From a virus: a stretch of 45,692 bases of DNA. A model generated the notes under the pieces. That model was not told the origin of the DNA. It ran no database searches and saw nothing but the letters and a program-made list of their open reading frames with translations. Made by a program: the position numbers and the translations under genes. Of the stretch, positions 1 through 45,692 are shown piece after piece (positions within the stretch are counted from its first letter, which is position 1; each line of letters starts with the position of its first letter). The stretch covers positions 1 to 45,692 of the IMG/VR virus record IMGVR_UViG_3300032770_000038; one strand, written 5' to 3'.

Positions 1-257
1 ATCATTTTCTTTTGAAAAGGATAGAGTTTGATATTTGTAAGACCTTCATCTAATGTCATGAACTTGACATAGGTCTCAATAAAATAGATAGGATCCTCAG
101 CACATTTCAAATATTCATCAAGCTGAATCTGATCTAAGGATATTTGTATTCCTACCTTCTTTAATCTAGGATTGGCCTGAAAGGCAGTATCATCCTTAGC
201 AACTGGTTTGGGTTGTAAGAGAGTTTTTCTATTCTTAGAACCTTTAGGTCTAGACAT
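1..257 (-). CDS. Terminase large subunit, N-terminus (gp17-like, partial)
   Basis: This is the first 85 codons of the packaging motor ATPase/nuclease; the gene runs off the left edge. I translated it by hand from ATG at 257, which shares one base with the stop of the upstream ADP-ribosyltransferase gene (TAATG). The readable N-terminus has a basic leader (MSRPKGSKNRKT). It is followed by the gp17-type segment DPIYFIETYVKFMTLDEG and then LYPFQKKM, which matches the adenine-binding Q-motif region that precedes the Walker A loop. Family knowledge: gp17 docks on the portal and translocates DNA, guided by gp16. Unusually, its gp16 partner lies about 4 kb upstream. Walker and nuclease motifs lie outside the window, so the call rests on the N-terminal pattern and gene order. 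Confidence 0.85.
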   Translation of the reverse strand, partial: MSRPKGSKNRKTLLQPKPVAKDDTAFQANPRLKKVGIQISLDQIQLDEYLKCAEDPIYFIETYVKFMTLDEGLTNIKLYPFQKKM

Positions 258-1204
258 TATTCTTCTACAGGAACGAAATGGTGATGATGCCAGTGGCCAT
301 TGTAACCGGGATGGTCCTTAGAATCTTGTATTTCATGATGATAGCCAACCTTTTTGAAAGTCTGGCCATGATGGAGAATCATCTCATGCTCAGTTGGATT
401 GTAGGAAACACTTTCCACATGACGACCTTTTGTATAGCCTTTAGGCAAATGGAAATGAATCATGTGGTAATGTAGTTCTGTTTCTGGAGCATTTGACATA
501 ATCTCATCAGCAGGTCTGGATACATGACCAACAAAACCTTTGGCTACATTATGATGCGTAGTCGCAGAAGTATAAGCAGGAAAATGCACATGCTCTCCTA
601 TATGGGTATTGTGCAGTACCTTAGCAAATTCAGCTCCAACTCCTGAATGTACTATTGCCTTTTTCTTAAGAGCATTCTCTGGTCTATTTGTTTCTTTTGC
701 TAATGCCTGATGATGTCTTTCATGCGTCATGGCTCTATTGCCATAATATTCAGGATCCTCATTATATAGAGGATGTTTTCGTCCTTGGTGTTGCCATAGC
801 AAATGCTCATTCAAATGTTTAGACATTACAGTATATTTGACTATAGGACTATCATGACGACTTTCATTACCAACAGCATGAGAAAGATTAAGCATGTTGT
901 GATGGCTATAAATCTTATTATCTATTGCTCTATGCTCTTCACCTCTGTTACCTTCTTTCTTAATAGCATTCAAATAGGCTCTATGATATAGATTAGTAGC
1001 AACATGTCTATTTTCTGTATCTTCTTTAAGTTTCTTTACATGATGCGCGGTTAGATATTTGTCACTATCATCCAATAAATCTATTGTAGCAAAACCAATC
1101 TTTGGTTTGGTATTCTTAGGCTTTAGAATATCATCACTTGTATCATTCTTATGTATAGTAGCAAAGCCTGTTTTGGTTTTTAAAAATGCTTTGAACTTTC
1201 CCAT
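257..1204 (-). CDS. ADP-ribosyltransferase fold protein, ART (STS and ExE motifs)
   Basis: A 315-residue protein whose C-terminal half looks like a mono-ADP-ribosyltransferase of the R-S-E type. Motif II is PAYTSATTHHNVAKGF (about residues 209-224), the STS strand. Motif III is TEHEMILHHGQTFKKV (271-286), with E272-x-E274 as the expected catalytic ExE pair. Motif I reads AIVHSGVG (183-190), so the usual Arg of YRG is replaced; I recall similar YSG forms in other phage ARTs. The N-terminal half is helical and His-rich and holds an imperfect duplication, TKTGFATI (10-17) and KPKIGFATI (33-41). By analogy with T4 Alt and ModA it may modify host proteins, but the target is unknown. The gene abuts the terminase start. 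A weak AGGA ribosome site precedes ATG 1204. Confidence 0.7.
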   Translation of the reverse strand: MGKFKAFLKTKTGFATIHKNDTSDDILKPKNTKPKIGFATIDLLDDSDKYLTAHHVKKLKEDTENRHVATNLYHRAYLNAIKKEGNRGEEHRAIDNKIYSHHNMLNLSHAVGNESRHDSPIVKYTVMSKHLNEHLLWQHQGRKHPLYNEDPEYYGNRAMTHERHHQALAKETNRPENALKKKAIVHSGVGAEFAKVLHNTHIGEHVHFPAYTSATTHHNVAKGFVGHVSRPADEIMSNAPETELHYHMIHFHLPKGYTKGRHVESVSYNPTEHEMILHHGQTFKKVGYHHEIQDSKDHPGYNGHWHHHHFVPVEE

Positions 1205-1220
1205 ATTTTAGTATTCCTGT

Positions 1221-1249
1221 AAAAGAAAAGGCAGCACAAGGCTGCCTTT
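1221..1249 (-). terminator. Candidate rho-independent terminator
   Basis: A 9-bp perfect stem (1227-1235 pairing with 1241-1249, core GGCAGC/GCTGCC) has a 5-base loop. On the minus strand it is followed by a T-rich tract (CTTTTCTTTT). It lies 24 bases past the stop of the beta-rich 230-residue gene and just before the ART gene, so it could end the upstream transcript. Confidence 0.6.
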
Positions 1250-1262
1250 CTTGTGGTCATAG

Positions 1263-1270
1263 TATTTATT
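1263..1270 (-). promoter_or_regulatory. Late-promoter-like box AATAAATA
   Basis: It matches the T4-type late promoter (TATAAATA) with a variable first base. It lies 3 bases past the stop of the 230-residue gene and 59 bases before the ART start. The hairpin at 1227-1249 lies between this box and the gene, so either the box is chance or the hairpin is a leader structure that is read through. Confidence 0.3.
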
Positions 1271-1272
1271 TG

Positions 1273-1965
1273 TTACAATACTTCAATCATTCCAAATGAG
1301 AACACGCTATTTGTAGCTGGAACATTAGGAGATACAGCCACATTGAATGATGCTCCCATAGGTGTGCTTACATTACCTTGTCCTACACCAGAATAGACTA
1401 GTGTATTAGCAGGAGGAACGGCTGATGTTACTGTCATAAGGAAACCAGCAGTATTCCAAGACCAGCTAGCATAACCCTGATTACCAGCCAGCAATGATAG
1501 AAGATTATTTGGGCCAAAATAAATTTTTGGTTCAACAAATACACTAGCATTTACTGTATTAGTTGTAATACTATTCACTGATAGGAAGATTTCACCAGAA
1601 CACCACTGTGGAGGAACTCTTACAGCAGGGAATGTATTAGCCTGGAATGGAGGATTATAGAAATAATCTGTACCATTTAGACCAGGATTGCTCTGTGCCC
1701 AGGTATTGGCATCATTGAATAGAGTAGAAGGCTGAACTGTGTTATTTGAACTCCAAACAACAGCATCACCAACACCACCATTAGCACCAACACGGATATC
1801 TAGAGAATAACCTGGTTGGGTCAACTGACCATAAAGAGTGATTCTAATAGTATCACCAACATTGGTGGTAACATTAGGAAGAGAAATATTTGGTGTTACA
1901 GCAACTGCAGTATTTGTAACATTTATTGTTGCAGCAGTTGACTTTACGTTATATGCATATGCCAT
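1273..1965 (-). CDS. Beta-rich probable virion protein, unknown
   Basis: A 230-residue protein with a composition like the other virion proteins here: rich in Asn, Thr, Val, Ser and Pro, with few charged residues and no membrane segment. It predicts as mainly beta strand, with a clear strand pattern around GDTIRITLYGQLTQPGYSLDIRV. I do not recognise the family. It starts with ATG at 1965 behind a good AAGAGGA ribosome site. Its leader closely resembles that of the 139-residue gene at 21068, suggesting shared late expression at high level. A decoration, fibre or other surface role is plausible but only inferred. It has its own promoter-like box upstream and a terminator downstream, so it may be a single-gene unit. 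Confidence 0.6.
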   Translation of the reverse strand: MAYAYNVKSTAATINVTNTAVAVTPNISLPNVTTNVGDTIRITLYGQLTQPGYSLDIRVGANGGVGDAVVWSSNNTVQPSTLFNDANTWAQSNPGLNGTDYFYNPPFQANTFPAVRVPPQWCSGEIFLSVNSITTNTVNASVFVEPKIYFGPNNLLSLLAGNQGYASWSWNTAGFLMTVTSAVPPANTLVYSGVGQGNVSTPMGASFNVAVSPNVPATNSVFSFGMIEVL

Positions 1966-1992
1966 CTAAATAATCCTCTTGGTGTTGTCTTA

Positions 1993-1999
1993 TATTTAG
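1993..1999 (-). promoter_or_regulatory. Promoter-like box CTAAATA with shared leader
   Basis: CTAAATA ends 28 bases before ATG 1965, just past the stop of the papain-like gene. The leader then reads ACACCAAGAGGATTA before the start. The same box, spacing and CCAAGAGGATT core occur upstream of ATG 21068. It is a degenerate form of the late box TATAAATA. Confidence 0.35.
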
Positions 2000-2002
2000 T
2001 TA

Positions 2003-2848
2003 TTATACTTTTGGTGGCTTTATGCCTCTTTGTTTCTTCCAACGTCTGTGCTTACGTCTAACAGACCTATGAGCACCACCTCCCCACTTTAATCCCTGCA
2101 TTAATGTTTCTAAATCTGTTAATGATAGACCAGCTGGTGTTAGTCCAGTCTTTTCTATCCAATCTTTATTAGCTAATAGGTAAGCCTCATCAACAAACTT
2201 TTCAAAGAAAGCATAAGACATATGATATTTCTGACCCCAAGATATCAAATCAAATAGCTTGGTTGTATCATTATATCCACCTATTACTACAGCATGTCCT
2301 GCAATAATATTATTGTCTCCATGAGGATTTACATCCCAAATAGGAGCATTCACATTGAAACAGCCAGGAACCAAGAAACCAATATAAACTAATCCACCTT
2401 GCTGAATGGCAACCTTTACATTAGCAATATCCCTTTGATCTATTTCAACAAATGCTGATAGAAGTTGTTTTTGACCACCAACAGGACCTGTTGGTATTCC
2501 TGGTTGTAGCCAATAACCTAATACATTTTGAACTATTCCGCCTTGATCTGTATTGGGATCTCCTGGGATATATCCACAAGCAAGTTCATATAATAAAACA
2601 GCATCAACTGCTGCTTCTGTATCAGTAGGAGGATTAGCAAAAGAAGTCCAAATTTGAAGAGCATGATATACAGCAGCACAAGTACAATCCCCCAATTCAT
2701 CATTATCAAACATTCCTAATCCCGTAGCAGGTAGATTCTTCATATAGTCTAATGCTATTGGAGGAGCAGCAAGAGTTTTATTTGCTACTAAAGTAGACCA
2801 GTTAGGAACTGCTGGATTATGGATCCTTGGTTTTCTACCGAACTTCAT
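2003..2848 (-). CDS. Papain-like (C1-type) cysteine protease-like protein
   Basis: A 281-residue protein if started at ATG 2848, which has an AGGAG site 9 bases upstream; an in-frame upstream ATG at 2998 lies deep in the previous gene and is less likely. The papain pattern is visible in order: a Cys motif DNDELGDCTCAAVYHALQIW (C55), a His motif GHAVVIGGYN (H185), and SWGQ (203-206) in place of the papain NSWG. The N-terminus MKFGRKPR plus the Pro-rich segment resembles a family I recall in phages and actinobacteria. There is no signal peptide, and the C-terminal 20 residues are strongly basic (RSVRRKHRRWKKQR). It overlaps the glycosyltransferase-sulfotransferase gene by 14 bases. Substrate unknown; it may act on virion or host proteins. 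Catalytic status is inferred from motifs only. Confidence 0.65.
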   Translation of the reverse strand: MKFGRKPRIHNPAVPNWSTLVANKTLAAPPIALDYMKNLPATGLGMFDNDELGDCTCAAVYHALQIWTSFANPPTDTEAAVDAVLLYELACGYIPGDPNTDQGGIVQNVLGYWLQPGIPTGPVGGQKQLLSAFVEIDQRDIANVKVAIQQGGLVYIGFLVPGCFNVNAPIWDVNPHGDNNIIAGHAVVIGGYNDTTKLFDLISWGQKYHMSYAFFEKFVDEAYLLANKDWIEKTGLTPAGLSLTDLETLMQGLKWGGGAHRSVRRKHRRWKKQRGIKPPKV

Positions 2849-4178
2849 CTTTTTTGACTCCTGTGTTGACCCTTGGGTAAGGGACTGCTGGGATGGGTAA
2901 ATCCAAAAACTTACATAAAGCTTCCCAACCCATATTTGTATTTCTTTCCAATATGAGTAAATCTTCTGGCCTATTTCTGAAATAATTGATGACATCACTA
3001 TTATGTTTCCTGTATCTATTCAAAAATATATCTTTATCAAATCCTCTTTGGCCATATATTTCCTTATGAATGAAATGGCTAAATGGATCAGTGTCCCACT
3101 GATATCTATATTTATTGCGTTTGTAATTCCAATGTCCTTCTGCACTTTCTACCCAATCATTTTCTTCTCTAATAGTTAAAATAAACTTTGATCCTGGATA
3201 GTTTTGATCTAACTCTCTATATAGGATAGGAATAGGTAAATCAGATAATGTATAATAATGTTCTAATATAGGAGATTTACTCATACCCTTTACTTCTAAC
3301 CAAATAGCCTTGGCCCAATGAGCAGATAGCCAATGACCACTATCAAATCCTAATATTTCAAATGCCTTATGTAAAGAGGTAGTTCCTGTCTTGTGCATTC
3401 CTATACCAAATATTCTTGTTGGTACTGGTCCTAATCTAATAGGTTGATTATCCCAGTTTCTATATACTGTCCCTTCGCCAAAATGACCATAGTTTGCTAT
3501 TACCTGATCTGATGTACAAATAAAGATTTCTTCATATGGAGTATTGGCAGCATGAGGATATTCTCTAAATCTCATTTTATCTGTATGCTTTACTGCTAAT
3601 AGATATCTTGGATCTATTTCTACTGGTATGTAATCTAATCTTTTAAGTCTAGCATTAAAGTCTTTATCATCAGGAGACCACATATCAAACTTTTCATCAT
3701 AGCCTCCTAGTTTTAGAAACGCATTCTTGGTTACTACTATTCTGCCAGAAATACCTCTAGACAATACTCCCTTTATCATTTTAGCAAATAAGAAGATATT
3801 ACCACCAAAAGTTTCAAATTGCCCAGCTACATAACTTGCAAAATCTATTCCTGTATAGTTATCAGCATCAAGATTGACTAAAATATCTGCACCTTCTCTA
3901 ATACCACATCGATGTGCTACATTTTTAGCATGCGCCATTTTAAAGATAGATTGTCCTGGTAGACTGTATAGAACTAATCTACCACTATCAATATCCTTTT
4001 GATGATGTTCTCTAATATATTGTGTTAGATCATCAGTGCTACTATAATCTAATAGAATGAATACAGTATTTGGATAGTTTTGATTATCAGATAAATTGGT
4101 AGGTAATGTTTGTTTCAAATGCTGGGATCTGCCTTTGCAAGTGATACAAAAGGCAATCCGTGGCTTCATTATATTCAT
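2835..4178 (-). CDS. Glycosyltransferase (GT-A)-sulfotransferase fusion
   Basis: A 447-residue two-domain enzyme. Residues about 5-235 look like a GT-A (family 2-type) glycosyltransferase: LLDYSSTDD (42-50), NLDADN (102-107) as the metal-binding DxD-like motif, and GGYDEKFDMWSPDDKDF (158-174), the acceptor-side motif typical of galactosyltransferase-like C-terminal regions. Residues about 254-445 look like a PAPS-dependent sulfotransferase: the 5'-phosphosulfate loop GIGMHKTGTTSLHKAF (258-273) and a 3'-phosphate element FILTIREENDWVES (332-345, R337 and S345). The start at 4178 has AAGAG 8 bases upstream. Together the domains could add a sugar and sulfate it, on virion proteins, DNA or host glycans; the target is unknown. 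The gene starts 3 bases after gp16, within the terminase region. Confidence 0.8.
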   Translation of the reverse strand: MNIMKPRIAFCITCKGRSQHLKQTLPTNLSDNQNYPNTVFILLDYSSTDDLTQYIREHHQKDIDSGRLVLYSLPGQSIFKMAHAKNVAHRCGIREGADILVNLDADNYTGIDFASYVAGQFETFGGNIFLFAKMIKGVLSRGISGRIVVTKNAFLKLGGYDEKFDMWSPDDKDFNARLKRLDYIPVEIDPRYLLAVKHTDKMRFREYPHAANTPYEEIFICTSDQVIANYGHFGEGTVYRNWDNQPIRLGPVPTRIFGIGMHKTGTTSLHKAFEILGFDSGHWLSAHWAKAIWLEVKGMSKSPILEHYYTLSDLPIPILYRELDQNYPGSKFILTIREENDWVESAEGHWNYKRNKYRYQWDTDPFSHFIHKEIYGQRGFDKDIFLNRYRKHNSDVINYFRNRPEDLLILERNTNMGWEALCKFLDLPIPAVPYPRVNTGVKKDEVR

Positions 4179-4181
4179 TTA

Positions 4182-4592
4182 TCACTCTTTTTGTAGTTTG
4201 CGTTGCTTCGTTATTTCCAGTAATTCAGATGCTGTACCGCAGAATACGGCATTAGCAGCATTTATATTTATTCGTGAAGGAGAATGGTTTTCCAACTCTT
4301 TCAAATCTTTTTGTAGTGACATTAGCTTCTCATTAGTATCCCCAAGAACAGCTATTAAAGAAGTCAGAACTTCAAAACTACGAGGATGCTGAGAAGCAGT
4401 AGAGATTTCAGAGAGTTCTTTTAATGCGGCCATTCCTGTTGTCATTATCTGTGTTAGATTATTGCGTGCTAGTTCATAATCTGTTTCTATATGGGACTTA
4501 GATTCATCAATCACAGCCACCGCATTATCTATTGCTGTTACTATATCTGTATTGGCTACACCTAATGCTTGTCCAAGTTTATCTTCTATCAT
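4182..4592 (-). CDS. Terminase small subunit (gp16-like)
   Basis: A 136-residue protein that matches T4 gp16 (164 residues) in pattern. The central helical region runs DYELARNNLTQIMTTGM, then HPRSFEVLTSLI and TNEKLMSLQKDLKEL, equivalent to gp16's DYGVVRRN, PRHMEVFATLM and NREILKLHKDM. The C-terminal ININAANAVFCGTASELLEI parallels gp16's [20 protein letters not shown]. Gp16 forms a ring that recognises concatemeric DNA and regulates the gp17 ATPase. The start overlaps the previous gene by four bases (ATGA). Unlike T4, where gp16 and gp17 adjoin, about 3.9 kb of accessory genes follow. Confidence 0.9.
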   Translation of the reverse strand: MIEDKLGQALGVANTDIVTAIDNAVAVIDESKSHIETDYELARNNLTQIMTTGMAALKELSEISTASQHPRSFEVLTSLIAVLGDTNEKLMSLQKDLKELENHSPSRININAANAVFCGTASELLEITKQRKLQKE

Positions 4593-5131
4593 TTCTTCAC
4601 CTTATGCATATGTCCTACTATAAACTCTTTAGGTATTTCTTTCTTTGTTCGCAACTCTGACATAGCATAATAATGGTAATCCTTATGCTCTGGATCTTTA
4701 GATAGTTTTTCATATTCTGATTTATCTGTTACTCTTTTCTTTGAATGTCCTAAGTTCCCATGATATTGAGAATCTTTGTGTTGTTCTATCCAATGCTTAG
4801 GCACCTTTAGTTTGAATACAACTCTATCTTCATGTGGAGTATTTCTTGCTTTACCACCAGAATATCTAAAATGGTGTTCTCCTCCAGCTGCTGACATAGA
4901 AGCATATCCATGAGCAGTATGTGGTTCTAATGCTAAAGATATCATTCCAGAAGTTGGATCTTTATGTGTAATACCATGCTGATAAATAGATTTCAGATTT
5001 CTTTTATGAGTTCCATGATATAAAGTCACGTGCTCTTGATCCTGCCACCACCCAAGTTTAGGATCGTGCTCAAATGGAATTTCTTTATCTTCTATGTGTT
5101 GTTGTTCTTTCAAATAGTTTTTGAATTTCAT
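4589..5131 (-). CDS. ADP-ribosyltransferase-like protein (H-Y-E type candidate)
   Basis: A 180-residue protein with the layout of a small ART-fold enzyme. HVTLYHGTHKRNLKSIYQHG (34-53) corresponds to the first strand with the NAD-binding His. ISLALEPHTAHGYA (64-77) supplies a Ser/Tyr element, and YYAMSELRTKKEIPKEF (154-170) carries a candidate catalytic Glu (E159). It differs from the R-S-E ART at 257-1204. The N-terminus MKFKNYLKEQQ resembles the T4 capsid-targeting sequence (MKTYQEFIAEA) and contains an L-x-E site of the kind cut by the gp21 prohead protease. That suggests packaging in the head and injection; this is inference. It overlaps both neighbours by four bases (ATGA). Confidence 0.55.
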   Translation of the reverse strand: MKFKNYLKEQQHIEDKEIPFEHDPKLGWWQDQEHVTLYHGTHKRNLKSIYQHGITHKDPTSGMISLALEPHTAHGYASMSAAGGEHHFRYSGGKARNTPHEDRVVFKLKVPKHWIEQHKDSQYHGNLGHSKKRVTDKSEYEKLSKDPEHKDYHYYAMSELRTKKEIPKEFIVGHMHKVKK

Positions 5132-5427
5132 TTCTTTTTCTTGCTTAGTTCTATCAAACTATCATACCATTCTGATATTTGTTTCTGTTGTTCTGGTGTT
5201 AGTTGTTTCTCATTATCTGGTTTAACACTTTCATCTACTTCTCTAAGAGTACAAAGACCCATGGGCATAAATCTTCTTACAAAATCATCCCATTTATCTG
5301 GTATCTTTATTGTTCCTAAATCATCTCCTCTTCTTTGATGATGAAACATATGTTCATCAAAATCATCTTTATCTATAAACATTGGTGGTTCGCAATATAG
5401 GCATTCAAACTGCGTTTTCTTTTTCAT
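5128..5427 (-). CDS. Small C2H2-type zinc-finger-like protein
   Basis: A 99-residue protein taken from ATG 5427, which makes a four-base ATGA overlap with gp15; an upstream in-frame start at 5445 would overlap by 22 bases and is less attractive. Near the N-terminus the spacing C9-x2-C12-x13-H26-x3-H30 (within FECLYCEPP...EHMFHH) is that of a C2H2 zinc-binding knuckle. The rest is charged, with a C-terminal helix (TPEQQKQISEWYDSLIEL) and a Lys tail. I do not recognise the family. It could bind nucleic acid or be a small structural or regulatory protein; the location between gp15 and gp16 gives no clear role. Confidence 0.6.
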   Translation of the reverse strand: MKKKTQFECLYCEPPMFIDKDDFDEHMFHHQRRGDDLGTIKIPDKWDDFVRRFMPMGLCTLREVDESVKPDNEKQLTPEQQKQISEWYDSLIELSKKKK

Positions 5428-6194
5428 GTATTTGAAACTCCCCAAACATTAGCAGTTTCTGTTATTACTGTTACAATATTCGCATTAGCATTGGCCTGGG
5501 ATACAGAAACAGAAGCATCAAGATTACCAGTATATGAATCACGTAGATTAATAATCACATCATCAATCAATCCTTGTTGTGGTAATGGTCCATAGAATAA
5601 TGCCTGCACATTAAAATCTAATGTCCAGGTTATATAGCGAACCTTGCCAGCAGTACCTTCATAGTCATTCAAATATCTAATATTCTCAAATACAATAGGC
5701 ATATTCTGACTAATAAAGTTGCTGCCTGATGTTAGATATTTAACAGCAATGGTATAATCAGGAGTAAACAAAGGTATAATCTGTTCTATTATCTGTGCAC
5801 CATCCTCAAAGTTTCTAACATATAGATTTACCTCAAACTGTAAATCATAAGGAACAGCCAGATATTGTTGAGTAGCACCAGAACTATTATTGAATATTTG
5901 ATTTGTAACATATGAAGACTGTTTTCTTGCTGCATTATATCTCATACCTACCCAATCATATGTCATAGAAGGCAGAGCTTTCTGAACTCCTAATAGTGCA
6001 GTAGGATCAGAAAATAAACGAGTTACATAAGTCTCTTTGCCCTCATATGTCAAAGGAACAGTAATGCTATTGAGCATTTGAGGAGGATTTAAATCATAGT
6101 TATAGGTAACCATTTGAATGCCATTGAATAGAGATCCAAATGCTGTAATGATCTTACGGAGTGTTCGATAGTAGTAATATGGTTGATTTAACAT
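5424..6194 (-). CDS. Tail sheath terminator / tail completion protein (gp15-like)
   Basis: A 256-residue protein in the T4 gp15 position and near its length (272). The N-terminus MLNQPYYYYRTLRKIITAFG and the region around the sequence MTYDWVGMRYNAARKQSS are typical of gp15-like proteins of T4-related phages. So is the later stretch YDLQFEVNLYVRNFEDGAQI, followed by a beta-rich segment. Gp15 caps the last ring of the sheath and tube and binds the neck during tail-head joining. The start at 6194 is preceded by 75 bases without a clear ribosome site, and an in-frame stop closes the frame shortly upstream, so no longer ATG start exists. The end overlaps the zinc-finger gene (ATGA). Confidence 0.85.
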   Translation of the reverse strand: MLNQPYYYYRTLRKIITAFGSLFNGIQMVTYNYDLNPPQMLNSITVPLTYEGKETYVTRLFSDPTALLGVQKALPSMTYDWVGMRYNAARKQSSYVTNQIFNNSSGATQQYLAVPYDLQFEVNLYVRNFEDGAQIIEQIIPLFTPDYTIAVKYLTSGSNFISQNMPIVFENIRYLNDYEGTAGKVRYITWTLDFNVQALFYGPLPQQGLIDDVIINLRDSYTGNLDASVSVSQANANANIVTVITETANVWGVSNT

Positions 6195-6269
6195 AAATTT
6201 CTGTGAAAAATTTCTAATTGATTATTGATAACTTCTTTCGCCACATCGTTGGAAGAATGACCGAAAACA

Positions 6270-7157
6270 TCACCACTCCTGATCTTGAGAAGTAATAGGA
6301 TCACCTTGTATGGGGTTCCCCTCACTCAAATCCAAATCAGTATTAGCCGCATCACGCAGCGACACATTGTTATCTAATAGATCATTGACATTATCTTCTA
6401 CTTCTATATTCAATAGCATCCAAGAAGCATTTGATGTAACACCTATTACATTAGCATTATTGATAAAGATACCACTGATGCCAGTAAGAACAAGATTGCC
6501 TGTAGGTAGATTCCAGGATACTACATTTGCTGTAGCATTAGCAGCTGATAGATTAGCTCCCTGATAAACTGTTTCTCCTATCAAATAGGTATTAGTACCA
6601 TTAGCAACCAATGCCTGATAGGCTATAACAACTTCATTGACCTTCTCATCTACTTCATTGAGACCTGAATTAATAATCTCTTGATTATATCTAAACTCTT
6701 CGCATACCAATTCAAAGCCATAAAATGGTTTGCTTCCAAATGCATAAAAAAACTTATCCTGATTGACAAATTTGATTTCAAATAAAGCTTGAAAGTTTCT
6801 CATCCATATAATATCACCTTCACGTGGTCTTACACCCAGATTACCTGAAGTGACTTCTTGAAATGCTACATTAGATACTAATAGACGTAGTTGTTTATTG
6901 TTAATCAAACCAAACTTAGAGAATAGAGCTATATCACCTTCAAACTGGTCTACATTTTCCACATACATATCTATAGGATAACAACCAGAAAAATACTTTG
7001 TAGGGTCATCTCCAAAGATCACATCAACATTTGCTACTGATTGTCTAGGAATATAATAGGTAGCAATACCAAATAGCTTTATACACTCATCAATAAGATC
7101 TTTATAAAGCTTTTGTTGATTGGTTTCATTATAGCCAGAAAAATACTTATTTGGCAC
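6270..7157 (-). CDS. Neck protein (gp14-like)
   Basis: A 295-residue protein (T4 gp14 has 256). The N-terminus NKYFSGYNETNQQKLYKDLI and the pattern IDECIKLFGIATYYIPR, followed by DPTKYF and a 'MYVENVDQFEGD' segment, are characteristic of gp14-like neck proteins. GVRPREGDIIWM and the ELVCEEFRYNQE stretch also fit. Gp14 joins gp13 in the collar ring that connects head and tail. The start codon is GTG at 7157 with GGGGATAA just upstream; no nearby ATG exists. The C-terminal half carries a VYQG module (ETVYQGANLSAANATANVVS, about residues 195-215) that also occurs in gp7, gp8 and the 978-residue protein. The stop is followed by a 75-base gap before gp15. Confidence 0.85.
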   Translation of the reverse strand: MPNKYFSGYNETNQQKLYKDLIDECIKLFGIATYYIPRQSVANVDVIFGDDPTKYFSGCYPIDMYVENVDQFEGDIALFSKFGLINNKQLRLLVSNVAFQEVTSGNLGVRPREGDIIWMRNFQALFEIKFVNQDKFFYAFGSKPFYGFELVCEEFRYNQEIINSGLNEVDEKVNEVVIAYQALVANGTNTYLIGETVYQGANLSAANATANVVSWNLPTGNLVLTGISGIFINNANVIGVTSNASWMLLNIEVEDNVNDLLDNNVSLRDAANTDLDLSEGNPIQGDPITSQDQEW

Positions 7158-7160
7158 TTC

Positions 7161-7421
7161 TTATCCCCACACTTTATGTTTCTCTATTCCAATATTATGT
7201 GGATTATTGGTAAGATTATGAACAGCATTGTTAGCATGCTCTTTACAAAAATATTCCCAATGATTGCTATGGCTAATCCAAATAGCCTCTATTGCTGGTT
7301 TCAAACACTGATAATATGTAGTATCTGGTTGATCTGGGTGAAATGGAAGAAAAGCTTTGCATTCTTCTACTATAGGTTCTGAATTAGCCTTACGGATATG
7401 TTTCAACTTTTTCTTTTTCAT
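7161..7421 (-). CDS. Hypothetical small protein between gp13 and gp14
   Basis: An 86-residue protein starting at ATG 7421, 20 bases after the gp13 stop; a GTG at 7457 would overlap gp13 by 16 bases and seems less likely. It starts with a basic run (MKKKKLKHIRK). It continues through FLPFHPDQPDTTYYQCLKP to a His-rich C-terminal half (SHSNHWEYFCKEHANNAVHN) that could bind metal. I do not recognise the family, and there is no signal peptide or membrane segment. Position suggests a late gene co-expressed with the neck proteins. Confidence 0.6.
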   Translation of the reverse strand: MKKKKLKHIRKANSEPIVEECKAFLPFHPDQPDTTYYQCLKPAIEAIWISHSNHWEYFCKEHANNAVHNLTNNPHNIGIEKHKVWG

Positions 7422-7441
7422 AGTAATATAACTTATTGATA

Positions 7442-8194
7442 TTAACCAAAAATCCACTCAGGAGGCGATTCATACTGATCTCTAAGTTCTTTCTTTAACA
7501 TTTCCCATTCTGCTTCTGCTTCATCTTTGATCTTTTGACCATTCAGTATCATTCCACCAGGCAATGTTACACTATTAAACTTTGAAAGATTGTTTCCCCA
7601 TTGTAGTTTGAGAAGACAGGTACCAGCTCTCAATAACCAAGGATCGGCCCAAAAACCAGCGCTAATATCTAGCTGCCTGAAACCTTCTAGCATAATGAAA
7701 TCACCAGTCTTAAATCTGGTTCCCCAAATACCATCAATATATAGAATATGATTATATCTATTAAAACGAATAGGTATCTCACCAGTGAATAGCATTTCAA
7801 GCATTCTTAGGTGTTCATTTGCTAATTCAAAATATACATAATCACCAGCAGTATAATCATATAATTCATTCAATCTAATTTGATAGTTGATATCAAACAT
7901 ATTGAAACCACCATTTCCTGCGCTATTGGTTTGAGAAGAAGCAATAGTAAATAGACGAGTTATACCTATAATATCATTTGGCATTGTAAGATAGTTATTG
8001 GCCATGTCAGCAGCAGTAATCTGATAAGAGATATACCACTTTTCAGAACCTTCTCCATGAAATGTTTGCATTTGGAGAATAGCTTCATCCACTCTATCTT
8101 CTACCTGATCCCCATCTACATTGATTTCTATAACGGGATGACCAAGTCTTCTAAAGCAGTACTGAATGAATTCTTCGCGATTAGTTGGTAGCAT
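7442..8194 (-). CDS. Neck protein (gp13-like)
   Basis: A 250-residue protein (T4 gp13 has 309). The diagnostic start is FIQYCFRRLGHPVIEINVD followed by DQVEDRVDEAILQMQTFH, the strongly conserved N-terminal signature of T4-family gp13. Later TMPNDIIGITRLF and the C-terminal helix around KDEAEAEWEMLKKELRD also fit. Gp13 binds portal and gp14 to stabilise the packaged head and create the tail-docking surface. The gene follows the last fibre gene by 7 bases. A GATAAATA late-box match overlaps that stop, but is only 4 bases from this ATG and so cannot easily serve it. Confidence 0.9.
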   Translation of the reverse strand: MLPTNREEFIQYCFRRLGHPVIEINVDGDQVEDRVDEAILQMQTFHGEGSEKWYISYQITAADMANNYLTMPNDIIGITRLFTIASSQTNSAGNGGFNMFDINYQIRLNELYDYTAGDYVYFELANEHLRMLEMLFTGEIPIRFNRYNHILYIDGIWGTRFKTGDFIMLEGFRQLDISAGFWADPWLLRAGTCLLKLQWGNNLSKFNSVTLPGGMILNGQKIKDEAEAEWEMLKKELRDQYESPPEWIFG

Positions 8195-8201
8195 TGGTTA
8201 T

Positions 8202-10379
8202 TTATCCAATCTTCATTAGCTTGATACGAGATCCCTGTAAGAGATTAGTTACATTAGCATTTGTAACACTCTGGCCCCAACGAGGAATAAATGTTCCTGA
8301 ATTAGCAGAGTTAAGAGTTCCTGATATCTTTACCCAAGAAGGTGAAGTAGCACTGGTTGAGATAGACGTATAACCAAATGATGATGTAAGACCTAAACCT
8401 GCAGCATTGGCTACGGGACCTCCTACATATCCTTCAGTTCCCCAAGATATCCAGGTTACATTAGCTGTGCCACCATCTAGATCAAATAAGAAACCACCTG
8501 CTCCTGATGTTAATTCATAGAAGAATAACATACCTTCTAATTCATATACACCAGCCTCATTAATAGTTATGGCTAAATTTGCTTCTGTTGTTAAGGAACT
8601 ATTAGACCTAGTTGTACCAGAACTAGTCATAACTACAGACATACCAGTGGCTATCTGTGTAGTGGTATTAGTTAGAGGAGAAGTAGGAGCCTGAAGGGCA
8701 CCAGTATTTGCTATAGTCAATCTAGTTGTTGGTACTATATCAGATATGGATGTTCTTGTACCAAATACCAAATGACCACAGGTATATGTAGAACTAATAT
8801 CTTCAGAATAGCCTATATATGCAGGATAATTGTTTGAAGTATTATCACAATAACCAAATCCAATCAAACGGAAATTAGTATTGGTACTAGAGGTAATCGT
8901 TCCGGGATTTAGAGCAACTGTTAAACCATTTGTAGCAACATCAGTCATTCCTGTAGCAACAGCATGACCAGAACCAATTGTTGCTGCGGTGGCCTGGGTA
9001 AAATAATCCATTATAATGGTAATACCTTTGGTTCCTGTAGAACCATTATATTTGTCTACAGGATTTATATAATGAACAACATCATCAGAAATAGTAGTAC
9101 ATTGATTAGAAGTAGCACCAAAGAATATGCACAAACAATTTGTATTTGTTGTGGTTAGTGAAGTGTATTCAATATTGCCTGTTGATGTAGACAAATCACT
9201 TGTGTTAGCATTTAGAATAGAACCAATAGCTGGTGCAGTTCCACCAACCCATCTCCATACACCACCAACGGCAGAGTTGTAGACGGTATTTTCAAGTGCT
9301 GGTAGTGCTTCTCCAGCACTATAATACTTCGCAAACACAGCCTGATAGATAACAGGTTGTGTTAGTGTTGAGTATGTTCCTACATTAGTTGTTGGTGCTG
9401 TAACTGTTGTGCTAATATTATAGTCACGAATACCAATAACAATCAAATCCCCATTTTGTATTCCTGCAGGGAAAGCTGTTACAGTTGCTGGAATATTACC
9501 ATTACCTGTAACAGTAAGCTTACCAACATATACCCAACCTAACTGACCACCTGCAGGAACTTCATCACCACCAATACCAAGATAGATAGCAGTTTGAGCA
9601 CTAGATAATCCAGGATTTGGTCCCTGTGTAGCATCATATTTTTGAATAGTTAGACGAGCTAATCCTCTATCAGGTAATGTTGTTTCAGTCACATTACCAG
9701 AAATAATCACATTAGCATTAACTACAAATAATGGTGCTGATAGACTAGTATTACCAATAACAGAACCAGCAACATTATAAGTTAGATTTAAATCTCCGCC
9801 AAAATTACCACTTTGATTAAACTGTATTTGAGTATTAGAACCACCAGGAGTACCGCTACCTCCTCCACCTATAGTGTCTATTCCGACATTACCATTTGAA
9901 TAGTATGTCATGGCAATATTTGAAGGATTGGTAGGTATAACACCAAGTAAAAGAGCAGCCTGATTGGCCTGAAATGTAATATTTGATGAGACACCAGCAA
10001 CATTTACTGATGCCAAAATATTCATCGTGGCCGAATTTTGGAAATATAGATTAGCATTACCTGTTAAGGTATTAGCCTGGGTCATTGCTGTACGTACAGC
10101 ATTAGCAGTAGCAGCATTTCCTGTATCAGCAGAAGCAACACTATCTATAAGTTCTGTAACACCTCTTTGTGATGTTGTAGCATTGGGACCAACAAATGAA
10201 GTAGCTGTTAAATTAGAAATTGTAGCATTTGTTACCTGGATTGCTGGTACTGTCAAAGTATTTGATGCTACATTAAATGTTAGATTAGGAGAAGCTCCTT
10301 CTAAACCATTAGCATTGAACAATACTTGTTGATTGGCACCAGGGGTGGATGGTCGTCTACTTGAAATAAATTCAGCCAT
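8202..10379 (-). CDS. Modular tail fibre/adhesin with N-module, fibre motif, core and C-terminal head
   Basis: A 725-residue adhesin. Residues 8-48 carry the shared N-module (RRPSTPGANQQVLFNANG). Residues 68-98 hold the phage-fibre motif QRGVTELIDS...TANAV. A Gly-rich hinge (171-180) is followed by a second copy resembling the N-module (NTQIQFNQSGNFGGDLNLTYN). Residues about 283-492 form a globular core shared with the 502-residue protein (AFPAGIQNGDLIVIG). Residues about 568-725 form the head domain found in four proteins of the window, with the core NLAITINEAGVYELEG and ending in LMKIG. It is probably trimeric and receptor-binding. The start overlaps the previous stop (TAATG); it is the last gene of the adhesin cluster before the neck genes. 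Confidence 0.75.
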   Translation of the reverse strand: MAEFISSRRPSTPGANQQVLFNANGLEGASPNLTFNVASNTLTVPAIQVTNATISNLTATSFVGPNATTSQRGVTELIDSVASADTGNAATANAVRTAMTQANTLTGNANLYFQNSATMNILASVNVAGVSSNITFQANQAALLLGVIPTNPSNIAMTYYSNGNVGIDTIGGGGSGTPGGSNTQIQFNQSGNFGGDLNLTYNVAGSVIGNTSLSAPLFVVNANVIISGNVTETTLPDRGLARLTIQKYDATQGPNPGLSSAQTAIYLGIGGDEVPAGGQLGWVYVGKLTVTGNGNIPATVTAFPAGIQNGDLIVIGIRDYNISTTVTAPTTNVGTYSTLTQPVIYQAVFAKYYSAGEALPALENTVYNSAVGGVWRWVGGTAPAIGSILNANTSDLSTSTGNIEYTSLTTTNTNCLCIFFGATSNQCTTISDDVVHYINPVDKYNGSTGTKGITIIMDYFTQATAATIGSGHAVATGMTDVATNGLTVALNPGTITSSTNTNFRLIGFGYCDNTSNNYPAYIGYSEDISSTYTCGHLVFGTRTSISDIVPTTRLTIANTGALQAPTSPLTNTTTQIATGMSVVMTSSGTTRSNSSLTTEANLAITINEAGVYELEGMLFFYELTSGAGGFLFDLDGGTANVTWISWGTEGYVGGPVANAAGLGLTSSFGYTSISTSATSPSWVKISGTLNSANSGTFIPRWGQSVTNANVTNLLQGSRIKLMKIG

Positions 10380-12580
10380 TATAATACCGCATATTGGGTG
10401 ATGAGAGAGCTACTTATCATTGGTCTGGTATTTATGGCAGTTTGGAGCATATTTACAGCAAAAGCAGAATTGGCCTGTACTGTTCCATTAGCGGTTACTA
10501 CCACATTAACAGAAGAAGAGTTATTGAAATTCAAATCAGCATTTGCTAGGACAGCTGTGCCATTAGCATATACGTCTACCTGATAAGAACCGCTGCCTCC
10601 TCCACCACCATTACCATTTACAGCTGAAGCATTAACTGTAAATGCTATATTAACCTGTCCTGAACCATTAGGAGTTAGATTAACATTCAAACTTGCGCTA
10701 TTATTAAAGTTTAGATTAGCATTAGCTAAGACCAATGTACCATTAGCATATACAGCTACAAGATTAGCAGCTTGGCCTGCGTAATTATAAGCAGCAGCAC
10801 CCAGGGATATTGCTGTCTGTGCTATTGAATTGACCCAGGCTACTGAATTTGCCGTGGCTGCATTACCTGTATCTATAGAACTAATACTATCAATAAGTTC
10901 TGTAACACCACGAACAGTAGTTGAGGCATTTGGTCCCCAAATAGCACCAGCAGTTAAATTATGAACAGCTACAACATTATCTGCTGTTAGAGTACCAGTT
11001 AGACTTACATTACCAATATTCACAAAGCCTGTAACTACTAGATTATTGGCTGTAATGTTACTTACGGCTGATAAACTAATCACATTACAGTTTTGTGTAA
11101 CAGTTAGATTTCCTGTAGTTTCGCTTCCTGTCACAACAAGATTAGGAACAGATAGATTTGATGAAAGACTAACATTAACAGCATTCACATTACCAAATAC
11201 AGCATTCTGGGTAATAGATAGATTACCACCAGATATATTCTGGGTAACTATAACATTGCCAGCATAGACATTCTGGGTTACTAAAGCATTTCCTACATTA
11301 GATATATTGCTAGTAACATTCAATACTGCACCAAAGATATTGACAGACGTCTGCCCAACATTAACAACACCATTACCACCTGCTGCTATACCCAATACAT
11401 TAGTTGTTGTTAGATATAAACCAGTATTAGTTTGTGCTCCAAATGTGTGAGCAGGAGCAGCAGTTGTACCATTACCTGTTTGAACTAGGGTAGAAGCATT
11501 TAGAGTTGCTGCATTTAATAATGCTGTCACAGCGACATTACCCGCAGAAATATTTTGTGTAAGAGAAAGATTACCACCAGATATATTTTGAGTAACTGCT
11601 ACATTACCTGCTGCAATATTGGCTGTTGTATTAATAGTAGCTGAAGCATTGATATTAGCTGTAGTAATATTACCAAATGAAGCATTCTGGGTAATAGCTA
11701 GATTACCGGCAGCAATATTCTGAGTGGCCTTAATATTACCAGCATTGGCTATATTACCAGATACATTCAATGAAACCAAATTCATTGATGTATTGATATT
11801 AAATGCTACATTAGCCTGTGGAGAACCATTAGGAGCAGCTGCTACATTGATAGAAATGGTATTATTGAAGTTCATATTACCATTAGCTAAAACTAATGTG
11901 CCATTAGCATAAACATCAACCTGATAAGCACCACCGCCACCATTACCAGAACCAGGTGTTAGTCGTGTATCAATACCAATATTGCCATTAGCATAATAAG
12001 TAACTGCAATATTTGAGACATTACCTGGTATTACTCCAGCCAGTACAGCAGCCTGATTAGCTGATATTAATATGTCAGATATAGAGCCATTAGCTGCTAC
12101 AGCAACATTAGATAAAGCAGTAGAAAGAAAATCTACTCCTACATTTGCTGAGGATAAAACTCCTTGAGCATAAACATCAACTTCATAGCTACCACTACCA
12201 CCGCCACCAAATCCGCCAGGAAAGCCTTGACTATTGAATACCTGCCAACCAATTGATGAAGAATATTGTAATGAATAACCTGGTAATAGATTTACAGGAC
12301 CAAACATAATCCTTTTAACTGCGCCATCAGTTATTTGAATATAGACATTAGTATTGACACTATCTGTATTCAGAATAGATATATCTGCTACTTGTCTTTG
12401 ATAACCATTAACAGGAGTACTAATTATTGTTGTAGCAGTATTAGTATTTGATAAACCATCTGATGTAGCTGGTATGGCACCAGTTGTTTCATTACTATCA
12501 ATATATGTAGTAACCCAATGTATATTAGCTGCTGTACTAGTAATCAGCTGTATTGATTGTAAAAATGTTATAAACTTCAT
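10379..12580 (-). CDS. Repeat-rich tail fibre protein with beta N-domain
   Basis: A 733-residue protein. Residues about 62-118 form a beta domain (NLLPGYSLQYSSSIGWQV) of a kind I recall in small phage tail proteins, followed by a Gly-rich hinge GGFGGGGSG. The body alternates VDVYAxGT...NFNN repeats with two stretches of 11-residue GN-x-x-V-T-Q-N repeats. These are interrupted by GNGTTAAPAHTFGAQTNTGL, a typical phage-fibre GLY segment. The fibre motif VRGVTELIDS...AATANSVAW is present near the C-terminal third. It ends in TQYAVL without a head domain, as the 560-residue protein does. It is probably an elongated trimeric shaft. It starts in an ATGA overlap with the preceding 100-residue gene. 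Confidence 0.7.
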   Translation of the reverse strand: MKFITFLQSIQLITSTAANIHWVTTYIDSNETTGAIPATSDGLSNTNTATTIISTPVNGYQRQVADISILNTDSVNTNVYIQITDGAVKRIMFGPVNLLPGYSLQYSSSIGWQVFNSQGFPGGFGGGGSGSYEVDVYAQGVLSSANVGVDFLSTALSNVAVAANGSISDILISANQAAVLAGVIPGNVSNIAVTYYANGNIGIDTRLTPGSGNGGGGAYQVDVYANGTLVLANGNMNFNNTISINVAAAPNGSPQANVAFNINTSMNLVSLNVSGNIANAGNIKATQNIAAGNLAITQNASFGNITTANINASATINTTANIAAGNVAVTQNISGGNLSLTQNISAGNVAVTALLNAATLNASTLVQTGNGTTAAPAHTFGAQTNTGLYLTTTNVLGIAAGGNGVVNVGQTSVNIFGAVLNVTSNISNVGNALVTQNVYAGNVIVTQNISGGNLSITQNAVFGNVNAVNVSLSSNLSVPNLVVTGSETTGNLTVTQNCNVISLSAVSNITANNLVVTGFVNIGNVSLTGTLTADNVVAVHNLTAGAIWGPNASTTVRGVTELIDSISSIDTGNAATANSVAWVNSIAQTAISLGAAAYNYAGQAANLVAVYANGTLVLANANLNFNNSASLNVNLTPNGSGQVNIAFTVNASAVNGNGGGGGSGSYQVDVYANGTAVLANADLNFNNSSSVNVVVTANGTVQANSAFAVNMLQTAINTRPMISSSLITQYAVL
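10930..11776 (-). repeat. GN-x-x-V-T-Q-N repeat tract (733-residue fibre)
   Basis: Coding repeats of about 33 bases (11 residues, e.g. GNLSITQNAVF). They form two blocks, separated by a non-repeat GLY segment near 11340-11480. Limits are approximate. Confidence 0.6.
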
Positions 12581-12879
12581 GGACCCATCCAGACTAATCT
12601 GTTAACTCGACCAGCAGATAGACCATTTGCTGTTACATTTTGAACAAGACTGTAGGTATATCCTACAGCACCACCAATAGTATTAGGAAATCCAGAACTT
12701 GGCGGAACTGCTGGAGCACCAACCAAATCTAATGTAGAAAGGATTCTATAACCACCAATCGTACTGAGCGGGTTGATTATCTCTGCTAAGGTTATTAGTG
12801 CCAGTGACTCAGCAGTCATTGTTCCTACGATCGATGCTGTAGTTTGAATAACAACTGGATCACCGAAAGTAGTCGTCAT
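12577..12879 (-). CDS. Small hypothetical virion-associated protein
   Basis: A 100-residue protein between the beta-helix tailspike and the 733-residue fibre. It is uncharged and rich in Thr, Ala and Gly. It contains an amphipathic middle (SLALITLAEIINPLSTIGGY) and no recognised motif. The start at ATG 12879 has a strong AGGAGG ribosome site and a CATAAATA late box 23 bases upstream, so it may be made at a high level. It overlaps the next gene by four bases (ATGA). It could be an attachment or chaperone partner of the downstream fibre; this is inference from position. Confidence 0.55.
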   Translation of the reverse strand: MTTTFGDPVVIQTTASIVGTMTAESLALITLAEIINPLSTIGGYRILSTLDLVGAPAVPPSSGFPNTIGGAVGYTYSLVQNVTANGLSAGRVNRLVWMGP

Positions 12880-12901
12880 TGATTTCCTCCTCTACAACTA
12901 T

Positions 12902-12909
12902 TATTTATG
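12902..12909 (-). promoter_or_regulatory. Late promoter-like box CATAAATA
   Basis: A NATAAATA match 23 bases before ATG 12879, overlapping the TAA stop of the beta-helix gene and followed by an AGGAGG ribosome site. It has the same position and form as the boxes at 16807-16814 and 41336-41343. Confidence 0.5.
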
Positions 12910-15121
12910 ATTGTGCAGCACCACGTTTGAACCAAGGAGAGGCGCCTCCTGATACATCTGCACCACCAAACCAGATACCCCAACCATTTGTTACTGATGC
13001 ACTTCTATCTAATGTAATAGTTTTAGCACTTCTGTTGATTGAAATAACTTTACCCAATAATGTTGCTGATCCTATGGATGTTCCTCCATAGATATATGGT
13101 TGATAGTTATTATAATCTGGTATAAATGGATTATTCCTTGATGCTACATCCGTGAAAGCAAACCATTTAGGATCATGAATAGAAATGGTCGTTGATGTAG
13201 CAGTAGCAGTTACTGTTGTCAATGGGACAGCATTACCAGCAAATACTGATGTTGTGGTATTGGCTAATCTCAAGCCTGATGGTTGTCTATGAGGATTGGT
13301 ACCAAGACTTACAAAGTCAATATTATTGGCTGATGGTGAAGAACCTGTTACACTACGATATAGGTTATAGATATTAGGATAACCAAAAATATCATTTGTA
13401 GTAAAGTTTGATGGCAAACCAGAATCAAATTTATAGGTTCCATTATTTGGACCTTCTAATAACCATATTTGATCTGCATTAGCCGTAGCACCAGAATCCA
13501 TGACAATCAATGCTTCGGCTATTCTACCAGCCTTAAAATAGTTTCTGGCTGCTTGTCCTGTTCCAGTAAAATAAGTACCAACATTTAAACTAGTATATGG
13601 TGGAATAGAGGCACCAAAATCCAAAAACCATCCTATAAAGTTTTCAATATTATCTGCGTTTACTCCTACTATATCATATAAAATACAGTTGATACCTAAA
13701 GTATGTCCTTCAAAATCTGTACTATAAACAGCATCACTATTAGGATTGATCAGCTGATCATCAGCTCTAATAAAGCCACCCATTTTGATACCTGTAGCAT
13801 GGGCAAAATAGTTGAAAGAAGTACAATCTTGTGGAGATGGGGCAGTAGAAGCATTTTGAGAAGCATTGTAATATTCCATGTGCAACATATAACCCGTAGT
13901 TACATCCATGTAGTAACCACCTATATCTACAGTTTCATTGCTATCAGCCTTTCTATGAGATATAGTAACTCCTTGCCCTCCGGCAGGACCAGCATCATTC
14001 CATCTCAAACTATATAACAAATTTGGTCCATAAGGTGGGCCAAAATGTAGATTGCTATTTCCTCCAGATGAACCAGCAGTATCCCCAGCAGAATAGCTTC
14101 TAATATTTGTTCCAACAGTAGCACAACGGCAACCAGGATAAGGATCAGGAACTTGAGGATAGCCAGTATTCAATGAATTCGCAAACAAATGTGTCCAATC
14201 ATTACCTATTTGACAGTTATAATTCAATCCTAAAGGACCATTCATCACCCAGGAATCGTGTCCACCTTGATTTACAGAACTATTAGCAAAAATATGATTT
14301 ACCGTCCCTATATGGAATAAATCACCACCATTTAGAAATGCGCCTTGATTGGGATTAAACCAATGATTATTTCCATGAAGATAAAATTCCCAACCATCAA
14401 AGAGAATATCTTGTGTAGATCCATCCAAAAGATTTGCACAATAATTTTGGCCACCGAATATTTGTGTTGTGCTCTGAAAACCAGGAGTATTGGCAAAGTT
14501 ACAACCCGTCCCAAAGAATTTAATATTAGCTATACCACCATAGAAATTAATACCCATTTGCTGGGTTGCGCCACAAGCAAATGAAGTGTTAGACCAAACA
14601 TATGTTTGGTCTGAATCACCAATCTTAAATGAACCAGCCTGATGAGCATCAAGTATAAAATATACATTTGCTGTACCAGAACCAACAGTAATAAATCCAC
14701 CATTGCCTGTAATAGTCCATTTATTTGATACAAAACGAATATGATCGCCAGAACGAATTTCCATTACAACATTGGTTGATGGGACGATTCCAAGACCTAC
14801 AAGTCTTGAAATATCCATTAAATTTGATCCGGTTGAAGAAAATGTTTGGGTACCACCAACACTATTGGCTCTTACTTGAATCCAATCACCAGGAACTGTA
14901 GCATTGATCGCGAGCTGTGGTGTTGTAAAAACTTGATTGGCTGTATAACCAGGAGGAACTACACCATTAGCAATAACAATCTTGGTTGGTGTTCTGGATG
15001 CTGGCGGACCACCAGCTGGAGGAGTACCACCACCAGTAACAATGCCACCAAGACCAAATACCAATCCACCACCAAATGGAGTTACCCAAAGCTTTTGTGT
15101 AAAAAGTGAAGAACTAGTCAT
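12905..15121 (-). CDS. Right-handed beta-helix (pectate-lyase-like) tailspike candidate
   Basis: A 738-residue protein. The N-terminus is hydrophobic and Gly/Pro-rich (GGGLVFGLGGIVTGGGTPPA), followed by VFTTPQLAINATVPGDWIQV, the usual entry to a pectin-lyase-like beta-helix. Successive rungs are visible, for example FYGGIANIKFFG, DILFDGWEFYLHGNN and GGDLFHIGTVNHIFANSSVN. The C-terminal part includes ATSTTISIHDPKWFAF and GKVISINRSAKTITLDRSA, a beta domain. It lacks the 11-residue repeats of its neighbours. Tailspikes of this fold often bind or cleave surface polysaccharide; which it does cannot be told, and no catalytic site could be fixed. An AGGATAAGA site precedes ATG 15121. Confidence 0.65.
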   Translation of the reverse strand: MTSSSLFTQKLWVTPFGGGLVFGLGGIVTGGGTPPAGGPPASRTPTKIVIANGVVPPGYTANQVFTTPQLAINATVPGDWIQVRANSVGGTQTFSSTGSNLMDISRLVGLGIVPSTNVVMEIRSGDHIRFVSNKWTITGNGGFITVGSGTANVYFILDAHQAGSFKIGDSDQTYVWSNTSFACGATQQMGINFYGGIANIKFFGTGCNFANTPGFQSTTQIFGGQNYCANLLDGSTQDILFDGWEFYLHGNNHWFNPNQGAFLNGGDLFHIGTVNHIFANSSVNQGGHDSWVMNGPLGLNYNCQIGNDWTHLFANSLNTGYPQVPDPYPGCRCATVGTNIRSYSAGDTAGSSGGNSNLHFGPPYGPNLLYSLRWNDAGPAGGQGVTISHRKADSNETVDIGGYYMDVTTGYMLHMEYYNASQNASTAPSPQDCTSFNYFAHATGIKMGGFIRADDQLINPNSDAVYSTDFEGHTLGINCILYDIVGVNADNIENFIGWFLDFGASIPPYTSLNVGTYFTGTGQAARNYFKAGRIAEALIVMDSGATANADQIWLLEGPNNGTYKFDSGLPSNFTTNDIFGYPNIYNLYRSVTGSSPSANNIDFVSLGTNPHRQPSGLRLANTTTSVFAGNAVPLTTVTATATSTTISIHDPKWFAFTDVASRNNPFIPDYNNYQPYIYGGTSIGSATLLGKVISINRSAKTITLDRSASVTNGWGIWFGGADVSGGASPWFKRGAAQS

Positions 15122-15123
15122 TC

Positions 15124-15945
15124 TTATCCTATTTTAGTCAATGTCCAAAAACTGTTTGCAGCCAAGTTAGCAGCATTAGCAGTAGAAACCTTTTGAGCAT
15201 ATCTTGGTATTAATGTTCCTGTAGCATTGATAGTTATTAATCCTACTATGCTTATGAAATCTCGTGTAGCTGTTACATCAATATTGCTAAATTGTAAGGC
15301 CGTATTATTAGCTGTTATTAATGGTTGTGTATTGGGAGCACCATTTACCCAACCAGAAGCTCCCCAGGCTATAGCATTTACCTTGGCTGTACCACCACCA
15401 AAATCAAACTGAATACCAGAAAAACCATTTGATTTAGCATTAAATTCAAAGTTACCTCCCATCAAATAGACACCAGTTTCATTGATAGTTATGGCTAAAT
15501 TATTCTCAGCATTCATTGTAGCATTACTAGTTCTACCTGTATTAGCTGTTAAAAAGGCAGATAATCCAGTAAATGGAGTTGTTACTAAGTTTTTAGTCGG
15601 AGAACCATTAGCATCGATTATCCCATAAACATTCATTACTGAACTGATTATACCATTTCCTACTGTTAAATTTTGTGTAATAGACAAATTACCTGTGGCA
15701 GTATTTTGTGTAATCAATATATTACCAGTATTAGCAATATTCCAAGAAGCATTGAATGTAGGAGTTATATTAACATTACCAAATGTTGAATTTTGGATAA
15801 TGGAGATATTCCCAAAAGAAGCATTTTGAGTAATAATCAAATTACCTGCAGCTGTATTCTGTGTAACTAAACAGTTTCCAGTATTAGCAATATCTTGAGT
15901 AACATTCAATATGCTATTGATGTTGGTGCTAAAAAGATTTGCCAT
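15124..15945 (-). CDS. Short tail fibre with TQN repeats and C-terminal head
   Basis: A 273-residue protein, paralogous to its upstream neighbour (279 residues). It has about 100 residues of 11-residue repeats (GNCLVTQNTAAGNLIITQN) and a C-terminal head domain from about residue 112. Key elements of the head are NLAITINETGVYLMGG, a FDFGGGTA strand, GTLIPRYAQ and the end WTLTKIG. The head resembles a small trimeric jelly-roll. The pair probably arose by tandem duplication and divergence. It starts in a TAATG overlap with the 279-residue gene. A receptor-binding role is likely, with the fine specificity in the head. Confidence 0.7.
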   Translation of the reverse strand: MANLFSTNINSILNVTQDIANTGNCLVTQNTAAGNLIITQNASFGNISIIQNSTFGNVNITPTFNASWNIANTGNILITQNTATGNLSITQNLTVGNGIISSVMNVYGIIDANGSPTKNLVTTPFTGLSAFLTANTGRTSNATMNAENNLAITINETGVYLMGGNFEFNAKSNGFSGIQFDFGGGTAKVNAIAWGASGWVNGAPNTQPLITANNTALQFSNIDVTATRDFISIVGLITINATGTLIPRYAQKVSTANAANLAANSFWTLTKIG

Positions 15946-16784
15946 TAGCCAACCTTAGTCAATAACCACCAACTATTGGCTGAAAGGTTCGCAGCATTTG
16001 CTGATGAAGCAGCCTGACAATATCTAGGAATGACAGTACCAGCAACATTTGTTTTTATCAGACCAGTAATATAGATCCAATCTGTAGCAGTAGTCGCCGG
16101 ATCAATAGTTGTATATGTAAGAGTTTGTGCACCACTAGTGCCACCAACAGCTGCCTGTGTATTTTGAGCACTATTCACCCAACCACTTGCTCCATATGTT
16201 GCTCTATTCACTGTAGCCGTGCCACCACCAAAATCAAATTTAATACCACCAGCACCATTGGCAGCGCTGGCTGTTGAGGAATTGAATATAAAGAATGCTT
16301 CTAAAGTATAGACACCAGTTTCATTAAGAGTTATGGCTAGATTATTCTCAGCAGTAATGGTTGCGCAAGAAGTTCTTTGTGTATTAGCAGTCAAAAAGGC
16401 AGATAAACCAGTCTCTATTCTAGTAGTTGTATTAGTTGTTGGAGAACCATTGGCATTGAATGTGCTATACACATTCAATGCTGCACTAACAACAGCGTTA
16501 CCAGCTGTCAAATTTTGTGTTATTGCTAGATTACCTGTAAAGGTATTTTGTGTTACTTTTAGATTACCAGTATTTGAAATATTTTGGGTAACATTCAAAT
16601 TAGCAACATTGACATTACCAAATGTTGCATTTTGAGTTATAGACAAATTTCCTAAAGAAGCATTTTGTGCAACTGAGATATTACCTGTATAGATATTCTG
16701 AGTAGCATAAAGATTGCCAGTATTTGCAATATTTCCTGTTACATTTAGAATGCTACTAACATTCGTACTCAATAATATAGCCAT
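15945..16784 (-). CDS. Short tail fibre with TQN repeats and C-terminal head (paralogue)
   Basis: A 279-residue sibling of the 273-residue protein: same N-terminus (MAILLSTNVSSILNVTGNIA), about 100 residues of TQN repeats, and a head domain with NLAITLNETGVYTLEA, FDFGGGTA, GTVIPRYCQ and the end LLTKVG. The head surface segments differ considerably from those of its sibling, for example in the region after SGWVN, suggesting altered binding. The start at 16784 has an AGGTGA site and a CATAAATA box 23 bases upstream, so this gene begins a probable late transcription unit. Confidence 0.7.
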   Translation of the reverse strand: MAILLSTNVSSILNVTGNIANTGNLYATQNIYTGNISVAQNASLGNLSITQNATFGNVNVANLNVTQNISNTGNLKVTQNTFTGNLAITQNLTAGNAVVSAALNVYSTFNANGSPTTNTTTRIETGLSAFLTANTQRTSCATITAENNLAITLNETGVYTLEAFFIFNSSTASAANGAGGIKFDFGGGTATVNRATYGASGWVNSAQNTQAAVGGTSGAQTLTYTTIDPATTATDWIYITGLIKTNVAGTVIPRYCQAASSANAANLSANSWWLLTKVG

Positions 16785-16806
16785 TATTCACCTGCATAGT
16801 TTTTAT

Positions 16807-16814
16807 TATTTATG
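16807..16814 (-). promoter_or_regulatory. Late promoter-like box CATAAATA
   Basis: A NATAAATA match in the 65-base gap after the lectin gene and 23 bases before ATG 16784. The gap is long for this genome and otherwise holds only an 18-codon open frame. Confidence 0.5.
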
Positions 16815-16849
16815 ATGTAGTTATACATACTATTAGCCATATTTTAGTC

Positions 16850-18841
16850 TCATGGACTTGAATAAGTCCAACTTTGTATCATTTGATTACCATCAGAATA
16901 TCCATCTGCGCCAGTAAATCCAACATATGCTGTATTTCCTCCAACAGTTCCTGGAATATCAATAGTCCAATTATGACTAAAGTTGGTTGTAGTATTTGTA
17001 TCTGTTATTGAAAAACTCAAATTTGTTCCACTGTAAGTTAGAGCTACATTCATGGTATGCCCACTACTAAGTGTTATTCCAGTAATAGGTAGCTCCGCAC
17101 TTACATTACTTGTACCATCAAGATATAATCCAACATTACTATTAGTAACATTAAAAATAACAGCAATACTTTGTAATATTCCAGGACTACCTGCATCAGT
17201 ACCCGTATTTGTTCCATATCCATAAGCACCAGCTTGAGGACCATATACATTAGGTCCACCAGGCCAAGAAGGATTTGTATTATTAGAAGTATAAGCTGAT
17301 GGATTATTTTGAATACAAAATGTCATTCCAACCAAACTACCACCGCTAATATTTGTGAATTTTAGTTGAAAATGTGTTGTAAATGCATTAACAGAAACAA
17401 TATCACCAAACCAGGCTGATCCTACTTCATGCTGAATAGAAGTATTATTATCTGTAAGAAGTATATTTGCTCCATTGAGTACAGTAGAACCAACAAGAAT
17501 AACTCCATCATTAGCCGCAAAACCACTTGTAAAGTTGATTAGATTTGCTGTACCTATTTGATATTGAGCTGTTCCTACAAAACTATCAGTATAATTATTT
17601 TGTATTGCTACTGCTTTTAGAATGGTACTTGTTGAAACAGAAATAGGAGTACCAGTATATTGTGTTGAAGCACTCGTAGGTTCAAGACCATTTGTTGTAT
17701 AATAAATGTTAGAACCTGCTGGCTCATTAATAGTTACATTTTGTGTTGAACCATATTGTCCTGGAGTTGGACTAAATGTTGGTGTTGCTAATCTTGTATT
17801 ATATCCACTATAAAATGACCAGGTATTTACAGAAAATTGAGCATTTGAAACTGTACCAACAGTCAAACCAACATAATTCAAATTTCCAGAACAAGCATAA
17901 GGAATATTTACTGGCCATGTTTGACGAATTTGAGCACCTGTTGTTTGATCAGCCAAAACAAGGGTTATTGTTGAACCATCATATACTATTACACCAGAAA
18001 AAACATGGCCATTGTAAAGATCAATCCCATAAGGTATCATATCATTACATGGCACCAATCCAGCAAAAGGTCCCCCATTTACATAAAGTCCGGTAGAACT
18101 TGGACCAGTACTTGTAGCAACTGGAAAAGAATTTTGATCAAAATGACAAAGATCAAATTTGATTGCAATACTATTGATTGGATTGGGTTGTGTATCATAA
18201 ACACCATAACCATCACAATTTGCATCACCAAGATAAAATATCCCAACAAACCCCTCGGCATCAGGAGGAGACGTGGTATTTTGAACAACAAAAGCCATTC
18301 CGCCCGTAATTGCTGAAGTTGAATTTGGATCTACATGGAATGTAAAATATGTTGTAAATCCTTTACTAATATCTACTAGAGTCGTATACCAAACTGCTCC
18401 ACCAGTATGTCCACTATTTGCAAGTACAAGCACTAAATTACTACCATCTATCTCAGAATGGTTGGCTTCTACATGCAAGCCAGAAGAATTAGCAAAAGTT
18501 GAATAGTTGAAGAGTAATGTAGCTAATGTTTGATTTACAACTTGAATTCCTCTAAAAGGGATTGACGTATAACTAAAACCACCAGAAAAAGGTTGAACAT
18601 TTAGATTGATAGTATTAGTAGAACTAGAAATATTAATAGCAACATTATTCATTGGTGCTAGAAATACTCCAGTAATATTGCCATTCACGTTGGCAACAGA
18701 TCCAGATACATTGACATTCAAAGTTTCTGCTGGAAGTGTAATAGTAAAAATAGTTTGCGCAGCATTACCTACAAATGCGCCTCCAGCATTTGGATTAGTA
18801 ATAATTTGAGTTGCTATGAGATTACAGTTGATATTAGCCAT
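16850..18841 (-). CDS. Tail adhesin with two L-type lectin domains and CHB_HEX-like linker
   Basis: A 663-residue protein. Residues about 108-346 look like a legume (L-type) lectin: GGMAFVVQN (180-188), NSIAIKFDLCHFDQN (223-237) and LNYVGLTVGTVSNAQFSVNTWSF (321-343). Residues about 352-430 match a chitobiase/hexosaminidase C-terminal-type domain, with TPTFSPTPG and GSNIYYTTNGLEPTSASTQY. Residues about 433-663 repeat the lectin pattern: MTFCIQN, LQSIAVIFNVTNSNVG, NTAYVGFTGADG and QSWTYSS at the end. L-type lectins bind sugars with Ca/Mn, so this is probably a glycan-binding adhesin. The first 100 residues are beta-rich and unrecognised. It lacks the TQN repeats. Start ATG 18841 lies 10 bases after the previous stop. 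Confidence 0.75.
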   Translation of the reverse strand: MANINCNLIATQIITNPNAGGAFVGNAAQTIFTITLPAETLNVNVSGSVANVNGNITGVFLAPMNNVAINISSSTNTINLNVQPFSGGFSYTSIPFRGIQVVNQTLATLLFNYSTFANSSGLHVEANHSEIDGSNLVLVLANSGHTGGAVWYTTLVDISKGFTTYFTFHVDPNSTSAITGGMAFVVQNTTSPPDAEGFVGIFYLGDANCDGYGVYDTQPNPINSIAIKFDLCHFDQNSFPVATSTGPSSTGLYVNGGPFAGLVPCNDMIPYGIDLYNGHVFSGVIVYDGSTITLVLADQTTGAQIRQTWPVNIPYACSGNLNYVGLTVGTVSNAQFSVNTWSFYSGYNTRLATPTFSPTPGQYGSTQNVTINEPAGSNIYYTTNGLEPTSASTQYTGTPISVSTSTILKAVAIQNNYTDSFVGTAQYQIGTANLINFTSGFAANDGVILVGSTVLNGANILLTDNNTSIQHEVGSAWFGDIVSVNAFTTHFQLKFTNISGGSLVGMTFCIQNNPSAYTSNNTNPSWPGGPNVYGPQAGAYGYGTNTGTDAGSPGILQSIAVIFNVTNSNVGLYLDGTSNVSAELPITGITLSSGHTMNVALTYSGTNLSFSITDTNTTTNFSHNWTIDIPGTVGGNTAYVGFTGADGYSDGNQMIQSWTYSSP

Positions 18842-18851
18842 TTATTATTTA

Positions 18852-20360
18852 TCATATTTCGTAGAAGGTGTTGCATTGCATCGTGCCATTTGCGCCATAT
18901 AATCTTATTTGTTGAGTATTTTCAGCCATTTCTATCAATTGAACTGTTCCATTAGCATAAAACTTGGAAAGAATGTATGGCAAACTTGGTTGAGGAGGAG
19001 CCAATGACATAGTAATACCAATAATTGATGCTCCTGTAACACCAGTTAAAGTAGCATTTCCTGCAGGGATTGTATTATTTGCTGTTTGAATAACATAATC
19101 CATCAAAACAGCTGCTGGATGTCCACCACCCAAAAACCCAGAATAGATATGATTAGGATAGTTAGAAACATCATCACTAACTCCTGTGCAGCCAGTCGTA
19201 CCTGACATACAAGAAAACATCAAACAAAAACAATCATTTTGAGTAGGAGTCAAACTTGGATAACCAAGATTATTATCTGAACCAATAACAGCTTGATTAG
19301 TATTATCTACTACAGAACCAATAGCTGGGGCTGACCCATTTATAGCTCTTATTACAAAAGCAGATACCCAAAGGAACTGAGTATTATCTATTGTTGGTAA
19401 AGGCTCACCACCTGTAGCATATCTGGCATAAACTGCTTGATAGTTCTGAGGAGCATATAAGACAGTATATGGTGTTCCTCCAGAAGTTGGAGTTACCAAA
19501 GTTTGTGATATATTATACAATCTCTGTCCTATAACAATCAAATCACCTGTTTGCATCCCTGCTGGGAAAGCACTAACAGTAGGATTGGTAGCTCCATTAT
19601 TTGTAATAGTACAAGGACCAATATATTCCCAACCAGCAGGGAAAGCTGAAAGTTGTGTTCCTCCTTCTACAAATTGGTTAGCCTGAAAATATCCATTGGC
19701 ATACATGCGGATTGGTTGTGAGGATGTTTGTAAAGAAAATGCCATTGCCATTGGCCAATATCCATCATATTGGCCAGCAGAAAATGCCGTCCATGTAGCT
19801 GCATATGATCCAGCAGTATTAATAGTAGAAATTGAATCTTCTGGATAACCCCCAAAAACGGTCCAAGGAAGACCTGCAGGTGAACGTAAATTAAATCCAG
19901 TACCTGCATTAATTGGATTTGAATTGCTTGTAGTATCAACTACCAAACCAACAACTGCGGCAGGAACTTGTCCAGAACCGATAGAAATGGTACCTGAATT
20001 AATTGCATCAGTACCTGTTCCTGGACCATTATCAAGAGTCGCATTAACTCCAATAAAGGCTAAGAGCCCAGAGTATTCAACGATGACAGGTGCAGAAATC
20101 TCACCTTTCATTCCCCCAGTAGTCCATGAAAGAGTAACAGTTGTTAAACCACCAGCTACATTTAAAGCATAGGCACACCACATGGCGTAGTTGCCTTGCA
20201 CATATGGAATAGGAGAACCAGGTACTACCCAAATATTTTTGCCGTCTGATATTGAAAGACCAGCACTATTATTGGTACCTATTACCCATAAAACTAACGC
20301 ATTACCAGCAGTAGGAGTTATTGAAAGTGAAGTAACTTGTTGTACATAAGTTAGAGGCAT
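18852..20360 (-). CDS. Adhesin body sharing a core with the 725-residue fibre
   Basis: A 502-residue protein. Residues 1-215 form a beta-rich domain (NALVLWVIGTNNSAGLSISD, then LTTVTLSWTTGGMKGEISAP). Residues about 244-455 are paralogous to 283-492 of the 725-residue fibre, sharing SAFPAGMQTGDLIVIG, AVYARYATGGEPLPTIDNT, SAPAIGSV and TGVSDDVSNY. The tail end contains FYANGTVQLIEMAENTQQI. It lacks the RRPSTPGANQQ N-module, but that module is the whole of the 90-residue gene 3 bases upstream, so the two may act as one adhesin. No clear ribosome site precedes ATG 20360, consistent with translational coupling. Confidence 0.65.
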   Translation of the reverse strand: MPLTYVQQVTSLSITPTAGNALVLWVIGTNNSAGLSISDGKNIWVVPGSPIPYVQGNYAMWCAYALNVAGGLTTVTLSWTTGGMKGEISAPVIVEYSGLLAFIGVNATLDNGPGTGTDAINSGTISIGSGQVPAAVVGLVVDTTSNSNPINAGTGFNLRSPAGLPWTVFGGYPEDSISTINTAGSYAATWTAFSAGQYDGYWPMAMAFSLQTSSQPIRMYANGYFQANQFVEGGTQLSAFPAGWEYIGPCTITNNGATNPTVSAFPAGMQTGDLIVIGQRLYNISQTLVTPTSGGTPYTVLYAPQNYQAVYARYATGGEPLPTIDNTQFLWVSAFVIRAINGSAPAIGSVVDNTNQAVIGSDNNLGYPSLTPTQNDCFCLMFSCMSGTTGCTGVSDDVSNYPNHIYSGFLGGGHPAAVLMDYVIQTANNTIPAGNATLTGVTGASIIGITMSLAPPQPSLPYILSKFYANGTVQLIEMAENTQQIRLYGANGTMQCNTFYEI

Positions 20361-20363
20361 ATA

Positions 20364-20636
20364 TCATACAAATACAAAATCAAGAGAGTTAGAACTTACA
20401 TTATTTGTTATTTGAAAGTTAGCATTGGCAGTATTGCCTTGATTACCACCAAAATAGACACTGTTGGTGTTAGAAAGCTGAATATTAGCTTCTACACCAA
20501 CAGTTTGTGCTGCGATGTTGTAGGTTAGGTTTGCATTCGCGCCATCAACACCACCCTGATTGAACAATATTTGTTGATTGGCACCAGGAGTGCTGGGGCG
20601 GCGAACTTGAATACCGATTTCGCCACCAGAACTCAT
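20364..20636 (-). CDS. Stand-alone N-module (RRPSTPGANQQ) protein
   Basis: A 90-residue protein that is almost only the shared N-module: VRRPSTPGANQQILFNQGG, then DGANANLTYNIAAQTV, and a short C-terminal part (NSVYFGGNQGNTANANFQIT). In four other proteins of the window the same module begins a long fibre. Here the frame stops and a 502-residue adhesin body starts 3 bases later. It may be a separate adaptor, or the result of a split of one fibre gene. AGAGGT serves as ribosome site for ATG 20636. Confidence 0.6.
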   Translation of the reverse strand: MSSGGEIGIQVRRPSTPGANQQILFNQGGVDGANANLTYNIAAQTVGVEANIQLSNTNSVYFGGNQGNTANANFQITNNVSSNSLDFVFV

Positions 20637-20648
20637 TATTGACCTCTA

Positions 20649-21068
20649 TTAGTAGTTAGCAGCTTGACCTGAGATAGATACAACAGCATGGGCTGTAGCA
20701 TTAGCTGAGTTGGCTGAAATCACCAATGAGCAAGCATTGTTGGCCAAGTAAAGATACTTGTTACCATTTGCATCCTGTGGTAACCAAGAGAACTGGGTGT
20801 TACCAAACAGGTTGATCATTGATAAAGCTACAAGGTTACCAGAGTTAGCAGGGACATTGACCTGACAAAGCTGTGTAATCTGACCACCCACATTCAAAGA
20901 GAATGTGACCAAATGGTCTATTGTGTCATTACTTGTTGCAACAAGTGTTTCAATCTTAGTTCCATTTGTACCACCCTGAACTAAGTTTGTTGTAGTTGTT
21001 ACAGCCGCATTTACTAGGCCAAAGCTTAGTATAGATTGTGGAAAAAATGGTTGAAAAGAAAATGCCAT
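20649..21068 (-). CDS. Small beta-sandwich virion protein
   Basis: A 139-residue protein, beta-rich. Segments such as KIETLVATSNDTIDHLVTFS and CQVNVPANSGNLVALSMINL are typical of small phage tail or decoration proteins I recall, though I cannot name a family. The N-terminus (MAFSFQPFFPQSILSFG) is hydrophobic but has no signal-peptide charge pattern. Its leader (CTAAATA box plus CCAAGAGGATT) closely matches that of the 230-residue gene at 1965, pointing to shared late control at high level. It sits between the 539-residue fibre and the N-module protein. Confidence 0.6.
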   Translation of the reverse strand: MAFSFQPFFPQSILSFGLVNAAVTTTTNLVQGGTNGTKIETLVATSNDTIDHLVTFSLNVGGQITQLCQVNVPANSGNLVALSMINLFGNTQFSWLPQDANGNKYLYLANNACSLVISANSANATAHAVVSISGQAANY

Positions 21069-21095
21069 AGATAAATCCTCTTGGTATTACAATAT

Positions 21096-21102
21096 TATTT
21101 AG
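21096..21102 (-). promoter_or_regulatory. Promoter-like box CTAAATA with shared leader
   Basis: CTAAATA ends 28 bases before ATG 21068 and is followed by TACCAAGAGGATTTATCT. Box, spacing and ribosome-site core match those upstream of ATG 1965. Confidence 0.35.
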
Positions 21103-21106
21103 TCTA

Positions 21107-22726
21107 TTACAACACTCCACTGAAAAGTGTGTAATATGTTGGGATTGGATACACATAAAATGCTATATTGGCCTGTGTAGAACCATTTGCAGAAGCCTGA
21201 ACAGTCAGTCCTGCAGAGTTATTAAAGTTCAGATTTGCATTAGCTAAAACAACTGTTCCATTTGCATAGACATCAACCTGATAAGCACCACCACCGCCAC
21301 CCGGAGGCACTCTGGTATCAATAACTACATTACCATTAGCATTGTAGCTGACTGCGATATTAGAGTTGTTACCAGATACAACACCAGTTAGAACAGCGGC
21401 AGCATTCACATTTAAAGATATATTTGCTTGCGTGCTGCCATTAGCCGCAGTATAGACATTGATGTAAGAAGTATTATTGAAGTTGATATTAGCATTTGTA
21501 AGAACTGATGTACCATTAGCATAAACATCAACCTCATAAGCTCCACCTCCTCCAGGAGGAACTCTTGTATCAATAACCACATTACCATTAGCATTGTAAG
21601 AAATATTGATGTTAGAAGTATTTCCTGAAACTACACCCAACAATATAGCTGCCATATTAGCAACTATAGAGATATTGGATTGCAATGCACCATTAGCAGC
21701 AGCTACAACATTTGATGTAGTGGTACCAAGGAAGTTTATATTGGCTGTAGCAACAACCAATGCACCACTATTATATGTTGTTGTATTGGGTGATATTAGT
21801 GTTGGAATATTAGCTGTGGCAATATTAGCCAATGTTGTAATAGATAAATTGCCTGCTGTTATATTTTGAGTAACACCCAGATTACCTGTAAAAGTATTCT
21901 GTGTTACTTTCAGATTGCCTACATTGGCTATGTTAGCTGCTACATTCAAAGTTGCAGAAATATTGATATTGGCAGCTGAAAGATTGCCTACAGTAACATT
22001 TTGAGTAACAGATAAATTTCCTGTTGCGGTATTTTGAGTAACTAAAACATTTCCAGCATTTGCTATATTTTGTGTAACACTTGCATTAGCTGTTGAAATA
22101 TTTCCAAATGTAGCATTTTGAGTGACACCTAGATTACCAGTAAATGAATTTTGCGTTACAAGCAAATTACCCGTATTTGAAATATTGGCAGCAACATTCA
22201 AAGTAGCTGATACATTAACATTAGCAGCAGAAATATTGCCAGCAGTAGTATTCTGGGTAATAGACAGATTACCTGTTACAGTATTCTGGGTAACCAAAAC
22301 GTTGCCTGCATTAGCTATGTTCTGTGTTACACTAGCATTTGCCGTAGATATATTACCAAAGGAAGCATTCTGAGTTACAGATAGATTTCCCGTGAAAGAG
22401 TTCTGTGTTACGAGTAGATTGCCTGTATTAGAGATATTAGCACTAACATTGAGACTTACAACATTAGCATTACCAGCCACAACATTTTGTGTGATGGTAA
22501 GATTACCGGTGAAAGAGTTCTGTGTTACTAATAAATTACCAACATTGGTAATGTTAGCAGATACATTCAAACTGATAACATTCATACTGCCATTGACAGT
22601 TAGAATATTAGCATTATAATCAAATATTAGATTTGGTGAAGCACCATCCACACCACCTTTGTTATAGATAATCTGCTGGTTAGCACCAGGAGTTGATGGT
22701 CTTCTGTGATATAAAAAATCAGCCAT
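21107..22726 (-). CDS. Repeat-shaft tail fibre protein (539 residues)
   Basis: The N-module (RRPSTPGANQQIIYNKGG) is followed by about 255 residues of 11-residue GN-x-x-V-T-Q-N repeats, arranged as a longer repeat of 84 residues (units of 11, 11, 17, 11, 11 and 23) present twice. After TLISPNTTTYNSGALV come two VDVYANGT...NFNN units separated by Gly-rich hinges (RVPPGGGGGAY). The end is IPTYYTLFSGVL, with no head domain. The regular polar repeats suggest an elongated beta-structured homotrimer. The gene overlaps the previous stop (TAATG). Its N-module could dock to the preceding fibre or the baseplate; this is inference. Confidence 0.7.
   Translation of the reverse strand: MADFLYHRRPSTPGANQQIIYNKGGVDGASPNLIFDYNANILTVNGSMNVISLNVSANITNVGNLLVTQNSFTGNLTITQNVVAGNANVVSLNVSANISNTGNLLVTQNSFTGNLSVTQNASFGNISTANASVTQNIANAGNVLVTQNTVTGNLSITQNTTAGNISAANVNVSATLNVAANISNTGNLLVTQNSFTGNLGVTQNATFGNISTANASVTQNIANAGNVLVTQNTATGNLSVTQNVTVGNLSAANINISATLNVAANIANVGNLKVTQNTFTGNLGVTQNITAGNLSITTLANIATANIPTLISPNTTTYNSGALVVATANINFLGTTTSNVVAAANGALQSNISIVANMAAILLGVVSGNTSNINISYNANGNVVIDTRVPPGGGGAYEVDVYANGTSVLTNANINFNNTSYINVYTAANGSTQANISLNVNAAAVLTGVVSGNNSNIAVSYNANGNVVIDTRVPPGGGGGAYQVDVYANGTVVLANANLNFNNSAGLTVQASANGSTQANIAFYVYPIPTYYTLFSGVL
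21821..22591 (-). repeat. GN-x-x-V-T-Q-N repeats with 84-residue super-repeat
   Basis: Coding repeats with unit GNLLVTQNSFT (33 bases). A 252-base higher-order unit is present twice in tandem. Copies differ mostly at third codon positions. Limits approximate. Confidence 0.7.
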
Positions 22727-24408
22727 TATAGCACCGCATAATAAGCGATATATCCTGAACCTACAAGAGGAGCAGTATTTATTGCTGTTTGTAAGATATT
22801 AGAGTTCATTGCTACATTGGCCTGTGTTGTACCATTAGCAGTAATGAATACATTTATCAGAGAAGTATTATTGAAGTTTAGATTTGCATTCGCTAGAACA
22901 GAACTTCCATTTGCATAGACGTCTACTTCATAACTTCCGCTACCTCCATTTACTGCAGCAGTATTAACAGAAAAGGCTATATTTGCCTGACCAGAACCAT
23001 TAGCTGTAGCAGATACATTTATGGTAGCTGTATTATTGAAGTTTATATTAGCATTAGCTAAAACGATTGTTCCATTGGCATAAACAGCAACTAGATTAGC
23101 AGCCTGACCAGCATAGGTATAGGCAGCAGCACCAAGAGACAATGCTGTTTGAGCAATACTATTCACCCAGGCTACAGCATTAGCAGTAGCAGCATTACCA
23201 ATATCAGTTGAAGTAATACTGTCTATAAGTTGAGTAACACCCTGCTGCGATGTAGTAGCAATATCAACATTGAAAGCTACATTAGCTTGTGTTGAGCCAT
23301 TCGCACTAGCATAGACAGTTATGAATGATGTATTGATGAAGTTTAAGTTAGCATTTGTAAGAACAGAAGTACCATTAGCATAGACGTCTACTTCATAGGC
23401 ACCACCACCGCTACCAGGAGGTAATCTAGTATCAATAACAACATCACCATTAGCATTGTATGTTACATTGATATTACTTGTATTGCCTGATACAACTCCT
23501 TCTAAGATTTGAGAAATATTAGCTACAAATGAAATGTTACTTTGATTGGTTCCATTTGCTGCTGCAACAACATTAACTGTGGCTGTATTGTTAAAGTTAA
23601 CATTAGCTGTAGATAGAACTACTGTACCATTGGCATAGGTAGCAGTATTTGGTGATTTCAATGTAGGAATATTGGCGGTGGCTAAATTAGCTATAGCAGA
23701 AATAGTTATATTAGCAGCAGAAATATTACCAGCTGATACATTTTGAGTAATACCCAGATTACCTGTAAAAGTATTCTGAGTAACAAGTAGATTACCAGTA
23801 TTTGAAATATTGGCAGCAACATTCAAAGTAGCACTAACATTGACATTAGCTGCTGAAATATTACCAGCAGTAGTATTTTGTGTAATAGACAAATTACCAG
23901 TTGATGTATTCTGGTTGATTGTGATATTACCCGTTACCACATTTTGTGATACAAGAATATTGCCAGCATTACTAATGTTTGCACTAACATTGATGTTTGC
24001 TACATTGATATTGCCAGCAGAAATATTTTGAGTAACAGACAGATTACCAGTAGCAGTATTCTGTGTAACGATAATATTGCCAGTATAGATATTCTGTGTT
24101 ACAAGGATATTACCAGCATTTGAGACATTGGCAGATACATTTATATTAGCAACGTTGATATTGCCAGCTACTACATTTTGTGCAATAACTAGATTACCAG
24201 TAGCTATATTTTGAGTAACAAGCAAATTACCAACATTAGCAATATTAGCTGCAACATTTAGACTTGTAACATTCAATACATTAGCATTATAATCAAATGT
24301 TAGATTTGGTGAAGCACCATCAACACCTCCCTTATTGAAGATAATCTGTTGATTGGCTCCAGGAGTAGAAGGTCTCCTTACTCTCCAATTCATATCACCA
24401 ACTGACAT
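22726..24408 (-). CDS. Repeat-shaft tail fibre protein (560 residues)
   Basis: It starts MSVGDMNWRVRRPSTPGANQ, with the N-module. About 200 residues of TQN repeats follow, then ATANIPTLKSPNTATYANGT, VDVYANGT...NFNN units with a Gly hinge (LPPGSGGGAY), and the fibre motif QQGVTQLIDSITSTD...AATANAVAW. The end is SGYIAYYAVL, as in the 733-residue protein, without a head. A GGAGGAG ribosome site precedes ATG 24408, which directly follows the previous stop (TAAATG). Close paralogue of the 721- and 539-residue proteins; probably an extended shaft component. Confidence 0.7.
   Translation of the reverse strand: MSVGDMNWRVRRPSTPGANQQIIFNKGGVDGASPNLTFDYNANVLNVTSLNVAANIANVGNLLVTQNIATGNLVIAQNVVAGNINVANINVSANVSNAGNILVTQNIYTGNIIVTQNTATGNLSVTQNISAGNINVANINVSANISNAGNILVSQNVVTGNITINQNTSTGNLSITQNTTAGNISAANVNVSATLNVAANISNTGNLLVTQNTFTGNLGITQNVSAGNISAANITISAIANLATANIPTLKSPNTATYANGTVVLSTANVNFNNTATVNVVAAANGTNQSNISFVANISQILEGVVSGNTSNINVTYNANGDVVIDTRLPPGSGGGAYEVDVYANGTSVLTNANLNFINTSFITVYASANGSTQANVAFNVDIATTSQQGVTQLIDSITSTDIGNAATANAVAWVNSIAQTALSLGAAAYTYAGQAANLVAVYANGTIVLANANINFNNTATINVSATANGSGQANIAFSVNTAAVNGGSGSYEVDVYANGSSVLANANLNFNNTSLINVFITANGTTQANVAMNSNILQTAINTAPLVGSGYIAYYAVL
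23670..24273 (-). repeat. GN-x-x-V-T-Q-N repeat tract (560-residue fibre)
   Basis: About 200 residues of 11-residue repeats interspersed with NVNVSATLNVAANISN-type longer units, homologous to the tract at 21821-22591. Limits approximate. Confidence 0.65.
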
Positions 24409-26574
24409 TTAGACTCCTCCACCATAGGTGTATACAACTGGATCTGGTATTACTGTACGCACTGCTGTGCCAACTCCAATAAAGACATTGGCAAACTCAG
24501 CATTACCTCCTATAGTATTTTGTGTTATTGAAAGATTACCACTGAATGAATTTTGAGTAACCAACAAATTACCAGTATTGGCTATATTCTGAGTTACACT
24601 TAGATTAGCAGTAGAGATATTACCAAAAGAACCATTCTGAGTAACAGACAGATTACCTGTGAAAGAATTCTGTGTTACCAATAGGTTGCCGACATTAGCA
24701 ATATTAGCAGCTACATTCAATGTCGCACTAACATTAACATTGGCTGCTGAAAGATTACCAACGGTAGCATTTTGAGTTACTGATAGATTACCGGTGAAAG
24801 AGTTTTGAGTAACAAGTAAATTGCCCGTATTACTAATATTTCCAGACACATTCAATGAAACCAAATTCATTGTTGTGTTTATAGCAAATGAGATATTAGC
24901 CTGAGTAGAGCCATTTGCTACAGCAAAGGCATTGATTGAAGTAGTATTGATTACATTTAGATTAGCATTAGCAAGAACTACAGAACCATAAGCATATACA
25001 TCAACTTCATATGCTCCGCCACCACCATTACCAGAACCAGGTGGCAAACGAGTATCAATAACTGCATCACCATTGCCTGCATATGTAACAGAGATATTTG
25101 ATACATTTCCTGCTACAATACCCATCAATATCTGGGCAATATTAGCTACAAATCCTACATTAGCCTGTGATACATTAGCTGCATTGGCACTAGCACTAAC
25201 ATTCACGGTTGCCGTGTTGATAAAATTTAGATTTGCATTAGCAATAACAATCGTACCATTAGCATATACACCAACCAGATTAGCTGCCTGACCAGCATAT
25301 GTATAGGCACTTGCTCCCAATGAAAGAGCTGTTTGGGCTATTGAGTTGACCCAGGCTACAGAGTTTGCTGTAGCTGCATTTCCAGTATCTGTAGAAGTAA
25401 TAGAATCAATAAGTTTAGTAATACCTTGTTGTGTTGTATTAGCAATAGCAACGTTGAATGAAATATTGGCCTGTGTTGAGCCATTGGCATGAGCATTGAT
25501 AGTTACAGATGGACTATTGACAAAGTTTAGATTGGCATTAGCCAGGACAGAAGTTCCGTTGGCATAGACATCAACTTCATAGTTACCACCGCCACCTCCT
25601 GGAGGCAATCGAGTATCTATAACAACGTTACCATTAGCATTGTAAGAAATGTTGATATTAGAGCTGTTTCCAGTTACAACACCTGCCAAAATGGCAGCCA
25701 TATTTGGCACAACAGATATATTTGATTGTGTTGTTCCATTAGCAGCTGCAACTATATTTGATAGGGCCGTGCCAAGAAAGTTTAGATTAGCTGTAGCAAC
25801 AACCAATGTTCCACCATTGAATACTTCTGTATTTGGTGATATTAGTGTTGGGATATTAGCAGTAGCTATATTAGCTAAAGTTGTGACAGAAAGATTACCT
25901 GTAAAAGTATTCTGTGTTACTTTCAGATTACCAACATTAGCTATATTAGCTGCTACATTTAAAGTAGCACTAACATTGATATTAGCAGCGCTAATATTTC
26001 CTGCTGTTAGATTTTGGGAAACTCCAAGATTTCCAGTAAAAGAGTTCTGTGTAACTAATAGATTACCAGTATTTGAGATATTAGCACTGACATTCAGATT
26101 AGCAACATTGGCATTACCAGCTATTATATTCTGAGTAATGGTAAGATTACCAGTTGCTAGATTTTGAGTAACTGTGACATTACCAGCGAATAGATTTGCT
26201 ACAGTATTGATAGTAGCTGAAACATTGATATTTGCTGCTGATAGATTACCAACAATTGCATTCTGTGTAATAGATATATTACCAGTAGCTATATTCTGAG
26301 TGGCAGTAATATTTCCAGCAACAATATTAGCAGCAGTATTGATAGTTGCTGAAGCATTGATGTTGGCGGTAGTGATATTACCAAATGATGCATTTTGGGA
26401 TACTGATAGATTGCCAGTAACAGCATTACCTGTAACTGTTAGAACATTATTACCATAATCATAGGTCAGATTAGCATTCGCGCCATCAACTCCATGTTGA
26501 TTGTACAAAATCTGAGTATTGGCACCAGGAGTACTATGCCTTCTTGTTCTTGAATTAATATCACCTACACTCAT
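24409..26574 (-). CDS. Repeat-shaft tail fibre protein (721 residues)
   Basis: Started at ATG 26574 (MSVGDINSRTRRHSTPGANT), which gives a TGATG junction with the previous gene, a GGGGGAG ribosome site, and the same first residues as the 560-residue paralogue; an upstream frame start at 26589 is less likely. Order: N-module; TQN repeats to about residue 232; VDVYANGT...NFNN units; the fibre motif QQGITKLIDSITSTD...AATANSVAW; more NFNN units; then a second TQN tract of about 130 residues; end VVYTYGGGV. It is the only member of the cluster with TQN tracts at both ends. Likely an elongated trimeric shaft. Confidence 0.7.
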   Translation of the reverse strand: MSVGDINSRTRRHSTPGANTQILYNQHGVDGANANLTYDYGNNVLTVTGNAVTGNLSVSQNASFGNITTANINASATINTAANIVAGNITATQNIATGNISITQNAIVGNLSAANINVSATINTVANLFAGNVTVTQNLATGNLTITQNIIAGNANVANLNVSANISNTGNLLVTQNSFTGNLGVSQNLTAGNISAANINVSATLNVAANIANVGNLKVTQNTFTGNLSVTTLANIATANIPTLISPNTEVFNGGTLVVATANLNFLGTALSNIVAAANGTTQSNISVVPNMAAILAGVVTGNSSNINISYNANGNVVIDTRLPPGGGGGNYEVDVYANGTSVLANANLNFVNSPSVTINAHANGSTQANISFNVAIANTTQQGITKLIDSITSTDTGNAATANSVAWVNSIAQTALSLGASAYTYAGQAANLVGVYANGTIVIANANLNFINTATVNVSASANAANVSQANVGFVANIAQILMGIVAGNVSNISVTYAGNGDAVIDTRLPPGSGNGGGGAYEVDVYAYGSVVLANANLNVINTTSINAFAVANGSTQANISFAINTTMNLVSLNVSGNISNTGNLLVTQNSFTGNLSVTQNATVGNLSAANVNVSATLNVAANIANVGNLLVTQNSFTGNLSVTQNGSFGNISTANLSVTQNIANTGNLLVTQNSFSGNLSITQNTIGGNAEFANVFIGVGTAVRTVIPDPVVYTYGGGV
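24490..24880 (-). repeat. C-terminal GN-x-x-V-T-Q-N repeat tract (721-residue fibre)
   Basis: Second tract of the same gene, with GNLLVTQNSFT/GNLSVTQN units, very like the tract of the 539-residue fibre. Limits approximate. Confidence 0.65.
25879..26457 (-). repeat. N-terminal GN-x-x-V-T-Q-N repeat tract (721-residue fibre)
   Basis: About 190 residues of 11-residue repeats with longer ANINVSATIN-type units between them. Limits approximate. Confidence 0.65.
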
Positions 26575-28499
26575 CAAACTCCCCCACACATAGCATAAAC
26601 ATCAGAAGAAATAGACAATACATTGATGGTTATCTGTGTTATGTTAGGTGTAAATGTAACATTTGCCTGGGTTGATCCATTGGCTGTCAATACTAGATTA
26701 GAAGCAAAGCTATTCAAAAAGTTCAGCTGAGCATTGGCTAGAACTAATGCACCATTAGCATAAGCATCTACTTCATATTGTGCATTACCACCAGAACCAC
26801 CATTAGCAACTATTCTGGTATCAATACCAACATTACCATTAGCATAGTAGGTAATAGCTACATTTGAAGCATTAGCAGATATAACACCCGTCAATACTGC
26901 AGCTGCATTAGTATTTAGAGATATGTTAGCCTGAGTTGAACCATTAGCAGAAGTATAAACATTGATGTAAGAGGTATTATTGAAATTTAGATTTGCATTA
27001 GCTAGAACAGAAGTTCCATTAGCAAAAACATCAACCTCATAAGCTCCGCCACTTGTCAAACGAGTATCAAGTACAACATTACCATTAGCATTATATGTTA
27101 CATTAAGATTTGAACTGTTACCAGATACAACACCAGTTAGTACAGCGGCTGCATTTACATTCAATGAAATGTTTGATTGATTAGTTCCATTGGCTGCTGC
27201 ATAAACATTTACATAAGAAGTATTGTTGAAGTTTATATTAGCAGTTGATAAGACAACTGTTCCATTGGCATAGGTAGCCGTATTTGGAGATTTCAATACA
27301 GGTATATTTGCTGTAGCAATATTGGCCAAAGTTACAACAGATAGATTGCCAGTAACCAAATTTTGAGATACTGCAACATTACCAGCATTTGCTATATTAC
27401 CAGATACATTCAAAGAAACAAGATTTGCTGTCGTATTCAGGTTGAATGATACATTTACCTGTGTAGAACCATTTGCTACAGCAGAAGCATTGACTGATAT
27501 AGTATTGATGAAGTTTAGATTAGCATTGGCTAGAACTAATGCACCATAAGCAGATATATCTACTTCATAGTTACCACCACCAGCAGGTATTCTTGTATCA
27601 ACAACTACATCACCATTAGCATTATAGGTAATATTGACGTTTGAAGTATTACCAGAAACAACTCCTTCAAGAATTTGTGCCTGATTTGCTACAAAAGATA
27701 TATTACTCTGACCAGTACCATTGGCTATAGCGACTACATTCACGGTTGCCGTGTTATTGAAGTTTATATTTGCATCAGCAAGAACCAATGTTCCGTTAGC
27801 AAAAGTAGCTACAGTATTAGATCCAGCATTTGCCTTCACATAAGCAGAGTTGGCTGTAGTTGAGGCTGTTTGTGCAAGACCATTTGCAACATTGGCTTCA
27901 GCATAGGCGGCATTGGCCTGAGAATAAGCAGCATTTGCTTCATCATATACAGTGCCAACTATGGCAGAAACATTGGCGTTAAAGGCAATATTAGCCTGAT
28001 TAGCCGCATTAGAAGTAATAGCTACATTTATGGTGGCTGTGTTATTGAAGTTTACATTTGCATTTGCTATTACAACAGAACCATTAGCTAAAACATCAAC
28101 CTGATAGTTGTCATTGTGGAATGTTGTATCAATATATACATTTCCACCAGAATCAAATACAGATACATTAGATATGTTGCCAGATAATACACCAGATAAA
28201 ATAGCAGCTTGATTAGCCTGGAATGATACATTAGCCTGATGTGTACCATTGGCTGCAGCCACTACATTAATAGAAGAAGTATTATTAAAGTTGATATTGG
28301 CATTAGCCAGTACCAAAGACCCATTGGCAAATGTAGCAACAGTGTTGGCAGCAGAGTTAAGAGCAGCAGGATTAGCTGCAGCCAAAGCTTCATTAGCTGT
28401 TGTTGAGGCATTCTGTGCTATTAAGAGAGCCTGTTCAGCTATTGATAGACCTTCAGCATTGGTCAAAGTTACATTTATTCTGGTGCCTGGACCTGGCAT
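26574..28499 (-). CDS. Tail fibre protein with multiple VDVYANGT/NFNN repeats
   Basis: A 641-residue protein. The N-terminus (MPGPGTRINVTLTNAEG, then SIAEQALLIAQNASTTANEA) is a short polar segment followed by an Ala-rich helix, unlike the other fibres. The body consists of about seven units of VDVxANGTxVLANAN-NFNNT with Gly hinges, broken by a second Ala-rich segment (YDEANAAYSQANAAYAEANV) that could form a coiled coil. Only a short TQN-like stretch is present (GNVAVSQNLVTGNLSV). The end is SSDVYAMCGGV. It may connect the baseplate-side BppU-like protein to the following fibres. An AGGGA ribosome site precedes ATG 28499. It is the first gene of the repeat-fibre array. Confidence 0.7.
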   Translation of the reverse strand: MPGPGTRINVTLTNAEGLSIAEQALLIAQNASTTANEALAAANPAALNSAANTVATFANGSLVLANANINFNNTSSINVVAAANGTHQANVSFQANQAAILSGVLSGNISNVSVFDSGGNVYIDTTFHNDNYQVDVLANGSVVIANANVNFNNTATINVAITSNAANQANIAFNANVSAIVGTVYDEANAAYSQANAAYAEANVANGLAQTASTTANSAYVKANAGSNTVATFANGTLVLADANINFNNTATVNVVAIANGTGQSNISFVANQAQILEGVVSGNTSNVNITYNANGDVVVDTRIPAGGGNYEVDISAYGALVLANANLNFINTISVNASAVANGSTQVNVSFNLNTTANLVSLNVSGNIANAGNVAVSQNLVTGNLSVVTLANIATANIPVLKSPNTATYANGTVVLSTANINFNNTSYVNVYAAANGTNQSNISLNVNAAAVLTGVVSGNSSNLNVTYNANGNVVLDTRLTSGGAYEVDVFANGTSVLANANLNFNNTSYINVYTSANGSTQANISLNTNAAAVLTGVISANASNVAITYYANGNVGIDTRIVANGGSGGNAQYEVDAYANGALVLANAQLNFLNSFASNLVLTANGSTQANVTFTPNITQITINVLSISSDVYAMCGGV

Positions 28500-28502
28500 T
28501 TA

Positions 28503-28976
28503 TTATCCCTGAGGTGGAGTATCAATAAAAGAGTTAGAGTTAGGCATCCATGGTGTTCCGGCCAAAACTCCTGCTTGTGCAGGCAATCCATTAGCTGGTG
28601 GAGTAATGTTACTGATACCTGGTCTCATATATAGAATGCCTTCAAGTATTCTTGTTGTAAGATTTGAGGCATCCATCATTGTTAGGTCATAGAAATACCT
28701 ACCAGCTCTGATATTGGATGTTGTAGCCGCATTTAATGTAACTGTTGTATTACCATTCGTTGCATTTGTTATTTGAATGATAAAATTACCAGTTGTATTT
28801 GAGGTATAGTAAGATGTCTTGAATGAGCCAAAGAAAACATAGTTAGCAATGTTGACAGGAGTCCCATCAGCATTGTTAAAATTCATAGCTACAGACCAAT
28901 CAGATCCCTGATTGATGAATAGATCAGAATAGTTAACCCCAGAGCTTACATCAAAGGTAAGAGAAACACTACCCAT
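28503..28976 (-). CDS. BppU-like N-domain structural protein
   Basis: A 157-residue protein resembling the N-terminal domain of baseplate upper proteins (BppU type). The beta pattern is FINQGSDWSVAMNFNNADG, then VFFGSFKTSYYTS, then RAGRYFYDLTMMD and RILEGILYMRPGIS. In the family, this domain attaches receptor-binding proteins to the baseplate. Here it stands alone, directly before the fibre array, which fits an adaptor role. It starts 3 bases after the coiled-coil gene; an AAAGAG sequence precedes ATG 28976. Confidence 0.65.
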   Translation of the reverse strand: MGSVSLTFDVSSGVNYSDLFINQGSDWSVAMNFNNADGTPVNIANYVFFGSFKTSYYTSNTTGNFIIQITNATNGNTTVTLNAATTSNIRAGRYFYDLTMMDASNLTTRILEGILYMRPGISNITPPANGLPAQAGVLAGTPWMPNSNSFIDTPPQG

Positions 28977-28979
28977 TTG

Positions 28980-29357
28980 TTACTCTTTCTTGAGGTCTAT
29001 AATTTCCTCAACTCTTTGAACTACAGCATTTGCTACAGCATCAACTTTGTTTTCTATTGCTCTAACATCCTGAACAATAACATTTGCCATTGCTTCTACA
29101 TTTGCTTCAACTTTTTCAACAAAAGCTTCTACTTTTGGTGAAACTTCTGCAATGACATTTTGAACAGCTACTTCTGCAACCTTAACTTCTGCCTCAACAG
29201 CCTGTACTACATCCTTCAGAACATTAATAGTTTTGAAAGTAAGAAATGTAGAGTAGTCTTGCTGCAACAGAACTATAGCACCATTAGCAAGAGTCCAGAT
29301 TTGACTCCCAGGTTCGTTAACAGCATCTACTGATTTACCATCAAGTGTGATTTTCAT
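28980..29357 (-). CDS. Small coiled-coil protein under hairpin-gated start
   Basis: A 125-residue protein. Residues 1-45 form a small domain (MKITLDGKSVDAVNEPGSQI, then ANGAIVLLQQDYSTFLTF). From about residue 46 a long amphipathic, Val/Ala/Glu-rich helix (VEAEVKVAEVAVQNVIAEV, then VEKVEANVEAMANVIVQ) predicts as a coiled coil, ending IIDLKKE. Family unknown; it could be a trimeric whisker-like or chaperone protein. A GGAG ribosome site lies 8 bases before ATG 29357. Site and start codon partly fall in the 3' arm of a 12-bp inverted repeat that encloses a TATAAATA promoter, suggesting translation only from late transcripts. Confidence 0.65.
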   Translation of the reverse strand: MKITLDGKSVDAVNEPGSQIWTLANGAIVLLQQDYSTFLTFKTINVLKDVVQAVEAEVKVAEVAVQNVIAEVSPKVEAFVEKVEANVEAMANVIVQDVRAIENKVDAVANAVVQRVEEIIDLKKE

Positions 29358-29416
29358 AAGCCAGTCTCCATGTTTATACTCTATTTATAAGAGAGGAGAA
29401 GAGAAGACTGGCTTAT
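29356..29416 (-). promoter_or_regulatory. Start-sequestering hairpin enclosing a late promoter
   Basis: 12-base inverted repeat arms at 29356-29367 and 29405-29416 (minus-strand 5' arm ATAAGCCAGTCT). The 3' arm includes the end of the GGAG ribosome site, the spacer and the first two bases of ATG 29357. The 37-base loop contains TATAAATA at 29382-29389. Read-through RNA can fold over the start; RNA begun at the internal promoter lacks the 5' arm. This arrangement is known for T4 late genes such as e, soc and I-TevI. Confidence 0.65.
29382..29389 (-). promoter_or_regulatory. T4-type late promoter TATAAATA
   Basis: Perfect match to the T4 late consensus, 25 bases before ATG 29357, in the loop of the inverted repeat 29356-29416. 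Confidence 0.65.
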
Positions 29417-29472
29417 TATCTCAAAATAATGAAATCAACCAATGCCAAAAATTTTCTATAGCAACCAGAATA

Positions 29473-29787
29473 TTATGAAAGAATGAGGTTGGTTGGGGCT
29501 GCTGGGGTTGACTCACGGAGAAAGGTAATAGTGGATGATTCAATACCCACTGTACCTCCTTGTGCAACGACAGCCAGACCCAAAGTATGATTACCTGTTG
29601 GTAAGCTTGTGAATGTGCTCACCATTTCCAGATTCAAAGTATTGGCATAACCAATAGGAACACTAACTGCTGGCAATGAATCAATATAAACAGTAACACC
29701 AACCATGGCATTTGCTGCATCAAAAGCAGTATTGTCTGTATTGAGTGTTGGATTTGTCCATTCAAGGACATGAGGATTTGTTACCAT
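29473..29787 (-). CDS. Ig/Fn3-like single-domain structural protein
   Basis: A 104-residue protein with one beta-sandwich domain of Ig/fibronectin-III appearance: HVLEWTNPTLNTDNTAFD, then GVTVYIDS, TSLPTGNHTLGLAVVAQGG and ESSTITFLRES. It ends with a Pro/Ala-rich PAAPTNLILS. Such domains decorate many phage tails and may stick to cell-surface sugars. The ribosome site AAGGAG before ATG 29787 is strong. The alternative +1 frame continues open past the stop for 16 residues to a TGA near 29420. The following 115-base gap is the longest in the window. Confidence 0.6.
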   Translation of the reverse strand: MVTNPHVLEWTNPTLNTDNTAFDAANAMVGVTVYIDSLPAVSVPIGYANTLNLEMVSTFTSLPTGNHTLGLAVVAQGGTVGIESSTITFLRESTPAAPTNLILS

Positions 29788-29800
29788 TTATATCTCCTTT

Positions 29801-31726
29801 TTAACCTACTTTGGTGAGAACTATGTAACTATTAGCATTCACTATTAGAGTATTAGCAGCTGATATTAACTGACCGAAACGAGGGCCAAATGTTCCCTTA
29901 GTAACAACACTCACAATTCCACCAAAGAGCATCACAACCATGAATGTTGGAGGATCTGAATTATTTTGAATTTGAGTAGACATACCAAATTCAACATCAT
30001 GAAGATTACCATCATATATCCAATATGAACTACTTGCTGTTGTACCAGCATTACCAGAAGCAAAATCTAACTTCCAACCACCGGCATTATTTGCGGAATA
30101 TTGAATATACAATGCTCCTCTCATTTCATAAATACCATTTTCATTAAGATTGACAGTTAATCCCTGAATAGGAGTCATTGTTGTATTGCTTGTCCAGTTT
30201 TGAGTAACAGACTGGACACCAGCTATAGCTGTTGTTACACGAGTCACACTATTTGATAATGGACTTGAATTTGCCTGAACAGCACCAGATATATGGAAAC
30301 CACCGGTATCATCAGTCCAATAATCTGGATAGTTCTGATTAGTTAAGAACGAAGTAGTAAGGAGTGAAATACCACTAGGAGCAGTATTTCCTACAGGATT
30401 GGTATAGACTGTGATCTGACTTCCAAATTTGATATCAAATGTTGCATATGCATTACCATTCGTCACACCAGCATATACAGAAAGAGCACTATTTGCTTCT
30501 TGATAAACTGCTATAAATGCGTTGCTTCTTTGTGAACCTATAGAGTTCCAACTAATAGTAGTTCCAGGACCAATCAAGACTCGATAACCTGATGATGTAG
30601 TATAAGTATCATTAAAAATGCCTTCAATAATCATACTAGCATTTGAAGCAGGAACTGAAGCTATCTTGTAATAGGTATTACCACCAGAATTATTAGCAGA
30701 AAATATATTGAAACCAAGAGTGTATATACTCTGACCAGCATTAAAGGCTGTTGTATTGGCTATAGCACCATTATTACCTACATTACCAAATGCTATGCCT
30801 CCAATACCAAGGATATTATTTCCATCAGTAGTTACGATAGTATTATATGATTGAGCAGAATTTGCTGCTACCTGAAAGGTATTGGCGACATTATTAAACA
30901 TAATATCAGCAAATTCTGTAGAAGTTCTTTCCATCAATATATGAGAACTATCATCAGAAAATTGACCAAATCTTAGAATAAATGTATTTGATACTGTTGA
31001 AAGATTAGCCTGGAATACGGCAGAACCTTCAACCAACATGCCACCAGTTGCAACAATAGTACCTAGATTTGCATTACCACCAGGACCAATATTCCAAGTA
31101 TTATTAGCATCCAAATTAATCTGGTTGGTCACATTCATTGTGTTAAGTAGACCAGTACCAAGATTATAGGTAGTAACTCCCAATAATGTTACATTCGCAT
31201 TATTGATCCAGGCATTCTGACTGACATAGATATTACCTGTATTTGAAATAAACAGGCTATTACCAACATTGATTGTAGCTTTCTGATTAAAAAATGGGAT
31301 CGTAATAGCAGGAGTATTAGCAAGATTATTACCAGTGAAAGCAACATATCCGGCTACATTCACATTCTGAGCAGTCAAAATACCAGTTGAAATGACATTA
31401 GGACTTTGAACGGTATTTGCTACCTGTACCAATACAGTATTTGTTGGGAATGATACAGAGTTACCAACAGAAACCAAATTACCTTGATTTTGAATAGAAC
31501 CAGTTGTTAGCTGCTGTGATAAAGTTACATTACCAGAAACAGATAGCACTGTACCAGTATTAGTCAATATTAGGAATGTTCCATTGGCTAGAGTTATGCT
31601 GCCATTATCTGCATAAAACAAACCATTGCGTAGCTGATTGATAGCATTGGCAAGATTGTTTGTATTTATTAGCCAATCTTGAAAAGTATTTGATGTTCCT
31701 AATATTGAAAGATTACCATTACTCAT
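29801..31726 (-). CDS. Tail fibre with N-terminal attachment and C-terminal head domain
   Basis: A 641-residue fibre. The N-terminus (TFQDWLINTNNLANAINQLR) resembles the attachment segment of structural proteins in T4-like marine phages as I recall them. A middle region of irregular GN-rich beta repeats follows, then a segment with MLVEGSAVFQANLS and later domains. From about residue 490 it carries the C-terminal head shared with three other proteins of the window: TVNLNENGIYEMRG, WKLDFASGNAG, GTFGPRFGQ and the end YIVLTKVG. It is thus a complete fibre, unlike the shaft-only proteins of the array. It starts in an ATGA overlap with the homing endonuclease gene. Confidence 0.7.
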   Translation of the reverse strand: MSNGNLSILGTSNTFQDWLINTNNLANAINQLRNGLFYADNGSITLANGTFLILTNTGTVLSVSGNVTLSQQLTTGSIQNQGNLVSVGNSVSFPTNTVLVQVANTVQSPNVISTGILTAQNVNVAGYVAFTGNNLANTPAITIPFFNQKATINVGNSLFISNTGNIYVSQNAWINNANVTLLGVTTYNLGTGLLNTMNVTNQINLDANNTWNIGPGGNANLGTIVATGGMLVEGSAVFQANLSTVSNTFILRFGQFSDDSSHILMERTSTEFADIMFNNVANTFQVAANSAQSYNTIVTTDGNNILGIGGIAFGNVGNNGAIANTTAFNAGQSIYTLGFNIFSANNSGGNTYYKIASVPASNASMIIEGIFNDTYTTSSGYRVLIGPGTTISWNSIGSQRSNAFIAVYQEANSALSVYAGVTNGNAYATFDIKFGSQITVYTNPVGNTAPSGISLLTTSFLTNQNYPDYWTDDTGGFHISGAVQANSSPLSNSVTRVTTAIAGVQSVTQNWTSNTTMTPIQGLTVNLNENGIYEMRGALYIQYSANNAGGWKLDFASGNAGTTASSSYWIYDGNLHDVEFGMSTQIQNNSDPPTFMVVMLFGGIVSVVTKGTFGPRFGQLISAANTLIVNANSYIVLTKVG

Positions 31727-32268
31727 ATAATATCGCCTCTTGCTCTAGCAAATCTTTTCAAAGCAGATTGACGACAACGTTCTCTTGTTTCATTGCTTCT
31801 TTTCTTACCAAGATTAGATAAACTTGATTTACGTTTGCTTTCTTCTTTATGATGTCTACCTAACATACCATTATTGGGTATCCAATTGCCTTCTTCAAAT
31901 CTAATACGAATAGTGTTAGATATTTGTTGTTTTGTTTCTTCATCACGAGGTCTAGATATTTTTCCAAAACCTCCCTTACCACCAGGTACAATATTATAAA
32001 CTTTTCCTTTATGTTCCTCTAACCATTTTTCCGTTACAAGTTCGGCTTCAGCCAAATATGCATTTTTTTCTGAATCAAAATATGCAATCACTTCAACATC
32101 AAAAATTTTTCTTCCATATTTTCTCAAGGCTCTCCAAATATAATCACCAGAACCACAATATTTATCAATATATTCTATAGTTCCAAAATTTGGATCATCG
32201 GTAGCGTGAACACCAATGTAAAACTTCTTATTCTTTAGATTTGTAGATTTGTAAAGTGTATAAAACAT
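31723..32268 (-). CDS. GIY-YIG homing endonuclease with NUMOD3 region
   Basis: A 181-residue free-standing homing endonuclease of the Seg/GIY-YIG type. The N-terminal domain reads FYTLYKSTNLKNKKFYIGVH (the GIY-YIG pair being TLY and YIG), then WRALRKYGRK with the expected Arg, EAELVTEKW with the metal-binding Glu, and VYNIVPGGKGG, the typical closing Asn-Gly motif. The C-terminal NUMOD3-type DNA-binding segments are NNGMLGRHHKEESKRKSSLS and the following LGKKRSNETRERCR. Such enzymes cut DNA lacking the gene and spread by repair. It is fitted into the operon with four-base and one-base overlaps (TAATG upstream, ATGA downstream) and shows no truncation. Confidence 0.85.
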   Translation of the reverse strand: MFYTLYKSTNLKNKKFYIGVHATDDPNFGTIEYIDKYCGSGDYIWRALRKYGRKIFDVEVIAYFDSEKNAYLAEAELVTEKWLEEHKGKVYNIVPGGKGGFGKISRPRDEETKQQISNTIRIRFEEGNWIPNNGMLGRHHKEESKRKSSLSNLGKKRSNETRERCRQSALKRFARARGDII

Positions 32269-32669
32269 TAAGGTATGCTCTTTTCATCAACACCTAGGTA
32301 CTTAGCAAGTTTCTTCAACAAATCTTTCTTTTCTTCCAATTCGCAATTGGGTTGATCTGTCTTATCATCATAATCTTTAGCTTGTCTAAGCAACTTCAGA
32401 AACTCTTCAAACTGTTCCTTTGTTGGTCCATTATATTGCGGAACAACATTTGCAATTGGTGGCCAAGTTGCAAAAGTAATATTACTGGTTGTAATAGGAA
32501 CAACATCAGTTGGGATCTGTGGTGGTATTGCCCAAGGATAAATTCCTGGCATTGTATTACTTGAACCAGTAACAGACTCTCTAGGATCCCAACTTGGCCA
32601 TATAGCAGTATTACTAGTCAAAGTATATTGCCTCAAAAAATAATCACTAATCACAGAATAGGAACACAT
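32268..32669 (-). CDS. Hypothetical tail-region protein
   Basis: A 133-residue protein. The N-terminal 75 residues are Pro- and Trp-rich and look extended (TAIWPSWDPRESVTG, then GIYPWAIPPQIP). The C-terminal part is a charged helical segment (TKEQFEEFLKLLRQAKDYDD and KDLLKKLAKYLGVDEKS). I recall similar C-terminal segments in proteins near the baseplate genes of T4-like cyanophages, without known function. Both ends overlap neighbours by one base (TAATG). Confidence 0.6.
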   Translation of the reverse strand: MCSYSVISDYFLRQYTLTSNTAIWPSWDPRESVTGSSNTMPGIYPWAIPPQIPTDVVPITTSNITFATWPPIANVVPQYNGPTKEQFEEFLKLLRQAKDYDDKTDQPNCELEEKKDLLKKLAKYLGVDEKSIP

Positions 32670-32878
32670 TATCTCTTCTCCAACAACATTCTCAACATAT
32701 CTTTAATCTCATTAACATCACTTCTCAATCTTTGCAGTTCTTCTTCTCTATTTCTTTCTTTTTCTAGGTTCTCAAACATTACTTGATGTCTTCTCATAGC
32801 AGAGGTATCTGTATTTATGACAGCCTTGCTATGAGAATCTTTGATCAAATTTTTATGTCCTTCAACTTTATAGAACAT
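32669..32878 (-). CDS. Small conserved coiled-coil protein
   Basis: A 69-residue protein. The N-terminal half (KVEGHKNLIKDSHSKAVINT) matches a small protein I recall beside structural genes of T4-like cyanophages. The C-terminal half is a coiled coil (ENLEKERNREEELQRLRSDV, then IKDMLRMLLEK). Function unknown. It begins one base after the 978-residue protein and ends overlapping the next start (TAATG). Confidence 0.65.
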   Translation of the reverse strand: MFYKVEGHKNLIKDSHSKAVINTDTSAMRRHQVMFENLEKERNREEELQRLRSDVNEIKDMLRMLLEKR

Positions 32879-32879
32879 T

Positions 32880-35816
32880 TTATCCTGCCGGATATGCTAT
32901 GCACTGCATTGATTGAACAACTGGACATACTGTTGTATCACTAGCATACAATACAATCTTTATGGCAAAATACTGGAACTGGCCACCCAAAGGATACTGA
33001 ACACCATTCCACTGATAACTTAGAGTACCAGATGGCAAACCATTTGGACCAAGAGCAGGACAATATTCTAGTGCAACTGGTGTTAGCTGATCTGGTGAAT
33101 TCACCGAATTAACTGATGTCATTTGAATCCAAGGAACATTAGCAAAAGCCTGAGTATCTGTGGCTGAAAGAACTTTGTAATAACATAGAACATTGGTTCC
33201 AACAGGCATTATAGCACTCAAATAAACTCTTAGATCACCAGCAGCCATACCTGTTGCTAGAGCAATTTTGCGTGTAATATATCTTGTGATACCATTACCA
33301 CCAGAAGGAGCATTTTCACCAGCCACAACAGCAGTAGCATTTTGTGGTGCACCTGGCTCAGAAATAGTGATTGTTGGGGCAACACTATAACCAGCACCCG
33401 GATCTGTTACAGTAATGAATGATACTTGATTGCCACTCATCACCATTACATTAGCTTTGGCCTGAATACCACCAGTCAAATCAGGTACACCAATCGTAAC
33501 TACAATATTATTAGCATTGATATGGTTGCCACCATTTGTTACTGAAATATTTTCTTGATTGATCTGACCAGAGTTAATAATGTTGGTCATTGCTATACCA
33601 GATAACATTTCAGTATTAAACATTGGAGACAAATCTGGATTTTGTGTCTGGAATGAAATTTGACACAAAATACTATTAGCATTACCTGGGAAGATCAAAC
33701 GTCTCTTTGTGCTATTAACTGAAGAAATAGCCAAATCCTGACCAAAATCCCATATTGTGCCTGGTGTAACCTGTGTATAGGATATATCAGGAGCAAAAGT
33801 ATTAGCCAATACAGTTAATAGTTTATAGGTCAATTCACAAGGTGAAAATGATACATCACTACTATTCAAAATGATATCATCATATGGTGTAAAGTTTGTA
33901 ATAGGCTCTATACCAAAAGTAAAAGATACTGGTTGAGTATTAAACTGAGCCTTATTCAATACAAACATTAACATTTGATTTGGAATGGCTGTCCAGGTAG
34001 AAGCATTCTGTGATTTGAAGAATGAACCTATTGAAGGTTGAGATGAAATTCTTCTTGTTCCATTAGCTCCGCCGGTACTAATATCTGTTTCACCAAGTGT
34101 AGCAATATACACTTCATAATCTGGGCTTTCACTATACAATACAATAGCATATTCTGTAGCTGGTTGTAGATAGACTGGATCTGGGAATGCAAATTTGGTA
34201 AGAGTTTGATTATTGTTAACCAAAGAACCAACATTAATACTATCTGGAGTTGTAGATACAGCTATTTGATTAAAATCAACTGTGGATGTTGCTATAATAT
34301 TGCTGGTTGGAATACCATTATTAACTTCAACAATACTCAACTGAACAGGAAATTTTGGAGAATTACCTTCAGGTATTGCATTAAACCAAATATCTACACT
34401 TGAAATGAACACGCCATAATTTGTTTGTTGTGATGTTGGTGTTGGTGTATAGAAAGTCTGTGATATAGGACTTACAGAAAATGTGCCAGTATACTGTGTT
34501 AGATTGGCGCCATTATAAACACCATTAGCAGCAACATTAGCAGCTAGTTGAGAAAATACTCCAGCATAAGTCGTATTTGGTCCTGGAGAAGCAACAACTA
34601 CCTGTGTTTGAACAGAAGGAGTTGTATGATAATAATCAGCAGCAATTGCTTTTTGTTGAGCAGCAGTTAGACCAGCTGGTTCAATAGGAGTAGCTGGAGT
34701 TGAAACTCCTGCACCCAAATAACCTTGTGAAGTATAAGCACCTACTGCTGACATTGTAGCATTAGGATCATCCACAATGATACTATCCGTGATCTTGAAG
34801 ACTTGTTTTCCAGATGGAAACTGAATAGTTGAGGTTTCTGGTAGCTGGAAAATACCAGCCAAGCGGCTAACTGAGTCAACATTAGCATAACCAATACTGT
34901 ATGTTGTATTACCATCAGGTCCTGGAGAGAATGTTGTATTGGTATATAACAAACTCCAGTTATTAACAACATTAGAAACTGTTAGAATCCTTCCCTGTTG
35001 TCCCAATCCTTGACCTGATGTTAAGAATAATGTATTTCCAACTGCGTCTGCAGGAGCAGGACCAGAAATCATTACACAATTAGCATTTGGAATAGCATAC
35101 ACATTTGTTATTTCAGCCATACCACTACGATGATCATACTGACTAACCAAAAACTTGACTGATGGAATTTCTAAATCATATACTGGTGCATTTAGAGGAA
35201 ACTTATTTCCAATAACAGGATTGTTAGCACTTACAACCTTATTGCCACCACTCAAATACAACCAGGCCTGAGTATTGGCTGTTGATGTACTATTTGAACG
35301 CATATGTCCTAATAATGGATATACAGTCAATACTTTATCAGCATTATTATAATAAACAACCTGACCTTCAAAAGTAGCATTACCTGCAACTGCAGCTGAC
35401 GTATTTGGTCCTTGATATACTATAGAACCAGGAACATAATCAGTAGCACCAAGACTATTGGCACCAATAGGAGATATATTAACACTCAAATAATTTTCAT
35501 TGATATAAACAGCGTTATTTGAACCTGTTATAACAGTTGCAAAAGCATGAGTAGTATTACAATATAATCTTGATCCTTCTCCCAAATAAGTTCCGTATAT
35601 AGTTGTAGCAATATTAGCATTATCTGGTACTAACTTTGAACCTCTTTGAGTAAAGTTATCAACATTTACATCACCAAAAAAGAAGTGTGCCAAACGATCT
35701 GGTCTAAGATTTTCAGCACGAAAATCTATTTCACGTGCACGCATGAAAGGAATAACTTGGTTATTAACTGTAGAAGAACCAATAGTTGTTTGTATTGATG
35801 TTGTTACATTTGCCAT
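32880..35816 (-). CDS. Large virion protein, companion of the DUF4815-like protein
   Basis: A 978-residue protein when started at ATG 35816 (MANVTTSIQTTIGSS); the longer frame needs a TTG overlapping the previous stop. The segment VIPFMRAREIDFRAENLRPD and the following LAHFFFGDVNVD are typical of large baseplate/tail proteins paired with DUF4815 proteins in T4-like marine phages. It contains a VYQG module (GSIVYQGPNTSAAVAGNATF) and, near the C-terminus, a G-x-GY module (FITVTDPGAGYSVAPTITIS). Other parts suggest jelly-roll domains (VDIWFNAIPEGNSPKFPVQL). It probably forms the baseplate periphery or fibre attachment, in the gp10 neighbourhood. Only a weak ribosome site precedes it, so coupling is likely. 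Confidence 0.7.
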   Translation of the reverse strand: MANVTTSIQTTIGSSTVNNQVIPFMRAREIDFRAENLRPDRLAHFFFGDVNVDNFTQRGSKLVPDNANIATTIYGTYLGEGSRLYCNTTHAFATVITGSNNAVYINENYLSVNISPIGANSLGATDYVPGSIVYQGPNTSAAVAGNATFEGQVVYYNNADKVLTVYPLLGHMRSNSTSTANTQAWLYLSGGNKVVSANNPVIGNKFPLNAPVYDLEIPSVKFLVSQYDHRSGMAEITNVYAIPNANCVMISGPAPADAVGNTLFLTSGQGLGQQGRILTVSNVVNNWSLLYTNTTFSPGPDGNTTYSIGYANVDSVSRLAGIFQLPETSTIQFPSGKQVFKITDSIIVDDPNATMSAVGAYTSQGYLGAGVSTPATPIEPAGLTAAQQKAIAADYYHTTPSVQTQVVVASPGPNTTYAGVFSQLAANVAANGVYNGANLTQYTGTFSVSPISQTFYTPTPTSQQTNYGVFISSVDIWFNAIPEGNSPKFPVQLSIVEVNNGIPTSNIIATSTVDFNQIAVSTTPDSINVGSLVNNNQTLTKFAFPDPVYLQPATEYAIVLYSESPDYEVYIATLGETDISTGGANGTRRISSQPSIGSFFKSQNASTWTAIPNQMLMFVLNKAQFNTQPVSFTFGIEPITNFTPYDDIILNSSDVSFSPCELTYKLLTVLANTFAPDISYTQVTPGTIWDFGQDLAISSVNSTKRRLIFPGNANSILCQISFQTQNPDLSPMFNTEMLSGIAMTNIINSGQINQENISVTNGGNHINANNIVVTIGVPDLTGGIQAKANVMVMSGNQVSFITVTDPGAGYSVAPTITISEPGAPQNATAVVAGENAPSGGNGITRYITRKIALATGMAAGDLRVYLSAIMPVGTNVLCYYKVLSATDTQAFANVPWIQMTSVNSVNSPDQLTPVALEYCPALGPNGLPSGTLSYQWNGVQYPLGGQFQYFAIKIVLYASDTTVCPVVQSMQCIAYPAG

Positions 35817-35820
35817 AATA

Positions 35821-38800
35821 TTAGCCGACAATCAGACCAGTGGTATTTAGAACAGTAGAAGAACCAGTTGAAGGAATATATTGCTGTAACAATCCCTGTG
35901 CTGCCAAAGCAGAAGCACTCTGGATAATCTTTGAAGGTACTGGGAACCATTGACCATTTGGAGCTAATAGACCCCACCCAGTGGCAGTTTTCTCTAAGAT
36001 TACGCAAGGAGAACCATAATACAATACTCCAGCAATACCATCACCATAACCAAATTCACCAGCTAGATTAAAGTTCAAAGCATTACCATACGTGTATGCC
36101 CAGGTTGCCATAGGATAGCAATAGGTAATCTTACCTGCCACAGCTGAAGCATATGCTCCGGCTGGTGGTGGAGGAGTTGCTGGCTTAGGCTGTGTGGTTG
36201 TAGTTGCAGGAACCAAATTAGCCTTATTTGTTGATGGTGCGGTAACTACTGGTGCTGGTGGCTTTGGTGCTGGTGGAGTAGCTGTTACTGGTGGCACATC
36301 AACTGTTGGACCAATAATCTGTGGTAGTATGCTATCACTATACCAATAATCTGTAGTTGGCCACATAGCCACCTGACCTTGGAATTGCCCAAAGGCATAT
36401 GGCTGAATCTGAGTAAAATCTGATGCAGCATTTTGCACTATAACAGGTGTTTCTGTATAAGCCAATGACCAGGTTCTTTGATTTTCATTAGCAGGACCAG
36501 TATTGCTCTGGAATACAAATGATAGAGGAGTGATGCCTTGATAGGCAGTCATTCTACCATTATTGATACTACACAACAAGTCTTGATTGGTGGTATCTGC
36601 TACACTAAAATCAACAAAGGAATCAGTAACTATACCAAATTGTTCCTTGGCTGTTGTTCCATTTTGATATAGAACTGTTTGTTGGGTAGCCTGTTGTTCA
36701 AGCTGATTCAAAGATACATAATATTCAAGGTGACTGATACGAGCATCTAATGCTCCAATATCAGACATTGTATAACGTTTGTTCTCTACATAATTCAAAG
36801 TAACATTAGCAGCAAGATATGTATATTGAGGAACATTGATTACATATAGAGTCATTGCTCCAGATTCATCTGGTGGAGTTGCTGGCTGTAATGAAGGTAC
36901 TCCAGAAATAATATCGAACTGTCTATTTTTGGTCAATATCAACTTATCAATACGAGGTAGATAATATTGATATGTCAACACCATTGAATCATCTGGTTGT
37001 GGTAAAGATAAACCAGTTAGACTAAATGATTGAATATTTGCCAAATAACCTGGTGTTCTGGTTGGTCTGAAATCTATTACGTCTCTAAGATTAACTGCTG
37101 GGAAAGAAGGAGATACATATACAGGAATAGCATTATTAGCATAGTCACTAGCGCTATAACTATCTGCGCTAAAGAAGCCATTAGTAACACTATGTGCATA
37201 ATAAGTAAGCATTACAACAGTCTGACCTGCTGGAGGAGTAGCACCAGGATTCAATATCAGCCCACCATGATCATAATAGTTATCTCTTTGACCAGAATCA
37301 AATGAATACCTTGATGTAATATCTATAGCATTTGTTACATTAGGCATGAAACTTGAGTTACCAGAATCATAAATCTTAATGATTTGAGTTACGTCTGGTA
37401 CACCCATTCCCATTCTGACACCAGGAATTTTTGTTATATCTGGATAACTACTAAACCAAACAAAACCATTTGTAGTATCTACCCATACACTACCAGCATT
37501 AACAGTACCAATAACATTTTGACCATTCAAATAACTATCAGTTACTCTCAAAACTGTATTGGCAGTATTTCCTACTAATGTCTTAGTTCTACGGAAGTTT
37601 ACAGAAGCATTAGTATCTTCTACTGTTAAAATAACATCAGCCAGGAAATTTCCTGTAGTAATAGACTTAATAGTAACACTAGTTGATGAAGTTTGATATA
37701 CTCCATTACCACCAGGATTACCATTAATATCCCAGCTCAATACTGCGCCATTGGCAAGATTAGCTGTTTGGTTATTACGCACAACCACAAAGAAGTTTTC
37801 AGCAGCAACAATATTTGTAAGATATTGATTAGTTAAACCAAATGTATATTGTTGAGCACTTGTCAAACCAGAACCTGTTCCTATTGTAGCATTACCAGAA
37901 GTAAATGCCACATTTGTCAAAGTTAATCTGGTTATATATGTTACGTTAGCATAAGTATTCTGTGCCACAAAAGTTTGTGGCAAAGGGAAATCTAATCTAT
38001 TAAAGTTGGTGCTAAAGAGAACTGTATTACCATATGTATCTTTACCACCATTAATAGAAATATCCATGACAGGATATTGACCTGCCTGAGCATTTTGGGT
38101 ATAGAATACATTACCAGCTGCTGTATTTGAAGGAGCAGCCACAAACCCATTAATGTCCTTAATACCAAACTGCAATGATAGTTGAGAAGTAGTATCCAAC
38201 AACTGAGTAGTTGGTCTATTCAAATAGCCTACCTTACTTGTAGCATTATAACTAACAATAGTTCTCACATCACCAGAAGAATTACCAGCCAATACCGTCA
38301 TTGTTACATTAGCAATAGCATTAGCAGAGGTAGTAAATGTTGCTGGTAGATTAACAGAAGTCGTATTAGAAGAAAGAGAGCTAGCATTTACAATAATTGG
38401 TGTTAGATTTACATCCAACAAATAAGCCAACCAATTATTTGCTCCATTATATTCTATATCTCTAATCTTTGTTGTACCAATCTTTGTATTCTGATAGGCC
38501 TGAGAGTTTGTAGTATTGACATTTCCAGAAGGAACTATATGAACATCCATTTGTCCAAAGTTGCCTGTATTGAAACCAACAACATTACCAGAATAAACAT
38601 TTGTCACACCAACATAGTTACCAAACTCTAATGATAGATTATAATCTGCGCTTGTATTAGTAGAACGAGCCTTTGGTTCATTCATTTTTGATGCGGCTAT
38701 AGTCTGAAACTCATAACCATCAACATAAGCCTTACCTGGTCCAATACTCAAAATTATATTATTTGAATTTATAGTATCATCAATAGCAGATACTATGAAT

Positions 38801-39699
38801 GGATTGACAGTAAAATCTCCATCAGCATCATAGGTTCTTTGGGCTAACTGATTATCAATACTACCAAGGACAGGATACTCTACCTGATTTGTAATGACAC
38901 CATTCTCAACTCTTAATAATTCAAAAAACTGACTATCATCAGTACTTGACAAATCTCTTATAGCTAAAATGAGTTCAAACTGAAATCTATCTGCTCCTGG
39001 CGCCTGATAATTGAAAGAACCTTGTGCAGGATCTAACAAAGAACTATCCTGAGCTGATGTTACAATATCCTGATTGATTTGCAATCCTACTCTACAGGAA
39101 GGGAATGCTGTTAAAGAACTTAGAACAACAGTTTGTTGAGGGACATATACAAAATAACCATCAACATAAAATACACCTTCATTAATAGACGCTATAGCTG
39201 CCTGACTAGTAGCATTAGGTGATACTAGAGTAGCTAATGATGAACCATTAGATATTTGTATCTGAGATCCATCAGCAAAAGTATTGGCTGATAGATATTT
39301 GACAATCAATGCTCCCTCAACTGTATTACTAGATACACTATCATCAGTTGCTATTACAACAGCAAGAGTATTAACATTACCAACTGGATTGATAATCTGT
39401 TCATCAGCAAAACTTGACAGAGTAATATTATCATTAGATACTAGTTGAATAGACAAAACACTATTATCAAATGTAATATGGCCACCCTGAACAGGACTGC
39501 CATTTTCAAATAGGAAATTGCCAATCTGTGATAACTGATAAGTTAACAAAGATTGTATTTGATTGAGTTCTCTTGATTGTACTGCTTGACCGGGCTTGAA
39601 TAGAACCTGTAGATAATCTTTTAGAATCTCTGCCTGAGTATCATCAAAATAAGGAGCGCTATTTTGGAAAACCTGAACTATGCCATTATTTGCTGTCAT
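35821..39699 (-). CDS. DUF4815-like baseplate/tail protein with C-terminal SH3-like domain
   Basis: A 1292-residue protein. The N-terminal region (APYFDDTQAEILKDYLQVLF, then FKPGQAVQSRELNQIQSLL) has the DUF4815 signature of structural proteins in T4-like phages of aquatic bacteria. Beta-rich domains follow, and a conserved stretch RYTMSDIGALDARISHLEYY near residues 975-995 looks helical. After a Pro-rich linker (PPVTATPPAPKPPAP) the last part has an SH3-like pattern: VLYYGSPCVILEKTATGWGL then NGQWFPVPSKII. SH3-like domains often bind peptidoglycan or proteins. It is the largest protein here, probably at the baseplate rim. The start is one base after the gp8 stop. Confidence 0.75.
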   Translation of the reverse strand: MTANNGIVQVFQNSAPYFDDTQAEILKDYLQVLFKPGQAVQSRELNQIQSLLTYQLSQIGNFLFENGSPVQGGHITFDNSVLSIQLVSNDNITLSSFADEQIINPVGNVNTLAVVIATDDSVSSNTVEGALIVKYLSANTFADGSQIQISNGSSLATLVSPNATSQAAIASINEGVFYVDGYFVYVPQQTVVLSSLTAFPSCRVGLQINQDIVTSAQDSSLLDPAQGSFNYQAPGADRFQFELILAIRDLSSTDDSQFFELLRVENGVITNQVEYPVLGSIDNQLAQRTYDADGDFTVNPFIVSAIDDTINSNNIILSIGPGKAYVDGYEFQTIAASKMNEPKARSTNTSADYNLSLEFGNYVGVTNVYSGNVVGFNTGNFGQMDVHIVPSGNVNTTNSQAYQNTKIGTTKIRDIEYNGANNWLAYLLDVNLTPIIVNASSLSSNTTSVNLPATFTTSANAIANVTMTVLAGNSSGDVRTIVSYNATSKVGYLNRPTTQLLDTTSQLSLQFGIKDINGFVAAPSNTAAGNVFYTQNAQAGQYPVMDISINGGKDTYGNTVLFSTNFNRLDFPLPQTFVAQNTYANVTYITRLTLTNVAFTSGNATIGTGSGLTSAQQYTFGLTNQYLTNIVAAENFFVVVRNNQTANLANGAVLSWDINGNPGGNGVYQTSSTSVTIKSITTGNFLADVILTVEDTNASVNFRRTKTLVGNTANTVLRVTDSYLNGQNVIGTVNAGSVWVDTTNGFVWFSSYPDITKIPGVRMGMGVPDVTQIIKIYDSGNSSFMPNVTNAIDITSRYSFDSGQRDNYYDHGGLILNPGATPPAGQTVVMLTYYAHSVTNGFFSADSYSASDYANNAIPVYVSPSFPAVNLRDVIDFRPTRTPGYLANIQSFSLTGLSLPQPDDSMVLTYQYYLPRIDKLILTKNRQFDIISGVPSLQPATPPDESGAMTLYVINVPQYTYLAANVTLNYVENKRYTMSDIGALDARISHLEYYVSLNQLEQQATQQTVLYQNGTTAKEQFGIVTDSFVDFSVADTTNQDLLCSINNGRMTAYQGITPLSFVFQSNTGPANENQRTWSLAYTETPVIVQNAASDFTQIQPYAFGQFQGQVAMWPTTDYWYSDSILPQIIGPTVDVPPVTATPPAPKPPAPVVTAPSTNKANLVPATTTTQPKPATPPPPAGAYASAVAGKITYCYPMATWAYTYGNALNFNLAGEFGYGDGIAGVLYYGSPCVILEKTATGWGLLAPNGQWFPVPSKIIQSASALAAQGLLQQYIPSTGSSTVLNTTGLIVG

Positions 39700-39700
39700 T

Positions 39701-41314
39701 TTAGAAACTCAACACTACCCTACACAGTTCTGTCTGGCTCAATCCTCTTGTTATTGGAAGAGTATTGTTTATATAAAGTATCTTGCCTGTAAATAACTGT
39801 ATATCAGGCGAAGTTAGAATAAATGCTGTCACTGGTTTTGTTTGAATTGTCCCAACGATTGGTGCGTTCTGTGTAAATGTTCCTGTAAGATTATTTAGCC
39901 AGAGAAAGTTGTTTACATTATCCCAATAAACAACAGTTGCAGAGAAGGTAGCATTGGCTAAAGTTACGCCTTGATAGACAGTTTCATCCAAACTGAAAAA
40001 TGAACCTGATGGTAGAGATTGCACACCTACTTTGCTAACAGTTGAATAGTTCAGATTGCTGGCAACATTCCCACTAGTGGCTAATGGTGCTTCTATAATA
40101 GACAACTGTCTATATTCAAAGAGACCAGCTCCAGTAGATACGCCTGTTGGTATGGTATTACTTTCACTACCAATCAACTCTACGGCTATCATTAGGTTTG
40201 TGGCACCAAGTTCATGAACAGGATCAAATCCATGTCCTCCTAGTGGTCCTATGACTGCTCTTAAATTGGCACCAACTCCTGTTACACCTGGTGCAGCTGT
40301 AATAGTTGCAACAGTGTAGTTTTGTCCTGGATTCAAAATATTGATATTTGTAATAGAACCAGAAGCATTTGTGACAGCAGTCAAGTTGGCACCAGTACCA
40401 TCACCTTGAACTGTAAGAATAGTGGCAGAGTTCGAAATAACATTCTGATTATAACCAGTACCGCTATTATTGATTAGAATGATGTCTAATCTACCATTCA
40501 CAGCAGAAGCAACAGCCACTGGATCTGAATACACTGGCATCCATTCTGGTGTCAAAAATAATTGCTTTTGACCTGCTGGAATGGTATAAAGATATTTCCA
40601 TTTATATCCATCTGGTGTTACAATATATGCGCTTTCTGGTAAACTACCCCCAAGACTAATCTGTGGCATCGTATTTGAAGGAGTATTAGCATTATTGTAT
40701 AAACAGATAAAGACCTGATCATAGATATTTCTAGCATAGAAAGTATTCACATAATCTGGAGCCGTGTTAGTAACAAGATAGATATTATTTCCAATTACAT
40801 TACCACTGAATGTTGTAGCAACATTCAATGTGACATTATCAAAGACATCAGTTACCAATAATAGCTGTGAGGCAACATTGATTTCATCACCTGGTAGGAA
40901 AATCTGATCTCCAGAAATAATCTCACTCACAAATGCAGTATTTGTACCTCTCAATGTTCTAGTATTGAAAGAAGTTACGGTTCCTGGTAACTGTGCATAA
41001 GAATAAAAACTGTACATATCTACAGCATCATCCCAGGCAGCATATGTTACTCCTGTTTGCCAATCAACTCTTGGCACAACGTAGGTCATGTCTGCAGCAG
41101 TAATTTTCTTCAATGCAATTAGATTTCTATAGACATTATTGATATAGTCTGTGCTCTGATTAGGAATAGGTAACTGAGCATCACCATTAGAATAGGGAGT
41201 TTCTACTCCTATTCCTAAGAATACATTGGCTTGTGACCAATCATTAATCACATCATTAGCCAACTGTATCTTTTGATTATAGGTTATTTCTGAACTTTCT
41301 GTTAATGTTCCCAT
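39701..41314 (-). CDS. Baseplate wedge protein (gp8-like)
   Basis: A 537-residue protein, longer than T4 gp8 (334). The N-terminus has NVFLGIGVETPYSNGD and YRNLIALKKITAADMTYVVP. The gp8-type core is YDQVFICLYNNANTPSNTMP, followed by YIVTPDGYKWKYLYTIPAGQ and TPEWMPV. The additional length includes two G-x-GY modules (ILINNSGTGYNQNV and INILNPGQNYTVAT) and one VYQG module (DETVYQGVTLANATFSATVV). Gp8 is a wedge component joining gp7 and gp10 in T4. A CATAAATA late box lies 22 bases before ATG 41314, so transcription may start here. Confidence 0.8.
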   Translation of the reverse strand: MGTLTESSEITYNQKIQLANDVINDWSQANVFLGIGVETPYSNGDAQLPIPNQSTDYINNVYRNLIALKKITAADMTYVVPRVDWQTGVTYAAWDDAVDMYSFYSYAQLPGTVTSFNTRTLRGTNTAFVSEIISGDQIFLPGDEINVASQLLLVTDVFDNVTLNVATTFSGNVIGNNIYLVTNTAPDYVNTFYARNIYDQVFICLYNNANTPSNTMPQISLGGSLPESAYIVTPDGYKWKYLYTIPAGQKQLFLTPEWMPVYSDPVAVASAVNGRLDIILINNSGTGYNQNVISNSATILTVQGDGTGANLTAVTNASGSITNINILNPGQNYTVATITAAPGVTGVGANLRAVIGPLGGHGFDPVHELGATNLMIAVELIGSESNTIPTGVSTGAGLFEYRQLSIIEAPLATSGNVASNLNYSTVSKVGVQSLPSGSFFSLDETVYQGVTLANATFSATVVYWDNVNNFLWLNNLTGTFTQNAPIVGTIQTKPVTAFILTSPDIQLFTGKILYINNTLPITRGLSQTELCRVVLSF

Positions 41315-41335
41315 ACTATATCTCGTTATTTAATC

Positions 41336-41343
41336 TATTTATG
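41336..41343 (-). promoter_or_regulatory. Late promoter-like box CATAAATA
   Basis: A NATAAATA match 22 bases before ATG 41314 (gp8-like), overlapping the TAA stop of the gp7-position gene, in one of the few gaps of the baseplate block. Confidence 0.5.
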
Positions 41344-44002
41344 GCTGCCATATCTGATACTGCACATTGTCAAAATATGGCCATACCAGGTAGCCTACAT
41401 TGGTTGAATTGCTTGAAAAGACTGTATTGAGCTTTATCCAACCATTAGCATCATTAGCAGATAAAACAATAGAAGTTTGAACATTGCCTGATAAATTGGT
41501 AAAGATAATATCATTGGCTATCAAATTGCTAGTATTACCAGTTGAATATACAATATTTGAACCATTAGTTATAATTAATCTATCTGGAGCAAAATATTCT
41601 GTATTTGATTCTAGTAGCAAAGAAGTATTGCTGATAGTAGTGATGATATTTTTAACCTGTAAACGAGAGTTGTTAGAAGACAATACAATCAAATCTCCTG
41701 CTAACACATTACTACCTATGAATAATGTATTAAATCCTGTAATAATACCATTAGCAAAAGCATTAACAGTTATTGTTCCTTGAACATTAGCTGTATTTGA
41801 TAACCAAGTTTGAATAGGAGTATTACTATCATTCTGTTGTGTATTATCTGTAATCGTGTAGATACCCAGCATTTTCATACCAGCTGGATGAACTATCCTC
41901 TGAACAGCTGTTTGATAATCTGATAACTGTTTTTCTACTTTGATTTGATATGAATAGTTATGATAGGTAACATTATCTTGCAAATGTTGATCTGCGCTCA
42001 AGAAGCCATCGGTACCTAACCAGAATCCCGGATATTTGTTTATACCACTAAAGAATACAGCATTAGCTTTTGCTTTACCATTACCATAAGTATTGGCAGA
42101 TATAGGAGTAGCATTAAAGTTAGCACCTATCAACTGCTCTGAAACATTAACAGAACCAATATAATTGTATAATCTAAGAATAGAATTTGTTCTGTCATAT
42201 TGATCTACAAATGCTACAAAGGTGGCTGATCCTAAACTTGTGCCCTGATAAACAGTATCTGTCTGAAAGTAGAACTGATTGTTACTAATAGGAACAATAG
42301 TTATATCCTCATTTCTTAGAGATACCAAAGGATCAGATACATAGTTGAAACCTTCATTAACCAAACGTATGGTCTCAATTCTACCAATATCAGATACAGA
42401 AAGATCCAATATTTGGCCATCATTATCTCCATAGGCCTGAAGGGAAGCACCAGAACCAGCAGAAGCATTAGCTGGATTGGCACTATTACCTACATAGATA
42501 GGAGGCTTAGGTATTGGATAACCAAATCCACTATTAGTTATAAAGACATTGGTAATGGCGCCAGTATTACTAGTAATGAAACCAAATGTAGCATTATACC
42601 CATAGGCGCAATCAACATAGATAGAATCTGTTACATTTGAATAACCACTACCACCATTCAAGATAACTACTGCTGCTATTCTACCAATATCTCTAACCGC
42701 ACCCTTAGCATTGATATAGTTTTGATAGGTTGTTGGATTAGAGTTGGCCAAATATATTGCATAAAGAGCATTGCTGTAATCTGTATCAAAAACAGATAGA
42801 AGATTCAATGATGGTATTTGTCTATAACCACTACCACCAGCAACCACAAACATAGATTTAATTGGTGCGACATTAATCGTGGTATATGAAAATGTTATAT
42901 TGAAATAAGAATTCAAATTAGCATTTGTATTATTAGCGAATTGGTATGTAGTATTTCCTAATGTAATATTAGCTTTGTAATAGATACTATCAGTATTCAA
43001 CATCAATGAAACTGTATTAGGAACATCCACAGCATTCACAATAACATTAGCACCAGAACCAGTGTCTCCTGGAGCATCTACTACTGTTACAATGGTATTA
43101 GGATCTAGCTGATAACCCCATCCACCTCTTTCTACTGTGATTGATTCAATAGATCCCCGAGATACATTGCCAACATATGCCACAGCCTCAATAGATTGAT
43201 TTGAATTAGCCAAACCACCAATGATAGATACAGGATTACCATTATATTGAATAGCACCATTGCTATAGTATTGAGTACCTACATATAATAATCCTTCATT
43301 ATTTGGATCCACATTAATGGCCGTGACTATACCAATAATCTCTTCTGTAAATATAATAGGATTGCCAAGATCATCATTACCACAGTAGAAAGAAATATCT
43401 TCACCTAGATCAAATGCTCCAGAAATACTTGATAAGAATATCTCCAAAACTTCCTGATTTAAAGTAGGATCTACATACAAATCAACTGACTCAACAACAC
43501 AGGTCGTATTTGATTCTGATCCTACTCCCAATCTACCTATCAACTGAGTTATATCAAAATTACCCATGTAAATAAATTTTAATGATTGTGGTTGCTGCCA
43601 CTTACCATCACTCAAACGTAGAATATTATTTTTAGGATAGTATATTTCAGAATCAAGATTATAAAGAACTCTAAACAAAAACTCCAAACTCTCTTCACTG
43701 CCTTTAGTCTGATAGAACTGTGTTGCTACTTTTAAGAGCTTTTGTGTATTGAGTGCAGTCTGATTTGGAAAATATGGTAGAAAATCATTTTGAAAATATT
43801 GAAGGAACTGATCACTGGTCGTATCTACCAATGCATTGTTAAGTAGGTTTCTAATCTGATAAACTACATTACCTTGATCAGAATCTTCCATCCATCGAAA
43901 ATAAGTTTGAAGAAAGTTAATGAAGTTAGGATAACTATCTTGAATGTAAGCTGGAAACTGCGAAGGAACAAATGCAGAAATCGTATTCTGTAGTGCGACC
44001 AT
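41339..44002 (-). CDS. Baseplate wedge protein, gp7-position
   Basis: An 887-residue protein between gp6 and gp8, where T4 has gp7 (1032). The N-terminal 135 residues are well conserved in T4-like aquatic phages as I recall: FPAYIQDSYPNFINFLQTYF, LLKVATQFYQTKGSEESLEF and YYPKNNILRLSDGKW. The body carries at least five G-x-GY modules (for example ITVERGGWGYQLDPNTI and VVILNGGSGYSNVT) and a VYQG module (DTVYQGTSLGSATFVAFVDQ). The late segment YSYQIKVEKQLSDYQTAVQR is also conserved and is followed by VHPAGMKMLGIY. It probably acts as the wedge organiser that holds gp6, gp8 and the rim, as T4 gp7 does; direct homology to gp7 cannot be shown from here. Confidence 0.7.
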   Translation of the reverse strand: MVALQNTISAFVPSQFPAYIQDSYPNFINFLQTYFRWMEDSDQGNVVYQIRNLLNNALVDTTSDQFLQYFQNDFLPYFPNQTALNTQKLLKVATQFYQTKGSEESLEFLFRVLYNLDSEIYYPKNNILRLSDGKWQQPQSLKFIYMGNFDITQLIGRLGVGSESNTTCVVESVDLYVDPTLNQEVLEIFLSSISGAFDLGEDISFYCGNDDLGNPIIFTEEIIGIVTAINVDPNNEGLLYVGTQYYSNGAIQYNGNPVSIIGGLANSNQSIEAVAYVGNVSRGSIESITVERGGWGYQLDPNTIVTVVDAPGDTGSGANVIVNAVDVPNTVSLMLNTDSIYYKANITLGNTTYQFANNTNANLNSYFNITFSYTTINVAPIKSMFVVAGGSGYRQIPSLNLLSVFDTDYSNALYAIYLANSNPTTYQNYINAKGAVRDIGRIAAVVILNGGSGYSNVTDSIYVDCAYGYNATFGFITSNTGAITNVFITNSGFGYPIPKPPIYVGNSANPANASAGSGASLQAYGDNDGQILDLSVSDIGRIETIRLVNEGFNYVSDPLVSLRNEDITIVPISNNQFYFQTDTVYQGTSLGSATFVAFVDQYDRTNSILRLYNYIGSVNVSEQLIGANFNATPISANTYGNGKAKANAVFFSGINKYPGFWLGTDGFLSADQHLQDNVTYHNYSYQIKVEKQLSDYQTAVQRIVHPAGMKMLGIYTITDNTQQNDSNTPIQTWLSNTANVQGTITVNAFANGIITGFNTLFIGSNVLAGDLIVLSSNNSRLQVKNIITTISNTSLLLESNTEYFAPDRLIITNGSNIVYSTGNTSNLIANDIIFTNLSGNVQTSIVLSANDANGWIKLNTVFSSNSTNVGYLVWPYFDNVQYQIWQP

Positions 44003-44011
44003 TTTATGCTC

Positions 44012-45692
44012 TTATATAGATGGTCTTGTATATGTAGTCACTGTGATAGAAGCTGGATCTGTTGGATCAAATACAAGCACATTATTAAATGAAGAAGTAA
44101 AATAGTTGCTCAATGGTGGTACATAAAGAGACAAAGTTCCAGAAGGATTATTCACACTTATTGGATTAAAGTTTGTAAGAGTTATGATACCATTAATATA
44201 ATCAATAGTGCCAACATTTTCATTTAGAACCGTCTTGATATTATTTTGATCAAAGTAGTAAGAACGCAATGTACCAACAGAGTTATCTATTTCTGCTTGA
44301 AGCACTGCTCCAGAACCACTATCACCTTCTATTAATACTGTTGCAGTTGTATATTGTGCTCCTGATATATCTACCACAACTGACTCTATTTGACCATTAA
44401 CAACTACAGCATAAGCATTCGCACCAGTTCCATCGCCTTCTATAATCAAGGTAGGAGTAGAGGTATAACCAGAACCAGAGTTCATTACATCAATAGAACT
44501 AATACCTGTACTTGATGCTGGTACTTCTTCAATATAACATTGACGAGCTGTTCCAGTTTGATCATTTTGTGTAAAAGTAGGAGAAGAATATAACTTATTT
44601 GTACTGATACCAACTTTTAATGGAATTTGACCAAAAGTTAGTGTATATGTTTGGGTCTGATTAGTTACAGGGATAAATCTTTTCTGTAAATAAACACTAG
44701 AAAAGTTGCCAACGATAGAAGGATCAGAATCATCAATAGCAGCAAGCAAACTACTCAAAACAAAAATACTATTAAACTGATTTAGATTGGTATTAGCCCA
44801 GGCTATGGCTGCATTAGAAGCTATAGAAGCAATTTGATTTGATGTTTTGGTTGTTTGTGTAGGATCATAACAAACAATCATTCTAAAGTTCATAAAATTT
44901 TCATTAGCAGGAACATATTCTGGTGTAACTGTTAATACACTTAATGGTTCAAGCACCTGCTTAATCAGATATTGTTGTTGTGCCTGTGTAACCTGAAAAC
45001 CTGTCAAAGGGACAGCACTAATGAATACTTTTCCATAAACAGGAGGATTGCTCTGTTCACCACCCCAAACATTAATAGATTGAAAGAATGGATACTTCTT
45101 ATTGATTAAGGCAATATAATCTGGAACAGTGACAGCACGGTTCTGTGACAAATAACTCTTAGGAGCACTGAAAGCAATACTAGTACCTGTTTCTGCAGGA
45201 CTGCCACCACTTGATGATACTGCTGTCGTAACATTTGCTGTTGAACCTGATAATAGAGGACTTTGTAACTGGAAAACTGTTAAACCATTAGCAGGAGAAC
45301 CTGTTGTAGATATATAGGTAACTATAACCAGATTTCCATCATCCAATTGAGTACCTAGGATCCCATCGCCAAAATAAATCTGATAGTTGCCAGTTTGACC
45401 AATATCTATATAATAAACATTACTATCACCATCAACATCCACAGCATTTTCTGCTAAAGAGAATGTATTTTGAGATAGATTAGTATTACTTGTTTGAACA
45501 ATAACCTGTAGAGTACTTGTATCAACAGTGCTATCTACTAAATCAAATATTTGTGTAGGATTGGTAGAACTATCTACGACAAAGGTTTTAGTAATGGCCT
45601 GACCTTCTGCTATTACTATACCGGTGAAGGTAAAGGTATTGCCCACATTAGAAGCAGTTACTGTATCTATAGTCAAGAAGTTGAAAGATTGG
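44012..45692 (-). CDS. Baseplate wedge protein (gp6-like, Baseplate_J), partial at 5' end
   Basis: At least 559 residues; the frame stays open to the window edge (a possible TTG at 45676 is not a convincing start), so the N-terminus is missing. T4 gp6 has 660. The Baseplate_J signature is IYFGDGILGTQLDDGNLVIV followed by TYISTTGSPANGL. After that come SYLSQNRAVTVPDYIALINK and FFQSINVWGGEQSNPPVYGK, both typical of gp6. Near the C-terminus two G-x-GY modules occur in tandem (IDVMNSGSGYTSTPTLIIEG and VVDISGAQYTTATVLIEG). Gp6 dimers form the ring of the baseplate wedges that opens on contraction. It precedes the gp7-position gene by 9 bases. Confidence 0.85.
   Translation of the reverse strand, partial: QSFNFLTIDTVTASNVGNTFTFTGIVIAEGQAITKTFVVDSSTNPTQIFDLVDSTVDTSTLQVIVQTSNTNLSQNTFSLAENAVDVDGDSNVYYIDIGQTGNYQIYFGDGILGTQLDDGNLVIVTYISTTGSPANGLTVFQLQSPLLSGSTANVTTAVSSSGGSPAETGTSIAFSAPKSYLSQNRAVTVPDYIALINKKYPFFQSINVWGGEQSNPPVYGKVFISAVPLTGFQVTQAQQQYLIKQVLEPLSVLTVTPEYVPANENFMNFRMIVCYDPTQTTKTSNQIASIASNAAIAWANTNLNQFNSIFVLSSLLAAIDDSDPSIVGNFSSVYLQKRFIPVTNQTQTYTLTFGQIPLKVGISTNKLYSSPTFTQNDQTGTARQCYIEEVPASSTGISSIDVMNSGSGYTSTPTLIIEGDGTGANAYAVVVNGQIESVVVDISGAQYTTATVLIEGDSGSGAVLQAEIDNSVGTLRSYYFDQNNIKTVLNENVGTIDYINGIITLTNFNPISVNNPSGTLSLYVPPLSNYFTSSFNNVLVFDPTDPASITVTTYTRPSI

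Follow-up and report, generated by a model that had tools for sequence, protein, structure and literature searches.

A putative late promoter enclosed by a predicted ribosome-site hairpin in the structural gene block of a divergent T4-like phage

Hairpins that combine a late promoter with a ribosome site have been described for T4 e, soc, 49, I-TevI, I-TevII, I-TevIII and segB, and also for Aeh1 mobE (PMC3014915, PMC2988022), and the T4 genes among them are said to be late genes carried on early or middle polycistronic RNAs (PMC2988022). Ribosome-site structures are also reported for the T4 baseplate genes 25 and 26 (PMC2988022). Late promoters of the form NATAAATA are known from the marine T4-like phages S-PM2 and Syn9 (PMC2984593); the available part of that source deals with the promoter boxes alone and makes no mention of enclosing hairpins or terminators. 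In the open-access literature we found no account of a marine T4-like phage with hairpin-enclosed late promoters. The locus described here would extend this textbook T4 device, known mainly on early or middle transcripts, to a block of late structural genes in a highly divergent phage.

The window, by which we mean the whole 45,692-base IMG/VR record analysed, is a T4-type late block whose long genes all lie on the minus strand, with fibre-like genes and an LtfC-like gene placed between the VrlC-like and neck genes (Table 1). With cultured phages its gp6 shares no more than 35% identity, the top two being Methylophilales phage Melnitz and Pelagibacter phage Mosig, and with the best IMG/VR contig 46%; a DNA-level search of the phage collection with the window gave no match. 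Judged by these comparisons, it comes from an uncultured T4-like phage that is very divergent from any named phage. The VrlC-like gene is read in two overlapping frames (32880-35831 and 35821-39699, minus strand), and is a single long ORF in Melnitz, Mosig and S-CAM3; the two frames apparently reflect either a natural split or a frameshift or assembly error. At 32791-32837 an inverted repeat surrounds an ATAAATA/CTAAATA; these bases code for the conserved (I/L)NTD of a small virion protein gene. Similar repeats of 9-11 bp, with arms that differ among phages, stand at this site in two other loci (L046 ~524 and L035 ~1284; L and G numbers are our own for loci and genomes), and may be either a coding coincidence or an internal promoter.

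Table 1. Positions of the genes recognised in the window and of the parts of the hairpin
Feature	Position	Strand	Basis or remark
gp6-type baseplate wedge gene	44012-45676	-	
Further baseplate wedge genes	39701-44002	-	
VrlC-like protein, two ORFs	32880-39699	-	
GIY-YIG homing endonuclease gene	31723-32268	-	phrog_314, SegE-like; sits among structural genes
Upstream genes (104 aa; 641-aa fibre-like protein)	29473-31726	-	ORFs; read-through RNA would bear the hairpin
5′ arm, RNA AUAAGCCAGUCUUC	29403-29416	-	Absent from the loop-promoter transcript; 12 bases perfectly complementary to 29356-29367
Putative T4-type late promoter TATAAATA, in loop	29382-29389	-	Promoter activity predicted
Predicted transcription start	29375 (+/-2)	-	Six bases past the box, predicted from T4 late promoter spacing
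Shine-Dalgarno GGAG	29366-29369	-	Entirely within the 3′ arm
3′ arm GGAGACUGGCUUAU	29356-29369	-	Spans Shine-Dalgarno, spacer and AU of AUG
Controlled gene, 125 aa	28980-29357	-	ORF
LtfC-like gene (L-shaped tail fibre assembly family)	28503-28976	-	phrog_1084, 2.7e-21; phrog_3304, 2e-17
Neck genes	7442-8194, 6270-7157	-	
Sheath-stabiliser gene	5424-6194	-	
Small terminase gene	4182-4592	-	

The gene behind the hairpin encodes a 125-residue protein predicted to have a pair of short N-terminal strands followed by one long helix, residues 18-123 (AlphaFold2 in single-sequence mode, mean pLDDT 86). No homologue was found by tblastn, in PHROGs, Pfam or PDB sequences, with IMG/VR peptide patterns or in any of the fetched loci. 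The LtfC-like gene begins 3 nt downstream and is probably co-transcribed with it. Upstream, the N-terminus of the 641-aa protein resembles proteins found immediately before LtfC in two relatives (L011 and L264), and a peptide-pattern search of IMG/VR gave no relatives of the 104-aa gene. Small helical proteins precede LtfC also in S-CAM3 and L029; similarity in sequence between the 125-aa protein and that of S-CAM3 is not detectable, so a role in fibre assembly is only a guess.

The initial annotation had described a perfect 12-bp inverted repeat at 29356-29416 with a perfect late promoter in its 37-base loop, and both are present. The arms occupy 29356-29367 and 29405-29416, and TATAAATA is the only exact copy of that box on either strand of the window, where about five per strand would be expected from dinucleotide content. 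On the minus strand, which is the functional one, the 5′ to 3′ order is 5′ arm, TATAAATA, GGAG and ATG (29357-29355). In the minimum-free-energy RNA fold (-25.6 kcal/mol, z = -6.5, with none of 200 shuffles equally stable) the stem lengthens to 14 pairs, 29356-29369 with 29403-29416, and the added U-G and C-G pairs, one of which is a G-U, draw in the remainder of GGAG. The repeat had been said to cover part of the ribosome site, the spacer and the first bases of the start codon; spacer and start bases stand, but the 3′ arm lies over the complete GGAG and reaches to the AU of AUG, which makes the predicted sequestration fuller than that. Other late promoters in the window are of the form CATAAATA and lie 22-23 nt before ATG (41343, 16814 and 12909), so the spacing of the loop promoter is ordinary and its enclosure is not. 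The 5′ arm begins 56 nt past the last upstream stop codon, and ribosomes terminating there should therefore leave the hairpin unmelted. A five-codon frame, Met-Glu-Thr-Gly-Leu-stop (29371-29354, minus strand), opens within a few bases of the predicted late 5′ end and closes in an ATGA overlap with the start of the 125-aa gene.

We computed the cost of opening the region from -12 to +3 for a read-through RNA modelled from 120 nt upstream of the start and for a late RNA modelled from 29375, the value given by the initial annotation, six bases after the box. Opening costs 23.0 kcal/mol in the read-through RNA versus 4.2 in the promoter-begun RNA, a difference of 18.8. The same script gives 11.0-14.4 for T4 e, 11.8 for I-TevII, 10.0 for segB, 9.0 for 49 and 7.3 for 26, and between -3.5 and +3.8 for six control genes with ordinary late promoters; the computed switch is thus larger here than in every T4 case measured in this way. 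The asserted block of read-through RNA and freedom of the internal RNA hold for the folds, with the effect on translation predicted from them. In an unsupervised scan for NATAAATA, a Shine-Dalgarno sequence and ATG, ranked on the pairing of an upstream arm with the start region, the window site came 1st of 58 and later 2nd of 316 (~165 loci). The top 20 included T4 I-TevII, segB, e, 26 and 49, and since the T4 genes recovered are those named in the literature (PMC3014915, PMC2988022), the scan has a positive control.

The layout of T4 e, soc and I-TevI that had been claimed for this site is therefore present. As in the e/soc/49/I-TevI group, the late promoter follows the 5′ arm and precedes the start codon, the Shine-Dalgarno sequence and/or AUG are base-paired in the longer RNA only, by both fold and opening energy, and the loop promoter is so placed that its RNA excludes the 5′ arm. 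The window differs in that its hairpin stands in a late structural block, ahead of genes for a 125-aa helical protein and an LtfC-like product, in the larger predicted switch, and in that no early or middle transcript is in view, the recognised neighbours being of late type in a window that is itself a fragment. Since such a transcript is common to the described T4 cases, the hairpin is not a plain member of their group. With T4 25 and 26 it shares virion-assembly genes, a late promoter and an upstream arm that pairs with the Shine-Dalgarno sequence; those genes, however, lie with uvsY in overlapping early and late units, and the pairing at 26 is much weaker. The loop promoter has the same box as the S-PM2 and Syn9 late promoters, in contrast to the other genes of the window.

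We consider it likely, from the computed fold and energies and by analogy with T4, that the element is a composite of late promoter and translation block, a T4-type switch; this is our most likely reading. RNA reading through from the upstream fibre genes would contain both arms, its GGAG and the AU of its AUG would be buried, and the 125-aa gene would go untranslated. A gp55-type late sigma factor would initiate transcription near 29375, at a position in the loop past the 5′ arm, and the resulting short-leader RNA, which in the computed fold is unable to form the hairpin, would be translated; probably only RNA begun at the loop promoter is. The 125-aa gene, and probably the LtfC-like gene too, would thereby depend on its own late promoter; this would insulate it from how much upstream fibre transcript is made, and when. 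Insulation is proposed as the use because of the late surroundings and because terminators occur among the parallel devices at the next gene, and it fits better than the original proposal that early or read-through expression is harmful.

That proposal corresponds to a temporal purpose as in T4 e and I-TevI, in which the gene lies on early or middle RNA whose translation has to be prevented because the protein would do harm at that stage. The mechanism would be identical to that of the T4 cases (PMC3014915), and the GIY-YIG homing endonuclease gene, for which a hairpin of its own is not obvious, lies 2.4 kb upstream; such genes can bring non-late promoters. The recognisable neighbours of the 125-aa gene, however, are without exception T4-type genes for baseplate, neck, fibre or packaging proteins, all on one strand, within the fragment that the window covers, so early read-through over the gene is not indicated, and sigma-70-like sites number 20 versus 20.2 in shuffles. 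Relatives, moreover, show termination at the next gene, not timing of its expression, and we think a temporal purpose unlikely. The nearest relatives by LtfC or gp6 identity (L011, G001 and G002) count against this wider proposal and against the T4-type switch alike: they have late-promoter-like motifs, but no such enclosing hairpin at the corresponding place, and in L011 LtfC is preceded by another gene, of 168 aa, with a plain AATAAATA. The device thus comes and goes.

The parallels at the next gene come from 83 loci in which the 75 bases before an LtfC-like start were read, LtfC-like relatives numbering hundreds. Several sequence-unrelated hairpins with a late box in the loop were seen there, and in marine T4-like phages such a device is often present at the LtfC start. 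In type A, acacaaTCCTTATAAATAga..AAGGAgactgtgtTCGATG, TCCTT pairs with the Shine-Dalgarno sequence and the outer bases can reach the AUG; type B, AGACCTTCCTTATAAATAACAAGGAAGGTCTTTTTT, is a terminator-like stem that encloses the late box and has a U-run; type C, ACCCCTTGCTAAATAGTGAGGGGTT or AAAAACCTTCTCAACTAAATAGACTGAGAAGGTTTTTTT, is terminator-like with a CTAAATA loop; and the element of L047, CTCCTGTTTatactaaatagaagaAAACAGGAG, covers a Shine-Dalgarno sequence. Promoter-in-loop elements stand at the boundary of fibre gene and LtfC-like gene in L041, L058, L080, L029, L015, L054 and Melnitz (MZ577097, about 107.27 kb), a cultivated isolate with a type A element. This points to a device that recurs at a single junction between genes among marine T4-like phages and is testable in Melnitz. 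Stems of at least 8 bp enclose late promoters at 14 of 63 LtfC starts versus 16 of 333 other late-motif starts (Fisher p 3e-5, a value that is too small because the sampled phages are related); the better argument is that unlike sequences form the same topology at one junction.

Scanning IMG/VR with the pattern CTTATAAATA-N8-24-GGAGACTG, which the window also matches, gave 51 stretches, 38 of them (our count) directly before LtfC-like starts, several from contigs already sampled, and the remainder mostly chance. Arm sequences differ among the elements before LtfC-like starts, yet they pair with the Shine-Dalgarno sequence. Type A pairing is kept in 87% of cells, versus 39-65% in slid controls, and three pairs are changed on both sides; covariation in type A was not above shuffles. 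Type A is defined by CCTTATAAATA and an anti-Shine-Dalgarno arm directly before an LtfC-like start, and the window element is not of this kind, as the two have only CTTATAAATA...GGAGACTG in common and the window element precedes the 125-aa gene. The marine elements precede LtfC itself, and types B and C are terminator-like rather than ribosome-site hairpins; on sequence, homology of the marine elements to that of the window is unproven.

Terminator-like hairpins whose loop contains a T4-type late promoter (TATAAATA or CTAAATA) lie directly before LtfC-like genes at L029:9952, L042:9953, L045:4616, L033:969, L015:9950 and L021:1084, and in L054, L060 and L063-L068. Such a hairpin appears to be a stop-and-restart element, which would be a compact one for transcription and would escape terminator scans that need short loops or separate promoters from terminators. 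We tentatively suggest, as a possibility rather than an expectation, that marine T4-like phages use compact insulators, each a late promoter in a hairpin loop, to start accessory modules inside late operons (fibre assembly and, as in Melnitz, gp5-like hub genes). In some lineages the hairpin would terminate the RNA coming in and in others it would conceal the ribosome site, with the topology kept and the sequence and biochemical step exchanged.

These U-run stems around a late box (AGACCTTCCTTATAAATAACAAGGAAGGTCTTTTTT) at LtfC starts of relatives also favour seeing the window repeat mainly as a terminator or 3′-end stabiliser for the upstream fibre mRNA, the loop promoter reflecting compact packing. 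An intrinsic terminator, however, has a short-loop GC-rich stem and a U-run, whereas the loop here, at 37 bases, is long and the sequence continues past the 3′ arm into ATGAAAATC without a U-run; a terminator scan of the window did not call the hairpin at 29356-29416, and the 3′ arm lands exactly on the Shine-Dalgarno sequence and AUG. A role of this kind is improbable. A DNA operator palindrome flanking the promoter, or the ends of a small mobile element, would make the RNA fold incidental. I-TevI does bind an operator at its own late promoter and represses it (PMC2988022), and a homing endonuclease gene is nearby, but the arms are set at unequal distances from the promoter (13 nt and 12 nt, counted from the 14-bp arms) yet fit the Shine-Dalgarno sequence and AUG exactly, and between phages the arms are entirely different while the ribosome site is still covered. 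No second copy of the arms was found, and a DNA-pattern search of IMG/VR gave one match, rejected as chance since it lies inside coding sequence of an unrelated phage; we regard both forms of this explanation as very improbable. A functionless chance repeat is scarcely credible: 12-bp repeats with loops of at most 60 bases are by themselves only mildly unusual (three in the window versus 0.33 expected per shuffled window, the other two apparently within coding sequence), but when promoter and start region were kept constant, no enclosing 12-bp stem arose in 5,000 shuffled leaders and two of the 5,000 matched the pairing strength with the start region, and the site's top rank among late promoters and the positional parallels at the next gene also argue against chance.

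Beyond this junction the enrichment is slight, the strong signal being local to LtfC. In eight other T4-like genomes and part of T4, 4 of 363 late motifs are enclosed by at least 10 bp versus 0.2% (p 0.011), and the eight genomes have about one enclosed site each, among them those at the gp5-like hub gene of Melnitz, at an LtfC in G004 and at a DSL-LC03 gene that starts within the 3′ arm. Anti-Shine-Dalgarno 4-mers show an approximately twofold excess immediately upstream of TATAAATA (20% versus 9-11% per family). A preference for the promoter's own arm across late promoters (71 families, p 0.023) is lost without the top six families (p 0.18), so the idea that every late promoter carries an anti-Shine-Dalgarno sequence was rejected as a general rule. 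Before gp5-like hub/lysozyme genes in Melnitz (L009:15168, about 76.3 kb, AATCCCTTGT[tcgtcttATAAATAgatgc]ACAAGGGATTTTTT) and at L156:2992, an enclosed late promoter is followed by a T-run, with the Shine-Dalgarno sequence in the 3′ arm; the Melnitz hairpin sits after a tRNA gene. Two further sites look, from their sequences, like T4-type hairpins: TCCTTTTTAT[ATAAATAAA]ATAAAAAGGA over the Shine-Dalgarno sequence of a GIY-YIG-like gene (L026:10070), and ATAGTAGACCTT[ATAAATAAAATAAA]AAGGTCTACTATG in DSL-LC03 (L232:822), with the AUG in the 3′ arm.
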